A stretch of DNA of 64,000 nucleotides from Actinomarinicola tropica. GTDB taxonomy: Bacteria; Actinomycetota; Acidimicrobiia; Acidimicrobiales; SKKL01. Position numbers and translations under genes: made by a program. The stretch's first letter is position 1; each line of letters begins with the position of its first letter. Below, in pieces: positions 1 to 64,000 of the stretch. Under the pieces are notes generated by a model. That model worked only from the letters and a program-made list of their open reading frames with translations. It searched no databases and had not been told where the DNA came from. Location: the NCBI RefSeq assembly GCF_009650215.1, contig NZ_CP045851.1:783189-847188 (forward strand), given 5' to 3'.

Positions 1-11
1 GACCTCGATGC

Positions 12-920
12 TCACGTGGCGGCGATGAAGTCGACGAGCACCTGGGCGAGCTCGGGGCCTCGGTCCTCCTGGAGGAAGTGGCCGCCGCCCTCGATGGTGG
101 TGTGCGCTTGGCCCTCGGTGCCGGGGATGCGGCCGATGAAGGCCCGCTCGCCGCCCTTGGTGATGGGGTCGCCATCGGAGAAGGTGCAGAGGAACGGCTT
201 GTCGAAGCGGCGCAGCACGTCCCACGCCGCGACGTTGTCGGCGTGGGCCGGGTCGTCGGGCGAGGTGGGGACGAGCGACGGCAGGGTGCGGGCCCCGGCC
301 ATGTAGGTCTCGTCGGGGAACGGTGCGTCGTAGGCGGCGATCGTGGCGTCGTCGAGCCCGCCGACGGTGCCGCCGGAGACGATGCGCCCGATCTGGAACT
401 TGGGGCTCGTGGCGGCGAACCGCTGCCAGTTGAGGAACGCCTCGGTGGGGGTGCCCTCGCCGGTGGGGAGGCCGCCGTTGCCGATCGCGACGCGCGCGTA
501 GCGGTTCGGATCGGCGGCGACGAGCCGGAGGCCGACGAGCGCACCCCAGTCCTGGCCGAAGTAGGTGATGTCGCGCAGGTCGAGCTGGTCGAAGAGCAGG
601 TCGCGGGTCCAGGCGACGAGCCGGGCGAAGGAGTAGTCGGCGGGGTCGGCGGGCTTGTCGCTGCGCCCGAAGCCGACGAGGTCGGGGACGACGCAGCGGT
701 GCCCGGCCGCGGTCAGCACCGGGACCATGTGGCGGTAGAGGTAGCTCCACGTCGGTTCGCCGTGGAGGAGCAGCACCGGCGCGGCGTCGGCCGGGCCCTC
801 GTCGAGGTAGTGCATCCGCAGCGGCGGGAGGCCGTCAGCGGTGACCTCGGCGTAGCGCGGCTCGAACGGGAAGTCGGCGAGGTCGCTGAAGCGCTCGTCG
901 GGGGTGCGAAGGACCTTCAC
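12..920 (-). CDS. Haloalkane dehalogenase (alpha/beta-hydrolase, HLD-I-like)
   Basis: 302-residue alpha/beta-hydrolase expected to hydrolyse carbon-halogen bonds of short haloalkanes to alcohol and halide in the cytoplasm. Seen: oxyanion segment HGEPTW (residues 53-58), nucleophile elbow FGQDWG with Asp124 as nucleophile and adjacent halide-stabilising Trp125, acid segment FSDGDPIT (Asp249 or Asp251) and catalytic His281 in GGGHFLQED. Nucleophile and Trp sit at the same numbers as in the classic DhlA enzyme, and length fits the family. The GTG start has an AGGAG seven bases upstream. It lies 31 bases downstream of the sulfatase on the same strand and may be co-transcribed with it. An epoxide hydrolase is the main alternative, but the DW pair after the elbow favours the dehalogenase. 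Substrate unknown. Confidence 0.88.
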   Translation of the reverse strand: MKVLRTPDERFSDLADFPFEPRYAEVTADGLPPLRMHYLDEGPADAAPVLLLHGEPTWSYLYRHMVPVLTAAGHRCVVPDLVGFGRSDKPADPADYSFARLVAWTRDLLFDQLDLRDITYFGQDWGALVGLRLVAADPNRYARVAIGNGGLPTGEGTPTEAFLNWQRFAATSPKFQIGRIVSGGTVGGLDDATIAAYDAPFPDETYMAGARTLPSLVPTSPDDPAHADNVAAWDVLRRFDKPFLCTFSDGDPITKGGERAFIGRIPGTEGQAHTTIEGGGHFLQEDRGPELAQVLVDFIAAT

Positions 921-951
921 GGGTGTCTCCTGGTGGTCGTCGATCGGGTGG

Positions 952-3213
952 TCACTGGCGGTGCATGCCGGCGCGGTCCTCGGCGGCGGTGGTGTCGGCG
1001 TGGCGCTCGGGGCTGGCTTGGATGACGATCTCGTGGAGGTCGCCGGAGAACGGGAAGGGCGCGGCGTAGCGGTCCGAGACGGCGGAGCCGTGGTCGAACC
1101 CGACCGACGGGCCGACCGAGGAGATGACCCGCATGAGGAGGGGCAGGTCGGCGTGGGCGACGTCGGCGCCGTCGACCGCGAGCGTGGCGGTGCCGGCGCG
1201 CCCGTCGAGGCGGCGGACCCGCACCGTCAGCTCGTGCCGGCCGGAGGCCAGGCGGTCGGGCGACTCGAGGACGGTGTGGGCGCCGAAGGCGTTGTAGTCG
1301 AGCACCAGGCGGCCGTCCTGGACGAAGAACGAGATGCCTGCGCCGGCACTGCCGGTGGCGTAGAGGACACCCTCGTCGCTGGGCGCGAGGTCGACCGCGG
1401 CGGTGAGGTCGAAGCTGCGTCCTCCGATCGGGGCCGCGGCCTGGCTCGGCAGCGGCGACATCGGAGGGCGGTAGACGTAGCGGCGATCGGTGGGGTGCGG
1501 GGAGCGGTCACGGAAGCGGGCGGCGAACAGGCCGGTCGTGCGGTCGTCGAGCGGGAGCACGCCGTGGCGCTCGGCCTCGGTCCACCACAGGTCGACCAGC
1601 TGGCGGAGGCGCCCGGGCTCGGCATCGGCCAGGTCGTGGCACTCGGACCGGTCGCGGCGGAGGTCGTAGAGCTCCCACGGCTCGGTCTCGTAGTCGGCGC
1701 CCGGTTCGTGCTTTGTGACCGCCTTCCAGCCGTCGGCGACGATCGCCCTGCTGCCGGCGTTCTCGAAGATCTGGACCGTGTTGGGCGCCGGCGTGTCGGG
1801 ATCGGTGAGCATCGAGGCGAACGAGTGGCCGGTGACGGGCAGCTGGTCGAGGCCCCGGAACGTCGTGGGCGGCTCGACGCCGACGATCTCGTAGATGGTC
1901 GGGGCGATGTCGGCGACGAACGTGAACTGGTGTCGAAGCGTGCCCCGCTGGTCAGCGTCGATCCCCGCGGGCCAATGCACGATCATCGGGACGTGGACGC
2001 CCTCGTGGGTGTTCTGCTTGTACCAGCGGAACGGCGTGTTGCCGGCCTGCGCCCAACCCCACGGGTAGTTGGTGTGGGAGCGGGGGCCGCCGATCTCGTC
2101 GAGGTGCGCCTGCGCGGCGACCGGGTCCTCGACGAGCCCGTTGAACCACTTCATCTCGTGCAGCACGCCGACCGCGCCGCCCTCCTGGGACGCGCCGTTG
2201 TCGGCGAGGACGACGAGCACGGTGTTGTCGAGTCGGCCGAGGCGGCGCAGCCCCTCGACGAGGCGGCCGAGCTGCTCGTCGGTGTGGTCGAGGAACGCGG
2301 CGAACGCCTCCTGGAGCCGGGCGGCCAGGGCGCGCTCGGCGTCGGTGAGGTCGTCCCACCGCTCGACCCCGGGGTTGCGGGGCGAGAGGACCGTGCCCTC
2401 GGTGAGCAGGCCGCGCTCGAGCTGGCGGGCGAAGATCCGCTCGCGAGCGGCGTCCCATCCGTCGTCGAACGCCCCCCGGTACTTCTCGAGGTGCGCGGGC
2501 GGTGCCTGGTGCGGGGCGTGGGTGGCGCCGAAGGGGAGGTAGGCGAAGAACGGTCGGTCGGGGCGCACGCCGACCGAGTCGGAGATCATGCGCAGGAGCT
2601 GGTCGACCAGGTCCTCGGAGAGGTGGTAGCCGTCGTCGGGGCCGGCCGGCGGTTCGATCGGGTGGTTGTCCGCGACGAGCTCGGGGTGGAACTGGTCGGT
2701 CTCGCCGTCGAGGAACCCGTAGAAGCGGTCGAAGCCCCGACCGAGCGGCCACTGGTCGAAGGGGCCGGCGGCCGAGCACTGCTCGATCGGAGCGAGGTGC
2801 CACTTGCCCGCGCAGAACGTGGCGTAGCCGGCGTCGCGGAGGACCTCGGCCATCGTCGCCGCGTGGTTCGAGATGTGGCCGAGCTGGTTGGGGAAGCCGC
2901 CGACCCGGTTGGCGACGGTGCGCATGCCGACGGCGTGGGGCGCCCGGCCGGTGAGCAGCGCCGCCCGGGACGGCGAGCACAGGGGCGTGACGTGGAAGTC
3001 GGTGAACTGCAGTCCGTCGGCGGCGAGCGAGTCGATCGACGGGGTGGCGACGTCGCCCCCGTAGCAGCCGAGCTGCGCGAAGCCGGTGTCGTCGAGCAGG
3101 ACGACCACCACGTCGGGGGCGCCGTCGCGGGGGTGCGGCGGTTCGTCGAACCACGGCTCGGAGTCGGCCAGCGTGCGGCCGATCCGCCCCTCGAAGCGGC
3201 TGGGTCGGGTCAC
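952..3213 (-). CDS. Arylsulfatase (formylglycine-type sulfatase)
   Basis: 753-residue type I sulfatase, cleaving sulfate esters of an unidentified substrate. Seen: N-terminal metal-binding VVLLDDTG (Asp41-Asp42), the sulfatase signature CSPSRAALLTGR with Cys79 as the residue converted to formylglycine, GKWHLAP, an FAYLPFGATHAPHQ metal/active-site segment and VVLADNGAS. A C-terminal region of about 200 residues with beta-rich pattern follows the alkaline-phosphatase-like core, as in the long actinobacterial arylsulfatases. No signal peptide is visible, so a cytoplasmic location is likely. The GTG start lies 48 bases from the divergent TetR gene, which makes that regulator the obvious candidate controller. 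Activity needs a formylglycine-generating enzyme encoded outside this window. Confidence 0.92.
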   Translation of the reverse strand: MTRPSRFEGRIGRTLADSEPWFDEPPHPRDGAPDVVVVLLDDTGFAQLGCYGGDVATPSIDSLAADGLQFTDFHVTPLCSPSRAALLTGRAPHAVGMRTVANRVGGFPNQLGHISNHAATMAEVLRDAGYATFCAGKWHLAPIEQCSAAGPFDQWPLGRGFDRFYGFLDGETDQFHPELVADNHPIEPPAGPDDGYHLSEDLVDQLLRMISDSVGVRPDRPFFAYLPFGATHAPHQAPPAHLEKYRGAFDDGWDAARERIFARQLERGLLTEGTVLSPRNPGVERWDDLTDAERALAARLQEAFAAFLDHTDEQLGRLVEGLRRLGRLDNTVLVVLADNGASQEGGAVGVLHEMKWFNGLVEDPVAAQAHLDEIGGPRSHTNYPWGWAQAGNTPFRWYKQNTHEGVHVPMIVHWPAGIDADQRGTLRHQFTFVADIAPTIYEIVGVEPPTTFRGLDQLPVTGHSFASMLTDPDTPAPNTVQIFENAGSRAIVADGWKAVTKHEPGADYETEPWELYDLRRDRSECHDLADAEPGRLRQLVDLWWTEAERHGVLPLDDRTTGLFAARFRDRSPHPTDRRYVYRPPMSPLPSQAAAPIGGRSFDLTAAVDLAPSDEGVLYATGSAGAGISFFVQDGRLVLDYNAFGAHTVLESPDRLASGRHELTVRVRRLDGRAGTATLAVDGADVAHADLPLLMRVISSVGPSVGFDHGSAVSDRYAAPFPFSGDLHEIVIQASPERHADTTAAEDRAGMHRQ

Positions 3214-3261
3214 TGCGCGGTCCGTGCGGTCACCCGGTCAGTGAACTAATGTCATGCTGCT

Positions 3262-3858
3262 ATGTCAATAGATCGTGTCGACGGACGGGTGGAGCGGCGG
3301 GAGCGGAACCGGGCGGCGGTGGTCGACGCCATGGTCTCGCTGCTCGGCGAGGGCATCCTCGACGTCACGCTCGAGCGGGCGGCCGAACGGGCCGGAGTGT
3401 CGGTGCGGTCGGTGTTCCGCTACTTCGACGGCGTCGACGACCTGCGGCGCCAGACCGTCGAGCGGCACTTCGCCGTCGTCGACGCCCGGCTGCGCCGGCT
3501 CGATCCTGCGACGCACGACCGGGCGGCGCGCATCGCCGCCTTCGTCGAGGACCGGGTCGGCATGTTCGCCGCGAGCGCGGGCCCGGCCCGGCTGGCTCGC
3601 CAGCGGGCGGAGTTCATCCCCGTGGTGGCCGAGCACCTGGCCCGGGTGCGGGCACGGCTCGCCGACCACGTGCGGTCGGCGTTCGCACCCGAGCTCGGTC
3701 TGCTCTCGGGCGCGGCGGCCGAGGACCTGGTGGCGGTGATCGACGTGGCGGTCAGCCAGGACGGGTGGGACGCGCTCGGCTCGGTCCACGGCCGGGACCG
3801 CGACGACGTCGTGCGCCTCTGGGTCGAGCTGCTCGACCGGCTCCTGCCCGGGTCCTGA
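3262..3858 (+). CDS. TetR/AcrR family transcriptional regulator
   Basis: 198-residue regulator with an N-terminal helix-turn-helix (roughly residues 15-60, including the segment AGVSVRSVFRYFDGVDDL typical of TetR recognition helices) and an all-helical C-terminal ligand domain that I cannot assign to a named subfamily. It is divergent from the sulfatase gene with 48 bases between the starts, so it probably represses the sulfatase/dehalogenase genes and itself. A TAATGT hexamer ends nine bases before the ATG, compatible with a leaderless or near-leaderless transcript. I found no convincing long operator palindrome in the 48-base gap. It converges with the P450 gene downstream. Confidence 0.85.
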   Translation: MSIDRVDGRVERRERNRAAVVDAMVSLLGEGILDVTLERAAERAGVSVRSVFRYFDGVDDLRRQTVERHFAVVDARLRRLDPATHDRAARIAAFVEDRVGMFAASAGPARLARQRAEFIPVVAEHLARVRARLADHVRSAFAPELGLLSGAAAEDLVAVIDVAVSQDGWDALGSVHGRDRDDVVRLWVELLDRLLPGS

Positions 3859-3879
3859 GTCGCCCGCGCCCCGCACCGC

Positions 3880-3938
3880 GTCTGTGAAGGATCCGACAGC
3901 GGATCCCTGTCGGATCGTTCAGAGACCTGCAAGGTCTC
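3880..3938. repeat. Palindromic element, copy 1, plus adjacent 7-bp hairpin
   Basis: A 20-base arm (3880-3899) is followed after seven bases by its near-perfect reverse complement (3907-3926, 18 of 20 pairs). A second perfect hairpin with 7-base arms GAGACCT/AGGTCTC and loop GCA lies at 3922-3938. The element sits between the convergent TetR and P450 stop codons, where a bidirectional terminator would be expected, but there is no T tract. A second copy with the same arm length and loop length lies at 9131-9177, so this is a dispersed element rather than a unique terminator. Confidence 0.75.
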
Positions 3939-3949
3939 GACGGGCTCGG

Positions 3950-5284
3950 TCAGTCGGCGACCTGGAGGATGCGGACGGGCAGCTCGCGCGGGCCGCGGAC
4001 CTGACCGACGCTCCAGCGCACGTCGCCGGCGAGCTCGAAGGCGGGGAAGCGCCGCACGAACTCCTCGATGGCGACCTTGAGCTCGAGTCGGGCCAGGTTC
4101 GAGCCGAGGCAGCGGTGGATGCCGAGGCCGAAGGCGGCGTGGCGGTTCTTCGCCCGGTCGATGATGAACGTGTCCGGGTCCTCGAACTGGAGCGGATCCC
4201 GGTTGGCGGCCGGGAACGGCAGGAGCACCCAGTCGTCCTTCTTCATCGGGCAGCCGTGGAAGTCGATGTCCTCGGCGACGAGGCGGGCCATCGTCACCGG
4301 TGCGTAGGCCCGGAGGAACTCCTCCAGCGCGAACGTCATCACGTCGGGATCGTCGACGAGGCGCTGGGTGTCCTCCTGGTTCTGGGCCAGGTGCCACAGC
4401 GACGAGCCGATGGCCGACCAGGTCGTGTCGACGCCGGCGATGAGCAGCAGGACGATCATGCCGCCGACCATGTCGTCGGTGGCCGGCGTGCCGTCGATCT
4501 CGACGTTCAGCAGGTAGGTCGTGAGGTCGTCGCGCGGGTTCTCACGGTGGTCGTCGATCTGGCGGCCGATGTACTCACCGAGATCGCTCAGGCCCTCACG
4601 GGTGCCCGGCTCCTCGTTGATGCGCTCGAGGGCGTCGTGAACGAACTTGCGGAAGAGCGCCTCGTCCTCGGGCGGGAAGCCGAGCATCCGGCCGATGACG
4701 TTGACCGGGATGTGCTGGGCGTACTGCACCGCGGCGTCGATGACCGTCTCGCCGGGGGTGATGTCGCCCATCTCGTCGAGGAGCTTCACGCACAGGCGGC
4801 GGACCTCGTCCTCCCACGGCTCGATCTGCTTCGGGGCGAACGCCGGCAGGAGGAGGCGTCGGGCGACGGCGTGGAAGGGCGGGTCGCTGGTGATGGGCGG
4901 CGCGCCGCCGATCGGCGCAGGAAGGGCCAGGTCGCCGGGTCGGCCGACGCTGACGATGACGGCGCGGCTCGTGAAGTGGTCCGTGTCGTAGGAGATCTCG
5001 TGGACGGTCTCGTGGGTGATGGGCGCCCACATGCCGCCGTAGCGGTCGGAGTGGGCGACGGGGCAGCCGCCCTCGCGCAGCTCCTTCCAGACCTCGGGGG
5101 CCGTCGCGTTGTACTCGGGCCAGGCGTGGTCGAAGTCGGTGCGGTAGTCCTCGACCGGGCCGTAGTCATCCGGGTCGTAGGGGACGCGCTGCCAGATGTG
5201 GCTGCCTTCGGGCGTGTCGCCGAAGATCGGCTGCTCGTCGCGGGTGCGTCGACCCGACGTCGGGTCGGCGGTGGTGTCGGTCAT
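3950..5284 (-). CDS. Cytochrome P450
   Basis: 444-residue bacterial class I P450, a haem monooxygenase that needs a ferredoxin and reductase not found in this window. Seen: I-helix oxygen-activation motif LLIAGVDTTWSAIG, K-helix ExxR as EFLR, and the haem-ligand loop FGLGIHRCLG with Cys392 as the thiolate. Length is normal for soluble CYPs. A purine-rich GGGGA precedes the ATG at about ten bases. It is transcribed towards TetR and away from the small coiled-coil gene. Neighbouring dehalogenase and sulfatase suggest a catabolic role, but the substrate cannot be read from sequence. Confidence 0.93.
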   Translation of the reverse strand: MTDTTADPTSGRRTRDEQPIFGDTPEGSHIWQRVPYDPDDYGPVEDYRTDFDHAWPEYNATAPEVWKELREGGCPVAHSDRYGGMWAPITHETVHEISYDTDHFTSRAVIVSVGRPGDLALPAPIGGAPPITSDPPFHAVARRLLLPAFAPKQIEPWEDEVRRLCVKLLDEMGDITPGETVIDAAVQYAQHIPVNVIGRMLGFPPEDEALFRKFVHDALERINEEPGTREGLSDLGEYIGRQIDDHRENPRDDLTTYLLNVEIDGTPATDDMVGGMIVLLLIAGVDTTWSAIGSSLWHLAQNQEDTQRLVDDPDVMTFALEEFLRAYAPVTMARLVAEDIDFHGCPMKKDDWVLLPFPAANRDPLQFEDPDTFIIDRAKNRHAAFGLGIHRCLGSNLARLELKVAIEEFVRRFPAFELAGDVRWSVGQVRGPRELPVRILQVAD

Positions 5285-5401
5285 CTCGGCGGTCCCCCTG
5301 CTCGTCAGCGCTGGTCCCCGTGTGCCCGCGGCTGCGGGCGCGACGCGCTCCTGTACACCGTACTGGAGGAGGGCCGCGGCGGGCTCGCGCGTCTCGATCG
5401 C

Positions 5402-5713
5402 TCAGGTCAGTGAGGCGACGGCGGTGAAGAGCCCACCGATCGCTCCCATGGCGCCGACCAAGAGGAACGTGTTGGTTCGAAGAGACGAGTTCAGCTCGGC
5501 CGAGAGGTTCGCCATCTCGGTCCGCAGCTCGGAGCCGAGCACGCTGATGCGAGCATCGAGGCGCGTCTCCAAGCTGCGGAGGTCGTCCTTGGTGGCGACG
5601 TCGGCCCAGCCGACCGGTGGGAGGTGCTCCATGAGCGTGGTCGCTTCGTCGGGCCCGAGGATCTCCTCGAGGCGGCGGTACAGCTCGTGTCGGGACTTCT
5701 CGGTGATCGCCAT
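5402..5713 (-). CDS. Small coiled-coil protein with C-terminal membrane anchor, copy 1 (intact)
   Basis: 103 residues: a soluble N-terminal part (MAITEKSRHELYRRLEEIL..., through GWADVATKDDLRSL), a heptad-like coiled coil (about residues 44-75, including LGSELRTEMANLSAEL) and a C-terminal hydrophobic helix LLVGAMGAIGGLFTAVASLT likely to be a tail anchor. I do not recognise a function; the layout resembles small DUF1640/tail-anchored coiled-coil proteins. A GGAG lies four bases before the ATG. Two paralogues lie at 10379-10690 and 11481-11879, with homology reaching about 100 bases into the upstream region, so the duplicated unit includes the promoter. No homologous partner gene travels with it. 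Confidence 0.75.
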   Translation of the reverse strand: MAITEKSRHELYRRLEEILGPDEATTLMEHLPPVGWADVATKDDLRSLETRLDARISVLGSELRTEMANLSAELNSSLRTNTFLLVGAMGAIGGLFTAVASLT

Positions 5714-5744
5714 GGCTCGGCTCCGTCGTCAGCAGGTCCTGGAG

Positions 5745-5758
5745 GGAGCTGCAGCTCC
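5745..5758. promoter_or_regulatory. Perfect 14-bp palindrome upstream of coiled-coil gene copy 1
   Basis: GGAGCTGCAGCTCC, 32 bases upstream of the start. The corresponding position upstream of copy 3 (near 11909-11923) keeps a GGAGC...GCTCC hairpin, so the symmetry is conserved although the centre differs. It could be an operator or a leader hairpin. Confidence 0.4.
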
Positions 5759-5830
5759 GAGCGCCGGTCGCACGGCCATGTGCTCAGGCTAGCGACGGGC
5801 GCCGCGTCTCGGCCACGGGCGTTGGGTGCG

Positions 5831-6667
5831 TCAGCCGGCGCGCTGGAGGTCGCGTAGCGCTCGGTAGCTGATGACGTGGGCGCCGGCGCGCTCGAGGGTC
5901 TCGGCGAGCGGGCCGCCGGGGGCGAGCATCGCGGCGTCCTCGATCCGGCGGGGGTTGTCCGGGGCCAGGGCCCGCAGCTCGGGCGTGTCGGTGGCGGGGT
6001 GGAGGTACAGCTCGGTGACGCCGGGGCGCAGGTCGCCGGCCCTGGCGAGGACGTCCTTGCCGACGAGGTGGTCGGGCGCCACGACACCCGCATCGGCGGT
6101 GCGCTGCCGGAACTCGAAGCCGATGAGCTTCTCGCTCGACCAGCCCGAGAGCCGCATCGGCAGGTCGAGCTCGACGGCGAGCTCGAGGTAGACGTCGAAG
6201 TAGCGGGCGTCGAGCTGGACCGTGCCCATGTGGCTGTCGAGGTGGGTGACGTCGAGCCCCCAGCGCAGGGCCTGCTCGACCTGGGCTCGCAGCTCGGTCC
6301 GCACCTCGTCGAGGTCGGCCTGCGCCCACACCTCCTCGATCGTGCGGGGCATCCGTCCCTCGGCGTCGAGCAGCGAGGCGCCCGGCGTGATCGGCCCCCA
6401 CCGGTAGCCGTCCCACTCGGAGGTGAGTGTGAGGTGGACGCCGACGTCCTCGCCCGGCGGGTCGGCGGCGGCGTGCGCCGCCCACGGGCACGGCACCATC
6501 AGCGTCGTGCTGCTGGCGGCGCCGTCGCCCATCGAGCGGCGGATGGCGTCGTTGGCCGCGTGGCTCGACCCGAGGTCGTCGCAGTTGACGATCACGACCC
6601 GGTCGTCGGGTCGGTACCCGAGTCGCTCGGCGAGGGTCGGTCCGGTGTCGCGGCGGGACGAGGTCAT
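5831..6667 (-). CDS. ChbG/YdjC-like carbohydrate deacetylase
   Basis: 278-residue member of the YdjC/ChbG family, which removes N-acetyl groups from chito-oligosaccharides or related glycans. Seen: start of the barrel VVIVNCDDLG (Asp-Asp metal/catalytic pair near residues 30-31), the segment DVGVHLTLTSEWDGYRWG, and HLDSHMGTV carrying metal-ligand histidines. Length is normal. AGGAG lies about five bases before the ATG. It diverges from the GNAT-GH20 operon across only 42 bases, which suggests shared control and a common role in amino-sugar or chitin fragment use. Exact substrate unknown. Confidence 0.88.
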   Translation of the reverse strand: MTSSRRDTGPTLAERLGYRPDDRVVIVNCDDLGSSHAANDAIRRSMGDGAASSTTLMVPCPWAAHAAADPPGEDVGVHLTLTSEWDGYRWGPITPGASLLDAEGRMPRTIEEVWAQADLDEVRTELRAQVEQALRWGLDVTHLDSHMGTVQLDARYFDVYLELAVELDLPMRLSGWSSEKLIGFEFRQRTADAGVVAPDHLVGKDVLARAGDLRPGVTELYLHPATDTPELRALAPDNPRRIEDAAMLAPGGPLAETLERAGAHVISYRALRDLQRAG

Positions 6668-6696
6668 CGAGGCTCCTGCGTGGTCGGTGGCTCCAA

Positions 6697-6702
6697 TACC
6701 GT
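6697..6702 (+). promoter_or_regulatory. -10 hexamer of a leaderless promoter (GNAT-GH20 operon)
   Basis: TACCGT ends seven bases before the ATG at 6710, and there is no Shine-Dalgarno. The same TANNNT-N6/7-start geometry recurs at several other genes in the window. Confidence 0.45.
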
Positions 6703-6709
6703 CGCGTGG

Positions 6710-7354
6710 ATGGACGACGTGCGCTCGGGACCCGACGGCGAGCGGTTCGAGCTACGCCCCTACCGGCCCGGCGACGAGGACGCCCTGATGGCCGTGTGCC
6801 TCGGCACGGGTGCGTCGGGCGAGGACGCCACCGACGTGTTCCGCCTGGACCCCCGGCTGCTCTCGGAGATCTACCTGCTGCCGTACCTGGCGCTGGAGTC
6901 CGAGCTGGCGACCGTGGTGGCAGACGGTGACGACCGGCCGGTCGGGTACGTGCTCGGCGCGCTCGACACGGCGGCCTTCGAGGCCGTCGCGGAGGAGCGG
7001 TGGTGGCCGGCGCTGCGCGAGCGGTTCCCGCTCGGTTCGATGCCGGAGGACGCGCCCGAGGCGGCGCTCGTCCGGCGGATCCACGAGCCGGGGTCGACCG
7101 CACCGGACGTCCTGGTCGACCACCCCTCGCACCTGCACGTCGACCTGCTGCCGGTGGCGCAGGGTCGGGGGCTCGGTCGGCGCCTGCTCCAGCGGCTGTT
7201 CGACCAGCTCGCCGCGGCGGGGTCGACGGGCGTGCACCTGGGTGTGAGCCGGGCGAACGAGCGGGCGATCGGCTTCTACCGGGCCATGGGGTTCGTCGAG
7301 TGGCCGACCGAGCGGTCGGGTGCGCTGACGTTCGTGCGGCGGATGTCGGCATGA
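6710..7354 (+). CDS. GNAT family N-acetyltransferase
   Basis: 214-residue acetyl-CoA-dependent acetyltransferase. Seen: N-terminal strand FELRPYRPGDEDALMAVC, and the acetyl-CoA pyrophosphate loop of motif A in LLPVAQGRGLGRRLLQRLF (Q/RxxGxG/A), followed by VHLGVSRANERAIGFYRAMGF, the usual motif B. An acidic and glycine/proline-rich insertion separates the early strands from motif A. The ATG at 6710 is chosen because a -10 box lies just upstream and upstream codons belong to the divergent promoter. Its stop overlaps the GH20 start (ATGA), so the two are translationally coupled. It may acetylate amino sugars released by the GH20 enzyme, which is inference from context only. Confidence 0.85.
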   Translation: MDDVRSGPDGERFELRPYRPGDEDALMAVCLGTGASGEDATDVFRLDPRLLSEIYLLPYLALESELATVVADGDDRPVGYVLGALDTAAFEAVAEERWWPALRERFPLGSMPEDAPEAALVRRIHEPGSTAPDVLVDHPSHLHVDLLPVAQGRGLGRRLLQRLFDQLAAAGSTGVHLGVSRANERAIGFYRAMGFVEWPTERSGALTFVRRMSA

Positions 7355-9102
7355 GCGAGATCGACGAGCTGTTCCCGCAGCCCCGCCACGTCGACCGTTT
7401 CGATGCCGACGTACGGTGCTCGGCGCCGGTCGAGGTCGTGCACGACCCGTCGCTGCCGGAGCAGGGCTACGAGGTCCACGTCACGGCGGACCGCGCCGTC
7501 CTCACCCACGCCGACGACGACGGTCGGCGTTACGGCGAGCAGACGCTCGACCAGCTGCGGGCCGACGACGGCACGCTGCCGGCGGTCGACATCCGCGACC
7601 ATCCGGACATTGCGGTGCGCGGGGCGATGCTCGACGTCAGCCGCGACCGCGTGCCGACCCGGTCGACCCTCGAGCGCCTCGTCGGCATCCTCGCCGCCGC
7701 TCGGTACAACCACCTCCAGCTCTACGTCGAGCACACGTTCGCCTACCGCGACCACGAGGACGTGTGGCGCGACGCCTCGCCGCTGACCGTCTCCGACATG
7801 GAGTGGCTCGACGACCTGTGCGAGGCGCACGGCATCGAGCTGGTCACGAACCAGAACTCGTTCGGGCACATGGGCCGGTGGCTGGCGCTCGACCGGTACC
7901 GCCCGCGGGCCGAGTGCCCCGACGGGGTGGAGATCGTGCCGGGCGTGCGCTGGCCGCCGGGGGTGCTGGCGCCGACGGAGGAGAACGCGGCGTTCGCGCT
8001 CGACCTGGTGCGTGAGCAGATGGCGGCGGTGCGGAGCCGCACGGTCAACATCGGCTGCGACGAGACCTTCGAGCTCGGGCGCGGTGCGAGCGCGAGTCGG
8101 GTGGCGGAGGTCGGCCTCGGCATCGTCTACGGCGAGCACCTCGCCCGCCTCGTACGGCCGCTGCTCGAGCACGGGTGCGCGGTGCAGGTGTGGGCCGACG
8201 TGCTGGCGCACCACCCCGATGCCCGGGCGCTCCTGCCCGAGGGCGACGTGACCGCGCTGGTGTGGAACTACGACCCTCCCGGGGCGCCGGTGCCGGAGCT
8301 GCGGCCCCGGCAGGCGGCGCTGCTCGACGCCCTCGGGATCGACCTGGCCGAGCCGGCCGACTTCGCGTCGCGGCTGGCGCCGTTCGCCGACTCGGGGATC
8401 GCCACGTGGGTCGTGCCCGGGACGTCGTCGTGGAACTCGCTCGTCGGTCGCCTCGACGACGCCCGGGCCAACCTGCTGGACGCGGCGCGGGCGGGGGCCG
8501 CCGCCGGGGTCGGCGGGTTCCTCGTCACCGACTGGGGCGACGGCGGGCACCACCAGCCGCCGTCGGTGAGCGACCCGGCCTGGCTGTACGGCGGTGCCGT
8601 GGCGTGGTGCGCGGAGACGAACGCCGACCTCGACGTGGCCGCCGTCGTCGACCGGGCCGTCACGGGCGATGCGACCGGGACGATCGGTCGGGTGCTGGAC
8701 GAGATCGGCGCCGTGCACGGTCGGACCGGCGCCGTGGTGCGGAACGCCAGTCCGCTGTGCGCGGCGCTGTTCCCGCACCACGGCCTGATGGTCGGCGGGA
8801 CGGCTGACCCGGACGCGGTGCGCGAGGTGATCGTGACGTTGGAGCGGGCGCGGGATGAGCTGGCTCGAGCCCGGCCGACCGCGGCGGACGGCGGCACGAT
8901 CGTGGCCGAGCTCGACGTCGCGATCGGCCTCGCTCGACACGGCGCGCTGCGGATGCTCGGAGGCGCGGCACCGGACGAGCTGCGGGCGGACCTGGCGGCG
9001 CTGATCGAGCCCTACCGGGAGGCGTGGCTCGACCGCAGCCGTCCGGGCGGACTGGCCGACAGCGTCGCCCACCTCGAGCGCACCCTCGCGACCTACGCCT
9101 GA
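7351..9102 (+). CDS. Glycoside hydrolase family 20 beta-N-acetylhexosaminidase-like
   Basis: 583-residue GH20-type enzyme releasing terminal beta-linked GlcNAc/GalNAc. Seen: N-terminal GH20b-like alpha/beta domain (about 1-85), then barrel start VRGAMLDVSRDRVPTRSTL, NHLQLYVEHTFAY, and the catalytic pair in VNIGCDETFELG (Asp237-Glu238), where Glu acts as acid and Asp orients the substrate acetamido group. No signal peptide is seen, so it probably acts on imported oligosaccharides. It overlaps the GNAT gene by four bases and is divergent from a YdjC-type deacetylase. Together these suggest intracellular chito-oligosaccharide processing. A GH20-related enzyme with other specificity cannot be excluded. 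Confidence 0.87.
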   Translation: MSEIDELFPQPRHVDRFDADVRCSAPVEVVHDPSLPEQGYEVHVTADRAVLTHADDDGRRYGEQTLDQLRADDGTLPAVDIRDHPDIAVRGAMLDVSRDRVPTRSTLERLVGILAAARYNHLQLYVEHTFAYRDHEDVWRDASPLTVSDMEWLDDLCEAHGIELVTNQNSFGHMGRWLALDRYRPRAECPDGVEIVPGVRWPPGVLAPTEENAAFALDLVREQMAAVRSRTVNIGCDETFELGRGASASRVAEVGLGIVYGEHLARLVRPLLEHGCAVQVWADVLAHHPDARALLPEGDVTALVWNYDPPGAPVPELRPRQAALLDALGIDLAEPADFASRLAPFADSGIATWVVPGTSSWNSLVGRLDDARANLLDAARAGAAAGVGGFLVTDWGDGGHHQPPSVSDPAWLYGGAVAWCAETNADLDVAAVVDRAVTGDATGTIGRVLDEIGAVHGRTGAVVRNASPLCAALFPHHGLMVGGTADPDAVREVIVTLERARDELARARPTAADGGTIVAELDVAIGLARHGALRMLGGAAPDELRADLAALIEPYREAWLDRSRPGGLADSVAHLERTLATYA

Positions 9103-9130
9103 GCCCGACCCCCGGAACCATCACACCCGC

Positions 9131-9177
9131 GTCTGTGAACGATCCGACAGCGCATCCCTGTCGGATCCTTCACAAAG
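9131..9177. repeat. Palindromic element, copy 2
   Basis: Same design as 3880-3926: a 20-base arm (9131-9150), a seven-base loop and an arm at 9158-9177 pairing at 17 of 20 positions. The core GATCCGACAG/CTGTCGGATC is identical in both copies. It lies 28 bases after the GH20 stop. There is no T tract. Confidence 0.75.
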
Positions 9178-9211
9178 TCGGGCGCCCGAGCGGCGCGCGC
9201 ACGGGCGCCAG

Positions 9212-9217
9212 TAGCGT
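9212..9217 (+). promoter_or_regulatory. -10 hexamer of a leaderless promoter (serine hydrolase)
   Basis: TAGCGT ends seven bases before the ATG at 9225, with no Shine-Dalgarno in between. Confidence 0.4.
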
Positions 9218-9224
9218 CCCGGGC

Positions 9225-10370
9225 ATGACGGGGCTGACGGGCAACACGGATCCCCGCTTCCAGGGGCTCGCCGACATCGTCGAGCGGCAGCTGGAGAGCG
9301 GGTACGACCTCGGGGCGTCGCTGGCGGTGGCGGTGGACGGCGAGGTGGTCACCGACTGCTGGGGCGGCTGGGCCGACGAGGCCCGGACCCGGCCGTGGGA
9401 GGCCGACACGATCACGAACGTCTGGTCGACGACCAAGACGATGACGGCGCTGTCGGCGCTGATGTGCATCGACCGGGGGCTGGTCGACCCGCACGAGAAG
9501 GTCGCGACCTACTGGCCCGAGTTCGGCGTGAACGGCAAGGCCGACATCGAGGTCCGGCACCTGATGAGCCACACCTCGGGCGTGTCGAGCTGGGCCGCGC
9601 CGTTCGGCGTCGAGGACCTCTTCGACGACGAGAGGGCCACCGCGCACCTGGCCGCGCAGGAGCCGTGGTGGGAGCCGGGGACGGCATCGGGCTACCACGC
9701 GCTCAACTACGGGCACCTGATCGGCGAGGTCATCCGCCGGGTCGACGGCCGGGGGCTCAAGGAGTTCTTCGCCGAGGAGGTCGCCGGCCCACTCGGGGCG
9801 GACTTCACGATCGGCTGCCCGACCAGCGAGCACGGCCGCATCGCCCCGGTGATCCCGCCACCGCCAGTCGAGCTGCCGGCGTCCGACGCCGTGACCGACC
9901 TCGACAGCGTGGCGATGAAGACGTTCATGACCCCGGGCGCCGGCGCGGAGACGGCGAACACCGACGGCTGGCGGGCGGCGACGATCGGCGGCGCCAACGG
10001 CCACGGCAACGCCCGCTCGGTGGCGACGATCCAGGCCGCGGTGTCGAACGGCGGGGTGGCCTCGGGCGTGAAGCTGCTGTCGCCCGCGACGATCGAGCGG
10101 ATCTTCGAGCCGCAGTCGGACGGGCCGGACCTGGCGATCGGCCTGCCGGTGCGGTTCGGGATCGGCTACGCCCTGGCGAACCCCGCGGACATGCTCGGGA
10201 TCGCGTCGGGGCGGTGCTGCTTCTGGGGTGGGTGGGGCGGCTCGATCGTGCTCAACGACCTCGACAACCGGATCACGCTCGCCTACGTCATGAACCGCAT
10301 GCAGGCGGGGATCCTCGGCAACGAGACCAGCGCCGCGCTGCTCGCGGAGTACCGCTCGATCGTCGCCTGA
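9225..10370 (+). CDS. Serine hydrolase, beta-lactamase/EstB-like family
   Basis: 381-residue enzyme of the class C beta-lactamase/esterase fold (COG1680). Seen: the SxxK motif STTK with nucleophile Ser68 and Lys71, a second-motif tyrosine in the GYHALNY region, and a C-terminal WGGWGGS segment in place of the KTG box, as in many EstB-type esterases. No signal peptide is visible, so a cytoplasmic esterase or amidase is more likely than a secreted beta-lactamase. Start chosen at the ATG just after a -10-like TAGCGT; upstream in-frame codons run through the palindromic repeat. The downstream gene on the opposite strand ends eight bases away. Substrate unknown. Confidence 0.88.
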   Translation: MTGLTGNTDPRFQGLADIVERQLESGYDLGASLAVAVDGEVVTDCWGGWADEARTRPWEADTITNVWSTTKTMTALSALMCIDRGLVDPHEKVATYWPEFGVNGKADIEVRHLMSHTSGVSSWAAPFGVEDLFDDERATAHLAAQEPWWEPGTASGYHALNYGHLIGEVIRRVDGRGLKEFFAEEVAGPLGADFTIGCPTSEHGRIAPVIPPPPVELPASDAVTDLDSVAMKTFMTPGAGAETANTDGWRAATIGGANGHGNARSVATIQAAVSNGGVASGVKLLSPATIERIFEPQSDGPDLAIGLPVRFGIGYALANPADMLGIASGRCCFWGGWGGSIVLNDLDNRITLAYVMNRMQAGILGNETSAALLAEYRSIVA

Positions 10371-10378
10371 GCCGCGGC

Positions 10379-10690
10379 TCAGCCGAGAGTGGCGACGGCG
10401 GTGAAGAGCCCGCCGATCGCTCCCATGGCACCGACCAGGAGGAACGTGTTGGTGCGCAGCGTCGAGTGCAGATCGGCGGAGAGGTTCGCCATCTCGGTGC
10501 GCAGCTCGGATCCGAGCACGCTGAGGCGAGCATCGAGAACGTCGATCCGGGCCTCGAGCCGTGTCTCGAGGCTGCGGAGGTCGTCCTTGGTGGCGACGTC
10601 GGCCCAGCCGACCGGTGGGAGGTGCTCCATGAGCGTGGTCGCTTCGTCGGGCCCGAGGATCTCCTCGAGGCGGCGGTACAGCTCGTGGGA
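10379..10690 (-). pseudogene. Coiled-coil/tail-anchor gene, copy 2, N-terminally deleted
   Basis: Matches copy 1 almost codon for codon from SHELYRRLEEILGPDEATTL through the C-terminal hydrophobic helix, but the first codons (MAITEK) and the upstream ribosome-binding site are gone. A TGA stands two codons before the homologous SHELY segment, and the next sequence upstream (about 10694-10720) resembles the distal promoter region of the other copies (TCAGGCTA-like). A deletion has therefore joined the promoter region to the seventh or eighth codon. The remaining frame has no ATG/GTG before the internal Met at 10630, leaving an 83-codon frame. Probably a decaying copy. Confidence 0.65.
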
Positions 10691-10743
10691 CGGTCAGGCT
10701 ACTCAGGGGCACCGACGTCCGGCCCGGGGGTCATGATGGGACG

Positions 10744-10989
10744 ATGGTGCCGGTGGGGGTCGTGGCGGTGGCGGGTGCGGTGGTCGTGACCGGAGCGCGT
10801 GCGCTGCGGCGTCGGCGCCGTCGGGCAGCAGCGGGGTGGGCGAACGGCCGCTACCCGAGCCGTGACGAGCTGGCGGCTCGGCGACGCGAGCGGGAGAACA
10901 CGTTCGCCGAGGGCGTGGAGTTCTCGATGGGGCGGACCCGCGAGCGGAGTCCCGGCGGACTCGACAGGTGGAGCCCGATCGACCGGTAG
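10744..10989 (+). CDS. Small basic membrane protein, hypothetical
   Basis: 81 residues: an N-terminal hydrophobic helix (VPVGVVAVAGAVVVTGA), an arginine-rich stretch immediately after it, and a charged C-terminal half (ELAARRRERENTFAEGVEF...). The topology suggests a single membrane helix with a cytoplasmic basic tail. No family recognised. No clear Shine-Dalgarno; a CATGAT hexamer six bases before the ATG could be a leaderless -10. Coding bias is consistent with its neighbours, but the gene is short and could be spurious. Confidence 0.45.
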   Translation: MVPVGVVAVAGAVVVTGARALRRRRRRAAAGWANGRYPSRDELAARRRERENTFAEGVEFSMGRTRERSPGGLDRWSPIDR

Positions 10990-11032
10990 GCCCCACCGGC
11001 GGGCATGATGCCGGAGTCGAGAGGAGACGCCG

Positions 11033-11473
11033 ATGGCGAGCAGGTCCCGAGGGTCGACGGTGAGGACGCTGCTGCGCTGGTTGCTCGGTGGGGCGCTGCT
11101 CGGGGCCGGCACCGGCCACCTCACGACCCAGCGCGAGGAGTTCCAGGCGCAGGTGCCGGCGTGGTTCCCGCTCGACGAGGACCTGGTCGTCGTGGGTTCG
11201 GGCGTGGTCGAGCTGGCGCTCGGCGCCGCGCTGATCGGCCTGCCGCGCCACCGGGTGCTGGTCGGCACGATCGTGGCGGCGTTCTTCGTCATCATCTTCC
11301 CCGGCAACGTCGCCCAGTGGGTCGAGGGCAAGGACGGGTTCGGGCTCGACACCGACGCCAAGCGGTTCGCCCGGCTGTTCTTCCAGCCGGTGCTCGTGGC
11401 GTGGGCGCTGGGGTCGACCGAGGCGTGGCGCGCCTGGCGTGAGGGCACCTGGCCCCGGTCACCTGGCCGCTGA
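11033..11473 (+). CDS. DoxX-like integral membrane protein
   Basis: 146 residues with four predicted membrane helices (LLRWLLGGALLGAG; VVGSGVVELALGAALIGL; VLVGTIVAAFFVIIFPGN; FFQPVLVAWALGS) and an extramembrane loop FGLDTDAKRFARL between helices 3 and 4. The pattern matches small DoxX/DUF417-type membrane proteins, whose role is poorly defined (redox or envelope related). A strong GAGAGGAG precedes the ATG. It ends seven bases before the convergent coiled-coil gene copy 3. Confidence 0.7.
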   Translation: MASRSRGSTVRTLLRWLLGGALLGAGTGHLTTQREEFQAQVPAWFPLDEDLVVVGSGVVELALGAALIGLPRHRVLVGTIVAAFFVIIFPGNVAQWVEGKDGFGLDTDAKRFARLFFQPVLVAWALGSTEAWRAWREGTWPRSPGR

Positions 11474-11480
11474 GCTCGGC

Positions 11481-11879
11481 TCAGGTGAGCGTGGCGACGG
11501 CGCTGATCAGTCCGACGAGAGCGGCCATGGAGCCGATCGTCAGGTAGGCGTTGGTGCGCAGGGTGGAGTGCAGCTCGGTGGAGAGGTTGGCCATCTCGGT
11601 CCGCAGCTCCGAACCGAGCGTCGCCATCTCGGTTCGCAGCTCCGATCCGAGGATGGCCATCTCGGTTCGCAGCTCCGATCCGAGCACGTCGATGCGCGCG
11701 TCGAGGACATCGATCCGGGCGTCGAGGCGGCTCTCGAGCGAGCGCAGGTCGTCCTTGGTGGCGACGTCAGCCCAGCCGACCGGCGGGAGGTGTTCCATCA
11801 GCGTGGTCGCTTCGTCGGGCCCGAGGATCTCCTCGAGGCGGCGGTACAGCTCGTGTCGGGACTTCTCGGTGATCGCCAT
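11481..11879 (-). CDS. Coiled-coil/tail-anchor protein, copy 3, with expanded repeats
   Basis: 132-residue paralogue of the 5402-5713 gene. N-terminal 50 residues and C-terminal membrane helix are conserved, but the coiled coil is lengthened: the 11-residue unit LGSELRTEMAx occurs three times in tandem, following a duplicated DARIDVL heptad. In DNA the units are nearly identical 33-base direct repeats (about 11590-11690), a slippage or recombination product. Eleven residues correspond to one hendecad, so the expansion keeps coiled-coil phase. The upstream region retains homology to copy 1, including the inverted GGAGC/GCTCC. Function unknown. Confidence 0.75.
   Translation of the reverse strand: MAITEKSRHELYRRLEEILGPDEATTLMEHLPPVGWADVATKDDLRSLESRLDARIDVLDARIDVLGSELRTEMAILGSELRTEMATLGSELRTEMANLSTELHSTLRTNAYLTIGSMAALVGLISAVATLT
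11590..11690. repeat. In-frame 33-bp tandem repeats in coiled-coil gene copy 3
   Basis: Three near-identical 33-base units, each encoding one hendecad (GSELRTEMA core). Copies 1 and 2 carry a single unit at this point, so the array arose after the duplication. Confidence 0.8.
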
Positions 11880-12028
11880 CGCTCGGCTCCGTCGTCGTCA
11901 GATCTGGAGGGAGCTGCGGGCTCCGAGCGCCGGTGCCACGGCGATGTCCCCAGGTTACCGAGAGGCTCTGACGGTCGCCCCGCTCCGCGTGGTCGTCGGC
12001 CAGGCGGGTGACGGGCGATAGTGGTGTG

Positions 12029-14500
12029 GTGAAACTGTCGGATGCGATCGACGGGTGGCTCGCCGAGAGGCCGATGACGCTCCGGGAGCTGGCCGAGCGG
12101 GCCGTCGCGACGGGGCTGCTCGTGGACGAGCTCGACGACGAAGGGTTCGGCCCCGTCGACGAGGTCGAGGACGTGATCAGCCGGTCCGATGCCTACTGGA
12201 CCCGTGGGGACGAGTCGAGCGACGGGGAGGTCGTCCTCACCCGCACGTTCCTCGAGACGGGCATGACCCTCACCCACCGGGTGACCGAGGAGGAGGCCGT
12301 CGCGGGTGCCGTGGCGGAGATGCCGGACCTCTCGGTGGTCCTCTTCGACCGTCGGGACGGCCTGCTGCTCGACGATGCCAGCGGTCGTGTGGTGGCCGAC
12401 GACTCGGATCCGAGATCGCCGTCGATCGTCGGCCCGGAGGGGTGGATCGAGCGGGTGCAGCCGGGCGACCTGCTCGCGTTCACCCGCACCGACGGCGTGC
12501 TGTCGGTCGAGGTCGTCGACGAGGCCGAGCTGGGCGACGGGGCCGCGGAGATCGACGCGCTACGAGGCGCGGCGGCGAACTGGATCGGCGCCGGGCGCGG
12601 CGAGGAGGAGACGCCGGTGGTGATGGAGGCGATGGCTCGCGATGCGTCGCTGTTCCGTCGCCCGGTGCCGCCGCTCGGCGAGCTGCTCGACGCGGCGGGC
12701 TACGAGCGACGCGGCCACGAGTGGGGACGGGCGGACGAGCCGTGGCGGACCCGCCAGGAGCGGGCCGCGGGCCGCGACGAGGAGGTGCGCCGCCGCTACG
12801 GGCTCGAGGGGTGCTGCGATCGGGCCTACGCCCGGGTGGACGCGGCCTGGCGGCTGTACCTGCGAGCCGAGCCGGTCGACGGCGCCGCACTGGCCGACGA
12901 CCTCGGCCACGGGATGGTGGCGCCAGCGTTCGCCCACGTCCACGAGGACGTGGCGACCCTGGTCGCAGAGTTCGCCGACGAGCTGGCGGGGACGACGTCG
13001 GGGCGCCACGCCGCTCCGGCTGTCGCCCTGGCCGGGCTCGGTCGGCTCCGCGCCGGCGATCCGGAGGGCGCCGTCGCACGTCTCGACGCGGCGGTGGCGG
13101 CCGCACCTGACCTCGAGGGTGCCGCGGCGACGTTGGCGGTGCTGGAGATGGATCGGGGGAACGTGTCTCGGGCCCGGTCGCTGGTGGCAGGTGCCGACGT
13201 CGAGCTGGGCGTCGTCGAGCTCGTCGAGGACGAGCAGAGGCGGCGTGCGGCGCTGGTGCCCTCGGCCGGCCGGAACGACCCGTGCCCGTGCGGGTCCGGA
13301 CGCAAGTTCAAGAAGTGCTGCGGCGCGGGTGGCGGTGCGGCGGCCGTCTCGGGTCTGGCCGCCCGGGTGCCCCTGGTGCTGCAGCGCTTGGGCCACTTCG
13401 CCCTCGGCCCGGACGGGCACCCGGTGCGCGTCGGGTTGGCGCTCTCGGCCTCGGACGGGCACGACGACGTGCTGGGCGCGATGGAGCGGTTCCTGTTCGA
13501 CCCGTTCCTCGTCGACGTCGCTCTGCACGAGGGCGGGCTGGGGGATGCGTACCTGGCCCAGCGGGGGGTGCTGCTGGAGGCCGATGAGGTGGCGCTGATC
13601 GAGGTCATGCTGGTCGAGCCTCGCCGGGTGTGGGAGATCGTCGAGGTCGTGGTCGACGAGTCGTTGACGCTGCGTGACACCGGGTCGGGGGACGTGGTGG
13701 TCGTGCGGGAGCGGGCGGGCACACGTGGTCGAGAGGTGGGCGAGCTGCTGTTGGCCCGGGTGGCGGAGGTCGCGGGCGGGCGGATGATGTTCGGTGTCCC
13801 GGTGGTCGTCCCGCTGCGCGAGCGGGAGCGGGTGCTGGCGGTGCTCGACGAGTGGGTCGACGCGGACGGGCTCGCGTCGTGGTTCGGATCGCTGTTCCTC
13901 CCGCCCCGCCTCCAGACGCGTGAGGGAGAGGAGCTGGTCCTTCGCCTCACGGTCTGCGAGCTGGTGGGCGATGTCGCCTCGGAGGTGGTCGAGGCCGCGC
14001 TCGACGACGCCTTCGAGCGGGCCGGCGAGGAGCCGTTCTGGCGGGAGATGGCCACCGTCGACGGCGGCGACCGGATCGTGCGCGGCACGGTCCGCATGGA
14101 GGAGGGGGTGCTCGTCGTCGAGTCGACCTCGGTGGAACGCCAGGAGCGGATCCTCGCCACGCTGGACGGGGTGTTCGACTACGTCGTCGTCGAGGACGAG
14201 GAGGCAGATCTCCGGGACGCCCCGCCCGATCGTGACGTGTCGCCGGGGCCGGCGTGGGACGAGCTACCCGCGGAGGTCCAGGAGGTGGTCGCGGCACAGA
14301 TGGCGGAGTACGAGGAGCGGTGGGTCGACGAGCCGGTGCCGGCGCTCGGGGGCCTGACGCCGCGCGAGGCGCTCGACGACCCCACCCGACGAGAGGACCT
14401 GATCGCCCTTCTGCGCGAGATGCGGGCGATGCGACCGCCGGATGGTGCCGTCGGGATGTCGGCCGACCGGATCGAGGGCTTGCTCGGCATCGACGAGTAG
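12029..14500 (+). CDS. SEC-C motif protein, otherwise uncharacterised
   Basis: 823 residues. The only recognisable module is a zinc-binding SEC-C motif RNDPCPCGSGRKFKKCCG near residue 415, of the type found at the end of SecA and in many unrelated proteins. The segment before it (about 260-410) is alpha-helical, with DEEVRRRYGLEGCCDRAYARV and a TPR-like accounting segment. The N-terminal 230 residues and the C-terminal 390 show no family I know. Start GTG 12029 is preferred because a GATAGT hexamer lies six bases upstream; GTG 12008 or 12026 are alternatives. It stands alone, 59 bases before the Phd/VapC pair. I do not assign a function. Confidence 0.7.
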   Translation: MKLSDAIDGWLAERPMTLRELAERAVATGLLVDELDDEGFGPVDEVEDVISRSDAYWTRGDESSDGEVVLTRTFLETGMTLTHRVTEEEAVAGAVAEMPDLSVVLFDRRDGLLLDDASGRVVADDSDPRSPSIVGPEGWIERVQPGDLLAFTRTDGVLSVEVVDEAELGDGAAEIDALRGAAANWIGAGRGEEETPVVMEAMARDASLFRRPVPPLGELLDAAGYERRGHEWGRADEPWRTRQERAAGRDEEVRRRYGLEGCCDRAYARVDAAWRLYLRAEPVDGAALADDLGHGMVAPAFAHVHEDVATLVAEFADELAGTTSGRHAAPAVALAGLGRLRAGDPEGAVARLDAAVAAAPDLEGAAATLAVLEMDRGNVSRARSLVAGADVELGVVELVEDEQRRRAALVPSAGRNDPCPCGSGRKFKKCCGAGGGAAAVSGLAARVPLVLQRLGHFALGPDGHPVRVGLALSASDGHDDVLGAMERFLFDPFLVDVALHEGGLGDAYLAQRGVLLEADEVALIEVMLVEPRRVWEIVEVVVDESLTLRDTGSGDVVVVRERAGTRGREVGELLLARVAEVAGGRMMFGVPVVVPLRERERVLAVLDEWVDADGLASWFGSLFLPPRLQTREGEELVLRLTVCELVGDVASEVVEAALDDAFERAGEEPFWREMATVDGGDRIVRGTVRMEEGVLVVESTSVERQERILATLDGVFDYVVVEDEEADLRDAPPDRDVSPGPAWDELPAEVQEVVAAQMAEYEERWVDEPVPALGGLTPREALDDPTRREDLIALLREMRAMRPPDGAVGMSADRIEGLLGIDE

Positions 14501-14547
14501 GGCCGCCGACCGGCTGATCGGCTCATCGATGTGGTCACGAGCGTCGG

Positions 14548-14553
14548 TAGTGT
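14548..14553 (+). promoter_or_regulatory. -10 hexamer of a leaderless promoter (Phd/VapC operon)
   Basis: TAGTGT ends six bases before the ATG at 14560. An AT-richer TGTGACTACA surrounds it, and there is no Shine-Dalgarno. Confidence 0.4.
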
Positions 14554-14559
14554 GACTAC

Positions 14560-14817
14560 ATGGACGTGGCGATCAGGGAGCTGAAGGCCAAGCTGTCGGC
14601 GTACGTGCAGCGGGCCGCGGCGGGGGAGCGGATCACGGTCACCGACCGGGGGAAGCCGGTCGCGGTGCTGGGCCCGCCGATCGGTCAGGTGGATCTGGAT
14701 GCGGCGGCGGCCGCCGGGTGGCTCACGCCGGCGACGTCGGAGGGGCTGGGACCGGTGCGCCGACACCGGGCCGTGCGTTCGGTGCTCGAGGTGCTGGACG
14801 AGGACCGCAGCGAGTGA
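14560..14817 (+). CDS. Type II antitoxin, Phd/YefM family
   Basis: 85 residues with the Phd fold signature VAIRELKAKLSAYVQRAAAGERITVTDRGKPVAVLGP. This N-terminal half folds into the DNA-binding dimer; the C-terminal 35 residues should wrap the toxin. Its stop overlaps the GTG of the PIN-domain gene by three bases, the usual translational coupling. It is expected to neutralise the downstream RNase and to repress the operon together with it. Confidence 0.88.
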   Translation: MDVAIRELKAKLSAYVQRAAAGERITVTDRGKPVAVLGPPIGQVDLDAAAAAGWLTPATSEGLGPVRRHRAVRSVLEVLDEDRSE

Positions 14818-15215
14818 CGCTCTATGCCGACACCAGCGCCTTGCTGAAGCGGTACGTCGACGAGGCGGACTCGGACCTGGCGGTCGAGCTGCTCACGAGC
14901 GATCGCCAGCTGATCACCGGTCGCCACACGGTGGTCGAGGTGCGGCGGAACCTGGCGCGACTGCTCGAGCCGACCGCGGTCACCGACGCCCGTGCCGCGT
15001 TCGCCGCCGATCTGACGGCGGTGTCGATCGTCGAGCTCGATGCCGCGACCTGCGAGCTGGCGGCCACGATCGCCGAGCAGACCGGCGTGCGGACGCTGGA
15101 TGCGCTGCACCTGGGGGCTGCGAGCAGGGTGGGGACTGCGATCTCGTTCCTGACCTTCGACGTGCGTCAGGCTCAGGCGGCCCGGGCGCTCGGGTTCTCG
15201 GTGGTGGGCGCCTGA
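14814..15215 (+). CDS. vapC: VapC-like PIN-domain ribonuclease toxin
   Basis: 133 residues with PIN-fold acidic residues: Asp in LYADTSAL (residue 6), Glu in HTVVEVRRNL (about 42), Asp in TLDALHLGAA (about 96) and Asp in FLTFDVRQAQAARALG (about 116). These chelate Mg2+ for RNA cleavage in VapC toxins. The GTG start overlaps the antitoxin stop. All catalytic positions appear present, so it is probably active. Target RNA cannot be inferred. It converges with the next gene 16 bases away. Confidence 0.88.
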   Translation: MTLYADTSALLKRYVDEADSDLAVELLTSDRQLITGRHTVVEVRRNLARLLEPTAVTDARAAFAADLTAVSIVELDAATCELAATIAEQTGVRTLDALHLGAASRVGTAISFLTFDVRQAQAARALGFSVVGA

Positions 15216-15231
15216 GCTCGGGTCGTCCCAG

Positions 15232-15864
15232 TCAGTCGGCTACCTGGTACACGTCGAACACCTGCCAGCCGTCGGTGGGGCTGACGTTCATCATGTAGTG
15301 CGTCGACCCGCCGGGGTACGTGAACGCGCAGTCGATGTGGGGGTCGGGCTCGTCCATCTCGAAGCACCCCTGGAACACGTCGGCGGCGCCCGACCCGTCA
15401 CGGCTGAACAGCTCGGTGAGGGCGTCGTCGGTCATGAGCTCGTCGGCGCAGGCCGTGTCGCCGCGGGTCCAGGCGATGAAGACCGCCTGGGCCGCGGGGT
15501 CGGGGTCGCCGGGGTCGCTGCCGGCCTCGGCGCACTGGGCGGGGTCGGCGGTCACCGGTGTCACGGCCGAGGTGGTCGTCGTGTTGGGCGCCGTGGTGGT
15601 GGTCGGCGGGGCGGTCGTCGTCGACGTCGAGGTGGTCGACGAGGTCGTGGACGAGGTGCTGCTCGTCGTCGTCGACGACGTGGTGGTGCTGGAGCCGGCG
15701 TCGTCCTCGTCGTCGCCGTCTTGCACCAGCAGCACGACGAGGAGCACGACGATCACGGCGACGAGCGCAGCGATGGCCGCCCACCACCACCGCCGGTCGG
15801 AGTCCGCTTCGCGCCGTGCCTCGTCGCCGGGAGGGATGCTGCCGCCGTCGCCCTGATCGCTCAT
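15232..15864 (-). CDS. Single-pass membrane protein with Ser/Thr-rich linker, hypothetical
   Basis: 210 residues: a short cytoplasmic N-terminus, one membrane helix (about 27-48, WWAAIAALVAVIVVLLVVLLV), an acidic patch, a Thr/Ser-rich spacer of about 50 residues, and an extracytoplasmic domain of roughly 100 residues with three cysteines (CAEAG, ACADEL, GCFEMDEP...DCAF). The Thr spacer is common in cell-wall-spanning actinobacterial proteins. The C-terminal domain resembles small DUF4878/lumazine-type extracytoplasmic folds in size only. No function assigned. The spacer DNA is a GTCGTC-like triplet repeat prone to length variation. Confidence 0.7.
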   Translation of the reverse strand: MSDQGDGGSIPPGDEARREADSDRRWWWAAIAALVAVIVVLLVVLLVQDGDDEDDAGSSTTTSSTTTSSTSSTTSSTTSTSTTTAPPTTTTAPNTTTTSAVTPVTADPAQCAEAGSDPGDPDPAAQAVFIAWTRGDTACADELMTDDALTELFSRDGSGAADVFQGCFEMDEPDPHIDCAFTYPGGSTHYMMNVSPTDGWQVFDVYQVAD

Positions 15865-15905
15865 GGCCGATGACGCTAGAGGCCGCGCCCGCGGCCTGTC
15901 TCAGA

Positions 15906-16736
15906 TCACGATGCCGAGGTCACGACCCGCAGCTGGTGGGCACCGGCGAGGTGGGTGCCGTCGGCGCCCCAGACGTCGATGACCTCGTCGACCCAGCCGT
16001 CGTCGTGGGCGGCGCGGGTGGTGGCCCGCACGAGCACCCACGGGGAGTGGGCGCCGGCCAGGCCGGGGCTCGGCCGGACGGTGAGCTCGACGGTGGGCAC
16101 CGGGTCGGGTGCGGACATGACCGCGGCGTAGGAGGGGGCGAGGGCGTCGGCAAGGACGAGGAGGCGGTGCAGGTCGGGCGGTGCGTCGTCGCCGAGGAGT
16201 CGGAGCCAGGCGACGAGCTCGGGGTCGGTGCCGCCGGTGTAGGGGAGGGCGGCGCTGACGGGGCGGACCTCGATGTGGGCGGCGATGGGGACGAGCTCGG
16301 TGGGGACGGCGAACACGCCAAGGTCGTCGGGCGGCGGCGCCTCGGGGGCGACTGGCGCGACCGCGGTCCACGGGTTGCGGCGGGGTGCGCCGAAGAGGGC
16401 GACGGCGTCGACGGCCGGTCCGGCGTCGGTCGCGGCGCGGGCGGCGACGGTGGTGGTGGAGCGGCCGCTGTGGACGACGGCGGTGTCGACGGTGGCGTCG
16501 TCCCGCAGCGTGCGGTGGAAGCGGGCGGTGACGCTGCGGACCTCGCCCGTCGTGGCGTGCGCCCGCATCGACGCCGTGAGCCGGGCGAGGGCGAACCCGC
16601 CGTGGAGGCCGCCGAACCCGTGGAGGTCCGGGCGGGTCTGGAGCCGGTCGGTCGGCGGGGCGGCGAGCAGGGCGCCGAGCGAGGGCGCGGGCCGGTCGCC
16701 GACGGACGTCGTGACGGCGGCCGGGGTCGCGGTCAT
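15906..16736 (-). CDS. Acyl-CoA thioesterase-like protein (double hotdog)
   Basis: 276 residues resembling the TesB-like 4HBT_3 thioesterases: FGGLHGGFALARLTASM in the first hotdog, VRSVTARFHRTLRDDATVD, and the second hotdog starting near PYTGGTDPELVAWLRL and ending with DGWVDEVIDVWGADGTHLAGAHQLRVV. The typical C-terminal active-site loop is recognisable, although I cannot assign catalytic residues with certainty. Its ATG overlaps the exporter stop (ATGA), so it is the second gene of an HxlR-controlled operon. A role in hydrolysing a CoA thioester linked to the exported compound is inference. Confidence 0.75.
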   Translation of the reverse strand: MTATPAAVTTSVGDRPAPSLGALLAAPPTDRLQTRPDLHGFGGLHGGFALARLTASMRAHATTGEVRSVTARFHRTLRDDATVDTAVVHSGRSTTTVAARAATDAGPAVDAVALFGAPRRNPWTAVAPVAPEAPPPDDLGVFAVPTELVPIAAHIEVRPVSAALPYTGGTDPELVAWLRLLGDDAPPDLHRLLVLADALAPSYAAVMSAPDPVPTVELTVRPSPGLAGAHSPWVLVRATTRAAHDDGWVDEVIDVWGADGTHLAGAHQLRVVTSAS

Positions 16737-18208
16737 GCCGGGACCTCCACGGGGGCGGGGCGGGTGCGGAGCGGGAGCGACAGGAGCGCGGTGAGCAGGC
16801 CGCCGGCGACGAGGAGCCACCAGACCCGGTCGAAGCGGCCGAGGGCGTCGGCGAGCGTGGCGGGCTGGCCGAGCAGGGCGATGGTGAGCGCCACGCCGAG
16901 GGTGCCGCCGAACTGGCGGACGGCCTGGCTGGCGGCGCCGCCGACGCCGGCCCGGTTGGGGGCGAGGGACTGGCCGACGGCGCTCGACAGCTGGGGGAAG
17001 CAGAGGGCGACGCCGGTGCCGGTGAAGAGGATCGACGGCAGGTAGTCGACGAGGTAGTCGGTGCCGGCGTCGAGCATGAGGACCCGCCACAGGCCGCCGA
17101 GGGCGAAGACGACACCGCCGGCGAGGAGGAGCGGGCGTTGGCCGACCCGTGCGGCGAGGCGTCCGAAGCGAGGGGCGAGGACGGCGACGAGGAGCGGTCC
17201 GGGGCTGACGCCGAGCCCGGCCTTCAGGGTCGACCAGCCCCACACGTCGGTGAGGAAGAGGATCGAGCCGAAGAACATGGCGGCGAAGGCCAGGCCGAAG
17301 GCGAGGGTGGCGGCGTTGGCCCAGCGGAAGTTGCCGGAGGCGAACATGTCGAGGTCGAGCACCGGGGCCGCGGTGCGGCGCTGGTGGGCGATGAAGGCGG
17401 CGAGGGTGACGAGGCCGGCGCCGATGGCGGCGAGGGTGCCGGTGTCGGTCCAGCCCCACGTGTCGCTCTGCACGACGCCGAGCGAGACGAGCGCGCCGGC
17501 GGCGGCGATGGCGGCGACGCCGAAGGGGGCGGGGATGCGGGCGGTGGGGTCGAGCGATTCGCGGAGGACCCGGGTGCCGAGGCCGACGGTGACGAGGCCG
17601 ACGGGGATGTTGATGAGGAAGACGAGTCGCCAGCCGCTGAGCTCGATGAGGGCGGCGCCGAGGGTCGGGCCGAGCGCGCCGGCGATGGCGCCGCTCGCGC
17701 CCCAGATGGCGATGGCGACGGGGAGGCGCTCCTTGGGGAAGGCCCGCAGGACGAGGGCGAAGGAGGAGGGGATGAGGGCGGCGGCGCCGGCGGCTTGGAC
17801 GACGCGGAAGGCGACGAGCACCGCGGCGGTCGGCGCCGCGGCGCAGGCGACCGAGGCGACGGTGAAGAGGATCGAGCCGGCGAGGAAGACCCGCTTGTGT
17901 CCGACCCGGTCGGCGACCTTGCCGGCGGGGACGAGAAGGGCGGCGACCACGACCGTGTAGGCGTTGAGGACCCAGGAGAGCTGGGCGGGGCTGACCGTGT
18001 CGAAGCTGCGGGCGATGTCGCCGAAGGCGACGAAGAGCACCGTCGTGTCGAGGAACGTGGCGAGCACGGCGAGGCTGGCGATGGCGAGCGTCGCCCGGGC
18101 GTGGCGGGCCGTGTCGTCCGCGTGCGCGGTGGCGGGCTGCGGTGGGCGCTCGTTGGGGGTGGGGTCGCTCGGGTCGGGCTCGCCGGTCGGCGTGGTCAGT
18201 TGTGTCAT
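16733..18208 (-). CDS. MFS multidrug exporter, DHA2 (14-TMS) family
   Basis: 491-residue EmrB/QacA-type proton-driven drug exporter. Seen: 14 hydrophobic segments, first helix ASLAVLATFLDTTVLFVAFGDIA with the conserved LDxTVxxxA motif, motif A region VPAGKVADRVGHKRVFLAGSILF, and motif C-like GPTLGAALIELSGWRLVFLINIPVGL. Start ATG 18208 is chosen because TACTGT lies seven bases upstream as a -10 and both HxlR operator copies flank it. It is co-transcribed with the thioesterase and divergent from the HxlR regulator, the classical layout of an inducible efflux operon. Confidence 0.92.
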   Translation of the reverse strand: MTQLTTPTGEPDPSDPTPNERPPQPATAHADDTARHARATLAIASLAVLATFLDTTVLFVAFGDIARSFDTVSPAQLSWVLNAYTVVVAALLVPAGKVADRVGHKRVFLAGSILFTVASVACAAAPTAAVLVAFRVVQAAGAAALIPSSFALVLRAFPKERLPVAIAIWGASGAIAGALGPTLGAALIELSGWRLVFLINIPVGLVTVGLGTRVLRESLDPTARIPAPFGVAAIAAAGALVSLGVVQSDTWGWTDTGTLAAIGAGLVTLAAFIAHQRRTAAPVLDLDMFASGNFRWANAATLAFGLAFAAMFFGSILFLTDVWGWSTLKAGLGVSPGPLLVAVLAPRFGRLAARVGQRPLLLAGGVVFALGGLWRVLMLDAGTDYLVDYLPSILFTGTGVALCFPQLSSAVGQSLAPNRAGVGGAASQAVRQFGGTLGVALTIALLGQPATLADALGRFDRVWWLLVAGGLLTALLSLPLRTRPAPVEVPA

Positions 18209-18249
18209 GCAACGGACAGTACGGCAGTGCGTTGCGTCATGCAATGGAC
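18199..18249. promoter_or_regulatory. Twin HxlR operators in the divergent exporter/regulator promoter
   Basis: Two 19-base direct copies of GTTGYGTCATGCAAYGGAC at 18199-18217 and 18231-18249 differ only at two pyrimidine positions and are 32 bases apart, three DNA turns. Each core is itself nearly palindromic (TTGCRTGAYRCAA). The first overlaps the exporter start and abuts its -10 (TACTGT, 18216-18221, minus strand). The second abuts the regulator -10 (TACGCT, 18250-18255). Bound regulator would occlude both promoters. Assignment to HxlR is inference from position. Confidence 0.7.
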
Positions 18250-18262
18250 TACGCTCGGAAGC

Positions 18263-18733
18263 GTGCGACGCAAGAGCTTCGAGGACATGCGCTGCTCGAT
18301 CGCCCAGGCGCTCGAGGTGGTGGGCGAGTGGTGGACGCTGCTCGTCGTGCGGGACCTGCTGCTCGGCGTCACCCGGTTCGAGGAGCTGCAGGAGCGGTTG
18401 GGCATCGCCCGCAACGTGCTGACCGATCGGCTGCGCACGCTGGTCGACGCCGGTGTCGTCGAGCGGCGCAAGTACCAGGACAACCCCGAGCGCTTCGAGT
18501 ACCGGCTGACCGAGAAGGGCCGGGACCTGTGGGTCGTGGTCACCGCCATGCGGGAGTGGGGTGACCGCTGGTCGGCGCCGGACGGGCCGCCGGTGGAGCT
18601 GGTGCACCGCACGTGCGGCGAGCGGACCACGCTCGTGCCGACGTGCTCGTCGTGCGGCGAGGTGCTCGAGCGGCGGGACCTCGTCGCGGTGCCCGGGCCG
18701 GGTGGCGGCAAGGTGCCACGGCCGCGTAGCTGA
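18263..18733 (+). CDS. HxlR family transcriptional regulator with C-terminal zinc-ribbon-like tail
   Basis: 156-residue winged-helix regulator. Seen: FEDMRCSIAQALEVVGEWWTLLVVRDLLLG (HxlR N-terminus with the conserved Cys), RFEELQERLGIARNVLTDRLRTL recognition helix and YRLTEKGRDL wing. After the core, RTCGE and CSSCGE supply three or four cysteines, as in HxlR proteins with a short C-terminal metal-binding tail. GTG 18263 is chosen because TACGCT lies seven bases upstream (leaderless). It is divergent from the DHA2 exporter and probably represses both genes, sensing electrophile or redox stress through cysteines, as known for the family. Confidence 0.9.
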   Translation: MRRKSFEDMRCSIAQALEVVGEWWTLLVVRDLLLGVTRFEELQERLGIARNVLTDRLRTLVDAGVVERRKYQDNPERFEYRLTEKGRDLWVVVTAMREWGDRWSAPDGPPVELVHRTCGERTTLVPTCSSCGEVLERRDLVAVPGPGGGKVPRPRS

Positions 18734-18773
18734 GGGGGCACGACAACGGGTGATCCCGGACCTACGTTGGGCA

Positions 18774-18804
18774 TTAGTCCGAGTTAAGATGCAAATCGGA
18801 CTAA
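18774..18804. promoter_or_regulatory. Operator and promoter of the Fic gene
   Basis: A perfect 9-base inverted repeat TTAGTCCGA (18774-18782)/TCGGACTAA (18796-18804) brackets TAAGAT (18785-18790), which reads as a -10. It is the most AT-rich stretch nearby. A Shine-Dalgarno-like GGAAGGGTGGGAGG follows before the ATG at 18824. The Fic protein carries its own C-terminal winged helix, so autoregulation is likely. Confidence 0.7.
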
Positions 18805-18823
18805 GGAAGGGTGGGAGGCCGGG

Positions 18824-20011
18824 ATGCGTGGCGAGCTCGTCAGCAGGACATGGCAGTACGACCCAGCGCTCTACGCCCCAGCTCGGTATCGGACGGCGTG
18901 TCGCTACGACGCGTTCATCCCGCACCCGGTAGGTCACTTCGAGGACTCGTTGCCGGCCGACCTCGCGGGCATGGTCTCTGACGCCGAGGCGGCGATCCGC
19001 TCGTTGAACGATCGATCCCGGCCGGCTCTACGTCCGTTGGCCCGGCTGCTGCTGCGGGCTGAGTCGATCGCATCCTCGAAGGTGGAGGGCCTCCAGGTCG
19101 ATGCCCGGAACCTCGCCCGGGCAGAGGTCAGCGCGGATGCCGGGCGGAACATCGGACCGGTCGTCGCCGAGGTCCTGTCGAACATCGATGCGATGGAGCT
19201 TGCGGTCGAGGAGACGAGCACTGCCCCGCATCTCGAGCCAGCGCACCTCGTCGAGGTGCACGCCGCGCTGATGCGGCACGCGCCGAACAGCAGCATCGCT
19301 GGTCGGGTGCGAGAGGTGCAGAACTGGATCGGCGGCAACGACTACAACCCGTGCGGCGCGGCATTCGTCCCGCCGCCTCCCGAGGAGGTCCCCCGTCTGC
19401 TGGCGGATCTGTGCGAGGCAGCCGAGGGCGACCACCTGCCGCCTCTGGTGCAGGCTGCGATCATCCATGCGCAGTTCGAGACGATCCATCCCTTCGAGGA
19501 CGGCAACGGCCGCACCGGGCGTGCGCTCATCCACGTCGTGCTTCGCCGTCGCGGGTTGTCGCCCAGCTACGTGCCGCCGATCAGCGTCGTGCTCGCGACG
19601 GAGAGGGAGCGCTACGTCCGAGGGTTGACGGCGTTTCGCGAGGGCGACGTCGTCGGGTGGATCGACCAGTTCTGCGTCGCTGCCGCACAGTCCGCCTCAC
19701 TCGCCGAGCGGTACCTGTCGGAGGTGGCGGATCGTCAGGCCGTCTGGCGTGAGCGTCTCCGGACCCATGTCCCGTTGCGATCCGATGCGGCGGCCTGGGC
19801 GGTGATCGATCAGCTCCCCGGCCATCCGGTCATCACGCTGCCCGTCGCCACGGCGGTGACGGGGCGCAGCAAGTCGTCGACCGCGGTCGCGCTCGCACAG
19901 CTCGAAGACGCAGGTGTGCTGGTGCCGCTCTCGGCCGCTCGCCGCAATCGCGCCTGGGAGGCGGACGGCCTCCTCGATCTTCTCGCCGAGCTGGAGGCCG
20001 GCGGTCGATAG
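18824..20011 (+). CDS. Fic family protein with inhibitory helix and C-terminal winged helix
   Basis: 395 residues. Fic enzymes transfer AMP (or other nucleotides) to target hydroxyls. Seen: an N-terminal inhibitory motif SSKVEG (about residues 82-88, S-x-x-x-E-G, class II, in cis), the active-site motif HPFEDGNGRTGR (about 221-232) with catalytic His, and a C-terminal winged-helix segment (about 325-390: VITLPVATAVTGRSKSSTAVALAQLEDAGVL). Both core motifs are complete, so an active, self-inhibited AMPylator is expected. The wHTH plus the 9-bp inverted repeat upstream suggest self-repression. It stands alone, with no separate antitoxin. Targets unknown. Confidence 0.92.
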   Translation: MRGELVSRTWQYDPALYAPARYRTACRYDAFIPHPVGHFEDSLPADLAGMVSDAEAAIRSLNDRSRPALRPLARLLLRAESIASSKVEGLQVDARNLARAEVSADAGRNIGPVVAEVLSNIDAMELAVEETSTAPHLEPAHLVEVHAALMRHAPNSSIAGRVREVQNWIGGNDYNPCGAAFVPPPPEEVPRLLADLCEAAEGDHLPPLVQAAIIHAQFETIHPFEDGNGRTGRALIHVVLRRRGLSPSYVPPISVVLATERERYVRGLTAFREGDVVGWIDQFCVAAAQSASLAERYLSEVADRQAVWRERLRTHVPLRSDAAAWAVIDQLPGHPVITLPVATAVTGRSKSSTAVALAQLEDAGVLVPLSAARRNRAWEADGLLDLLAELEAGGR

Positions 20012-20052
20012 CGGTCGGCTCGGCACCGATCGATCTCCGGTGTGGCAGCCTC

Positions 20053-21432
20053 GTGGACATGGGCGAGGCGGGTCGGATCGAACGGATCGGTCATCGAGGG
20101 GCCAGGCGGATCGCCGCGCTGGCCGTCGTCGTGGCCCTGACGGTCGCGGCGTGCGGGGACGACGCGGAGCCGACGGCGGCCGATCAGGTGCCGGCCGTCG
20201 CGCCGGACGACGACGGGCTGGTCCCGTTCTGCGAGGACGTGCCGCCGCCCGGGCCGGTGGCCCAGGGCGAGCTGGCCAGGACCGCCAACCCCGACGTCAT
20301 CTTGATGGGCGTCCTGCAGACGTACGGCCAGGAGCACGCCGAGTCGTTCGGCGGCCTGTGGATCGATCGGTCCGCCGGCTCGATCGTCCTGGCCTTCACC
20401 GACGACCCCGCGCCGCACCGGGCGGCGATCGCCGAGCTGCGTCCGAGCCCCGACGACGTCGCCGTCGTCGAGCCACGGCCGGAGATCACCGAGACGACCA
20501 CCGTCGCCGAGTCAGGCACGACCGTGGACCTGGTGCAGGTGGCGCACACAGAGGCCGAGCTGCTGGCGGTGTCCGAGGAGGTCGTCGGCTCGATGGACGA
20601 GCTCGGCATCATCGGCGTCGGTGTGAAGACCGACCTCAACCGGGTGTCCATCGACCTCCGCCTCGCCGATGCGGAGATCCGTGCCGCAGTCGGGGAGCTC
20701 GGCCCGATCGACGCGCTGTGCGTGAACGGTCCGACCGAGCCGCCGGTGCCGATCGATCCGGCGACCGTCGACCTCCTCGCGGTCGGCGACGACGAGCTCG
20801 TCAGCTGCGACGGGTACACCTTCCCGCACTCCGCCCTGGACGAGCCGGGCGACCTCCTCGACTCCGACGACCCGCTCGCCGAGGCCGTGCGGGCGGATCT
20901 CCCCAACATCGGCTCCGAACCCGACGATCTGTTCGCGATGGAGTGGCGGGTGCTGAGCCGCGGCGACTCCGAGGCTCTGGTGGGCGGTGGCACCCCACCG
21001 TCGGTGCTCCTGCGGTTGGTCGAGGACCGCGGCCGGTGGCGGTCCGAGATGGGAGCGGTCGGCGCACCGTGCACGTTGCGTCGGGCGGTGCCCGAGGGCG
21101 TGGAGGCGGTGACGTGGGCGCTCGATCCGGCGTACCCCGAGCCGGGGGCGGATGCGACCGAGCTGCACGTGCTCGTCTCGAGCAGCGCGTGCTCCAGCGG
21201 GGAGCCGCTGGGCGACCGGCTCATCGGCCCGCAGGTCGAGGTGACCGACGACGAGGTGGCGGTGGCGTTCGCCGCGGCCCCACTGCCGGCGGGCGCGTAC
21301 ACGTGCCAGGGCAGCCCGCCCGACGCCGTGGTCGTCACGCTGGATGAGCCGGTGGGGGACCGGACGATCGTCGACGCCTTGGACCTCCCGCCGCGTCCGC
21401 CGGTCGCGGCGGCCGATCCGCTCTTCGGCTGA
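20053..21432 (+). CDS. Lipoprotein, hypothetical
   Basis: 459 residues with a twin-arginine-poor lipoprotein signal: RRIAALAVVVALTVAAC followed by GDD, lipid-modified Cys near residue 34. The mature part is acidic, and contains two repeating alpha/beta stretches around 70-230 (ESFGGLWIDRSAGSIVLAFT... and LGIIGVGVKTDLNRVSIDL) and a C-terminal beta-rich part. I do not recognise a family. GTG 20053 or ATG 20059 can serve as start. It is probably anchored on the outer face of the cell membrane. No operon partner is evident. Confidence 0.75.
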   Translation: MDMGEAGRIERIGHRGARRIAALAVVVALTVAACGDDAEPTAADQVPAVAPDDDGLVPFCEDVPPPGPVAQGELARTANPDVILMGVLQTYGQEHAESFGGLWIDRSAGSIVLAFTDDPAPHRAAIAELRPSPDDVAVVEPRPEITETTTVAESGTTVDLVQVAHTEAELLAVSEEVVGSMDELGIIGVGVKTDLNRVSIDLRLADAEIRAAVGELGPIDALCVNGPTEPPVPIDPATVDLLAVGDDELVSCDGYTFPHSALDEPGDLLDSDDPLAEAVRADLPNIGSEPDDLFAMEWRVLSRGDSEALVGGGTPPSVLLRLVEDRGRWRSEMGAVGAPCTLRRAVPEGVEAVTWALDPAYPEPGADATELHVLVSSSACSSGEPLGDRLIGPQVEVTDDEVAVAFAAAPLPAGAYTCQGSPPDAVVVTLDEPVGDRTIVDALDLPPRPPVAAADPLFG

Positions 21433-21571
21433 GCCCTCCGGCTGACGCGCCGAGGATGGTTGATCGGCGGATCGAGGTGCGGCATCCTCGGCTCCGGCAA
21501 CAGACCTATCGGAGCCGTCAGCTCCCTCAGTGACCCGTTCCCTCTTCGAGGGGCGACTGAAGGAGGAGCCG

Positions 21572-21985
21572 ATGGCTCGCCAACCGTTCTCGACCGAGGC
21601 GGACTACGAGTCCGACCCGGTGTGGTTCCCGCTCGAGCAGGTCGCTCGCCTCTCAAGGCTGAGCGCCCGGATGCCAGCGTTCCACCCGGGTGAGTTCATG
21701 TACGCCGGCCGGATGTTCAACGCCCGCAAGCGCCTCGACATCTACCTCTACAAGCACGGCGACACGCGCAGGTACCTGAACCTCGATGCCGCGGGGCACG
21801 CCTACGAGTTCCGGGGCCCCGTCCCCGGCCGGGAGGACGACATCACCTCGGGAGGGCGGTACCGGCGCCACCGTTCACTCATGGAGGGGATCTGGCGGCT
21901 GGACCTCTGGATGTTCGACCAGCATCCACCGCTGTTCCGCTCGTTCCCGCCGGAGGAGTGGCCGAGCGACGACATGGCCATATGA
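21572..21985 (+). CDS. Hypothetical protein preceding an RHH/MazF pair
   Basis: 137 residues, start set by AAGGAGGAG five bases upstream of ATG 21572 (an in-frame GTG at 21530 lacks such a site). Sequence is rich in aromatic residues and arginine (FHPGEFMYAGRMFNARKRL; LYKHGDTRRYLNLDAAG; IWRLDLWMFDQHPPLFRSF). No family recognised. Its TGA overlaps the first ATG of the RHH gene (ATGA), so the three genes should be translated as one operon. That position suggests a third component or a leader gene of the toxin-antitoxin module, which is inference. Confidence 0.6.
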   Translation: MARQPFSTEADYESDPVWFPLEQVARLSRLSARMPAFHPGEFMYAGRMFNARKRLDIYLYKHGDTRRYLNLDAAGHAYEFRGPVPGREDDITSGGRYRRHRSLMEGIWRLDLWMFDQHPPLFRSFPPEEWPSDDMAI

Positions 21986-21997
21986 TGACCCATATGG
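21978..21997. promoter_or_regulatory. Inverted repeat overlapping the RHH start codon
   Basis: CCATATG (21978-21984) and CATATGG (21991-21997) form an inverted repeat with six bases between. Each half also contains the self-palindrome CATATG. RHH antitoxins bind paired short repeats of this kind. The location across the start codon is unusual for an operator, so it might instead act on an internal promoter or mRNA. Confidence 0.5.
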
Positions 21998-22239
21998 CCC
22001 GTCGGCAGGTGCTCGTGCAGCTCGACGACGAACTGGTCGACCGCCTCGATCGGTTGGCGGCGGAGCTCGGCACGAGCCGATCCGACCTGCTGCGGCGGGG
22101 TGCGGCTGCGGTGCTGGCTGCGGCGGACGAGGCCGGGGCGGACCGGGAGCTGCGGGAGGCGTATCGGCGCCAGCCGCAGGACCCGGCACTGGTCGAGTCG
22201 GCGCGCCGTCTCGCGGCCGACGTCGTGCCCGAGTGGTAG
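21982..22239 (+). CDS. Ribbon-helix-helix antitoxin (CopG/MazE-like)
   Basis: Up to 85 residues; ATG 21982 overlaps the previous stop, with in-frame ATGs at 21985 and 21994 as alternatives. Seen: RHH core RRQVLVQLDDELVDRLDRLAAELGTSRSDLLRRGAA, a beta strand followed by two helices, then a flexible acidic tail (REAYRRQPQDPALVESARRLAADVVPEW) expected to occupy the MazF groove. The toxin start lies inside its last codons. Known RHH-MazF pairs repress their own operon. Confidence 0.85.
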   Translation: MMTHMARRQVLVQLDDELVDRLDRLAAELGTSRSDLLRRGAAAVLAAADEAGADRELREAYRRQPQDPALVESARRLAADVVPEW

Positions 22240-22556
22240 CGAGGGGCGACATCGTGTGGGCCGACCTCGGCGCGCCGGCGGGTCGGCGCCCGGTCTGCGT
22301 CCTCACGCGTGACGCGGCCATCTCGGTCCTGACTGCCGTTACCTGCGCGCCGATCACCCGGACGGTGCGCGGCATCCGCTCGGAGGTCGCTGTGGGAACG
22401 GAGGAGGGCTTGCCCGAACCGTGCGTCATCAACTGCGACAACCTCGTGACAGTGCCACTCGGACTGCTCGACGCCGAGCCGGTCGGACGAGTCGGTGCCG
22501 TGGGTCGGGCTCGTCTCGACCAGGTCCTTCGCTACGCGCTCGACATCGTGTGGTGA
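22233..22556 (+). CDS. mazF: MazF/PemK-type endoribonuclease toxin
   Basis: 107 residues with the MazF fold: RGDIVWADLGAPAGRRPVCVLTRD (strand 1 and the GxRPxxVL loop), VTCAPITRTVRGIRSEVAVG (with the conserved Thr/Arg region) and a SH3-like C-terminus ending VGRARLDQVLRYALDIVW. GTG 22233 overlaps the antitoxin end by seven bases. Arg24-region and Thr residues typical of active MazF enzymes are present. Cleavage sequence cannot be predicted. A perfect 6-bp hairpin covers its stop codon. Confidence 0.88.
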   Translation: MVARGDIVWADLGAPAGRRPVCVLTRDAAISVLTAVTCAPITRTVRGIRSEVAVGTEEGLPEPCVINCDNLVTVPLGLLDAEPVGRVGAVGRARLDQVLRYALDIVW

Positions 22557-22572
22557 TGCCCGGCCAGGGCAT
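22556..22572. terminator. Hairpin at the mazF stop, candidate terminator
   Basis: ATGCCC-GGCCA-GGGCAT, perfect 6-bp arms, in the 69-base gap between convergent genes. There is no T tract; such hairpins can still act in high-GC actinobacteria. Confidence 0.35.
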
Positions 22573-22625
22573 CGATGAGCTCGCTGTCCCGCCGGACACT
22601 TCGATGGTGCTGGGCGAATGCCTGG

Positions 22626-24092
22626 TCAGGGGCTGAAACGCTCCACGCGCGCGCGGATGACCTGGCGCTGCGCGTCGGTCTCAGGACAGTGGCGGTCGGC
22701 TTTGCGGGTGCCGGCCCGCAGCTCGGCGAGCCGGGCGCCGATGGCGTCGTGGTCGTGGCCGTCGTCGGCGAGGAGGCAGCCGATCACGGTGCCGGTGCGG
22801 CCGACGCCGCCCCAGCAGTGGACGTAGACAGCGCCGCGCTCGGACTCCGTGCGGATCGTGTCGAGGATCTCGTCATAGGCATCGTCGGCCAGGACCGAGA
22901 AGTCGGGGATCGGGAAGCGGCGGTGGCGCAGGTCGAGGCGGCGGGCCTCGGCGGTGGCGGTCACGTGGTGGTCGTAGGGCGTCAGCTCGCCGGGCTCGGT
23001 GAGGTCGACGAAGGTGCGCACCCCGGCGTCGACGAGGAGGTCGACCGTCGACCGAGACCGCCAGCCGTCATCGCTCTCGCCCGGGTACTCGCCGGCCAGG
23101 ACCCGACCTGGCTCGACCCACCAGGCGTGGTGCGCCTCGTCGTGGTCCCAGCTGGTGGACGGGCCGTCGCAGGCGCCTGTGGCGAACAGCCGGTCGGCCA
23201 TCGTCGTGATCCGCTCGACGTGGGTGATGCGCTCCCGCCACTCGGCGGGGATGCCGGACGCGCCCCAGCGGGCGCCGGCGAGCTGGCCGGCGATGGCGGC
23301 GGTGGTGTCGGCGTCGTCGCCGAGGTTGGCGGCGCGGAGGATCGCGTCGCGAGCGTCGGCGGCGCCGGCGACGGCCCACAGAGCGGCCTCGAGCGCGTCG
23401 ACGCAGAAGCCGCTGCCCCGGATGGCGGGCGGCTCCTTCGCCTGCCACGAGCCGCGGGCGACGTCGGCGACCTCCGGGTGCAGCTCACCCCATCGCCAGA
23501 AGTCGGCGGAGAGCACCTCGTCGGCGTCCTGTCCGCGGATGAGCGCGGCGAGCATGGCGCCGAGGAGGCGGCAGGCGTCGACCGGTCGGCGGGCGGCGTG
23601 GGTGGGGCGGCTGGACTCGGCCGAGCGTTCGGCGGCCTCGGCCACGTCGGCGTGCCAGCGGACGGGCACGGGGGCGAGGCGCATGAGCGAGCCGTTGGCG
23701 GCGGCGTCCTCGTCGACCGAGGGGTCGACCGGCTCGCCGGTGCGGGCGAAGCGCGAGAGCTGGCGGCTGACGGTGTTGCCGATGTCGAAGCAGCGGCCGT
23801 TGGAGGAGAGGTGCCCGTGGTCGCGCCACAGGAGGTAGCGGCGCATCTGGTCGGCGAGGTCCATGTCGCCGGTGTCGAGGAGGGACTCGGCGAGGCAGAG
23901 CGCCATCGACGTGTCGTCGGTCCACTGGCCGGGGCGCAGGCCGAAGGGGCCGCCGCCGACCATGTCGGTGATCGGCTCGAACGTGCCGGGGCGCTTGAAC
24001 TCGAGCGTGGTGCCGACGGCGTCGCCGACGGCGAGGCCGAGCAGCGCGCCGACGGCGCGGTCGCGTGCGGTGGTGGGGGTGGGGTCGGTCAT
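22626..24092 (-). CDS. ADP-ribosylglycohydrolase fused to a dual-specificity phosphatase
   Basis: 488 residues. Residues about 10-300 form a DraG/ARH-type hydrolase: GALLGLAVGDAVGTTLEF, GQWTDDTSMAL with the metal-binding Thr-Asp-Asp, and LGDDADTTAAIAGQLAGA, the second metal site. These enzymes cleave ADP-ribose from proteins, nucleic acid or small molecules. Residues about 330-480 form a cysteine phosphatase with P-loop HCWGGVGRTG (Cys426, Arg432) and a general-acid Asp candidate in IPDFSVL. Both active sites look intact. It is followed upstream by nrtR (16-base gap) and, divergently, pnuC-nadR, so it belongs to an NAD-metabolism cluster. A substrate bearing both ADP-ribose and phosphate is plausible but inferred. 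Confidence 0.88.
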   Translation of the reverse strand: MTDPTPTTARDRAVGALLGLAVGDAVGTTLEFKRPGTFEPITDMVGGGPFGLRPGQWTDDTSMALCLAESLLDTGDMDLADQMRRYLLWRDHGHLSSNGRCFDIGNTVSRQLSRFARTGEPVDPSVDEDAAANGSLMRLAPVPVRWHADVAEAAERSAESSRPTHAARRPVDACRLLGAMLAALIRGQDADEVLSADFWRWGELHPEVADVARGSWQAKEPPAIRGSGFCVDALEAALWAVAGAADARDAILRAANLGDDADTTAAIAGQLAGARWGASGIPAEWRERITHVERITTMADRLFATGACDGPSTSWDHDEAHHAWWVEPGRVLAGEYPGESDDGWRSRSTVDLLVDAGVRTFVDLTEPGELTPYDHHVTATAEARRLDLRHRRFPIPDFSVLADDAYDEILDTIRTESERGAVYVHCWGGVGRTGTVIGCLLADDGHDHDAIGARLAELRAGTRKADRHCPETDAQRQVIRARVERFSP

Positions 24093-24108
24093 GGCGGCCT
24101 CCGACTGG

Positions 24109-24837
24109 TCAGGCGGTCGGCCGACGGAACGGCGGCTCGATCGGGGCGAGGGCGGTCGAGGTGGCGCGGTAGCGCTGAGCGGGGCGGCCGCCGCTGGCGC
24201 TCGGGGTGGCGCGGGCGCCGGCGACGGGGGTGACGATGCCGCTGGCCAGGATCTTGCGGCGGAAGTTGGCGGGGTCGAGCTCGACGTCCCAGACGGCGTC
24301 GTAGACGGCGCGCAGGTCGCCGAGGGTGAACTCGGGCGGACAGAAGCGGGTGGCGATCGAGAGGTACTCGAGCTGGTCGCGCACCCGGTCGAGGCCGTCG
24401 CGGAGGATGCGGCGGTGGTCGAAGGCGAGCCGGCGGCGGAGGGCGGTGTCGACGGGGACGAGCTCGGCGGCGGTGGCGTCGGAGCCGCCCCGGGGGTCGG
24501 GGAGGTCGGCGACGAGGGCGACGTGGGCGACGGAGACGACCCGCATGCGGGGGTCGCGGTCGGGGTCGCCGTAGGTCGCGAGCTGGGTGAGGGTGGCGGC
24601 GTCGCGGCCGAGGTCGAGGCCGGTCTCCTCGGCGAGCTCGCGGCGGGCGGCGGCGTCGATGCCCTCGTCGGGTCGGACGAAGCCGCCGGGGAGGGCGGAG
24701 CGTCCGGCGAAGGGCTCGCTGCCCCGTTCGACGAGGACGACGTGGAGCCGCTCGTCGCGGATGGTGAACACGACGAGGTCGACGGTGACCGCGAAGGGCG
24801 GGAATTCGTGGGGGTCGTAGTCGAGTGTGGGAGACAT
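24109..24837 (-). CDS. nrtR: NrtR-like Nudix transcriptional regulator of NAD metabolism
   Basis: 242 residues: N-terminal Nudix fold with box GGFVRPDEGIDAAARRELAEETGL (about 50-73), and a C-terminal winged helix (about 155-215, FTLGDLRAVYDAVWDVELDPANFRRKILASGIV). NrtR proteins use the Nudix domain to sense ADP-ribose and release DNA. Here the catalytic Glu-rich box appears complete, unlike many NrtRs whose box is degenerate, so residual hydrolase activity is possible. It lies upstream of the ADP-ribosylglycohydrolase-phosphatase gene and divergent from pnuC-nadR, which are likely targets. Confidence 0.88.
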   Translation of the reverse strand: MSPTLDYDPHEFPPFAVTVDLVVFTIRDERLHVVLVERGSEPFAGRSALPGGFVRPDEGIDAAARRELAEETGLDLGRDAATLTQLATYGDPDRDPRMRVVSVAHVALVADLPDPRGGSDATAAELVPVDTALRRRLAFDHRRILRDGLDRVRDQLEYLSIATRFCPPEFTLGDLRAVYDAVWDVELDPANFRRKILASGIVTPVAGARATPSASGGRPAQRYRATSTALAPIEPPFRRPTA

Positions 24838-24853
24838 GAGGTGCGCCTCGTCC

Positions 24854-24910
24854 TGTTGTGGTCAGTTTGACTTGAACCGGAGTCGAGTAAGTGTCAGAGT
24901 GACCATAACA
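24854..24910. promoter_or_regulatory. Candidate NrtR operator region between nrtR and pnuC
   Basis: The 95-base divergent gap is AT-richer than its surroundings. Arms TGTTGTGGTCA (24854-24864) and TGACCATAACA (24900-24910) pair at 10 of 11 positions across 35 bases, and AGTTTGACTT/AAGTGTCAG-like half sites lie between. Two regulator dimers on one face of DNA could bind here. Assignment to NrtR is by position. Confidence 0.45.
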
Positions 24911-24932
24911 CCGACCGGATCCGGAGGGAACC

Positions 24933-25712
24933 GTGATGACCCAGATCGACGAGCGCCTCACCGCCGAGCAGCTCCCCGTCGTCGAGCGCACCCCCGTGTG
25001 GGGCACGGCGCTCGACCGGCGTCACGCCCTGGCGGCCGTCGTCGCCGCAGCGGCGATCACGGCGCTCTACTCGGTGCTCAGCCGGTGGGTGAGCGGCGCC
25101 GGGCCGACGACGCTCGAGGTGGTCGGGACGGTGACGTCGCTGTCCTGCGTGTGGATCACCCGGCGCCAGAACGTGCTGTGCATGCCGCTCGGGCTGGTGA
25201 GCGTCGTGGCGATGGGGGCGTTCTTCTTCGAGATCGACCTCGTCGGCCAGGGGTGGCTGCACCTCGGGTACTACGTGCCGATCCAGGTGGCCGGCTGGTG
25301 GTTCTGGATCCGGGGCGGCGAGGGTCGCACCGATCGGCCGGTGGCGTGGATGGGCTGGCCGGGGCGCATCGCCGTGGCCGTCGCCGTCGTCGCCGGCACG
25401 TTCGCCCTGGCCGGGCTGTTCGAGCGGCTGCACGGACCGAGCGACACCCTGCTGTGGGACTCCTCCATCGTGGCGGCGTCCGTCGCGGCGCAGGCGCTCC
25501 TCACCCTCAAGCGGGTGGAGGCGTGGTGGTTGTGGCTCGTGCCGGTGAACGTGTCCGCGGTGGCGCTCTACGTGGTGTCCGGGGCGCACCTGTTCGCCGC
25601 CCTGTACTGCCTGTACCTGGTGATCGCGAGCCTCGGGCTGCGGGACTGGGGTCGAGCGCACCGGCTTCAGCGGGCGGGCGCGGCGGCCGCCGAGGCGAGG
25701 TGGGCCCGGTGA
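24933..25712 (+). CDS. pnuC: Nicotinamide riboside transporter PnuC
   Basis: 259-residue membrane protein that takes up nicotinamide riboside by facilitated diffusion coupled to phosphorylation by NadR. Seen: about seven hydrophobic helices, the PnuC signatures TRRQNVLCMPLGLVSV, HLGYYVPIQVAGWWFWIRG (Trp-rich substrate region) and VEAWWLWLVPVNVSAVALY. A GGAGGG precedes GTG 24933; ATG 24936 is an equally good start. The stop overlaps the nadR GTG (GTGA). Divergent from nrtR. Confidence 0.92.
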   Translation: MMTQIDERLTAEQLPVVERTPVWGTALDRRHALAAVVAAAAITALYSVLSRWVSGAGPTTLEVVGTVTSLSCVWITRRQNVLCMPLGLVSVVAMGAFFFEIDLVGQGWLHLGYYVPIQVAGWWFWIRGGEGRTDRPVAWMGWPGRIAVAVAVVAGTFALAGLFERLHGPSDTLLWDSSIVAASVAAQALLTLKRVEAWWLWLVPVNVSAVALYVVSGAHLFAALYCLYLVIASLGLRDWGRAHRLQRAGAAAAEARWAR

Positions 25713-26845
25713 CCGGGCGTCGGGCGATCGTCGTCGGCAAGTTCCTCCCGCCGCACCGGGGCCACCACATGCTCATCGAGGCGGCGCTCGAGCGGGCCGA
25801 GCACGTGGACGTCGTCGTCTGCGACCTGGAGGGTCAATGGCCGCCAGCGGGGGAGCGGGCGGGGTGGCTGGCCGAGGTGCACCCGACGGCGACGGTGCAC
25901 GCGGTGGCCGACATCTGCGGGTGGCACTCGCCCGACCCGTGCCCGCCGGGGTGCAGCCCCGCGTGGGCACGACACCTCGCGGGGCTCGGGCTCGGTCCGT
26001 GGGACCTGGTCGTGTCGTCGGAGGACTACGGCGTGCTCTTCGCCGAGGCGCTCGGGGCCGAGCACGTGATGGTCGACCGCGAGCGAGTGGGGGTGCCGAC
26101 CTCCGGAACCGCGATCCGCGCCGACCTCGCGGCGGGGTGGCGGTGGCTGCACCCAATCGTGCGGCGGGGCCTGACCCGCAAGGTCGTGGTCGTCGGCGCC
26201 GAGTCGACGGGGACGACGACGCTGGCGCGAGACCTGGCCGACGCGCTGGGCGGGCCGTACGTGGCCGAGTTCGGACGGGCGCACAGCGAGGTGCTGGCGG
26301 CGCGGTTCGGCTCGATCGACGACGTCGTGTGGACGGCGGAGGACTTCGCGGTGATCGCCGACAACCAGGAGGCATCGGAGCGGGCTGCGCTCGAGGTGTG
26401 GGCGGCGGACGACGACGTGGTCCTCGGGCCGGCCGGGCCGTGGCTCGTGTGCGATACGGATCTGCTGGCGACGGCCGTCTGGCACGAGCGGTACCTGGGT
26501 GGGCCGACGCGGGAGCTGGTGGAGCGGGCGCTGGCAGGGGAGCGGCGGCCGGACCTCTACGTGCTCACGTTGCCCAAGGGCGTCCCGTTCGAGCAGGACG
26601 GCCTGCGCGACGGCGAGCACCTTCGGGACTGGATGACCGAACGCTTCCGCGAAGTGCTCGACGAATCGGGCGTCGAGTGGATCGAGGTCGCCGGCAGCCG
26701 AGAGGAGCGGGTGGCCGAGGTGGCCACGCTGCGCTCCATACCTCCGGTCCGTTCGCCCGGCTCTAACTGGCGTTTCGGAACTCCTCGTACCGCTCCTCGA
26801 GCAACTCTCGGGAAGGTCGCCACTCCTGTCGCCGAGGCGCCGTGA
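25709..26845 (+). CDS. nadR: NadR-like NMN adenylyltransferase / ribosylnicotinamide kinase
   Basis: 378 residues. N-terminal nucleotidyltransferase: VVGKFLPPHRGHHMLI (GxFxPxHxGH) and TSGTAIRADL (ISTxxxR-type), converting NMN to NAD. C-terminal kinase domain from about 158: VVVGAESTGTTTLARDLADAL at the P-loop position, where the usual lysine is Thr, then VAEFGRAHSE and LVCDTDLLATAVW. It would phosphorylate nicotinamide riboside delivered by PnuC. No N-terminal HTH is present, consistent with NrtR doing the regulation. The last 28 residues, and stop, lie inside the antisense strand of the HNH gene, so the original 3' end may have been replaced. Confidence 0.88.
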   Translation: MTGRRAIVVGKFLPPHRGHHMLIEAALERAEHVDVVVCDLEGQWPPAGERAGWLAEVHPTATVHAVADICGWHSPDPCPPGCSPAWARHLAGLGLGPWDLVVSSEDYGVLFAEALGAEHVMVDRERVGVPTSGTAIRADLAAGWRWLHPIVRRGLTRKVVVVGAESTGTTTLARDLADALGGPYVAEFGRAHSEVLAARFGSIDDVVWTAEDFAVIADNQEASERAALEVWAADDDVVLGPAGPWLVCDTDLLATAVWHERYLGGPTRELVERALAGERRPDLYVLTLPKGVPFEQDGLRDGEHLRDWMTERFREVLDESGVEWIEVAGSREERVAEVATLRSIPPVRSPGSNWRFGTPRTAPRATLGKVATPVAEAP

Positions 26846-27677
26846 GCTGGCTTCCGTCCATCTCCTGAATTCCGTGTCGGAGCATGGGTCCGTCCCGCTC
26901 GAGCAGGAGATCCTTGCGAACCTCGACCACGAGGTCGGGACGGACTCCCAGGATGTTCGTGTCGAAGGCTGCGTGATGGATCTTGCACAGCGCCAAGCCG
27001 TTGGGCACCACGGGCTCACCGCGCGGGTGGCTGTCGGGAAGGATGTGCGCGGCATCCAGGAGCTCGACGTGGCGCAGGCGGCAGATGCCGCATGAACCGC
27101 TGTAGGCGTGGAGAACTCGCTCGCGGAACACGGCCTGGTGGAGTCGCCGCTTGGTCACGGCTCGGTAGTACGCCTTCCGAGCGTCTTCGGCCACCGCCGG
27201 GCTGAGGTCGGGCGCCAGCGCCTCGGGCTCGGCGAGTGCGACCGTGAACGCCAGGGCTGAGGGGTCATCGCCTACGACGTACACCGGCCACGAGGCCAAG
27301 TACTGACCCTTGGTGATCCCCATGAAGTGGATGATGGGAATGTGCTCCTGCATTGCGATGCGGAGCCCGACGTTGTCGCGGTGGGCGAGGTCGGTCCCTC
27401 GGTAGCGGTAGAGGAGAAGACCCTCTTCGGTGATGCCGTCGTCGTACGGTCGTTCTCGACCGGGGGCCTCGGGGGTCGTGCGGATGCTGAGCGGCACCTG
27501 CTCGAGGACGGCGGGCTTGAAGATGCCTTGTTGGCTGACGAGCGGGACACGCCGCCCGTGCCAGGTGAACCCCTGCGCAAGGGGTCGCCAGGGGAGCACC
27601 TCGCCCCAAACCCGTGTCTGCTCCTCGAGGAACTGGAACGCTGCCAAGCGCACATCGATGTCGGGGCCCCGCGCCAT
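26763..27677 (-). CDS. HNH endonuclease, putative modification-dependent restriction enzyme (COG3440-like)
   Basis: 304 residues. The C-terminal part (about 180-262) is an HNH nuclease with zinc cysteines: SGSCGICRLRHVELLDAAHILPD, then NGLALCKIHHAAFD (His-Asn-His core). The N-terminal 160 residues (GFTWHGRRVPLVSQQGIFKP, LLYRYRGTDLAHRDNVGL, WPVYVVGDDPSALAF) match the DNA-reading domain of actinobacterial McrA-like enzymes, which in characterised relatives recognises phosphorothioate or modified bases. That specificity here is inference. It is the last gene of the minus-strand SIR2 operon (9-base gap after the phosphatase) and overlaps nadR tail to tail by 83 bases. Confidence 0.85.
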   Translation of the reverse strand: MARGPDIDVRLAAFQFLEEQTRVWGEVLPWRPLAQGFTWHGRRVPLVSQQGIFKPAVLEQVPLSIRTTPEAPGRERPYDDGITEEGLLLYRYRGTDLAHRDNVGLRIAMQEHIPIIHFMGITKGQYLASWPVYVVGDDPSALAFTVALAEPEALAPDLSPAVAEDARKAYYRAVTKRRLHQAVFRERVLHAYSGSCGICRLRHVELLDAAHILPDSHPRGEPVVPNGLALCKIHHAAFDTNILGVRPDLVVEVRKDLLLERDGPMLRHGIQEMDGSQLTAPRRQEWRPSRELLEERYEEFRNAS

Positions 27678-27686
27678 GTCAGGGTT

Positions 27687-28553
27687 CTAGCTGTTCGAGT
27701 CTCCGGATGTGAGGTTCTCAGTCGTCGTAGCCGCCGGCAGGAGCGGCAGCACCTCGTCGACCTGGGCGAGCAGCTGCTCGTTGGTGAACCGCGGCCGCTC
27801 GATGGTCGAACACTGCGCGGACACGGGGTCAGCTGGGTCGACGAGGCGAACGCGGTGGAACCGCTCGTGCATCACTCCGCTGTCGTCGACGCGCGTGTAG
27901 TGAAGGATCCCGCAGTTGGGGATCTTGCCCCGGTCGTCGTCCTCGACGATCTCAATCCACTCCTCAATCGACAGCTTCTCGAGTCGGAAGCGGAACGCCC
28001 ACATGACGTCCTCGTGTGTGACGCAGAGGACGCGGCCGGCCGGAAGCTCGCGTGCGAGGGTGCCCAGGACCTCCCGGGCCCGCATATCGAGGTCCGGGGT
28101 GCTCTCTCCGGACTCGGGTCGCCACAGGAACCGGTTGCGCCGCTTCTGAGCGGTCGACTCGGGGAACCGATCGGCTGTCTCGTCTCGGCCGAGCCCCTCC
28201 CAGAGGCCCCAGTCGCGTTCCCGTAGCAGCGGCTCGAGCTGCCACGCGGCGTTCGGCAGCGCCAGGTGGGCTGCCGTCTCGCGAGCCCGCACGTAGGGCG
28301 AGCAGTAGAGGCGATCGAACCTCTGGACTCCGGTGGCGTCCAGCCAGCTGCGCAGCCACGCGCCGGCACCTGCCGCCTGCGCGCGACCGAGGTCCGTGAG
28401 TCGGTAATCCGCAGCGCTGCGGGTCAGGTAGGCATCGGTCATCATGCTGAGGTCGCCGGCCTTTGCTGCCTCCAGCGCCACGTTGCCTTCGCTCTGGCCG
28501 TGGCGGACGAGGAACAGATCGAGCGGCATCGACGCCGCAGGCCCGTCGGTCAC
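27687..28553 (-). CDS. Histidine phosphatase family protein (PGM-like)
   Basis: 288 residues with the phosphoglycerate-mutase-type core: FLVRHGQSEGN (RHG, phospho-accepting His), YCSPYVRARETA, second acid region LLRERDWGLWEGLG, and VLCVTHEDVMWAF (second catalytic His). A C-terminal extension of about 90 residues after the core is unusual for the family. Its ATG overlaps the TGA of the upstream TY-Chap gene. Bacterial genomes carry many such phosphatases with sugar or nucleotide substrates. In this operon a role in processing a nucleotide product of the SIR2 protein is conceivable but unproven. Confidence 0.85.
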   Translation of the reverse strand: MTDGPAASMPLDLFLVRHGQSEGNVALEAAKAGDLSMMTDAYLTRSAADYRLTDLGRAQAAGAGAWLRSWLDATGVQRFDRLYCSPYVRARETAAHLALPNAAWQLEPLLRERDWGLWEGLGRDETADRFPESTAQKRRNRFLWRPESGESTPDLDMRAREVLGTLARELPAGRVLCVTHEDVMWAFRFRLEKLSIEEWIEIVEDDDRGKIPNCGILHYTRVDDSGVMHERFHRVRLVDPADPVSAQCSTIERPRFTNEQLLAQVDEVLPLLPAATTTENLTSGDSNS

Positions 28554-28981
28554 ATCGCCCCCGGTGCGTCACGGAAGGTTCGGGTGATCTCTGGAGACCC
28601 GTCGATATCGAGCTGTTCGATGTGCTCGACGCCGTGGACCAGTTGAAGGGTGCGGACGGCCATCGCGGCCACCATTCCTAGCGGGACAGGCTCCTCCCAC
28701 TGGCCCCAGTAATTCCCGCCTTCGTCGGGGGTCTCCCAGCCCAGTTCGAGGAGGACGGTGACCTGATCGGGTGTGAGCTGGTCGGCTCCCTCCAGGTAGC
28801 GATCGCCGACGCTCTCGGCGCGGAGGTCCGACCCGAACCGGGTGAACTGCACGAAGCGGTTGGAACCATCGGTCAGTGTTGGATCGAGGGAACCGGGGCG
28901 GGAGATGATCAGTGACTCGTCCTCGGTGAGAGCGGCGAGCGCACCGCTCAACGGTTCGACGAGGTGTTCGAGTGAGGTCAC
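28550..28981 (-). CDS. TY-Chap-like (YbjN/CesT-type chaperone fold) protein
   Basis: 143 residues from the GTG at 28981. The pattern RFVQFTRFGSDLRAESVGDRYLEG, then a helix starting LTPDQVTVLLELGWETPDEGG, matches the TY-Chap/YbjN peptide-binding fold found in many actinobacterial operons and some defence loci. No catalytic residues are expected; a protein-protein adaptor is likely. It lies 28 bases after the SIR2 stop and overlaps the phosphatase start by four bases. The assignment is by motif resemblance. Confidence 0.6.
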   Translation of the reverse strand: MTSLEHLVEPLSGALAALTEDESLIISRPGSLDPTLTDGSNRFVQFTRFGSDLRAESVGDRYLEGADQLTPDQVTVLLELGWETPDEGGNYWGQWEEPVPLGMVAAMAVRTLQLVHGVEHIEQLDIDGSPEITRTFRDAPGAM

Positions 28982-29009
28982 GGCAGATCGTCTCCCCGTC
29001 GTGTCGCGG

Positions 29010-30617
29010 TCATGACGACTTCGTGGTGGGCGTCTGGGACTGGAAGCGTTCGAGGGCGGATCGAACCTCGGCACGCAGAGCAGGCCGGATCACCTTGCCA
29101 GCGACCCTTTCGGCCTCGACGAGCGTCAGGAGGTCGTCGATCGCCGTTCGGAGCTGACGTTCGCCCTCGTTGAACACGGCGTCGTAGGACTCGTCGAGGA
29201 GGTGGCGTCCTGGCGGGGAGGCCTCCGCGGCCAGTCGGTCGAGGAGGATCGCCTGGTCGCGCACAGCCGAACTGGCCCGCAACCGCTTCCTGTGCGTCGA
29301 GAGGATCGGGAGCTCTGGCTTCCACAGCTGCTGCATCACGGTGGGTTCGTCGGGCGTGAAGACGGTTCCCAGCACGTTGGTTGCGCCCTTCTGATCGACG
29401 GGCTGGAGGTCGCGCACTTGGTGGACGATGCGGTGGAAGTTGTCGTCGCTCAGCGAGTATCCGACGAACAGAAGGTGCCGAGTCAGAAGAGCGGCGTGCA
29501 CGAGACCCGCAAGCGCGCTCGCTTCGCGTTCGAAGCGGAGGTAGTCGCCACGGGAGAGGACGATGCGCTCCTTGTCGTCTACGGACCCGTGCAGCTTCAG
29601 GAGCCAGTCCCGGCTGAGTACCTGGCCGTCACGCGGGAGGATCGTCGGCGTCCTGCCGGTGTCGCTCCAGGCGGTCTCGAACAGGGTGTCGTAGTTCGTC
29701 GTGACGGCCTCGTGTGCGGGTAGCGACGCCATCAGCTGGTGGAGGAGGCTGACTCGAGGCGTCTCGCGAGGACCAACTGCGATCTGGTCGACGATGAGGT
29801 CGCGGAAGCCCTTTGGCTGGCCCGACTTCTCGATCAGCGTGGCGATGTCGCGGACGTCCATCCGGCCGAGTTGGGAGTCAGACGGTCGGTCGGGACCCAG
29901 GGTCTCCTCGATGAGCCCGTTCACGAGGGTTCGCCAGGACGGGAGTCCGGCACCCATCGAGGCGCCCGCACCGAGGAACAGGACGAGTCGTCCGTCGCGA
30001 GCTTCGTCCCTGACGCGGTCGAACGTGGCTTGAGCCGCAGGTAGCAGTTGCAGCGGAGGTCGCGCGTAGCGGCTGCGGGCCTGCTGAGCGGCGGCGTAGG
30101 CGGCCGGGTCGTAGGCGACGAGAACAGCGTCGACATCGTGGGTCTTCACTGCTCCCAGAGCGCGCTGCACGACCGCCTTCACGACGTCGCCCTTCGACTG
30201 GGAGTGAAACCCGTCGCCTGTCCCCACGAGCGGGAACGCAACAAGAGGCCGGCGGTGGTCGAGTGGCCTCGGACGCTCCGGGTTGGTCGCCTGAGCGCTC
30301 GCCCGTTGGATGAACTCGGCGACCACCTCAGCCAGGTCCGCTGCGCTCTGGTCGCGGTCCCGTGCGGTGTCGCCGACCCAGATCGTCGGACCCGCTGCCG
30401 AACGAGTGGAGGTCAGTTGCCGTGTCGAGCGATTCCGGGCGAAGGACTGACGGAGGTAGGGGCCATCCAGCGCCTCGACGGGAAGGACTTTGCGCCAGTG
30501 CTTGGCCACATGGGGGCGTGGGTCGCGCCCACGTGGAGCGGCGCCCGACGGCACGAGGATCGCGTCGCAGGCGAGGTGGCGCAGGTCGCCGTGGGTGATG
30601 AACAGATGTCCGGGCAT
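29010..30617 (-). CDS. Macro-like domain fused to SIR2 NADase/deacylase domain
   Basis: 535 residues from ATG 30617 (a TTG at 30659 would add 14). Residues 1-175 look like a macro domain: FITHGDLRHLACDAILVPSG at the start and LVAFPLVGTGDGFHSQSKGDVV with AVKTHDVDAVLVAYD at the end, where the GTG loop would hold ADP-ribose. Residues about 205-450 are a SIR2_2 domain: LVLFLGAGASMGAGLPSW (NAD-binding GAGAS), VTTNYDTLFETAW, LLKLHGSVDDKERIVLSRGDY and LLFVGYSLSDDNF. SIR2 domains of this class in phage defence deplete NAD. It heads an operon with a TY-Chap protein, a phosphatase and an HNH nuclease. Confidence 0.82.
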   Translation of the reverse strand: MPGHLFITHGDLRHLACDAILVPSGAAPRGRDPRPHVAKHWRKVLPVEALDGPYLRQSFARNRSTRQLTSTRSAAGPTIWVGDTARDRDQSAADLAEVVAEFIQRASAQATNPERPRPLDHRRPLVAFPLVGTGDGFHSQSKGDVVKAVVQRALGAVKTHDVDAVLVAYDPAAYAAAQQARSRYARPPLQLLPAAQATFDRVRDEARDGRLVLFLGAGASMGAGLPSWRTLVNGLIEETLGPDRPSDSQLGRMDVRDIATLIEKSGQPKGFRDLIVDQIAVGPRETPRVSLLHQLMASLPAHEAVTTNYDTLFETAWSDTGRTPTILPRDGQVLSRDWLLKLHGSVDDKERIVLSRGDYLRFEREASALAGLVHAALLTRHLLFVGYSLSDDNFHRIVHQVRDLQPVDQKGATNVLGTVFTPDEPTVMQQLWKPELPILSTHRKRLRASSAVRDQAILLDRLAAEASPPGRHLLDESYDAVFNEGERQLRTAIDDLLTLVEAERVAGKVIRPALRAEVRSALERFQSQTPTTKSS

Positions 30618-30770
30618 GCCGCTCTCGATGGTGAGGATTTGCTGGGGGCGCCTCTCCAATCGGCAGTACGAGGGACGATCCCAGGTGAAGCGGCGACGTT
30701 TGGTCGAGATCGACGCTCATCGCGTCGGTCCTCCTGCCGACCGTCTGGAGCAGCCGTCGGGAGGGGACTG

Positions 30771-31397
30771 GTGGAGCATCGAGAGGAAGATGGGCACGAG
30801 CAGCGCTGGCTGAGGCACTCGCCTGAGACCGTCGCGAGATGGCATCAGGAGCTCGTGGCGATGGAGGTGCAGCGACTGGCGCCGTCGTCCACCGACGCCC
30901 CGGTCGAAGCGGTTTCCAAGGGCCCAGGGCCTCGAGCGGCAGAGGGACGCGCGGCCACGCCTCGGCGGGACATGACGCGGCGGACGTCGGGAGGATCTGG
31001 CGGCTCTCGCAAGCGAGCGAAGCGGGCGGAGCGGGAGCGCTGGAAGGCGTACGGCCTGAGCAAGGACTCGAGGCGCGATGTGAGCGCTGCGGGTCTCACC
31101 ATGGGGGACTTCGAGCGGCTCGTCTCCATGGTCGGTTCAGCGCCGGAGGCCGTGACCTTCGTCAGACGATGGGGAGACCGGCTGCCGCGGTCATCACTGG
31201 CCGTTGCATTGCGCCGTGGGGCGTCGATGGCACAGCTGCGGCAGCGGGTCGACCGCCAGGCCAGTCGGAGGAAGCCGGCGCACGTCCCCGACGTCCTGGG
31301 CGAACGTCTGTCGAAGAGCGATGCAGCGACGACAGCGGCCTTCAGACGACGGATGGCGTCCGCGCCGCCCGCCATCCGCTACGACGACGACGTCTGA
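30771..31397 (+). CDS. Hypothetical basic protein in the defence island
   Basis: 208 residues from GTG 30771, which follows GGGAGGGG by about five bases. N-terminal helix EHREEDGHEQRWLRHSPETVARWHQELV, a central basic/Ser-Gly linker (about 55-85), then a helical C-terminal domain (ERWKAYGLSKDSRRDVSAAGLTMGDFERLVSM through RRWGDRLPRSSLAVALRRGASMAQLRQRVDRQ). No family recognised. It is the only plus-strand gene among minus-strand operons, diverging from the SIR2 gene and converging on the OGG-fold gene. The opposite-strand frame is a mirror of lower plausibility. Coding status is moderately sure. Confidence 0.5.
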   Translation: MEHREEDGHEQRWLRHSPETVARWHQELVAMEVQRLAPSSTDAPVEAVSKGPGPRAAEGRAATPRRDMTRRTSGGSGGSRKRAKRAERERWKAYGLSKDSRRDVSAAGLTMGDFERLVSMVGSAPEAVTFVRRWGDRLPRSSLAVALRRGASMAQLRQRVDRQASRRKPAHVPDVLGERLSKSDAATTAAFRRRMASAPPAIRYDDDV

Positions 31398-31418
31398 GCA
31401 GGTCGGCGAGGTTCCGAG

Positions 31419-32072
31419 TCAGTCGCCGCGGCCCCAGACGAACAGCGAGTACTCGATGTCCTCCGGCGTCCATCTGTCGCCGGCGGCCTCCGCCCAGCGT
31501 TCGCAGGCCGTCAGGTAGGCGACATACCGCGCTCCCCATGAGCGCGTGCCGGCGGCGAGACGGCTATCCCAACCGAGCTCCCCCAGCGCCGTCCAGACCA
31601 GGCTGTCGAGGATGAGGGGTCGCGGGGACGCGCCGCTGGCTGTGCCGACGACCCACAGCCACTTGGTGAAGAACGCTGGCCCGACACCGGGCACCTTGCG
31701 GTGGAGGAGGAACGCACCGCCGACATCACCGTCCTGGAGACGGTCGAGGCTCTGAGCCAGGGCCGAGTCGAGCCCGAGGCTGCGGAGCGCCGTGTTGGTG
31801 TTGCGCGGTCCACGGCCGTTGCTCGTCCCGGACCCCCACATCATCGTCAGCGCGAACAGTCGACGGAGGGCATCCGGGCTGGGAGCAGCCAGCGTCTCCC
31901 GGGCGGCGTCGGCGAGCGCGGCGCGCGTGATCGACTCTGGGGCGTCGACCGTGGCGGCGATCGCCTTGTAGGCCGCCCAGGTCGCTGGTCGTAGCGTCAC
32001 GGCGCCGTGGTCGCTGCTCCTCAGCAGGTGACCAGAGGGAAAAGGGATGGCGAGGGTGGGATCGTCAGCCAT
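31419..32072 (-). CDS. OGG-fold (8-oxoguanine DNA glycosylase-like) protein
   Basis: 217 residues. The segment LLHRKVPGVGPAFFTKWLWVVG is a helix-hairpin-helix with a lysine placed as in the catalytic Lys of OGG enzymes, and PLILDSLVWTALGELGW supplies the later Asp. The family is annotated in many defence loci as OGG-fold proteins, of unknown substrate. It lies 39 bases after the helicase stop and is the last gene of the DUF6361-PLD-helicase operon. A role in cutting out modified bases from invading DNA is inference. Confidence 0.75.
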   Translation of the reverse strand: MADDPTLAIPFPSGHLLRSSDHGAVTLRPATWAAYKAIAATVDAPESITRAALADAARETLAAPSPDALRRLFALTMMWGSGTSNGRGPRNTNTALRSLGLDSALAQSLDRLQDGDVGGAFLLHRKVPGVGPAFFTKWLWVVGTASGASPRPLILDSLVWTALGELGWDSRLAAGTRSWGARYVAYLTACERWAEAAGDRWTPEDIEYSLFVWGRGD

Positions 32073-32111
32073 CCCCGGAACAGCTCCCAGAGGGCGGGAT
32101 CCTCTGGGAGG

Positions 32112-35100
32112 TCATCGGTCCGGCGTCGGTGGTGAGAGGTCGAGTCGCAGCCGTGCGGCCGTGTCGTCTGAACCGGCGATGCCCTGTCGTCGCAGCAGCC
32201 CGAGCAGGTCCTCCTGGCGAGGTTGCCCGAGCGTGAGCCGATAGAGCGCGACGTCGTCCTTGAGCCGCTGGAGCCGGTCATGGTCGATCGACAGCGGATA
32301 GGGCGCGGTGATCCGCTGCACCTTGGCTGGACCCGGGTACACCCAGTGTGGGGTCAGATCACCGAGCTGGTCACGGTGCTCGACCGCAGCCGCGAACCCG
32401 ACGTCCCAAGGGTCTCGAACACCAGGCGCGAGCATCGACGCTCGGTGTCGTGCTGCGATGTTCTTGCGGATCGCATGTCCGGCGTAGCGATGAACACGTC
32501 CCTCCCGCTGGTCGAAGTCCACGGGACTGGACGGGGTGTTCCAGTGGAGGACCGAGTGGCACCACCAGTGGAAGTCGATGCCCTCCTGGCCGACGCTCGT
32601 GCTGGCCAGCACGAAGGGCCAGAACGGGCTGTTGAACGCGTTGCGGACCTGCGGCTGTCGCACGTCGCCCTCGGTCTGGCGACGGTTCCCGTAGCGCAGG
32701 GCGAAGCGAGACATCAGCGGGATCGGGGTTGCAGGGTTGTCGGGATCGAACGCCGTGTATCGGGCGGGCCGCATGGCGATGGCATCGCGCACCTGGCCGG
32801 CCACCCTCAGAAGCGGCTCGTCGCTGAGCGGGCTACCGCCGGTGATCGTGCGGGTCTGGTGGTGGAGGTACTCGTCGAGAACCGCTTGGAGGTTCCCCGC
32901 GGCGCAATAGGCAACGACCGCACGCCAGTAGACGAGGCCGGGGTGCAGCTGATCGAGGAGCAGGGCCACGTCTGGGCGGTTGAAGAGAGCCCTGAACCCG
33001 TTGGCGATCGTGGCGGCTGCCGTCCAGTGGGCTGCGGGGCTCACTGAATGCCCTTCGGTCAACTGTCGACCGATGGCGCGGTAGGCAGCGTTGGCCGGTG
33101 CGTGGAGCCCGATGGCCGCAACCGTTCGACGGAGGTCGGCGGGCCTTCGCTCGGGTTGCTCGACGTCGGCGGCGTGCAGCGCGTGCTCGACGTGGCGCCG
33201 AAGGCGGGTCGGGTCCTTCGCATCGGCGTCGTGCTCTTCCGACGGGTCCGCGGCGGCGTCGCCGCTGAGGGCGCCGACGATGTCGTCGACGCCCATGTCC
33301 GGCGTGGCGCCCTCCAGCAGGAGGGGGGCTCGCCAGTACCAGGCGTCGACGGTTGTGCTGTGGCCGTCGCCGTCGTCCGGGACGCCATCGAGCTGTGCTG
33401 CGGCACGGCCCTCGACCTCCTCGGCGGAGAGCGGGCGTCCGCCTGCACCGGCGACGAGGGCGAGCGGGTCGCATCGAGTGGCGAGCGCCGGGTTGGGCCA
33501 GAACAGCGTCAAGGAGGTCATGGCCCCGGGACGACCGTCTGGCGTCAGACGGAAGTCCAGGCGTGCGTGGATGCCGCCGTCCTTGGGGGTCGTGTGGCGT
33601 TGAGCGTGGTGGCTCAGGATCGCAGCGATCGCCGTTGGTGTGGCCGCCCACGACGAGAAGATCAGCCGCTTCGTGAGCTGATCGGCGTCGTCGCGGGCGT
33701 AGGCCCCAGAAGGCTCTAGGTAAGGGAGCGAGGGCGGCATCCAGAGCAGCTGCCACCAGGCGTCGCCGGCTGTCTCCGCGACCAGCGACCTGAGTCGGGC
33801 GTTCCCCGGGTCGAAGGGCTCGCCGGCCTCCACGGCTTGTCGATCGATGCGGCGGGTGTGGCGGAGTGCAGCGAGCTCTCGCGGCTGCGACGTCTCGTCC
33901 CCGGCCAAGGCATCCCGCAGGGCGTTCCCGAGGCGGTAGCCCTCGCTGAAGTTCACGAAGTACGGCGCTGACTTCCAGTACTCGATGCTGAACGGGCAGT
34001 CGAGCTCACGCGCCAGGGCGCGAAGGGCCGCGACGTCGACGATGTCGGCCGGTTCGAGCTGGTCGGCCGGGACGTGGCGCTCGTCGAGCATGTCGAGCTC
34101 ATCGGCGGTTGGGCGCTCGGTGCGGCACATGAGCTGCAGGAGCTCGCGTCGCAGCTCGTCGGTGATCTCGACAGGATCACGACCCGTGACGGCCGCCGCG
34201 CGCAGATCGGCGAACAGGTGGCGTAGACGATCGACCGGAGCGGGTTCCCCGCCGGCGAGGAACTGAAGCGTCGCCAAGAAGTCGCGCTGGTGGTCGTCAC
34301 CGTCGAGGCGCTCCTCGGCGTAGGTGAACGGCTTGTACGGCGTCGCCGAGAGGAGGAGGACGCGTGCGTCGGCGTGGTCGAACAGGTCGTGTGCGAGCTC
34401 CGCGGCGGCACCGCTCTCAGGGTCGAGCAGGTGCCGGAAGCGCTGGAACTCGTCGAGGATGACGAGGTCCGGTTCGAGGCAATGGACGCTCGCTTGGGCC
34501 AGGGCGCCCCGCAGGTCGCTGATGAGGTCGCGTGCGGGCTCCCACTCGTCACCGGCGAGCGTCCGACGCTGCCCGATCGCGTCGCACATGCGGAGGAGGC
34601 GTCGATCGAGACCGTCGTTGCGGATAGCGGCGAGGAACGGCACGACGATCGACTCATCGAGGTGACCGTTGCGCTCGATGTGTCGTGCGAGCACGTCGAT
34701 CTCGTACTCGAACGGCTTCGCCGCCTTGCGGTACCGCAGGAGCACCCGGGCTTGGCGCGCCGTGCGTTCGTCGAGATCCAGCTCCTGGCGGAGGATGAGG
34801 TACAGCAGGGCGCGCTCCTCAGCGGCGCCAGACCGCTGACCGCGGTCGAACGAGGTGCCGGGGGTGAACGACACGAGGTTCACAGGCTTGAGCCCCTGCT
34901 GCGCAGCGGCCCTGAGCCGGTGTGACTCCTTGGCCAGGAGGGTGAGACGGCTGGCGAAGGGAAGGTGGTCCTCGCCGGTGACGTTCAGGCGCGACAGGTT
35001 CTGCTCGGCGATGTCGGCGTTGGAGCAGACGTAGACGATGTCGATCCGGTCGACGCTCTCGTCGGTCTGGAGCCGCTCGATCAGGGACGCGACCACACCA

Positions 35101-35264
35101 CGTGCGACGTGGGACTTGCCGAGGCCGGTCTCGTCGGCTGTGAGGAAGCGTCGTGTGGGCTCGAGGTCGTCGAAGTACCGCCTCATGATGTGTTCGACCG
35201 TCGCCCGCTGGAACTTGGTGAGGTTCCGGAGGATCGGTTCGGCCGTGAAGCCCTGGGAGCTCAT
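32112..35264 (-). CDS. SF2 DEAD/DEAH-type helicase of a PLD/DUF6361 defence operon
   Basis: 1050 residues from ATG 35264, which overlaps the PLD-gene stop (ATGA); upstream codons belong to that gene. Seen: Walker A ADETGLGKSHVA (Lys50), motif II LVILDEFQRFRHLL (DEFQ), motif III LLLSATPYK, and motifs V-VI TSVGQEGIDFHWW with QREGRVHRYAG. A region of about 300 residues is inserted between the two RecA domains. The domain layout resembles DISARM DrmD and BREX/phage-defence helicases partnered with PLD proteins. It probably translocates on DNA and hands it to the PLD nuclease. Confidence 0.87.
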   Translation of the reverse strand: MSSQGFTAEPILRNLTKFQRATVEHIMRRYFDDLEPTRRFLTADETGLGKSHVARGVVASLIERLQTDESVDRIDIVYVCSNADIAEQNLSRLNVTGEDHLPFASRLTLLAKESHRLRAAAQQGLKPVNLVSFTPGTSFDRGQRSGAAEERALLYLILRQELDLDERTARQARVLLRYRKAAKPFEYEIDVLARHIERNGHLDESIVVPFLAAIRNDGLDRRLLRMCDAIGQRRTLAGDEWEPARDLISDLRGALAQASVHCLEPDLVILDEFQRFRHLLDPESGAAAELAHDLFDHADARVLLLSATPYKPFTYAEERLDGDDHQRDFLATLQFLAGGEPAPVDRLRHLFADLRAAAVTGRDPVEITDELRRELLQLMCRTERPTADELDMLDERHVPADQLEPADIVDVAALRALARELDCPFSIEYWKSAPYFVNFSEGYRLGNALRDALAGDETSQPRELAALRHTRRIDRQAVEAGEPFDPGNARLRSLVAETAGDAWWQLLWMPPSLPYLEPSGAYARDDADQLTKRLIFSSWAATPTAIAAILSHHAQRHTTPKDGGIHARLDFRLTPDGRPGAMTSLTLFWPNPALATRCDPLALVAGAGGRPLSAEEVEGRAAAQLDGVPDDGDGHSTTVDAWYWRAPLLLEGATPDMGVDDIVGALSGDAAADPSEEHDADAKDPTRLRRHVEHALHAADVEQPERRPADLRRTVAAIGLHAPANAAYRAIGRQLTEGHSVSPAAHWTAAATIANGFRALFNRPDVALLLDQLHPGLVYWRAVVAYCAAGNLQAVLDEYLHHQTRTITGGSPLSDEPLLRVAGQVRDAIAMRPARYTAFDPDNPATPIPLMSRFALRYGNRRQTEGDVRQPQVRNAFNSPFWPFVLASTSVGQEGIDFHWWCHSVLHWNTPSSPVDFDQREGRVHRYAGHAIRKNIAARHRASMLAPGVRDPWDVGFAAAVEHRDQLGDLTPHWVYPGPAKVQRITAPYPLSIDHDRLQRLKDDVALYRLTLGQPRQEDLLGLLRRQGIAGSDDTAARLRLDLSPPTPDR

Positions 35265-37060
35265 GGCGTCGCCGTCCTGTGGAGCTTCGCCAACTCGGCT
35301 CGCGCTGCACTGATGACCTGCCACACGGCGTCGAACCCGTCGGGGAGCACAGTCGCTCCCGTGGTCGTGGCCTGCAGTCGCCCGACGAGCCGATCGAGGT
35401 CGTCCAGCGCCTCAGGTCGGTCCGATGCGGCGCGTGCGAGGAGCTCGAAGACGCCGTTGCTCGTCCCGGCAATCGACCATGAGCCGCCAGCGCTGCCACC
35501 GGTGTCGGCCATCAGCACGGATGGGTCGGCGATGCCGAGCAGCAGGAGCAGGAAGCGGAGGAACTTCTCGGGGGTGTCCACCTGGCGGGCGAGGATCTCG
35601 TCGAGTCGGCCGTCGGGGTCATCGACGAGGTGGCAGCGGACCACCGTCGCCTGGTGCAACTGCTCGCCTCCTGGGCCGTTGGTCGAGGCTCGAAGGACCA
35701 GGAACGGGGTGACCTGGTCGAGTGCGAGCGGCCCCAGCGTGCTGTCGAGCGGTCGTCGGTCGTCGATCTGCGCCGCTGTGCCTGGGAGGGTGATGAGCTC
35801 TGCTGTCAGGCGAACGCCGCTCGGGACGGCGAGCCGGTCGGCGGTGATGCGCTCGCGGTACGACTCACCGTCCCGCACGACGGTTGCGACGAAGTTCGCC
35901 TCGGCGGCGGTCCGAAGGAGCTCCCGCAAGAGTCGGAGCGCCTCCTCAGTCGGATCGTCCGGAGCGTCGCCCAACGGTGAGTAGGGCTCGAGGAGCGTGC
36001 CGAAGCCGTCGGTGGTGCCGAGCAGACGTTCGACGCCCAGCTTGGACGCTCCCCCGACCAGCTCGACCATCATCTCGACGTTGCCGCCGTAGGCCGCGTC
36101 GGTGGCGTTGGCCGACCCGATGAAGACGTGGGCCCTTTGGCTGCGTTCGACGACGACCATCTTTGCGTGCAGCCCCGCCAGTCGGTCTCGGTCGCGCAGC
36201 TCCTCGGCCTCGGGATCGTCGAGGTCGGCCGCCGAGTTCATGATCTTCGTCGAGCCGAGCGTCTCCAGGGTCGCCGGTGAGAGGCGCTCGAGGTCCTCGA
36301 CCCGGGACACGACCGTGGAGTCGGTCGAGGGGCTCGGGATGAGGCGCGCGAGACCGCCGTCGTTGAGGAAGGGAGCGACGACGAGGTGCCGATAGCCGTC
36401 GAACCGCGGAGACTCCGACGCGCCGATCCCGAGCGGCCAGAAGGCGATCTCGTTCACGTCGTCGGGGTACTCCCACTCCGCTCGATGCGCCGCGGTGACG
36501 AGACGGCGGATGCGTGCCGCCCGTTCAGCAGGGAGCGGGCCCGTTGCCATGCCGGGGAGGGCTTCGATGAACCGGGCGAGTGGCTGGTTGTCGCTGTAGG
36601 ACTGGGCCCCTTCGTCGGCGTCGAGTCGGACGGCGAGGTCCCAGCTGGCGTCGTCGGTGAGGTTTCGGGTCATGCAGAGGAGCCGCAGCCACGGCGTCTC
36701 TCCGTCCGCGGTGTACCGGAGGAACCAGACCTTGGGGTGGAAGAGGTGACCGGGTCGCGGGCGCCGGACCTCGTGGACCATCGGCTCGAGGAAGGCGAAG
36801 AGCCCGCTGGCCTGCATCGGGACGGTCACCTGGCCTGCCTGACAGAAGACATCGACGCGGTCGGCTGCGGAGCGCACGGCCTCCATCACGGCGATCGGGT
36901 CGCTCGTGCCGGACAGCCGGAACGACGCGAAGGCGAGCGGGACGACCAAGGCCGCGTCGAGGCTGAGGGTGAAGGTGGTGCCGACAGCGGCGTCGAGCCG
37001 GTAGCCGACCGGCGGACGCAGCATGTCGAGGAGGACCTCGCGGCGGTCAGGCGGCAGCAT
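35261..37060 (-). CDS. Phospholipase D-like nuclease, anti-phage type
   Basis: 599 residues with two HKD-like half sites: HLFHPKVWFLRY followed by LLCMTRNLT (about 107-145), and GLHAKMVVVERSQRAHVFIGSANATD (about 305-332), each keeping the His and Lys and an Asn-rich partner. Such two-site PLD proteins act as DNA endonucleases in defence operons. The C-terminal 240 residues are helical and have no known catalytic motif. It overlaps DUF6361 by 14 bases and the helicase by four, so the three proteins are likely made in fixed ratio and may form a complex. Confidence 0.85.
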   Translation of the reverse strand: MLPPDRREVLLDMLRPPVGYRLDAAVGTTFTLSLDAALVVPLAFASFRLSGTSDPIAVMEAVRSAADRVDVFCQAGQVTVPMQASGLFAFLEPMVHEVRRPRPGHLFHPKVWFLRYTADGETPWLRLLCMTRNLTDDASWDLAVRLDADEGAQSYSDNQPLARFIEALPGMATGPLPAERAARIRRLVTAAHRAEWEYPDDVNEIAFWPLGIGASESPRFDGYRHLVVAPFLNDGGLARLIPSPSTDSTVVSRVEDLERLSPATLETLGSTKIMNSAADLDDPEAEELRDRDRLAGLHAKMVVVERSQRAHVFIGSANATDAAYGGNVEMMVELVGGASKLGVERLLGTTDGFGTLLEPYSPLGDAPDDPTEEALRLLRELLRTAAEANFVATVVRDGESYRERITADRLAVPSGVRLTAELITLPGTAAQIDDRRPLDSTLGPLALDQVTPFLVLRASTNGPGGEQLHQATVVRCHLVDDPDGRLDEILARQVDTPEKFLRFLLLLLGIADPSVLMADTGGSAGGSWSIAGTSNGVFELLARAASDRPEALDDLDRLVGRLQATTTGATVLPDGFDAVWQVISAARAELAKLHRTATP

Positions 37061-38294
37061 CGTCGGAGTGAAGGGCGGTCACGACGTCGGTGACGAGCGT
37101 GCGGACGAGGGGCCAGCGATAGACGAGCTGAGCAGCGCCCGACGATCCGTTCCACGAACGGAGGAGGCGTTCGTTGGTGAGGCGAGCTTGTGCCTTCTTC
37201 TGGATCTTCTCGCGGTGGGCGATCAGGTCGCGCGCTCCGACGTGGTCGGCGATGCGTGTGCGGCCGCCGTCGCGAACCATCGCGACCCACTCGTTGACGA
37301 AGCGCTGCGTCGATGGACCGATGCGTGGGTTGTGCTCTCTGATCGTCGGCCACCAGGTGGCGAGATCCCATGCTCGGATTCGGTCACTCAGGTCCTCGGC
37401 CTCGCCGGCCCAGTCCTCGAGGAGCGCCCGGTAGGTGTCGACGGGCGCGTCGACGCTGTTCAGCCCCAGGGCTTCGTAGCGTTCGGCGAGGAGCAGGTTG
37501 TAGAGGAGCGCCGCGCCGTGCATGACCACTGAGAAGCGTTCGGCGTCGCGCACGAGGTCGAGGATGTCGGGTGCGGCCGAGACGGCCTCGGGATCGGCCC
37601 ACGGGCCGAAGCTGTCGGTCGCCGGGGGAGCGTCACGGGAGATGAGGTGGGCGAGCAGGGTCCCGGGCGCCGCCTGGAGCACGATGTCGCGCAGCCACTC
37701 GGCTTCGTCGCGCCGTAGCTGGAAGCCTCCGTCGAGCTGGTCGGGGAAGCCCGGTGGCGGGGGAGGAAGGGTCGGGTGCCAGTCGGTGGACGCTCTTGTT
37801 GTGAGCTCGGAGGCTGCGTCGAGGTCGGACGAGTCCGGACCGAGGCCGAGCTCGTCCGGGCCGAGCGGCTGGCGCAGGATCCCGTAGGCGGTCAGTCCGC
37901 TCCAGTAGATGGTCGACGGCAGGATCTTGACCTTGGCGCCCGCCACGGAGCCGATGAGGCCCGCGGTGTCGATGTCGGCGTCGGCGGCGCCCATCCGCTT
38001 GATCGACTCGATGAGGTACCGCTCCGAGGCATGCACTCGCCGAAGGAGCTCGCTGCCGGATCGGTTCTTGGCCGCGTGGTACTCGAACAGCCACGGCACC
38101 ATGAGGAAGTAGCGAGCCCGGGTCTGGATGACCGAGGTCCCGGGGAACAGGCGGTTGGAGTAGACGTCGCGGATCTGGCCGATTCCTAGTTCGTCGCGGC
38201 TCTCGGATTGGGCGAAGAGGCGGACGATCTCCCGCACGCGACGCTGCTGGTCGGACGACTGGTCGATCCAGGCGATCGTCGAGAAGCCGCTCAT
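37047..38294 (-). CDS. DUF6361 family protein
   Basis: 415 residues from ATG 38294. The N-terminus (STIAWIDQSSDQQRRVREIV, RDELGIGQIRDVYSNRLFPG, SVIQTRARYFLMVPWLF) is the hallmark of DUF6361, a family seen next to PLD nucleases and helicases in defence islands. The rest is largely helical (LIHREKIQKKAQARLTNERLL near the end) and lacks known catalytic residues. Its start overlaps the stop of the small basic protein (ATGA) and its end overlaps the PLD start. Function unknown; a structural or sensor subunit of the helicase-nuclease complex is a reasonable guess. Confidence 0.82.
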   Translation of the reverse strand: MSGFSTIAWIDQSSDQQRRVREIVRLFAQSESRDELGIGQIRDVYSNRLFPGTSVIQTRARYFLMVPWLFEYHAAKNRSGSELLRRVHASERYLIESIKRMGAADADIDTAGLIGSVAGAKVKILPSTIYWSGLTAYGILRQPLGPDELGLGPDSSDLDAASELTTRASTDWHPTLPPPPPGFPDQLDGGFQLRRDEAEWLRDIVLQAAPGTLLAHLISRDAPPATDSFGPWADPEAVSAAPDILDLVRDAERFSVVMHGAALLYNLLLAERYEALGLNSVDAPVDTYRALLEDWAGEAEDLSDRIRAWDLATWWPTIREHNPRIGPSTQRFVNEWVAMVRDGGRTRIADHVGARDLIAHREKIQKKAQARLTNERLLRSWNGSSGAAQLVYRWPLVRTLVTDVVTALHSDDAAA

Positions 38295-38737
38295 CTCCGC
38301 TTGCCGAGGCCAGGAGCGCCGCCCGACACGGTCCGGATGCTCTTCGATCTTCCGGGCTTCGGAACCTTGTTGCTCTTGGGTCCGCTCTGTCGTCGTTGCC
38401 GTCGCGCTTGGTCCAGCCTGGCGAGGCTCGCGTTGGCTTTCAGTGTTGCCGCGCCGAGCGTCGCCGAGTCTGTGGCCCTGAGCAGTTCGATGGAGGCGTT
38501 CCGATAGCGCTCCCACGCGTCGACGATGCGACGGTCACGAGCGTCGAGCTGCTTCTTCGGAGAGGAAGCGGTGGGCCCCTGGTTCTTCGGTTTCGGCTTC
38601 TTCGGCTGTCTCACCGGTTCAGCGGCTGCCTTCAGTGCACCCTCAGCCGCAACTGCCCCGAGCACCCTGCGAGGTGGCTTCGCACCCGCTGGAGTCGACG
38701 AGTCGGCTGGTGATATGTCGTCGCGAGGCCCGCCCAT
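38291..38737 (-). CDS. Small basic, low-complexity protein heading the DUF6361 operon
   Basis: 148 residues from ATG 38737. N-terminal 55 residues are Pro/Ala-rich, followed by a Lys/Pro tract (QPKKPKPKNQG), one amphipathic helix (DARDRRIVDAWERYRNASIELLRAT through NASLARLDQARRQRRQ) and a basic tail. No family recognised. Likely nucleic-acid binding by charge. ATGA overlap with DUF6361 makes it the first gene of the operon. A longer start to 38899 exists but would run through the promoter region shared with pglW. Confidence 0.6.
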   Translation of the reverse strand: MGGPRDDISPADSSTPAGAKPPRRVLGAVAAEGALKAAAEPVRQPKKPKPKNQGPTASSPKKQLDARDRRIVDAWERYRNASIELLRATDSATLGAATLKANASLARLDQARRQRRQSGPKSNKVPKPGRSKSIRTVSGGAPGLGKRR

Positions 38738-38754
38738 GCGAGGAGAGTACCGAG

Positions 38755-38838
38755 GGTGTGTGACACCGTCCGGAGGACCAGCACACTGATGGTCAGCCTC
38801 AGACTCGGCCGGAGCCGGCCGATGGGTGCTCCTAGACT
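38755..38838. promoter_or_regulatory. Divergent promoter region between the DUF6361 operon and pglW
   Basis: The 143-base gap holds two inverted repeats: GGTGT-GTG-ACACC (38755-38767), 18 bases before the minus-strand start, and TCGGCCG-GAGC-CGGCCGA (38805-38822). TAGACT at 38833-38838 is a possible -10 for pglW, about 42 bases before its GTG. No matching -35 is clear. Both defence operons may share control here. Confidence 0.4.
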
Positions 38839-38880
38839 CGCCGAGGGCCGGGGACGCGGGAGCAGGGGTCGACCGAGACA

Positions 38881-41800
38881 GTGGAATCGAACTCGCCAAG
38901 GTGGACCACCGTCTCTGACAGCGAGCACGACCACGAGCGGGAGGCGCTGGCCTTCCTCCGCAGCCGACTTCCTGACCGCGACCCCATCCGGGTCTGGTCG
39001 AACTTCGAGTTCATCACGCACACCGGCAAGGTGTACGAGGTCGATGCCCTGATCGTCACCGACGCCGGGATCTTCCTCGTCGAGATCAAGTCCCACCCGG
39101 GCGAGATCGGCGGCGATCCCTCGACGTGGCGCTGGCAGCGGCCCGACGGCTCGGTCCGCAGCCTCGACAACCCTCGAATCCTGGCCAACCGCAAGGCCAA
39201 GGCCCTCAAGTCGCTCCTCGAGTCGTCTCCGGCGTTCGCCCGACGGCGGCGCGATCTGCCGTACGTACAGGAGCTGGTCTTCCTCTCAGACCCCGATCTC
39301 ACGGTCTCCCTCTCACCGCCGGCGCGCCACCAGGTGCTCGGACGCGATGCGGAGGAGGGACAGGAGCTTCCGCCTCAGCGATCGGCCATCGGCGGGATCA
39401 TCGAGCACCTCCTCTCCCTCGACCGCGACCGAGACGGCTACCTCCGGCGCGTGGTGGACCGGCCGCTCGGGGAGCTCATCGCCAGGGCGGTCGAGCAGGT
39501 CGGGATCCGTGAGCAGGCGAGTCGGCGGAGGATCGGCGACTACGAGCTCGGCGATCTCCTCGAGGACAGCGCTGAGGATGCGCCCGACGCAGTCGTCTAC
39601 CAGGAGTTCCGCGCCCGGCACGTCAGCTCGAAGGTCGAGCGTCGTCTGCGCGTCTATCCCTTGGAGCGCAACGCCACCGCCGAGCAGCGCGAGGCCGCGG
39701 AGCGGGCCGCTCGCCGGGAGTGGGAGCTCCTGTCGCCGCTCGACCACCCAGGGATCCTCCAGCCGGCCGACTTCACGATCGACGACCGGGGTCCCGTCCT
39801 GTTCTTCCGGTATGACCCCGATGCCCTGCCGCTCGACCGGTGGATGCACCAGCCGGGGATCGAGCAGTCGCTGACGCTCGACGCGCGCCTGCGGCTGGTG
39901 CGCGAGATCGCCGAGGCGGTGCGTCACGCCAACGAGCGGGGCGTCTACCACCGGGCGCTGTGCCCGTCGGTGGTGCTGGTGTCGGGCGACGCCGCCGACG
40001 CGCGGGTACGGGTCACCGGTTGGCACACGGGCGCACGAGTGGGCACCACCTCGGCATCGAGCACGGTGGCGGGCACGACCCATCCCGATGCCCTCGCCGC
40101 CGGTGGCGCCGCCCTCTACCGGGCCCCCGAGGCCGATCAGCCCCATGCCGATCCGCCGGCTCTCGACGTGTTCGCCGTCGGCTGCTTGGCGGCCTACATC
40201 TTCACCGGCGCGGATCCCGTGCCCTCCACCCAGGCGATGCTCGAACAGCTCACTTCGCTCGGTCACGTCGCCATCGATCACGTGGACGCGATCGACGAGG
40301 CGCTGGCGAGCTTCGTGGCGGAGACGACCCAGGTCGACCCTGCGGAGCGGCCCGGGTCGATCGACGACCTGTTGTGGTGGCTCGACCAGGCCGAGGAACA
40401 GATGACCGCGCCGGATGCTCCGGTCGAACCGGCGCCGCTCCTGGCTCGCAAGGGCGACCGGCTCGGCGGCGGACGCTTCGACGTCCTGGGTCGGCTCGGT
40501 TCGGGGTCGACGTCGGTCGCGCTCCTCGTCTCTGACGGTGACGCCGATGCACGCACGTGCGTCCTCAAGTTCGCCAAGGAGCCGGCGCACAACGAACGCA
40601 TCGAGAACGAGGCTGCGTCGCTGCGGGACCTCAACCATCCGGCGATCGTGCGGCTCCTCGACGGGCCTCTCGACCTCGATGGTCACGCAGCGGTCGTGCT
40701 CGACCACATCGGCCCCAAGCTCGATGCGGACCAGCCGTCACGGGGTGGCCGCACCTTGGCCGAACGGGTCAGCACCGGCGTGGGGGTCGAGCTGCAGGAG
40801 CGCTTCGGTGCCGACCTGCTCGAAGCGGTGCGCCACCTGGAGCACATGGGCATCGCTCACCGCGACATCAAGCCGGAGAACCTGGGCGTCGCGCCCCGGG
40901 GAACGCAGGCCGAGCTGCACCTGGTGCTGTTCGACTTCAGCCTGTCGCGGGTGCCACTGGAGCGGATCGATGCCGGCACCGCGGGATACGTCGACCCGTT
41001 CCTGCACCGCCCGGGCCGGGGCCGGTGGGACCCGGCGGCCGACCGGTACTCCGCTGCGGTGGTCCTCCACGAGATCTGTACGGGCACGAAGCCCCGCTAC
41101 GGCGACGGCGCCGCGCATCCTGGGCTGGTCGATGCCCCGCTGAACCTCGACCCCGACCAGTTCGAGCCGAGCGTGGCCCAGGGGTTGGTCGACTTCTTCT
41201 CGAAGGCGCTGGCGCCCGATGTGGTCGACCGCTTCGACACCGCCGACGAGATGCTGTGGGCGTGGCGTCAGGCGTTCCATGCCGCCGACCAGCCGGCGGG
41301 CATGTCGCTGCATCCCGACGAGGAGCCGTCGCTGCCGCCGGGCGCGTCGGCGGACACGCCGCTGGGCGGTGTCGGGCTGTTGTCGAACCGCGCCGTGGCG
41401 GCGCTCGAGGCCATCGACGTGACGACCGTGCGTGACCTCGCCGCTCTGCCCCGCAACCGGGTCACCCAGATGCGCGGGGAGGGCGCCAGGACGCGGCGGG
41501 AGATCAACGATGTCGCCGATCTGGTGCGCGAGCACCTCGACGAGCTCGGCGACCTCGATGCGTCGGATGCGCCGTTGGCGGCGGTGGCGGGGCGGCTCAT
41601 CCCTCGGCCCACCCGGGCTGACTCGGGGCCGAGCATCGAGACGTTGCGTCGCCTCGTCGGCCTCGAGGGCGATCTGGGTGTCTGGCCGTCGAACCGGGAG
41701 CTGGCGGAGGCCCAGGGCGTGTCGCGCCAGCGGATCTCGCAGGTGGTGGCGAAGGGTCGGGCACGCTGGGTGAAGCAGCCGGCGATCACGGTGGTCCGCA

Positions 41801-43125
41801 GCTGGATCGCCGAGGAGCTGGACGCGTCGGCGGGGCTCGCGGGGATCCACCAGTTGGCGACTCGTCTGGCCAGGGTGCGGCCTGCGGTGGAGGCCCCGCT
41901 CGACCAGCAGGAGCACCTGCGCCACGCGACCGCGGTCGTCCGTGCCGCCGTGCTGGCCGAGAGCGACCGAGGCGAGCCTCGTTGGGTCGTGCGGCGCGTC
42001 GGCACGGGTCAGGCGGTGGTGGCGCTCGTCGGCGATGACGGCCCGGAGGCCAACGCCTTGGGCGACTACGCGGCGGCGGTGGCCGAGCGCACGACGGCGT
42101 TGCTCGACGACGAGGTGCTGGTGAGCCGGGTGACGTTGCTCTCCGCCCTGCGGGAGGTCCCGCTGCCGCAGGGCGCCCGGGCGTTGACCGATGCGCACCT
42201 GGCCGAGCTGGCGGCCGAGCTCGTGCCCGACGCCGCGGTGAACAGCCGCTTGGAGCTCTACCGGCGGGGCATGCCGGCGAGCCAGGCGCTGGCCGCGGCC
42301 CGGCGCTCCCTGGCGGGCATCGACCGGATCACTCCCGAGCGGGTGCGTTCCCGCGTCCAGGCCCGGTTCCCACAGGCCGAGCCGCTCCCGGACCGTCCCC
42401 AGCTCGACGATCTGCTGACTGGTGCCGGCATCGACCTGCGTTGGCGGGACGACGATGGCGTGTACCGCTCGGTCGCCGCGCTCACCCAGCACACCTCTAC
42501 CACCTCGACCCTCACCCGCCTGCCCACTGGCGCCCCGACGACTGCCCCCGTGGTGGAGATCGACGAGGCTGCCGACTTCGAGGATCGCTTGGTCCGTTCG
42601 GTCGACAGCGGTGGGGTCCTGGTGCTGATGACTGACCGATCGTCGCTGGGCCGGGCGGCGGACGGGGTGGAGCATCTGGTGTCGGCGGTGGTCGATGTCG
42701 ACGAGTGGCTCCTCGCCGAAGTCGACCGCATCACGAGCGACGGTCGCCCGAGCTGGGAGACGCTGGTGGCGGCCGACGCCGCGGGGCCGGGGTCACCGCC
42801 GTGGCAGAACCTGCTCCGGCTGGTCGACCGGGCCCTCGATGCCTTCACCGACCGGTTGTTCGACACGGCGGGCAGCGTGGCGTTGGTCAACGCCGGGTTG
42901 CTGGCCCGGTTCGAGCGGATGGAGCGCATCGCCATGTGGCGCGACGGCCTCCATGCCCGCCGTGGCAACCTGCGGGCCTTGTGGCTGGTGGTCTCGTCGA
43001 GCGGGGCGATCAGCGACGTGCCGATGCTCGACGGTCGCCGGGTGCCCACCGTGTCCCCGAACGAGTACGCCCGCGTCCCCGAGGCGTGGCTCCGCAACGT
43101 CCACCGAGGTGCTGTCCAGACATGA
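38881..43125 (+). CDS. pglW: BREX type 2 kinase PglW (NERD domain, two kinase modules)
   Basis: 1414 residues. Residues about 15-135 are a NERD nuclease-related domain (KVYEVDALIVTDAGIFLVEIKSHPG, with D-x-E-x-K). Residues about 220-510 form a kinase-like domain lacking the catalytic loop (HRALCPSVVLV in place of HRDxKxxN). Residues about 520-810 are a second kinase with an intact HRDIKPENLGV (Asp near 661) but FDFSLSR instead of DFG. Then an RpoA-CTD-like helix-hairpin segment (LLSNRAVAALEAIDVTTVRDL) and a sigma-4-like HTH (NRELAEAQGVSRQRISQVV), and a C-terminal AAA-free region. PglW is the Ser/Thr kinase of BREX-2. GTG start; its stop overlaps pglX. Confidence 0.92.
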   Translation: MESNSPRWTTVSDSEHDHEREALAFLRSRLPDRDPIRVWSNFEFITHTGKVYEVDALIVTDAGIFLVEIKSHPGEIGGDPSTWRWQRPDGSVRSLDNPRILANRKAKALKSLLESSPAFARRRRDLPYVQELVFLSDPDLTVSLSPPARHQVLGRDAEEGQELPPQRSAIGGIIEHLLSLDRDRDGYLRRVVDRPLGELIARAVEQVGIREQASRRRIGDYELGDLLEDSAEDAPDAVVYQEFRARHVSSKVERRLRVYPLERNATAEQREAAERAARREWELLSPLDHPGILQPADFTIDDRGPVLFFRYDPDALPLDRWMHQPGIEQSLTLDARLRLVREIAEAVRHANERGVYHRALCPSVVLVSGDAADARVRVTGWHTGARVGTTSASSTVAGTTHPDALAAGGAALYRAPEADQPHADPPALDVFAVGCLAAYIFTGADPVPSTQAMLEQLTSLGHVAIDHVDAIDEALASFVAETTQVDPAERPGSIDDLLWWLDQAEEQMTAPDAPVEPAPLLARKGDRLGGGRFDVLGRLGSGSTSVALLVSDGDADARTCVLKFAKEPAHNERIENEAASLRDLNHPAIVRLLDGPLDLDGHAAVVLDHIGPKLDADQPSRGGRTLAERVSTGVGVELQERFGADLLEAVRHLEHMGIAHRDIKPENLGVAPRGTQAELHLVLFDFSLSRVPLERIDAGTAGYVDPFLHRPGRGRWDPAADRYSAAVVLHEICTGTKPRYGDGAAHPGLVDAPLNLDPDQFEPSVAQGLVDFFSKALAPDVVDRFDTADEMLWAWRQAFHAADQPAGMSLHPDEEPSLPPGASADTPLGGVGLLSNRAVAALEAIDVTTVRDLAALPRNRVTQMRGEGARTRREINDVADLVREHLDELGDLDASDAPLAAVAGRLIPRPTRADSGPSIETLRRLVGLEGDLGVWPSNRELAEAQGVSRQRISQVVAKGRARWVKQPAITVVRSWIAEELDASAGLAGIHQLATRLARVRPAVEAPLDQQEHLRHATAVVRAAVLAESDRGEPRWVVRRVGTGQAVVALVGDDGPEANALGDYAAAVAERTTALLDDEVLVSRVTLLSALREVPLPQGARALTDAHLAELAAELVPDAAVNSRLELYRRGMPASQALAAARRSLAGIDRITPERVRSRVQARFPQAEPLPDRPQLDDLLTGAGIDLRWRDDDGVYRSVAALTQHTSTTSTLTRLPTGAPTTAPVVEIDEAADFEDRLVRSVDSGGVLVLMTDRSSLGRAADGVEHLVSAVVDVDEWLLAEVDRITSDGRPSWETLVAADAAGPGSPPWQNLLRLVDRALDAFTDRLFDTAGSVALVNAGLLARFERMERIAMWRDGLHARRGNLRALWLVVSSSGAISDVPMLDGRRVPTVSPNEYARVPEAWLRNVHRGAVQT

Positions 43126-46100
43126 TCGAGACCCGTCGCTTGACCGACGACCTGCGAGCAGAGGTGGTACGCCTCGTCGAGGACCTGCGCGAGCGGGCCG
43201 ACACCGTCGACGAGGTGGCCGAGGTGGTGCACCGCGAGTGGTCGGCGGCGCACGAGGCGGGCCGCACGGCGCACGACGAGGAGACGTGGCGGGAGGGTCT
43301 GCTCACCCAGGTGGCGGTCGGGTGGGTGCTGGGGTGCGTGTTCGTGCGGTTCTGCGAGGACAACCGCCTGTGGCCGGTGACCTACCTGTCGGGCCCGGGT
43401 GATCGACGCCGGCACGCCATCGAGGAGCAGCACGCGTTCTTCCGCGGGCGGCCCGAGGCGGGGGAGCGGGCGTGGCTGCTGCACGTGTTCGCAGAAGCGG
43501 CCACCCAGCCGGGTCTGGACCAGGTGCTGAACGACCACAACCCGTTGTGGCGGTTCGGACCGTCGGACGATGCGTGCCGGCGCCTGTTGGAGGTGTGGCG
43601 GGAGATCGATCCCGAGACCGGTGACCTGGTGCGGGATTTCACCGACCCGCAGGTGGGCACCCGCTTTCTCGGCGACCTCTACCAGGACCTGTCGGAGCAC
43701 GCCAAGAAGACGTATGCCCTGCTCCAGACCCCCGAGTTCGTGGAGGAGTTCATCCTCGACCACACGCTCGACCCGGCAATCGAGGAGTTCGGCCTCCAGA
43801 GGTTCCGGATGATCGACCCGGCGTGCGGGTCGGGACACTTCCTCCTCGGCGGGTTCCAGCGTCTCTTCGAGCGGTGGATGGACCGTGCCCCGCAGGACGG
43901 AGCGCGGGCCAACGCGGCGAAGGCCCTCGACGCGGTGTTCGGCGTCGACCTCAACCCGTTCGCCGCGGCGATCGCGCGCTTCCGGCTCCTGGTCGCTGGG
44001 CTCCAGGCCGCCGAGGTGCGCACGTTGGCGGAGGCTCCACGGTTCAGGCTGAACGTCGCCGTGGGGGACTCGCTGCTCCACGGCACCCCGCCCCGGCAGC
44101 AGACGTTGGGGATCGAGGAGGACGATCCGGCCACACGGCACCTGTTCGAGACCGAAGATCGCGAGCTGATCGGACGGTTCCTTGGCCAGAAGTACCACGC
44201 CGTCGTCGCGAACCCGCCCTACATCACGCCGAAGGACCCCGCGCTGAACGCCTCGTACCGGCTGCGGTACGCGACGTGCCACATGAAGTACTCGTTGAGC
44301 GTCCCGTTCATGGAGCGTCTGTTCGATCTGGCGGTGCGTGGTTCGTCGACCGAGCCGGCGGGTTTCGTCGGACAGATCACGGCGAACTCGTTCATGAAGC
44401 GTGAGTTCGGTCGGAAGGTGATCGAGGAGTTCCTCGCCCACGAGGTCGACCTGACCCACGTGATCGACACGAGCGGCGCATACATCCCCGGACACGGGAC
44501 CCCGACCGTGATCCTGTTCGGGCGCAACCGCTCGCCGGTGGGTTCGTCGGTGCGAGCGGTCCTCGGGATCCGGGGTGAGCCGGGGCGACCAGCGGAGGCG
44601 GCGAAGGGCTACGTCTGGCGCTCGATCGTCGACCACCTCGCAGAATCAGGTGTGGAGACTGATTTCGTGTCAGTCGTCGACTTCCCCCGGCAACGGCTCG
44701 TTCGTCACCCCTGGTCACTTCAGGGCGGTGGCGCGGACGACCTTCGCTCCCACCTGGAAGCTGGCGGGCGGGTGCTCGACAAGGTCGTCACCTCGGTTGG
44801 CATCACGTCATTCACGCTCGAGGACGACGTCTACCTCGTCCCGGAGAACCTGGCCCTCCGTCGGGGCTTGACGCCCGCCCGCCCGATGGTGGAGGGCGAG
44901 CTGCTGAGGGACTGGGGCTCGAGGAAGGGCAATGCGAGCCTCTTCCCCTACGGCGAGACGCTCAAGCCTCTGGGCAATGCCCTGCCACTGCCGTCGTATC
45001 GCCACCTCTGGCCGTTCCGCACCGGACTGTCGTCGAACAAGATGTTTGGCAACAAGACGAAGGTGGAGGCCGGGCTTCATTGGACCGAGTTCGGGCGGCT
45101 CACCGCAGACAAGCTGCGGTCGCCGTTGTCGATCGCGTTTGCGTTCGTGGCGACGCACAACCACTTCGTGCTCGACCGGGGCGGGAAGGTCTTCAACAGG
45201 TCGGCGCCGGTCATCAAGCTGACGGCGGGAGCGACCGAGCGCGACCACCTCGAGCTGCTCGGCCCCCTCAACTCGGCGGTCGGCTGCTTCTGGATGAAGC
45301 AGGTGTTCTTCCCGAAGGGTGGCGATCAAGTCGGCAACGAGGGCGCTCGAGTGCGGAAGACGTGGTGGGACGAGCGCTACGAGTTCGACGGCACGAAGCT
45401 AAAGCGCTTCCCCCTGCCCGACGGTTCCGCGCTTGCGTGGGCAAGCCGCCTCGATCAGCTGTCCCAGGAGCTCGCCGCTCTAACCCCGTCGGCGGCCGCC
45501 GAGTCCGGCGTGCCCACCCGGGAGCGCTTCGCCGAGAACCGGCAGCGGGCGATGGAGGTCCGTCGCGAGATGGTGGCGGTGCAGGAGGAGCTCGACTGGC
45601 GGTGCGCCTTCCTCTACGGCCTGACCACCGAGGACCTGTCACTGCCACCGGACGATCCATTTTTGACCGACCGGGGGCAACGCGCGTTCGAGATCGTGCT
45701 CGCCCGCAAGCTGGTCGCGGGCGAGGCCGAGTCGACCTGGTTCACCCGTCACGGGACGACGCCGATCACGGACCTGCCCACCGACTGGCCCGACGACTAC
45801 CGGGCGCTCGTCGAGCGGCGCATCGAGCTCATCAACTCGGACCGCTACGTCGGCCTGGTCGAACGGCCCGAGTACAAGCGGCGGTGGAACTGGGACGACT
45901 GGGACGAGATGGAGCGCGACGCCCTCCGCACGTGGCTCCTCGACCGGCTCGAGGAGCCTCGCTACTGGCCGCAGGCGAAGCCCCGCACCGCCGCACAGCT
46001 GGCGGACGACGCCCGTAGCGACGCCGACTTCGTGTCGGTCGCCCAGCTCTACGCCGGCATCGACGTCGACCTCACCGACCTCATCGTCGAGCTCACCACC

Positions 46101-46673
46101 CCCGAAGCCGTGCCGTACCTCGCCGCCTGGCGCTACACCCCGAGCGGCCTGCGCAAGCTCGCCGCATGGGAACGCACCTGGGACCTGCAACGACGCGAGG
46201 ACGCCGGTGAGGACGTCGGCACGATCCCCGTGCCACCGAAGTACGCGAAGAGCGACTTCCGCTCCGGCTCCTACTGGACGCTGCGCGGCAAGCTCGACGT
46301 GCCCAAGGAGCGGTTCATCTCCTACCCCGGCGCCGAGCGAGGCTCGGACCCCACGCCCGTGCTCGGCTGGGCGGGGTGGAACCACCTCGACGCTGCCACC
46401 GCGCTGGCCGCCTGGTACACCGAACGGCGCAGCGTCGACGGCTGGGACGCCGACGCGCTGGCACCGCTGCTCGCAGGGCTCGCCGAGCTGGTGCCGTGGC
46501 TGCAGCAGTGGCACAACGACCTCGACCCCGCCACCGGCCAAGCCCTCGGTGACTTCTTCGCCGACTTCGTCACCACCGAGACCCACGGGCTCGGTCTCCG
46601 GGCCTCCGACCTCACCGACTGGCGGCCACCAGAACGGCCCCGTGGTCGCCGACGCAGGAGCACCACCACATGA
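43122..46673 (+). CDS. pglX: BREX type 2 adenine-specific methyltransferase PglX
   Basis: 1183 residues. N6-adenine methyltransferase that marks host DNA for self-recognition in BREX. Seen: motif I RMIDPACGSGHFLLG (about 229-243), FGVDLNPFAAAIARFRLL, catalytic motif IV VVANPPYITPKD (NPPY near 364-367), and FVGQITANSFMKREFG. The N-terminal 220 residues and a long C-terminal specificity region are as in known PglX. ATG overlaps the pglW stop and the end overlaps the pglY start (ATGA). Two Phe/Asn-rich sites and full length suggest an active enzyme. Recognition sequence cannot be read from the protein. Confidence 0.95.
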   Translation: MIETRRLTDDLRAEVVRLVEDLRERADTVDEVAEVVHREWSAAHEAGRTAHDEETWREGLLTQVAVGWVLGCVFVRFCEDNRLWPVTYLSGPGDRRRHAIEEQHAFFRGRPEAGERAWLLHVFAEAATQPGLDQVLNDHNPLWRFGPSDDACRRLLEVWREIDPETGDLVRDFTDPQVGTRFLGDLYQDLSEHAKKTYALLQTPEFVEEFILDHTLDPAIEEFGLQRFRMIDPACGSGHFLLGGFQRLFERWMDRAPQDGARANAAKALDAVFGVDLNPFAAAIARFRLLVAGLQAAEVRTLAEAPRFRLNVAVGDSLLHGTPPRQQTLGIEEDDPATRHLFETEDRELIGRFLGQKYHAVVANPPYITPKDPALNASYRLRYATCHMKYSLSVPFMERLFDLAVRGSSTEPAGFVGQITANSFMKREFGRKVIEEFLAHEVDLTHVIDTSGAYIPGHGTPTVILFGRNRSPVGSSVRAVLGIRGEPGRPAEAAKGYVWRSIVDHLAESGVETDFVSVVDFPRQRLVRHPWSLQGGGADDLRSHLEAGGRVLDKVVTSVGITSFTLEDDVYLVPENLALRRGLTPARPMVEGELLRDWGSRKGNASLFPYGETLKPLGNALPLPSYRHLWPFRTGLSSNKMFGNKTKVEAGLHWTEFGRLTADKLRSPLSIAFAFVATHNHFVLDRGGKVFNRSAPVIKLTAGATERDHLELLGPLNSAVGCFWMKQVFFPKGGDQVGNEGARVRKTWWDERYEFDGTKLKRFPLPDGSALAWASRLDQLSQELAALTPSAAAESGVPTRERFAENRQRAMEVRREMVAVQEELDWRCAFLYGLTTEDLSLPPDDPFLTDRGQRAFEIVLARKLVAGEAESTWFTRHGTTPITDLPTDWPDDYRALVERRIELINSDRYVGLVERPEYKRRWNWDDWDEMERDALRTWLLDRLEEPRYWPQAKPRTAAQLADDARSDADFVSVAQLYAGIDVDLTDLIVELTTPEAVPYLAAWRYTPSGLRKLAAWERTWDLQRREDAGEDVGTIPVPPKYAKSDFRSGSYWTLRGKLDVPKERFISYPGAERGSDPTPVLGWAGWNHLDAATALAAWYTERRSVDGWDADALAPLLAGLAELVPWLQQWHNDLDPATGQALGDFFADFVTTETHGLGLRASDLTDWRPPERPRGRRRRSTTT

Positions 46674-49600
46674 CCCTCATCCGCGACCTCATCCACATCC
46701 CCGAACAAGTCCGCGACGGCGACTTCGTCCTCAAGCTCACCCAGGGCGTCGACCCCGCCCACGCCCAGGCCACGGTCGACTCCTACGAGGTCACCGACCA
46801 GATCGCCGAGGCGTTCCACGAGGCGCTCGGTCTCATCGCCGGATCCCTCGGCCCGCCGCCCCGGTCGCAGTCGACGTTCCTGCACGGGAGCTTCGGGTCC
46901 GGCAAGAGCCACTTCATGGCCGTCCTCCACCTCCTCCTCGAGGGGAACCCGGCCGCGCGCAGCAAGCCGGAGCTGCACGACGCCATCGCTGCCTGGGACG
47001 ACGCCCTCTCGGGCAAGCGGTTCCTCCTCGTCCCCGTCCACTTCCTCGACGCCCGCTCGATGGAGCAGAAGATCCTCGGTGGCTACGTCGACCGCATCAC
47101 CGCGCTCCACCCCGGCACATCGGTCCCGCCGGTGTACCTGGGCGACACGATCGTCAGCGAGGAGCTGCCCCAGCTGCGCGCCACCGTTGGCGACGAGAGC
47201 TTCCTCGCCGGGCTCAACGCCGGCACCGGTGACGACGACGAATGGGGCGAGTTCGGCGTCACCTGGACCGTCGACTCCCTCGAACGAGCCTTGGCCGCGC
47301 CGGCCACGGACCCCGACCGCCAAGCCCTCGTCGCTGCCTACATCGCCGCCTACCGCCGGGCCACCACCACCGAGGCCCGCTCCACCGGCGAGGGCTACGT
47401 CGACCTCGACCGCGGGCTCGCCGCGATCAGCAGCCACGCCCAGTCCCTCGGCTACGACGGGATCGTCCTGTTCCTCGACGAGCTCATCCTGTGGCTCGCG
47501 TCCAACATCGGTGACCTCGACCTCGTCCAGCGCGAGTCGCAGAAGCTCACGATCCTCACCGAGAGCACCTACGCCGAACGGCCGGTCCCCATCGTCAGCT
47601 TCGTGGCCCGCCAGCGCGACCTCTCGGAGCTCGTCGGAAGTCACGTCGTGGGCCCCCAACACCAGAGCTTCCTCGACAACCTCGAGCTCCAACAGGGACG
47701 CTTCTCTCTCATCACCCTCGAGGCGTCGAACCTGCCAGTCATCGCCGAGCGTCGGCTTCTGCGGCCCCAGAACCCGGCCAACCGCAGCGCCCTCCGCGAC
47801 GCCGTTGACCGAGCCGTCGCCGGCCGTGAGGACGTGCGTCGCATCCTCCTCGGCTCCGACGCCGACCTCGACCTGTTCCGCCGCATCTACCCCTTCTCGC
47901 CCGCACTCGTCCACGCCCTCGTCGACGTGTCCGAGGCCCTCCAGCGCGAACGCACCGCGCTGAAGGTCATGCTCCAGCTCCTCGTCGACCGGCGTGAGGA
48001 CCTGGAGCTCGGCGACATCATCCCGGTCGGGGATCTGTGGGACGTGGTCGCCTCCCGCGACGAGCCGTTCTCCAGCGAGATGAAGAGCGCGTTCCGCACC
48101 GCCAAAGACCTCTACCGACGGCGCCTGCGGCCGATGCTCCTCGACCAGCACGCCCTGGCCGAGGACTCCCCACCCGACGATCCCAGGTGGAGGGCGTTCA
48201 CCACCGACGACCGCCTCATCAAGACGCTGCTGCTCGCCGCGCTCGTCCCCAACGTCGAAGCGTTCCGCAACCTCGACGTCGCCCGCCTCGCCGCACTCAA
48301 CTGGGGCACGCTCACCTCGCCCATCCCCGGTCGGGAAGCCCAGATCGTGCTCACCAAGTTGCGCACGTGGAGCGCCTCGGTCGGGGAGATCAAGCTCGGC
48401 AACGACGCGACCAACCCGACGGTGAGCATCACGCTGGTCGACGTCGACACCGATGAGATCATCGACCGCGCGAAGCGAGACTTCGACACCCTCGGCGCCC
48501 GGCGCGCCGCCCTCCGTCAGCTCATCGACACCGCTCTCGGCGGCCGCCTCGGCGATGACCTCCACGGCACCTACCGGCACCAGTGGCGAGGGGTCACCCG
48601 CGAGCTCGACGTCGTGTTCGGCAACATCCGCAACGTCGACGAGATGCCCGACGTCCGGCTCCAGTCCGACATGGGTCGACCGAAGATCGTCATCGACTTC
48701 CCGTTCGACGACACCGGCCACAACCCCGACGACGACCTCGAACGGCTCGACCGGTGGGCCGAACGCAACCAGCCCACGACCACGGTCTGCTGGTTGCCGT
48801 CGTTCCTCACCCCCGAAGGCGTCGCCCGCCTCGGCCGGTTCGTGGCCATCGACAACCTCCTCCGCGGCGACCGGTTCAACGACCACACCGCCCACCTCTC
48901 CGCCACCCAAAGGGCCCAGGCGCGCCCGGTGCTCGAGTCGATGCACACCCAGCTGCGCGAGCAGCTCAACGCCGCGGTGCTCGATGCCTACGGGATCACG
49001 TCGTTCAACCACGCCTGGGTCGAGCGCGCCACCTCGCTCACCGACCACCACCGCAGCCTCGACCCGGCGCTCGTCGTCCGGCCGACCACGGCATCGCGCT
49101 TCGACGCCGCGTTCGACGAGCTGTGCGACCAGCTGCTCGACCACCTCGCGCCCGCCCACCCCGCGCTCGACGCCAAGGTCACCCCCGGCAGCCTCACCAC
49201 CGTCTGGGGAGAGGTGCAACGAGCCCTCGGCGCAGACGACAACCGCATCGTCGTCGAGACCAACCGGCGACCGGTCATGCGTGCCATTGCCACCCCGCTC
49301 GAGCTCGGCACGATGCACGAGAGCCACTTCATCCTCGGCACCACCTGGCAGGGACGACTCGACCGGCACCTCGACTCGGCACGCAACGAGGACCGCCGCC
49401 TCTCCGTCGCCGACCTGCGGCTCCTCATCGACGGCGACGGCGACCAGCGGCGCGGCCTCGACCCCGAGATCGCCGACCTGGTGATCCTCACCGTCGCCGC
49501 CCAGTGCGACCACAGCGTCACCCACCACGGCAGCACTGTGACCTACACGGGACGCGCGCTGCCGGCCGACGCCGTGCTGCGCCCCGAGGAGCTTCCCACC

Positions 49601-50266
49601 GCCGACGAGTGGGACCGTGCCGCGGCGGTGGCCAGCGGCGTGTTCGGCTCACCCGCCGTCGGGCGACGCCCCACCGGTCCCGAGGTGGCGTCCCTCACCG
49701 AGAACGTCCGCCAACAGGCCAACGCATGGGTCCACGACGCAGAGCGGCTCGTCGAGCGGCTCGACGCCGCGTACGGCAGGCGGGGCCTCACCAGTGGCGA
49801 GCGGCTCGCCACCGCCCGAGCCGCCCACCGCCTCGTCGATGGGGTGCGCAACGCCGAGCCGATCGACGTCGTTCGTGCCCTCGCCGGCTTCACCCCGCCG
49901 AGCAGCGAGGGCGCCGCGGCGCGATCGCTCAACAGTGCGGGTGCCGTCATCTCCGCCCTCGACGCCACCAACTGGGAGCTGTTCGGCCTGGCAGCCGAGC
50001 ACGTGGGCTCCGACCTCGACGAGGTGCTCCGCGCTGACGAGCTCGCCGTGCCCTACGACGCCCGCCGCCACGAGCTCGAAGCGCGGGCCACGTCGTGGCT
50101 GGGCGACCGCACACCAGGCCCCACTCCGCCGCCACGCCCGACCCCGTCGGGTCGCGCAGTGGTCGCCAGCACGGACGACGTGCCCTCGCTCGTCGACGAG
50201 CTCACCCAGGCACTCGACACGGGGCCGATCGAAGTGACCTGGCGCCACACCGGCGAGGGCGGATGA
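46670..50266 (+). CDS. pglY: BREX type 2 ATPase PglY (BrxC-like)
   Basis: 1198-residue AAA-type ATPase. Seen: N-terminal QVRDGDFVLKLTQGV, Walker A LHGSFGSGKSHFM (Lys near residue 79), Walker B IVLFLDELILWLA (about 265-277), and a long helical C-terminal half. It corresponds to BrxC of BREX type 1. Together with PglZ, PglX and the kinase it is required for BREX interference; the mechanism is not settled. Start overlaps pglX, stop overlaps pglZ. A long frame on the opposite strand is a codon-bias mirror. Confidence 0.93.
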   Translation: MTLIRDLIHIPEQVRDGDFVLKLTQGVDPAHAQATVDSYEVTDQIAEAFHEALGLIAGSLGPPPRSQSTFLHGSFGSGKSHFMAVLHLLLEGNPAARSKPELHDAIAAWDDALSGKRFLLVPVHFLDARSMEQKILGGYVDRITALHPGTSVPPVYLGDTIVSEELPQLRATVGDESFLAGLNAGTGDDDEWGEFGVTWTVDSLERALAAPATDPDRQALVAAYIAAYRRATTTEARSTGEGYVDLDRGLAAISSHAQSLGYDGIVLFLDELILWLASNIGDLDLVQRESQKLTILTESTYAERPVPIVSFVARQRDLSELVGSHVVGPQHQSFLDNLELQQGRFSLITLEASNLPVIAERRLLRPQNPANRSALRDAVDRAVAGREDVRRILLGSDADLDLFRRIYPFSPALVHALVDVSEALQRERTALKVMLQLLVDRREDLELGDIIPVGDLWDVVASRDEPFSSEMKSAFRTAKDLYRRRLRPMLLDQHALAEDSPPDDPRWRAFTTDDRLIKTLLLAALVPNVEAFRNLDVARLAALNWGTLTSPIPGREAQIVLTKLRTWSASVGEIKLGNDATNPTVSITLVDVDTDEIIDRAKRDFDTLGARRAALRQLIDTALGGRLGDDLHGTYRHQWRGVTRELDVVFGNIRNVDEMPDVRLQSDMGRPKIVIDFPFDDTGHNPDDDLERLDRWAERNQPTTTVCWLPSFLTPEGVARLGRFVAIDNLLRGDRFNDHTAHLSATQRAQARPVLESMHTQLREQLNAAVLDAYGITSFNHAWVERATSLTDHHRSLDPALVVRPTTASRFDAAFDELCDQLLDHLAPAHPALDAKVTPGSLTTVWGEVQRALGADDNRIVVETNRRPVMRAIATPLELGTMHESHFILGTTWQGRLDRHLDSARNEDRRLSVADLRLLIDGDGDQRRGLDPEIADLVILTVAAQCDHSVTHHGSTVTYTGRALPADAVLRPEELPTADEWDRAAAVASGVFGSPAVGRRPTGPEVASLTENVRQQANAWVHDAERLVERLDAAYGRRGLTSGERLATARAAHRLVDGVRNAEPIDVVRALAGFTPPSSEGAAARSLNSAGAVISALDATNWELFGLAAEHVGSDLDEVLRADELAVPYDARRHELEARATSWLGDRTPGPTPPPRPTPSGRAVVASTDDVPSLVDELTQALDTGPIEVTWRHTGEGG

Positions 50267-52908
50267 CCCGCCCCGCCCTGACCGCACAGCAGCTCCGAGC
50301 CACCGTCGAGCGGGCGCTCTCCTCGACGCGTCCCTCGACGCTCGTGCTGGTGTCGGGAGATCCCGACGCGCCCCCGCCGCTCGACGAGGTGTCGGGTCGG
50401 CCGGTCACCGTCGTCGGGTCCGCCTCGCCGCTCGAGATCCGCCGGCTCGCCAGGCAGACAGGCGATACGCCGCTCGTCGTCGTGACCAACTGCGAGTCGG
50501 ACGAGCTCGGCGACGACCTCCTCGCCCGGGCGGCGAGTCGACGCATCATCACCCCCGACCGCTGGGCGACCGTGTGCTCTCTGTTCGCCGCCGAGCGGCC
50601 CAGCCGCCAGCTGACGTCGCGCGCCCACCTCGCCGATGCGCTCATCGAGGAGCGACCACGCCAGGGGTACCCGCCGGCGACGTCGCGGGTCCTCGACCTC
50701 GACACCGCGCTCGACGCTCTGGCCGACGCTGCGCTCGGCCTCCCTCCCGCGGGCGCGTCGGGCTCCACCGTGCTGGCGTGGCTCGACGATGTCGGACTCC
50801 CCGCCCGCTGGCGTCGGCTCGACAAGCAGGTGCGCACCGACCTCACGCAGCTTGCCCGTGAGCGACACGGTCCGGCTGCCGGACCCGTCATGGCGATCCT
50901 CGACGCCGCGCGCACCGCCGACGCCATGGCCCTCGCCCTCGCCGCCGAAGCCATCCACCACCCTGACGCCACCGGCGCCGAGACGTCTCGGGCCCTGCTG
51001 GAGCGCGAGCTCGCTCGTCCCCAGCTCGAGGCGGCGGAGTGGCGCGCTCTCGCGGCGGCTGCCGCGGAGCGGGTCGGCCAGCACACCGACCCCAGCCAGG
51101 TCGCCGGCTGGCTCGACCGCGCCGAGACGGTGCTGGCCGACCTCGACGCCACCTCGCTCGCTCACCTCTCGAGCGTCCTGCGGTCGGGCTTCGAAGCCCG
51201 CCTGCGCCGCGCCGCGGACGCGATCGGCGCCTGGCGCGGCGGCGACGGCGAGCTGGAGCGGACCGTCGCCGAGCGGATCGACGAGGCGGCACAGCACCGC
51301 CTCGCCCGCGAGGAACCGCACCGCGTCGAACGGCTCCGCATGGCAGCCCGACTCGCCAAGCGCGGACACGGGCGTCTCGACCGCGGCCACAACCTCGTCG
51401 AGCTGGCCCGCCAGTACCGCGCCGACGGGGCCTGGCTCGACGCCGCCCGCGTCCAGGTGTCCCGCAGCGACGGTGACCCATCGGTCGCCGCGGTGCTCGA
51501 CGCGTGCAGCGCGGCCATGGACGGCGATCGAGTCGCCGAGTCCGCCGCTCTCGCCGAGCTGACCCGTCACGCCGTCGGACCGCTCCCGGAGGGAAGCCTC
51601 GGCATCGAATCGGTCCTCGATGAGGTCGTCGTTCCTGTGGCGGCGGCGCGACCGGTCCTCCTCGTCGTGCTCGACGGCATGAGCGTCAGCGTCCACCACG
51701 AGGTCGTCCAGCACCTCGCCAACATCGGATGGACACCTGTCGTCGACGACGAGCGCCGCGTCGACCGTCCGGTGCTCGCCACGCTGCCGACCGTGACCGA
51801 GGTCAGCCGAGCTTCGCTGCTCGCCGGCCGGCTCCTACGCGGCGGCAAGGACGTCGAGACGCGAGAGTTCGCAGCCCATCACGGGCTCGTCGCGGCAAGT
51901 CGACGCGGGAAGCCGCCCATCGTCTTCCACAAGACCGCACTGCGCGACGGCGGGCTCGACACGCGACCAGCCGAGGTCGCGGCCACGATCGCAGATCCCC
52001 AGCAGAAGGTCGTCGCCGTCGTCATCAACAACATCGACGAGCGCCTCGACGCCGTCGACCAGCCGCCCAGCGGCTGGAGCCTCGCCGAGCTCAGTCCTCT
52101 GCGTGACCTGCTCGCCGAAGCTCGTCGTGCCGGACGAGCACTGATCGTCACCTCCGACCACGGCCACGTCCTCGAGCGAGGCGGCGAGCACCGCAGCATC
52201 TCCGGGGGCGGACAGCGGTGGCGGCCCGCCGACCCGCCGGTGGGGGATGGGGAGATCGAGGTGGCTGGACCCCGGGTGCTCGGTGCCCACGAGCGGATCG
52301 TGATGCCCATCGTCGAAGGGCTGCGGTACACCGGCCGCAAGAACGGCTACCACGGTGGCCTCACCCCCCAGGAGCTGTTCGTTCCCCTCACCGTCCTGAC
52401 CGCCGAGCCGCTCGACGGGTGGACACCGGCGCCGGTGGTGCCGCCGAGCTGGTGGCACCTCGATCGCGTTGCCCCACCGGAGGAGGTCGCGCCGCCAGCG
52501 TCTGCGCCCCAGGCCGCAGCACGGCGGAGGCCGGCTGGCAGCGACCTTCCCACGCTGTTCGACCTGGAACCCGAACGGCAGGCCGCACCCGCCGAATCGG
52601 CGACGGCGGCGGGCTGGATCGAACAGCTCCTCGCCGAACCCGAGCTGGCGTCTCGGCGTGCCTCGCCCCGGATCCGCCTCACCGACGACGAGCTCGAACG
52701 ACTCCTCCGCACGCTCGACCGTTGGGCTGGCGTCCCACTCCCGCTCGAACGTCTGGCCAACGAGACCGAGCTGCCCGTGGCGCGCATCAACCGCTACGTC
52801 GCCCAGGTGCAAGACCTCCTCAACGTCGACGGCTACGGCATCGTCGAGGTCCTCAACAACGAGGTGCGCTTCCAGCGCGACCTCCTCCTCACCCAGTTCG
52901 AGCTGTGA
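50263..52908 (+). CDS. pglZ: BREX type 2 alkaline-phosphatase-like protein PglZ
   Basis: 881 residues. The PglZ domain, the signature protein of BREX, is seen at about 465-650: VLLVVLDGMSVSVHHEVVQHL (metal Asp), a TEVSRASLL segment with the Thr/Ser nucleophile candidate, and LIVTSDHGHVLERGG (Asp-His metal ligands). The N-terminal 450 residues are helical, the C-terminal 130 include a winged-helix-like end (LPVARINRYVAQVQDLLNVDGY). ATG overlaps pglY; stop overlaps the brxD GTG. All metal-binding motifs look complete. Confidence 0.94.
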   Translation: MTRPALTAQQLRATVERALSSTRPSTLVLVSGDPDAPPPLDEVSGRPVTVVGSASPLEIRRLARQTGDTPLVVVTNCESDELGDDLLARAASRRIITPDRWATVCSLFAAERPSRQLTSRAHLADALIEERPRQGYPPATSRVLDLDTALDALADAALGLPPAGASGSTVLAWLDDVGLPARWRRLDKQVRTDLTQLARERHGPAAGPVMAILDAARTADAMALALAAEAIHHPDATGAETSRALLERELARPQLEAAEWRALAAAAAERVGQHTDPSQVAGWLDRAETVLADLDATSLAHLSSVLRSGFEARLRRAADAIGAWRGGDGELERTVAERIDEAAQHRLAREEPHRVERLRMAARLAKRGHGRLDRGHNLVELARQYRADGAWLDAARVQVSRSDGDPSVAAVLDACSAAMDGDRVAESAALAELTRHAVGPLPEGSLGIESVLDEVVVPVAAARPVLLVVLDGMSVSVHHEVVQHLANIGWTPVVDDERRVDRPVLATLPTVTEVSRASLLAGRLLRGGKDVETREFAAHHGLVAASRRGKPPIVFHKTALRDGGLDTRPAEVAATIADPQQKVVAVVINNIDERLDAVDQPPSGWSLAELSPLRDLLAEARRAGRALIVTSDHGHVLERGGEHRSISGGGQRWRPADPPVGDGEIEVAGPRVLGAHERIVMPIVEGLRYTGRKNGYHGGLTPQELFVPLTVLTAEPLDGWTPAPVVPPSWWHLDRVAPPEEVAPPASAPQAAARRRPAGSDLPTLFDLEPERQAAPAESATAAGWIEQLLAEPELASRRASPRIRLTDDELERLLRTLDRWAGVPLPLERLANETELPVARINRYVAQVQDLLNVDGYGIVEVLNNEVRFQRDLLLTQFEL

Positions 52909-54221
52909 CCATCTCCCCCCAACGCCGACTCGAGATCCTCGACGCCCTCCGTCGCGGCACCGTGCCGAGCGCCGGGCTCGACGTGCTCGCCGTCGGTCTC
53001 GACCGCTACGTCGGCGCCATCGACGAGGACCTCGACCGCATCGCCAACGGCGCCGGCGCGTTCAAGGCGATCCGAGGCGAGTACGGGTCCGGCAAGACGT
53101 TCCTGACTCGGTGGCTAGCCGAGCGCGCCAAGGCACGAGGGATGGCGGCGAGCGAGGTCCAGGTGTCGGAGAGCGACACGCCGATCCACCGCTACCAGAC
53201 CGTGTACCGCCGCCTCGTCGAGCAGCTCTCCACCTCGTCGGTGCGGCGAGGCGCCCTGCGAACGATCGTCGACTCGTGGTTCTTCACGCTTGAGGACGAT
53301 GTGCTGGCCACCGGTCGGGTCGAGGACGGCGACCCGACGAGACTCACCGACGCCACCGCCACGCTCATGGAGTCCCGCCTTGGCGAGATCACCCGCACAG
53401 CTCCAGCGTTCTCCGCGGTCCTGCGGTCGTACCTCCACGCCACCAACAGCGGCGATGCCGCGACCGCCGACGGGCTCCTCGCATGGCTCGGCGGCCAGCC
53501 CCACGTCGGGGCCAGCGTGAAGCGCACCGCCGGCATCAAGGGCGACCTCGACCACGACGCCGCGCTGTCGTTCCTCGCCGGGCTGCTCCACGTGCTGCGC
53601 GACGCCGGGTATCCCGGCCTCGTCGTCGTCCTCGACGAGGCCGAGACGATGCAGCGCATGCGGTCCGACACTCGGGACAAGGGCCTCGAAGCGCTGCGCA
53701 AGCTGATCGACGACCTGCACGAAGGGCGGTTCCCCGGCCTCTACCTGGTGATGACCGGTACCCCTGCCTTCTTCGACGGGCCACAAGGCGTCCAGCGGTT
53801 GGCGCCGCTGGCGCAGCGCCTCCACACCGAGTTCGGTGACGACCCGCGCTTCGACAACCCCCGCGCCGTGCAGGTGCGCCTGCCCGGGTTCACGCTCGAC
53901 TCGCTCATCGAGGTGGGGCGCAAGGTACGAGACCTGTTCGCCGACGGTCTCGACGACGCCGACCGGGTGCGAGAGCGATGCGACGACGAATACCTGGCCA
54001 CGCTCGCTGCGGCGGTCACCGGTGAGCTGGGCAAGCGCGTTGGCATCGCCCCACGGCTGTACCTGCGGAAGCTCGTCGACGTCCTCGACCGGATCGAGCT
54101 CAACGTCGAGTTTGACCCGCGGCGGCACTACGCCCTGACCGTGACCGACGGTGAGCTCACCGAGGTGGAGCGCAACGCTCGCGCCGCTGGTTCGGTCGAC
54201 GACATCGAGCTCGACCTGTGA
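52905..54221 (+). CDS. brxD: BREX ATP-binding protein BrxD
   Basis: 438-residue ATPase. Seen: RRLEILDALRRGTVPSAGLDVLAVGLDRY at the N-terminus, Walker A IRGEYGSGKTFLTRWLAE (Lys near 59), Walker B LVVVLDEAETMQRM (about 239-252), and sensor region LYLVMTGTPAFFDG. BrxD is found in BREX types 2 and 6 with the Lhr-like helicase. GTG start overlaps the pglZ stop, and the end overlaps the GTG of the HipA-like gene. Confidence 0.93.
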   Translation: MTISPQRRLEILDALRRGTVPSAGLDVLAVGLDRYVGAIDEDLDRIANGAGAFKAIRGEYGSGKTFLTRWLAERAKARGMAASEVQVSESDTPIHRYQTVYRRLVEQLSTSSVRRGALRTIVDSWFFTLEDDVLATGRVEDGDPTRLTDATATLMESRLGEITRTAPAFSAVLRSYLHATNSGDAATADGLLAWLGGQPHVGASVKRTAGIKGDLDHDAALSFLAGLLHVLRDAGYPGLVVVLDEAETMQRMRSDTRDKGLEALRKLIDDLHEGRFPGLYLVMTGTPAFFDGPQGVQRLAPLAQRLHTEFGDDPRFDNPRAVQVRLPGFTLDSLIEVGRKVRDLFADGLDDADRVRERCDDEYLATLAAAVTGELGKRVGIAPRLYLRKLVDVLDRIELNVEFDPRRHYALTVTDGELTEVERNARAAGSVDDIELDL

Positions 54222-55156
54222 GTGGAGACCTCCCTATCGAGGTCGATGTCTCCGAGTGGCCAGCGCTGGAGGAGGAGCAGCTCGGAAGCAAGCCGAAGCT
54301 GTGGCTTCTTCGTCCGATCCCGCACGAACCAAGAAACCCGGGCGCCTCGGAGGAGGCGTGGCTGTGGAAGGCACGAACCTTCAACCACGACTCGGCGGGG
54401 CGTCGGTTCGCGAAGGGAGACGACTGGGCCGAGATCGTTGCCGCAGAGGTAGCCGAGCGGATCGGAGTTCCACATGCCGAGGTGCGGCTCGCTCGTCGCG
54501 ACGAGCAGCTCGGTGTCATCTCGCTCGAGATGACCATGATGCTCGAATCCCTCGTGCACGGGAACGAGCTCCTCGAGGAGGCAGGCGTCTCGGTGAGTGG
54601 GACGATCGAGCGAAGCGCTTACACCGTCGACGCCGTCCGACGATCGCTGCGCGATGTCGAGCCTCCCGAGGACCACATCACTCTGACGAGCGCATGGGAC
54701 TGGTTCGTGGGGTACCTCCTCCTCGACGCAATCGTCAGCAACACCGATCGCCACCACGAGAACTGGGGAGCGATCGCGCGGTGGCAGGGGCCTCCAGTGT
54801 TGGCACCGAGCTTCGACCACGCGTCATCGCTTGGCTTCGCAATCTCCGACGAGGAACGACGAGAGCGACTGTCCACACCCGATCGCGGGAGATCAGTTGA
54901 GCGCTACGCGCGGCGGGCGAAGTCGAAGTTTGCAGGGCGGCCAAAGACGACCGAGGTCGTCGAACAGGCCATCGCGTTGAGTCCCCCGGAGGTCGTCGCC
55001 GAGTGGCGGGATCGGCTCGCCGCGGTGCTCGACGAACTCCCCTCCGCAGTCGACGCGATCCCTGAGTCTCGAATGTCTAAGGATGCTCGAACGTTCGCCC
55101 GAGCGATGATTGGCCTGAACGGACACCGCTCGCTGTCACTGCTCTCCGTACCATAG
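54218..55156 (+). CDS. HipA-like kinase-fold protein inserted in the BREX operon
   Basis: 312 residues. The kinase core resembles the C-terminal domain of HipA: WKARTF (possible ATP-anchoring Lys), LLDAIVSNTDRHHENWGAI (catalytic loop with Asp, Asn near 170-188) and APSFDHASSLG (metal-binding Asp in place of the usual YDL). The HipA N-terminal subdomain is missing or diverged, and no HipB-type antitoxin is adjacent. The GTG overlaps brxD, and four bases separate it from the HIRAN gene. These two genes are not among the six core BREX-2 genes. Substrate unknown. Confidence 0.75.
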   Translation: MSGDLPIEVDVSEWPALEEEQLGSKPKLWLLRPIPHEPRNPGASEEAWLWKARTFNHDSAGRRFAKGDDWAEIVAAEVAERIGVPHAEVRLARRDEQLGVISLEMTMMLESLVHGNELLEEAGVSVSGTIERSAYTVDAVRRSLRDVEPPEDHITLTSAWDWFVGYLLLDAIVSNTDRHHENWGAIARWQGPPVLAPSFDHASSLGFAISDEERRERLSTPDRGRSVERYARRAKSKFAGRPKTTEVVEQAIALSPPEVVAEWRDRLAAVLDELPSAVDAIPESRMSKDARTFARAMIGLNGHRSLSLLSVP

Positions 55157-55160
55157 AGAC

Positions 55161-55892
55161 ATGGACACCCGTCGCCTGTACGTCACTTGGCGCAGCCCTA
55201 CGGGGTCGATCCTGCCGGTCGGCCTTCTTGAACAGCGATCGCAATCGCCCCGCTACCGGTTCGCGTACCTCAAGAGCGTGGAGTCGATCGACGGGTTCCC
55301 GCCGTTCCCTGGGCTGCCCGAGCTGCATCGGGGCTACGAGTCGGACGTCCTCTTCCCAGTCTTTCAGAACAGGGTGATGTCGCAGGAGCGCGAGGACTAC
55401 CCGCGGTTCGTCCAGCAGCTCGACCTCTCCGTCGATGACGAGCCGTTCGTCGTTCTCGGGCGCAGTGGTGGCGCACGACAGACGGATCGGATCGAGGTCT
55501 TCCCGGAGCCCCTTCCCGTCGGTGGAGTGCTCGACTGTCCCTTCTTCGTGCGAGGCATTCGACACATGCCTGGTGCGAGTGACGTCGTCGCAGACCTTGG
55601 CATCGGTGCACACCTGGAGCTCGTGCTCGACGAGGAGAACGAGCACGACTCCAGGGCCCGACTGCTTGTGTGGGCGGGTGACCAGGCGATCGGATGGCTG
55701 CCCGGGTACCTGGTCTCCGTAGTCGACGAGCTGCAGCTCCTCGTCGGAGATCCCCGGGTTGTTGTCGCCCGGGTCAATCCGCCGTCGGCACCGTCGCACC
55801 TTCGCGTCCTGTGCAGGCTGCAATCGGCGTGGCCAGAGGGTTGGCGGCCATTCGCAGGGTCGGAGTACTCGCCGCTCGTACCTGTGGATTGA
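55161..55892 (+). CDS. HIRAN-domain protein
   Basis: 243 residues. N-terminal half begins RRLYVTWRSPTGSILPVGLL and carries YESDVLFPVFQNRVMSQEREDYPRFV, the pattern of HipA-companion proteins. The C-terminal half (about 130-190, FFVRGIRHMPGASDVV, LVLDEENEHDSRARLLVWAG, IGWLPGYLV) fits a HIRAN domain, which binds DNA ends or lesions in other proteins. It follows the HipA-like gene by four bases and precedes brxHI by eight. The pairing suggests a damaged- or foreign-DNA sensor coupled to the kinase, which is inference. Confidence 0.75.
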   Translation: MDTRRLYVTWRSPTGSILPVGLLEQRSQSPRYRFAYLKSVESIDGFPPFPGLPELHRGYESDVLFPVFQNRVMSQEREDYPRFVQQLDLSVDDEPFVVLGRSGGARQTDRIEVFPEPLPVGGVLDCPFFVRGIRHMPGASDVVADLGIGAHLELVLDEENEHDSRARLLVWAGDQAIGWLPGYLVSVVDELQLLVGDPRVVVARVNPPSAPSHLRVLCRLQSAWPEGWRPFAGSEYSPLVPVD

Positions 55893-55900
55893 TGCTCTAG

Positions 55901-58003
55901 GTGGACCCGTTCGCCCAGCTCCACCCCTCGCTGCAGCACCACATCGTCAACAGCCTCGGGTGGGCGCAGCTTCGGCCGTTGCAGAGCGCCGCGATCGAGC
56001 CGACCCTTGCCGGGCATCACAGCCTTCTGCTGGCCCCGACCGCTGGTGGCAAGACCGAGGCCGCCGTGTTCCCGGCACTTACCCGGATGGCGAGCGAGGG
56101 TTGGGCGCCGTTGAGCGTCCTCTACCTCTGTCCGTTGCGAGCGCTCGTCAACAACCTCGAGCCACGCCTCCGGGCGTATGCCTCCTACACGGGGCATCGG
56201 GTCGGTGCGTGGCACGGCGACGTCGGTCCGACCGCGCGCGCCCGGCTCGTGCAGGAGCCGCCTGATCTGCTCCTCACCACACCGGAGTCGCTGGAAGCGA
56301 TCCTCATCTCTCGACGTGTCGACGAGCGGTGGCTGCTCGGCAACGTGCGTGCCGTCGTCGTCGACGAAGTTCATGCCTTCGCGGAGGCGGACCGTGGGTG
56401 GCACCTGCTGTCGGTGCTGGAACGGATCACCCATCTGGCAGGGCGCGAGGTCCAGCGGATCGGTCTGTCCGCCACCGTGGGCAACCCGAGCGAGCTCCTG
56501 AGCTGGCTGACCAGCACCTGCACCGCCCCGGCCGAGGTCGTCGCGCCGGCGGCCGAGGCCATCGCCGAACCGGAGGTGACCGTCGACTACGTGGGCGGGC
56601 TGCCCAACGCAGCGACGGTCATCAGTCGCCTCCACTCCGGTGAGAAGCGTCTGGTCTTCGTCGACAGTCGGGTTCGTGCCGAGAAGCTCACGCACGAGCT
56701 GCGGGCGCGCTCGGTGGAGACCTACGTGTCCCACGGCTCCCTAGGACGTGACGAGCGGCGACGCGCCGAGCAGGCGTTCGCCGAAGGCGACGACTGCGTC
56801 ATCGTCGCCACAAGCGCGCTGGAGCTCGGCATCGACGTCGGCGACCTCGACCAGGTGCTCCAGATCGACGCACCGTCGTCGGTGGCCTCGTTCCTCCAGC
56901 GCATCGGACGCTCCGGCCGTCGCACAGGCACCAGTCGCAACATGACGTTCCTCACGACCACACCGGAAGCCATGTGGCAGGCCGCGGGGGTCCTCCACCT
57001 GTGGTCGACCGGCCACGTCGAACCGGTGCAGCCGCCGGCTTTCCCGGTGCACATCCTGAGCCAGCAGCTCCTCGCTCTGGTGCTCCAGGAGGGTGGCATC
57101 GGCCAGGAGACCTGGATCGAGTGGCTCGGCGCACCGTTCGTCCTCGGTCCAGACGTCGATGCAGTCTCCGGAAGCGTCATCGAGCACCTCCTGTCCACCG
57201 GCTACCTGCACGCGGACCAAGGGCTGCTCGGGCTCGGTCCCCGTGCCGAGAGCGACTACGGATACCGCAACTTCCTCGACCTCACGTCCGTCTTCACCTC
57301 CCCGCCTGTCTTCCGCGTCGTGGCGGGGCGCACCGAGGTCGGACAGGTCCACGACCTCGGCCTGTGGGCTGCCCTAACGGCGCGCGGCGGACGCCGTGTG
57401 CTGCTGCTCGCCGGCCGCAGCTGGAAGATCCTCGACGTCGACTGGCGTCGCCACGTGGTCCACGTGCAGGCGACCGAGGCGATGGGCGTCGTCTCCTATC
57501 GAGGAGCGAGTGCCCCCTTCTCCTACGAGCTCGCCCAGGCAATCGGCTCCGTGCTCGCGGGGATCGATCCGCCCGGGGTGGTGTCTCGGCGCGCACGTGA
57601 CCAGCTGCGCGACGGCCGGGAGGGGTTCGTCACCCTGGATCCGTCATCCTCGACGCTGTTGCGCCGTACATCGTCCGGCAACGAGTGGTGGACATTCGCC
57701 GGCTCGCGAGCGAACGTCGAACTAGCTGCACGCATCCAGACGCTGCGTGGGGACAAGCGTCCGTTCGGGGAGCTGTCCATCGCCGTCGACGACGAGGTCG
57801 ATGTTGCTGACCTCACGCGGTCAGTCGACCGAAGGACGGACGCGACAAACCTGTTGGAGCTGTCCGACGAGCTCGTGGACGGACTCAAGTTTGCTGATTC
57901 CTTGCCGCGGTGGCTCGCAGACACGATCGTGCTCGACCGGCTGGCGGACCCCCGAGCTGTGGAAGCGACATTGGAGAAGCCCGTCAGCGGTCTCACGGTC
58001 TAG
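55901..58003 (+). CDS. brxHI: BREX Lhr-like DNA helicase BrxHI
   Basis: 700-residue SF2 helicase. Seen: Q-motif region LGWAQLRPLQSAAIEP, Walker A LLAPTAGGKTEAA, motif II VVVDEVHAFAEADRG (DEVH), SAT as GLSATVGNP, motif IV-V LVFVDSRVRAEKL and TSALELGIDVGDLDQV, motif VI FLQRIGRSGRRTG. The C-terminal third is the Lhr-core type extension. This is the canonical last gene of BREX-2. GTG start. The stop is followed by an 87-base gap before the radical SAM gene, ending the BREX operon. Confidence 0.93.
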   Translation: MDPFAQLHPSLQHHIVNSLGWAQLRPLQSAAIEPTLAGHHSLLLAPTAGGKTEAAVFPALTRMASEGWAPLSVLYLCPLRALVNNLEPRLRAYASYTGHRVGAWHGDVGPTARARLVQEPPDLLLTTPESLEAILISRRVDERWLLGNVRAVVVDEVHAFAEADRGWHLLSVLERITHLAGREVQRIGLSATVGNPSELLSWLTSTCTAPAEVVAPAAEAIAEPEVTVDYVGGLPNAATVISRLHSGEKRLVFVDSRVRAEKLTHELRARSVETYVSHGSLGRDERRRAEQAFAEGDDCVIVATSALELGIDVGDLDQVLQIDAPSSVASFLQRIGRSGRRTGTSRNMTFLTTTPEAMWQAAGVLHLWSTGHVEPVQPPAFPVHILSQQLLALVLQEGGIGQETWIEWLGAPFVLGPDVDAVSGSVIEHLLSTGYLHADQGLLGLGPRAESDYGYRNFLDLTSVFTSPPVFRVVAGRTEVGQVHDLGLWAALTARGGRRVLLLAGRSWKILDVDWRRHVVHVQATEAMGVVSYRGASAPFSYELAQAIGSVLAGIDPPGVVSRRARDQLRDGREGFVTLDPSSSTLLRRTSSGNEWWTFAGSRANVELAARIQTLRGDKRPFGELSIAVDDEVDVADLTRSVDRRTDATNLLELSDELVDGLKFADSLPRWLADTIVLDRLADPRAVEATLEKPVSGLTV

Positions 58004-58090
58004 GCCCAGGCCTGCTGAGAGCTCCTTCCTTGTGCGGCGGTCATTGGCAACGCAGGCGACTGCTCGGGAGGCCCCGCTCCCCCAACTGAG

Positions 58091-59017
58091 ATGGAAGCCG
58101 CATTGGCCCGGTGGGCCGGCGGACAATGCCGTCAAGCCCAGAGTCGGATCGGCCAGACTTTGCACGTGGGCGATCAACTGGGTCTCTTCGCTGCTGGCGA
58201 TGGCTCACGGCCGACTCGCGTCGGTGACGTCGACATCGCCTACCGCCCAGCGTCGACTGCGCTCGCGAAGGCCAGCGGGTTCATGGGTGACTACGACTTC
58301 ACGTTGAACCCCTACATCGGCTGCGCCTACGGCTGTACCTACTGCTACGCCGCATCGTTCGCCCCGCCCGAGCGGCAGGACGATCGGTGGGGTGACTGGG
58401 TCGTCGTCAAGGAGAACGCGGTCCGCAAGCTGCGGAACATGCGCACCGACCTCGCCGGCAAGACCGTCTACATGAGCAGCGTCACCGACCCCTACCAGCT
58501 GATCGAGCGGCGCCTCGGACTCGTTCGAGAGCTCCTCGAGGTGCTGGCGGATCGCGAGGTCCGACTCGTCGTCCAGACTCGCAGTCCTCTCGTGACGCGC
58601 GACATCGACCTCTTCAAGCGGTTCGAACACATCCGGGTGAACATGACGGTGACGACCGACTCCGAGCGGGTGCGACGAGTCTTCGAGCCGCAGTGCACGC
58701 CCAACCGGGCGCGCCTCGCAGCGATCGGTGAGGTGGTCACTGCGGGCATACCGGCATCGCTCACGATGACCCCGCTGCTCCCGGTGGAGGACCCCGTCGC
58801 CTTCGGCCAGAACTTGCGGGCGACTGGGGTCACGAACTTCGTGGTCCAGCCGTTCCATCCCGACCGAGGACGGTTCACCGCCGGAACCCGAGGTCCTGCA
58901 CTGAAGCTGATCGCGGAGCTCGGATGGGATCGCGGTGCCTACGAGCGGACTGTCGAGGCGTTACGGCGTGAGCTTCCCCAGCTCGCCGAAGGGCGCGGCG
59001 GATTCCGGCCCGCATGA
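58091..59017 (+). CDS. Radical SAM protein, spore photoproduct lyase-like (COG1533)
   Basis: 308 residues. The 4Fe-4S/SAM motif is CAYGCTYCYA (Cys78, Cys82, Cys85), preceded by DFTLNPYIG as in the SplB/Rv2578c group. Downstream SSVTDPYQLIERRLGLVRELLEVL and VVQTRSPLVTRDIDLF are also typical. Members include spore photoproduct lyase, which repairs thymine dimers, and uncharacterised actinobacterial relatives. Length is normal. Its stop overlaps the start of the methyltransferase-helicase gene (ATGA), so the two are coupled. The extra cysteine of true SPL is not clearly identifiable, so DNA repair activity is uncertain. Confidence 0.85.
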   Translation: MEAALARWAGGQCRQAQSRIGQTLHVGDQLGLFAAGDGSRPTRVGDVDIAYRPASTALAKASGFMGDYDFTLNPYIGCAYGCTYCYAASFAPPERQDDRWGDWVVVKENAVRKLRNMRTDLAGKTVYMSSVTDPYQLIERRLGLVRELLEVLADREVRLVVQTRSPLVTRDIDLFKRFEHIRVNMTVTTDSERVRRVFEPQCTPNRARLAAIGEVVTAGIPASLTMTPLLPVEDPVAFGQNLRATGVTNFVVQPFHPDRGRFTAGTRGPALKLIAELGWDRGAYERTVEALRRELPQLAEGRGGFRPA

Positions 59018-61506
59018 GCTCAGGTTCGTCAGTCGATCGAGGGATCGACTGGCTTCGCAGCGTCCAGGGGGAAGTGGAGGCTGTCCTCGTCGAGGGGCTG
59101 AAGCTGATCGCAGCACATGACATGAAGAACGTGCCGGCGTACCACCGCGCCCAAGCCCAGCTCGAGCAGTATGAGCTCAGCGCCGGAGGCGATCTCTGCT
59201 ACGACCGGCCCGGCACCGGCTTCGCGTATGCCGCCTGGTACCACCCACGCCGAGTCCACGAGCTGGTCCGACGCCTCCACCCTGTCGTCGGCGAGCTGCC
59301 AAGTGAGGCGACTGTGCTGGACCTCGGCGCCGGGACCGGAGCCGCGGCATGGGCCCTGGCGCTCGCCTTGCGGGCCAGAGAGATCGGGGGTGAAGCGCCT
59401 CGTCCCACTCCAGTGCGATTGGTTGCCCTCGACGCCAGTCCGTCGATGCTCGAGGCCGGCCAAATGCTCTGGCAAGCACTCACCGCGTGGGACCCGAGGT
59501 GTGCGGGGCTCGTCACGGTGGACTGGGTGCGGCGCGCATGGCTGGATCCACCCGATGGCGTAGAGGGCGGTTGGGTCATCGCCGGACACCTCTTCGACGC
59601 CAGCGACACCTTCGATGAGACCCGGCTGCAGTTCCGTCGCATGCTGGTCAGGGTCCGGCCCGATCGTGCCCTCATCGATGCACCTTGGGCGAAGGAGCAG
59701 GTGCTCCTCCACGCAGTGGCTGGGGCCAACGAAGCCGGGTGGGACACGCCGCCCAGTCCTCCGGCCACAACCGCGGAGCTGTGGGACGGCACCTTGGAGG
59801 GTGTACAGGGGGTGCGGTCGTCGCATCTCGTGGCGTCGGGGCTGTCTCGTCAGCGATTGGGCGCGGCGCCATCGTGGCTCAGCCCCTCGGTGGTGCGAGC
59901 AGATCTTGTGGCCGTCGGCGGCGGCCCCGGGAAACTGTTCACAGAGGGACCGATCGGGCTGGCACTCGATGACGACCAGGATCGTGCGTCTGCGCCACGC
60001 GACAACTTCGAGGTGCTCATCGGAGCGGCGGGTTCAGGTAAGAGCGTCGTGCTGGTGGAACGAGTCGCTCGGACGATCGAGCACGCGCTTCGCCGCGGCG
60101 AGGTCCCGTCCATTCTGGTCACAACCCGGAACGTGCCGATGGTCGACCAGCTCCACGGCTGGATCCTCGACCGTCTGGGCCGCCACAGCTTCGACGTCCG
60201 CACCCGATCCGATCGCGACGGCAGCCACGATGTCGCCATCGATGCGGCCGGGGTGCAGGCCAGGATCCGACTGCTCAACTGGGACAAGGTTCCAACGCGA
60301 CTCTTCGGCTTGGGCTCCACCGGTCTGTCGGATCGCGATGCCATCACTACCCGAATCCACCAGCTCGAGGCGTCGGGCTGGACTCCTCTCGACGAGTATC
60401 CGGAGTATCTGCGAAACGTTGAATGGCTCGAAGCCGAACTGCGCCGCGTCATCTACGCCCAGCGACTGTGGAACAAGCAGCGGTACCTCGGTGCCGATCG
60501 GGTCGGACGGGTTCGACCTCTCCAGCCCCAGATCCGCGAGCTGGTCTGGCACGTACTCCGCAGCGAGACGATGCAGTCGAGCTACACCTACAAGTGGATC
60601 GAGGTCGCACGGACGGTGGCCGCCACACTGGAGACCGGCGAAGCGCTGGCCGATCCGGATGGTCGGCGCACCTTCACGCATGGCTTCATCGACGAGGTGC
60701 AGGACTTCACCGAGACGGACGTGCGGATCGCCGCGTCGATGGTGCCCGACGCGCAGCGCCTCTACTGCGTGGGAGACGGCGGGCAGGCGATGCTCCTCGC
60801 CTCGACCTTTGACGTGCCCGGCATCGTTCGAGGACGGCGCCGTGAGGTGACTCGGCTCAGTCACTCCTACCGCATGGGACGGCGTCTCGCCGAAGCTGTC
60901 CAACCACTGGCCCAGCACATCCTTGACGGATCGCCGCGGTCGCAGTCCAAGTGGGTGGGCGTGCCTGGCGGTACGCGGTCGGGGGTGCTCGGCTGTAGGC
61001 CGATCATCATCGAGGCCAGGCCGGCTGGCGCGGATGCGCTGGCTTCCGTCCTGCGCTCGTACGGGTCGCTCCTCTCGGGTCGGGCCGTGACCGTGACGAT
61101 TGCGGAGGCTCCCGAAGGCTGCGCGCTGACGGCGACGGCGAGGAACGCTCTGCCGAGCGCGACAGTTCGACGCGAGACCATGGCACGCATCAAGGGCCTC
61201 GAACGGACGTGTGTGATCTGGCAGACCAGTCGACGATGGGCGCTCGACGAGAGTGCCGCCGAGTTCGTCCACACGGTCCTCACCCGGGCCACCGCGCTCG
61301 CGATCATCGTGGTCGACGAGGCGGAAACGCCCGACGACGTGCGGGACGCTCTCCGGTGCCTCCGGGCCGATCGACTGCTCTTCTGGGACGCATCATCGGA
61401 GCGGACGTGGATGAGGATGATCGGTGGGCCGCCGCCTCGGCGCCCGTTGTCGAGCGCGGCGGGCCGATCTGACATCGACGTCCCCATCGAGGGGGAGCGT
61501 CTATGA
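59014..61506 (+). CDS. Methyltransferase-SF1 helicase fusion protein
   Basis: 830 residues with an unusual combination. Residues about 60-230 form a Rossmann SAM methyltransferase: TVLDLGAGTGAAAWALALAL (motif I near 100) and LVALDASPSMLEAGQ (motif II), of Rsm22-like flavour. Residues about 330-800 form a UvrD/Rep-type SF1 helicase: Walker A IGAAGSGKSVVLVER (near 337-350), motif II FIDEVQDFTETD (about 557), motif III region YCVGDGGQAML, motif IV SHSYRMGRRL, motif V MARIKGLERTCVIW and motif VI HTVLTRATALAII. Both modules look active. It overlaps the radical SAM gene and the broken UDG gene by four bases each. Confidence 0.85.
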   Translation: MSSGSSVDRGIDWLRSVQGEVEAVLVEGLKLIAAHDMKNVPAYHRAQAQLEQYELSAGGDLCYDRPGTGFAYAAWYHPRRVHELVRRLHPVVGELPSEATVLDLGAGTGAAAWALALALRAREIGGEAPRPTPVRLVALDASPSMLEAGQMLWQALTAWDPRCAGLVTVDWVRRAWLDPPDGVEGGWVIAGHLFDASDTFDETRLQFRRMLVRVRPDRALIDAPWAKEQVLLHAVAGANEAGWDTPPSPPATTAELWDGTLEGVQGVRSSHLVASGLSRQRLGAAPSWLSPSVVRADLVAVGGGPGKLFTEGPIGLALDDDQDRASAPRDNFEVLIGAAGSGKSVVLVERVARTIEHALRRGEVPSILVTTRNVPMVDQLHGWILDRLGRHSFDVRTRSDRDGSHDVAIDAAGVQARIRLLNWDKVPTRLFGLGSTGLSDRDAITTRIHQLEASGWTPLDEYPEYLRNVEWLEAELRRVIYAQRLWNKQRYLGADRVGRVRPLQPQIRELVWHVLRSETMQSSYTYKWIEVARTVAATLETGEALADPDGRRTFTHGFIDEVQDFTETDVRIAASMVPDAQRLYCVGDGGQAMLLASTFDVPGIVRGRRREVTRLSHSYRMGRRLAEAVQPLAQHILDGSPRSQSKWVGVPGGTRSGVLGCRPIIIEARPAGADALASVLRSYGSLLSGRAVTVTIAEAPEGCALTATARNALPSATVRRETMARIKGLERTCVIWQTSRRWALDESAAEFVHTVLTRATALAIIVVDEAETPDDVRDALRCLRADRLLFWDASSERTWMRMIGGPPPRRPLSSAAGRSDIDVPIEGERL

Positions 61507-62345
61507 CGCAGACTCCATCCGAAGACCTTCATGCGGCCACGCCGTCCAGCGACTCGGCAGTACTACTTCCTGGCTCGTGGCTCGGTCATCCGGAGGATCC
61601 GTTCGCAACGGCGCCCAGGCAGCATCGCTCGCCGGAGTCGGTTCGCCGCCGGGTCGACCGACTGGACGACCCGCACGCCGCGCCGCTGACGGAGTGGGTT
61701 GCGTCCATTCGCGAGCGCAAGGGTCCGGACAACCCATGTGCCGTGGTTCGACCCAGCCTCCGGGGGAACGCACAGCCGGGTCCTGCTGCTGCTCGAGGCG
61801 CCCGGTGGCAAGACGGTGTCGTCGGGATTCATCAGCCCCGACAACAACGACGGCAGCGCCGCACTCGTCTTCGAGCTTCGTGACGAGGCCGGACTCGCAC
61901 GTGAGACGTGACCTACTGGAACATCGTTCCCTGGTACCTCGGCGATGGCAGGAAGATCGCCCCCGCCACCGACGCCGGCTACCGGGCATCGCAGGCCTAC
62001 CTCCTCGAGCTCATGAACCTCCTGCCCTGACTGGAGGTCGTCGTCCTTGTCGGCAAGGCCGCCCAGAAGGCCTGGGCGATCGCCAAGCCTCCGCTTCCAC
62101 GCTCCATCGCCGTGCTGAGGTGTCCCCACCCAAGTCCGCAGAACGTCAACACCCGGCCCGCAGCGAGGCAGGAGATCCTCGACGCCTTCGCTGACGCGGC
62201 GGCGCGGCTGGTGGCGTCGGACGCGAGTCGAACGACGTGCCCCTCCTGCGGCACCGGCGGGGTGCCGGAGACCTCGCACCTCGCGGGAGGGACCTACGTC
62301 TGTCCCCGCTGCTCGCGAACGTGGTCCGGGCCGGCCGCAGGGTGA
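61503..62345 (+). pseudogene. Uracil-DNA glycosylase-like gene, frameshifted and interrupted
   Basis: The coding pattern starts in frame at ATG 61503 (overlapping the helicase stop), shifts by +1 near 61730-61735, returns by -1 near 61905-61911, and is broken by an in-frame TGA at 62028-62030. Joined together the product has WFDPASGGTHSRVLLLLEAPGG with SPDNNDGSA (UDG active-site loop of the small DUF/UdgX-like type), WNIVPWYLGDG, VVLVGKAAQKAW and RCPHPSPQNVN (C-terminal His motif), followed by a zinc ribbon (CPSCG...CPRCS) ending 62345. All four diagnostic blocks survive, so the damage is recent or a sequencing artefact. Confidence 0.75.
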
Positions 62346-62412
62346 GCCGCGAGTGTTGCCCTGGCCGCCCGTCGGAGGCCACAGCTCATCGCCCGGAGGT
62401 CTCGCGACGGAC

Positions 62413-62982
62413 CTATGTCAGCTGGCGACGCAGCACCTTGAGGCGCGAGCGCACTGGACTGGGCGACATACCCATGAGGTTGAGCGGCGGATCAAGGCGC
62501 TTCAGTACGTCGTCCTCCAGCGCGGCGAGGCTTGACCGGTCCTTCCACCCGAACGTCGCGACCCGCAGGTGCGTGTGGATCCAGCTCGTCACTGCTCGGT
62601 TGCTCATCGCGTCAAGCTTGCCGGGCCGCTCGAGACGGAGGTCGAGGGGGATGAAGAGCACAGCAGAGAGCGTCTTGCGGAACGTGCTACTGGAGATGTT
62701 GCCGCGAAGGTGGTTTCCCCGGATTCGCGACTTCAGCGTGGCGGATCGCTCCACGCCCGCACGGCTCGAGCTCGCGCCCGCCTGGCCGCCGTAGATCAAC
62801 CCGGGTAGCTCGGTGTCGAACACCGTGCCGAGCGCCCGACGACCCGCATCGTCTACCCACCACGAGTAGAGCCCGGGCAAGTCGACGTCGGCATGGCCTA
62901 CAGGGAACGTCGACGCCGGTCGTGCGTTCTTCTCATCGCCGAGGTGCCCCACTGCGCTGTCGATGGCGGTCGGTGGGTCCAT
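62413..62982 (-). CDS. GIY-YIG nuclease-like protein
   Basis: 189 residues from ATG 62982 (GTG 62985 also possible). Seen: LPGLYSWWVDD and LIYGGQAG (GIY...YIG equivalents, GLY and IYGGQ), SATLKSRIRGNHLRGN with the catalytic Arg region, and a metal-binding Glu candidate later. GIY-YIG nucleases cut DNA in repair, homing or restriction. Its start lies eight bases after the wHTH-DUF6884 gene on the same strand, so the two form an operon. A role as restriction nuclease in this island is plausible but not proven. Confidence 0.75.
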   Translation of the reverse strand: MDPPTAIDSAVGHLGDEKNARPASTFPVGHADVDLPGLYSWWVDDAGRRALGTVFDTELPGLIYGGQAGASSSRAGVERSATLKSRIRGNHLRGNISSSTFRKTLSAVLFIPLDLRLERPGKLDAMSNRAVTSWIHTHLRVATFGWKDRSSLAALEDDVLKRLDPPLNLMGMSPSPVRSRLKVLRRQLT

Positions 62983-62989
62983 CACGTGA

Positions 62990-63916
62990 TCACAGCATCT
63001 CGACGGCCAGCCCAGCACCACGGGAGCTGGTCCAGGCCTCGTCTAAGCCCCCGTCGAGGTAGGCGACGAGCGCCTCGCCGAGTGTCGCTGGGACGAGGCG
63101 CATCGCCCCGCCTCCCGAGAAGCGCGGAGCGACGATACGTGCAGTGATGCCGCACCGCTCCCATCGATGACGGCGGACGACGTTTGCGTACCTCGTCGTG
63201 CGACCGCAGAACGCGACGATCTCACGCAGGTCCAAGCTGCGGCACACCTCTACGAGCGCCCGTCCTAGGAGCCCCCGAGGCCAGTCAGACGGTGCGATGG
63301 CTCGGTCGTAGGTGCCGATCTCTTCGTGCGGATGGAGCACGCCGTACCCGCCCGAGAGGATGACGAGCGGCTGGCCGTCGTCCACGGCATGAGCGATCGC
63401 CGGGCCGGCTGTGGCGTAGAGCGCACCGCGATAGCGGTGGATCGCCGGCCTCGCGCTGGTCTCGTCGACCTGAGCGAGGAACGCAACGCGTCGTCGTGCC
63501 TCTGCCAGCTCATGGGCGAGCGGCGGTGGCACCAGTGCAGAGACAGCGGCTGACGACCCTCGCGGTGCCCCGCCCAACGCTTTCGTACCCGAGCACGGGA
63601 TGACGACGAGGGTCGAGCGCGGCGGGGGAAGTGGCGAGGAGGGGGTTCGCGTCGCTGCCTGCGACCTCGATTGGTATCGCTGCTGCGTCGCCGCAGTTGC
63701 AGGTGGTTGGTCGGTCACCTGAGACACGTTCCCGGGGAAGTTCCCGATGCGACCATCGGCGCGCTCACGACGAACGATGTCGCCGCCGGTCGCCAGCCGA
63801 TGACAGATCTGGTTGACCTGCTGATGGGGGTGGACGCCTGTGTGGATGCGGAGCTCGGCATCCGTCGCACCGGGATGACGCCGGATCGCCGCCAACAATC
63901 GCTCGGCGTTCGTCAT
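62990..63916 (-). CDS. wHTH-DUF6884 (YaaA-like) protein
   Basis: 308 residues from ATG 63916, whose ATGA overlaps the end of a further upstream gene. N-terminal winged helix (about 3-50: AERLLAAIRRHPGATDAELRIHTG, QVNQICHRLATGGDIVRRE), a linker rich in Ser/Pro/Gln, then a DUF6884 domain (about 100-290): TLVVIPCSGTKALG, LVILSGGYGVLHPHEEIGTYD. DUF6884 resembles the YaaA/TGT-related fold and often occurs with phage, queuosine or defence genes. Function unknown. The GIY-YIG gene follows eight bases downstream. Confidence 0.75.
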   Translation of the reverse strand: MTNAERLLAAIRRHPGATDAELRIHTGVHPHQQVNQICHRLATGGDIVRRERADGRIGNFPGNVSQVTDQPPATAATQQRYQSRSQAATRTPSSPLPPPRSTLVVIPCSGTKALGGAPRGSSAAVSALVPPPLAHELAEARRRVAFLAQVDETSARPAIHRYRGALYATAGPAIAHAVDDGQPLVILSGGYGVLHPHEEIGTYDRAIAPSDWPRGLLGRALVEVCRSLDLREIVAFCGRTTRYANVVRRHRWERCGITARIVAPRFSGGGAMRLVPATLGEALVAYLDGGLDEAWTSSRGAGLAVEML

Positions 63917-64000
63917 GCAGGGCTCTCGAGGTCGGAGGCCGCCCATCCCGGCGGGTGTGCAACGCGCCTTTCGATGAAGGCGTCCACGTCGAACCCGTGA
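63913..64000 (-). CDS. C-terminal end of an upstream gene (partial)
   Basis: 28 codons plus stop enter from the window edge. The product ends FDVDAFIERRVAHPPGWAAS...; the TGA overlaps the ATG of the wHTH-DUF6884 gene (ATGA), so it is the preceding gene of the same operon. Too short to identify. Confidence 0.5.
   Translation of the reverse strand, partial: HGFDVDAFIERRVAHPPGWAASDLESPA

What the first reader, a model, noticed from the sequence alone, without database searches (positions are those of the whole stretch)
29010..30617. Macro-like domain fused to SIR2
A macro-like ADP-ribose-binding region precedes a SIR2 NADase-type domain on one chain. Known phage-defence SIR2 proteins carry other partners (for example SLOG in ThsA). 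A macro-SIR2 fusion could sense ADP-ribose products and burn NAD. The NAD-salvage cluster is right next door, though separated by the island boundary.
Basis: partly seen in the sequence, partly recalled or inferred. Interest (0 to 1): 0.7.

Follow-up and report, generated by a model that had tools for sequence, protein, structure and literature searches.

The report
Macro-domain-gated SIR2 NAD-destroying protein
A bacterial protein in a phage-defence island joins a divergent ADP-ribose-binding-type (macro) domain to an intact NAD-cutting-type SIR2 domain on one chain, which suggests a switch that reads an ADP-ribose signal and burns the cell's NAD, although no function has been measured.

Summary
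Window 29010-30617 (-) encodes 535 aa. Residues 1-192 match no Pfam macro model but fold as a macro domain (VIA-align Z 15.5, rmsd 3.0, 165 residues), and their profile finds one solved protein, a macroH2A macrodomain (E 7e-7). Residues ~200-410 are a ThsA/DSR2-type SIR2_2 domain; catalytic Asn308 and His343 are kept in 19 of 19 family members, window included. The family is patchy across phyla. Its macro domain keeps the adenine Asp (18 of 19) but not the hydrolase Asn (0 of 19), so binding is likelier than hydrolysis. Own genome: no TIR by two Pfam models, so not Thoeris there. TY-Chap3 and HNH are not conserved partners. It lies within 6 kb of an ADP-ribosylglycohydrolase (ARG) in 3 of 7 phylum genomes with both, and within 3.5 kb of a NERD-helicase in 4 of 11; small, post hoc counts, borderline with stricter controls, not seen outside the phylum. 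Best reading: a macro-gated, TIR-independent NADase effector; ligand and trigger unknown. A new variant of a known kind; Macro is a label among SIR2_2 partners in one figure legend (PMC12700824).

The parts
29010..30617 (-). macro-SIR2 gene, 535 aa
   Evidence: single match in its genome
30042..30617 (-). N-terminal divergent macro domain, residues 1-192
   Evidence: AF2 pLDDT 78.0; Foldseek; VIA-align Z 15.5, rmsd 3.0, 165 aligned; profile hit to macroH2A 7.3e-7
30585..30587 (-). Asp11 of the GDL(T) motif, expected adenine contact; Asp in 18 of 19 members
   Evidence: role by analogy with Asp83 of EcThsA macro (PMC11204291, section 7 read)
30207..30224 (-). GTGDGF, residues 132-137: expected diphosphate-binding loop
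   Evidence: role inferred
29388..30020 (-). SIR2_2 NADase-type domain, residues ~200-410
   Evidence: Pfam 2.2e-26; PADLOC ThsA/DSR; PDB DSR2, KomC, ThsA
29694..29696 (-). catalytic-type Asn308 (TTNYD), equivalent to DSR2 Asn133
   Evidence: alignment; 19 of 19; codon checked
29589..29591 (-). catalytic-type His343 (KLHG), equivalent to DSR2 His171
   Evidence: alignment; 19 of 19; codon checked
29010..29387 (-). C-terminal, mostly helical tail, residues 411-535
   Evidence: AF2 model; confidence falls below 60 in the last ~35 residues
28550..28981 (-). TY-Chap3 predicted peptide-binding chaperone; probable GTG start 28 nt after the SIR2 stop (longest ORF starts at 29074)
   Evidence: Pfam PF22552 1.2e-22; GTG checked, its use is inference
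27687..28553 (-). histidine phosphatase (branch 1), overlaps TY-Chap3 by 4 nt
   Evidence: Pfam 8.2e-33
26763..27677 (-). HNH endonuclease, last gene of the probable operon
   Evidence: Pfam HNH_2 9.3e-8; PADLOC HNH 4.6e-21
22626..24092 (-). ADP-ribosylglycohydrolase (ARG) with a C-terminal HCxxGxGRTG phosphatase motif; neighbour, not part of the operon
   Evidence: PF03747 6.9e-72; NCBIfam Tri1 327 bits, below its cut-off of 490; motif read directly
24109..24837 (-). Nudix-HTH, NrtR-like ADPR-responsive repressor; neighbour, not part of the operon
   Evidence: NF050029 1.1e-34, 120 bits, below its cut-off of 400

Best explanation
This is a one-chain NADase effector gated by a macro domain. 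SHOWN: a divergent macro fold is joined to a ThsA/DSR2-type SIR2_2 domain with intact catalytic-type Asn and His; the gene lies in a defence island (ZacABC, BREX type 2); its genome has no TIR gene that two Pfam models detect. INFERRED: in the resting state the macro domain keeps the SIR2 domain off. An ADP-ribose-containing ligand (free ADPR or a derivative, or an ADP-ribosylated macromolecule made during infection) binds the macro cleft and changes the oligomeric state, and the SIR2 domain then hydrolyses NAD+, so that infection aborts.
For: Macro fold and profile hit to macroH2A. Adenine Asp kept in 18 of 19 members, a glycine-rich loop at the diphosphate position, and the hydrolase-type Asn in 0 of 19, so a reader is likelier than an eraser. 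SIR2 Asn/His in 19 of 19; closest solved relatives include the NADases DSR2, KomC and ThsA. Macro domains as second-messenger readers are reported for TM-macro ThsA (PMC11204291: abstract, introduction, section 7 read). SIR2 follows the N-terminal domain in frame in 11 of the 12 strong phylum hits. All 19 members lie on one side of a 98/100 branch of a SIR2 tree, with one stray long row; the one same-genus and two same-family genomes sampled lack the gene. Defence surroundings. Within 6 kb of ARG in 3 of 7 genomes having both, against 0 of 13 for other SIR2_2 genes.
Against: No binding, NADase or phage data. The half of the macro cleft expected to hold the distal ribose is divergent, and 6 of 19 loops, the window's own included, depart from GxGxGG, so the ligand may be something else or none. 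No conserved partner gene was found that could make a signal. In three same-genus genomes the gene sits among what look like housekeeping genes (L043-L045, by eye). The exception among the 12 strong N-terminal hits is G445, which is split and has no SIR2_2 hit. ARG linkage is small and post hoc: with over-cut-off controls only, 3 of 7 against 0 of 9 gives p 0.06; no ARG was clustered in the held flanks of 9 loci outside the phylum; a hotspot effect is not excluded. G511, G652, G666 and G051 have macro-SIR2 and no ARG.
Confidence: 0.45

Rival explanations
1. The macro domain binds a protein (phage or host) or drives oligomerisation without a nucleotide, much as DSR2 is switched by a phage tail tube protein; the SIR2 domain is still a defence NADase.
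For: No signal-making partner gene found; no TIR in the own genome by two models; the distal-ribose side of the cleft and 6 of 19 loops are not conserved; in several loci no conserved neighbour was found.
Against: Asp11 and a glycine-rich loop are mostly kept across phyla, which a pure scaffold would not need.
Confidence: 0.25
2. Writer and eraser on one chain, like macrodomain-linked sirtuins (SirTM): SIR2 ADP-ribosylates a target and the macro domain removes the mark.
For: Same pair of domain types; NAD/ADPR genes nearby.
Against: SIR2 belongs to SIR2_2; PF02146 scores 11.6 bits against a cut-off of 24. The hydrolase-type Asn is in 0 of 19 (the position rests on a weak pairwise alignment to YmdB).
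Confidence: 0.1
3. A Thoeris ThsA variant activated in trans by a TIR protein.
For: ThsA is the best PADLOC match of the SIR2 half; macro readers occur in TM-macro ThsA (PMC11204291). TIR genes do occur in some genomes with the gene: TIR_2 in 6 of 16, ThsB_TIR in 4 of 20.
Against: Neither model finds a TIR gene in the own genome. Where both genes can be placed they are apart: different contigs in G091 and G652, 141 kb in G392.
Confidence: 0.08
4. A metabolic regulator of NAD that happens to sit in an island, working with NrtR, PnuC and NadR.
For: NadR, PnuC, an NrtR-like repressor and ARG lie about 2-8 kb away.
Against: Patchy; absent from the sampled same-genus and same-family genomes; no PnuC or NadR homologue in the held flanks of other macro-SIR2 loci.
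Confidence: 0.1

Closest known systems
Type I Thoeris ThsA (SIR2-SLOG)
   Same: SIR2_2 NADase-type domain with the same catalytic Asn/His, plus a nucleotide-reading-type domain on one chain
   Different: The second domain is a macro domain at the N-terminus instead of SLOG at the C-terminus; no TIR gene found in the genome
Type II Thoeris ThsA (TM-macro)
   Same: Macro domain, here inferred to read an ADPR-type signal and switch an effector
   Different: Effector is a SIR2 domain instead of a transmembrane part; no TIR partner found; sequence not matched by any Pfam macro model
DSR2 / DSR1 / KomC SIR2 NADases
   Same: Among the closest relatives of the SIR2 half; same catalytic residues
   Different: I know of no macro domain in them (recalled); DSR2 is activated by phage tail tube protein (abstracts), KomC is solved in a KomBC complex (titles)
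Macrodomain-linked sirtuins (SirTM)
   Same: Macro plus sirtuin in one functional unit
   Different: Different sirtuin family (SIR2_2, not PF02146); macro domain here lacks the hydrolase-type Asn
Macro-labelled SIR2_2 proteins in the FAM118 tree (PMC12700824, Extended Data Fig. 2 legend)
   Same: The combination Macro + SIR2_2 is named there
   Different: Only a bracketed label on a tree; I saw the legend passage, not the figure, so identity with this family is unknown
ARG-centric ADP-ribosylation systems (PMC9503650, section 3.8, read in full)
   Same: ARG coupled to a phosphatase, Nudix repressor, TY-Chap3, and macro domains as occasional accessories
   Different: Those authors looked for ARG systems without coupled ARTs or sirtuins; that section describes no macro-SIR2 fusion

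Membership tests
Macro domain superfamily | macro alpha/beta fold | tested here: met
   Z 15.5, rmsd 3.0, 165 aligned to O. iheyensis macrodomain; best Foldseek rows are macro domains
Macro domain superfamily | sequence-profile relation to known macro domains | tested here: met
   A2 profile against the PDB at E<=10: one distinct sequence, macroH2A 7ny6, E 7.3e-7
Macro domain superfamily | match to a Pfam macro model | tested here: not met
   0 of 12 A2 members at E<=1
Macro domain superfamily | adenine-contacting Asp (GDxT) | tested here: met
   18 of 19 members, window included
Macro domain superfamily (hydrolase classes) | catalytic-type Asn of NAAN (role recalled for YmdB) | tested here: not met
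   0 of 19; Asp/Gly/Ser/Thr instead; position placed by a weak hhalign to YmdB
Macro domain superfamily | binds ADP-ribose | not testable with these tools
   needs ITC or NMR
SIR2_2 defence NADases | PF13289 domain | tested here: met
   2.2e-26, 93.1 bits against 24.5
SIR2_2 defence NADases | catalytic Asn and His | tested here: met
   N308, H343; 19 of 19
SIR2_2 defence NADases | NAD hydrolysis and phage protection | not testable with these tools
   no bench data
Thoeris | TIR-domain ThsB partner | tested here: not met
   own genome: 0 TIR_2, 0 ThsB_TIR; other TIR models not searched
Thoeris type I ThsA | SIR2 followed by SLOG | tested here: not met
   a macro domain precedes SIR2; PADLOC ThsA models match only within residues 200-411
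SirTM | canonical sirtuin PF02146 over cut-off | tested here: not met
   11.6 bits against 24
ARG-centric system | ARG coupled to a phosphatase and a Nudix/WYL regulator nearby | tested here: met
   window ARG with HCxxGxGRTG motif and Nudix-HTH next to it; DSPc in L040 and L041 ARG, both below Pfam's cut-off; Nudix relatives within 1.5 kb of ARG in L040, L041, L068
ARG-centric system | macro-SIR2 as a functional component | tested here: inconclusive
   within 6 kb of ARG in 3 of 7 genomes with both; orientation and spacing vary; p 0.03 or 0.06 by choice of controls

The most novel reading that the evidence does not exclude
A TIR-free guard of ADP-ribosylation: the macro domain reads ADP-ribose marks or ADPR made by phage ADP-ribosyltransferases (or by other toxins), the SIR2 domain then burns NAD, while the neighbouring ARG/NrtR module erases the marks and, in this genome, PnuC/NadR refill NAD. 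The eraser and the suicide effector would be two tiers of one response to ADP-ribosylation.
Probability: 0.12. Interest if true: 0.82.

Novelty: new variant of a known kind. Interest (0 to 1): 0.5.

Why it matters
Known SIR2 immune effectors are switched by cyclic ADPR isomers through SLOG (ThsA), by phage proteins (DSR2) or by partner proteins such as HerA (the last recalled). A macro reader on a SIR2 NADase would add a switch that may respond to ADP-ribose itself or to ADP-ribosylated molecules, without a TIR messenger enzyme. Its closeness to an ADP-ribosylglycohydrolase in some genomes offers a direct test of whether bacteria guard against ADP-ribosylation by phages, as proposed for ARG-centric systems (PMC9503650). 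It also shows a macro family that no Pfam macro model recognises.

Tried and rejected
Viral scans with P0001 and with A1 found no relative; the N-terminal domain has no match in phage records at E<=0.01. In plasmids 293 records match, 0 hold 80% of the query, and the 15 listed match only from residue 191 on, covering at most 55%. So no sign of spread on phages or plasmids in these collections.

TY-Chap3, histidine phosphatase and HNH as conserved partners: rejected. Homologues by tblastn at 1e-8 in the held flanks of other loci: 0, 0 and 1 (G298, ~35 kb from its macro-SIR2). Flanks are short for some loci (L002, L007, L062).

ARG outside the phylum: the nine genomes behind L002-L008, L010 and L011 have 1 to 4 ARG matches each, but their contig numbers could not be tied to the loci, and no ARG was clustered in those nine flanks. 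The tblastn with the window ARG is not sensitive: it missed the ARG of L041.

Empty-site test in the genus of G009: only 4 genomes, 3 with the anchor gene and all 3 known to carry macro-SIR2, so uninformative.

hhalign of A2 against E. coli YmdB alone: 22.5% probability over 38 columns; weak, used only to place the GDxT and NAAN motifs. A3 holds a junk 20-base row given by mistake and was not used.

Rows dropped: G445 from the gene counts (macro match split between two frames; not among the 26 SIR2_2 hits); G171 (E 0.003, 19.7 bits) not followed; L009, L010 and L012 (Polyangium near-copies) left out of the 19-member set. For the NERD control I gave 19 of the 23 order genomes with a SIR2_2 hit and no macro hit; G510, G421, G430 and G479, all below the SIR2_2 cut-off, were not given. 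In the tree 4 of 19 non-macro loci gave no segment, L019 and L020 were not used, and one non-macro row (L038, branch length 5.06, probably cut out wrongly by my motif rule) falls among the 19; so the label needs 2 changes and only 6% of bootstrap trees show one.

Controls for linkage were chosen after seeing the loci; the ARG controls assume that searches drew the same 148 genomes; 4 of the 13 ARG controls rest on below-cut-off hits (G474, G505, G510, G520); contigs of controls are often short, which handicaps the 42-kb comparison.

Foldseek rows named SPX or designed serine hydrolase I take to contain macro carriers or scaffolds; this is recalled, not checked.

Literature: searches showed no title or abstract that describes a macro-SIR2_2 defence protein; one legend passage labels Macro among SIR2_2 partners. 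One search for zacABC with anti-phage: 0 papers. Most subscription papers are not held.

Full report
WHAT IS THERE. The gene runs from ATG 30617 to a stop at 29010-29012 on the minus strand, 535 aa, a single match in a 3.7-Mb one-contig genome. Over its cut-off Pfam sees only SIR2_2 (2.2e-26, residues 303-410); PADLOC's best hit is the SIR2 part of ThsA (1.1e-28, residues 200-404). AlphaFold2 on 12 family members gave pLDDT 76.5, pTM 0.83 for the whole chain and 78.0, 0.82 for residues 1-192 alone.

THE N-TERMINAL DOMAIN IS A MACRO DOMAIN. No Pfam macro model matches it, in the window protein or in any of 12 members at E<=1. Foldseek on the isolated model returns macro domains at the top (TTHA0132 1.8e-6, an alphavirus macro domain, macroH2A1.1, PARP9; E. 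coli YmdB a little lower; TM-scores about 0.5-0.6). VIA-align gives Z 15.5, rmsd 3.0, 165 residues with the O. iheyensis macrodomain, Z 15.3 (rmsd 2.9, 158) with YmdB and Z 15.3 (rmsd 2.7, 167) with PARP9 macro 2. Independently of any model, a sequence profile of the 12 domains finds exactly one distinct PDB sequence at E<=10: the Capsaspora macroH2A macrodomain, 7.3e-7. A glycine-rich loop stands at the diphosphate-loop position; 13 of 19 read GxGxGG, and 6 depart: the window (GTGDGF), L003, L008, L043, L044, L045. The NAAN Asn of hydrolases is absent in 19 of 19, with Asp, Gly, Ser or Thr instead (its catalytic role is recalled and its place rests on a weak alignment). This looks like a binding module with an altered distal-ribose side, but no ligand was tested.

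THE SIR2 DOMAIN IS INTACT. Closest solved relatives include DSR2, KomC and ThsA. N308 and H343 align with DSR2 Asn133 and His171 and are present in 19 of 19 members. Mutation of the ThsA residues N112 and H152 abolishes NAD cleavage, though for H152A loss of the oligomer may be the cause (PMC7272460, passages read).

A FAMILY, NOT A ONE-OFF. Of 19 loci, 11 carry both domains (titles: Myxococcales or Myxococcota, Deltaproteobacteria, Polyangium, Planctomycetota, Thermomicrobiales), 7 match over SIR2 only and 1 looks spurious. In 396 genomes of the own phylum 20 match the protein, 7 over both domains. The N-terminal profile matches 8 of 396 at E<=0.01: those 7 and one unverified weak hit. In 298 genomes of the order it matches 7, of which G445 is split and has no SIR2_2 hit. 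This leaves 11 intact phylum genomes: G000, G091, G392, G298, G075, G009, G051, G511, G590, G652, G666. The one same-genus and two same-family genomes sampled lack it. In a tree of SIR2 domains (34 rows) all 19 members lie on one side of a 98/100 branch, together with one very long non-macro row (L038), so one origin is not ruled out but not shown. One fusion lineage with lateral spread is the simplest reading.

SURROUNDINGS IN THE WINDOW. Downstream on the same strand follow TY-Chap3, a histidine phosphatase and an HNH nuclease, with a gap of 28 nt (if TY-Chap3 starts at GTG 28981), an overlap of 4 nt and a gap of 9 nt: a probable operon. Upstream on the same strand are an OGG-like protein and ZacC, ZacB, ZacA; then on the plus strand PglW, PglX, PglY/BrxC, PglZ and BrxHI, that is BREX type 2-like. 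On the other side lie NadR, PnuC, an NrtR-like Nudix repressor and an ADP-ribosylglycohydrolase (ARG) with a phosphatase motif. G+C is 0.732 at 20.0-26.7 kb, 0.685 at 26.7-38.8 kb, 0.710 at 38.8-53.0 kb and 0.677 at 53.0-64.0 kb. The operon partners are not conserved: no TY-Chap3 or phosphatase homologue in other held flanks and one HNH homologue far from its macro-SIR2.

WHAT RECURS ELSEWHERE. Seven of the 11 intact genomes have an ARG, one match each; G051, G511, G652 and G666 have none. Gap between matches of ARG and macro-SIR2: G091 0.6 kb, G000 5.0 kb, G392 5.6 kb, G590 29 kb, G298 42 kb; other contigs in G075 and G009. Thirteen order genomes with another SIR2_2 hit and an ARG hit give 0 within 6 kb and 1 within 42 kb (G451, 12 kb). 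Fisher p is 0.03 for 3 of 7 against 0 of 13 and 0.007 for 5 of 7 against 1 of 13; with the 9 controls whose hits are over both cut-offs it is 0.06 and 0.03. These tests are post hoc and small, and contig breaks handicap the controls. Nudix relatives lie within 1.5 kb of ARG in L040, L041 and L068 too. No ARG was clustered in the held flanks of nine loci outside the phylum. A NERD-helicase relative occurs in 6 of 11 intact genomes and 0 of 19 order genomes with another SIR2_2 hit (p 0.0008; within the order 3 of 6 against 0 of 19, p 0.009). It lies within 3.5 kb of macro-SIR2 in G091, G590, G666 and G392, 35 kb away in G298, and on another contig in G075. It is absent from the window's genome at E<=1e-10, and of 8 genomes searched outside the phylum 1 has a weak hit with stops inside. 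Orientations differ among loci, so this is island company, not an operon. G590 also carries ZacABC relatives, the first 7.5 kb from its macro-SIR2. In L043-L045 the gene stands among apparent housekeeping genes (by eye).

NOT THOERIS IN THIS GENOME. TIR_2 is found in 6 of 16 genomes with the gene, not in the own one (G511, G590, G652 and G666 were not in that search). ThsB_TIR is found in 4 of 20, not in the own one. In G091 and G652 the TIR gene is on another contig than macro-SIR2, in G392 141 kb away. For the genomes behind L002-L011 the places could not be tied to the loci. Other TIR models were not searched.

HOW IT MOST LIKELY WORKS. A ligand-gated NADase: the macro domain as reader, SIR2 as effector. 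The precedent for a macro reader is TM-macro ThsA, which binds ADPR and imidazole adenine dinucleotide and oligomerises (PMC11204291: abstract, introduction and section 7 read); a later paper states that His-ADPR oligomerises TM-macro ThsA of type II Thoeris (PMC12847820, passage read). The precedent for reader plus SIR2 is ThsA SIR2-SLOG. Every step from ligand to NAD loss is inference here. The nature of the ligand is open; the ARG neighbourhood makes ADP-ribose marks or ADPR candidates but does not show it.

NOVELTY. Neither domain is new. The combination is a label on a tree of SIR2_2 proteins (PMC12700824, legend passage only), but the searches named under Tried and rejected showed no description of such a protein, its divergent macro family or its neighbourhood. 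I rate it a new variant of a known kind, interest 0.5.

Noticed in passing
window 38881-58003 (+): BREX type 2-like set: PglW, PglX, PglY/BrxC, PglZ, two PDC-M03 candidate genes and BrxHI.
   Followed up: partly
window 32112-38516 (-): ZacABC (PADLOC names; strong hits over most of each profile), with an OGG-like protein at 31419-32072 between them and macro-SIR2. G590 carries ZacABC relatives near its macro-SIR2 as well.
   Followed up: partly
window 22626-26845: ARG with phosphatase motif, NrtR-like Nudix repressor, PnuC and NadR: an ADPR/NAD cluster at the island edge. A close ARG (75% identity) is in the same-genus genome G510 in another gene order.
   Followed up: partly
window 5402-5713, 10379-10630, 11481-11879 (-): Three short ORFs share the same stretch (MEHLPPVGWADVATKDDLRSLE...), seen in the gene calls.
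   Followed up: no
L040:6083-7729, L041:4290-6038, L061:6546-8711, L062:1752-3344: NERD-SF1 helicases near macro-SIR2; best PADLOC match RTasNERD-Hel, 1e-29 to 2e-38.
   Followed up: partly
L064 (G445:C14:215326-215768): Macro-like match split over two frames near genes that look like gyrA, gyrB and dnaN (by eye), without a SIR2_2 hit: possibly a decayed copy.
   Followed up: no
L003:8411-9931: HSDR_N-RAMA-DUF4268 protein directly upstream of the planctomycete macro-SIR2 gene.
   Followed up: no
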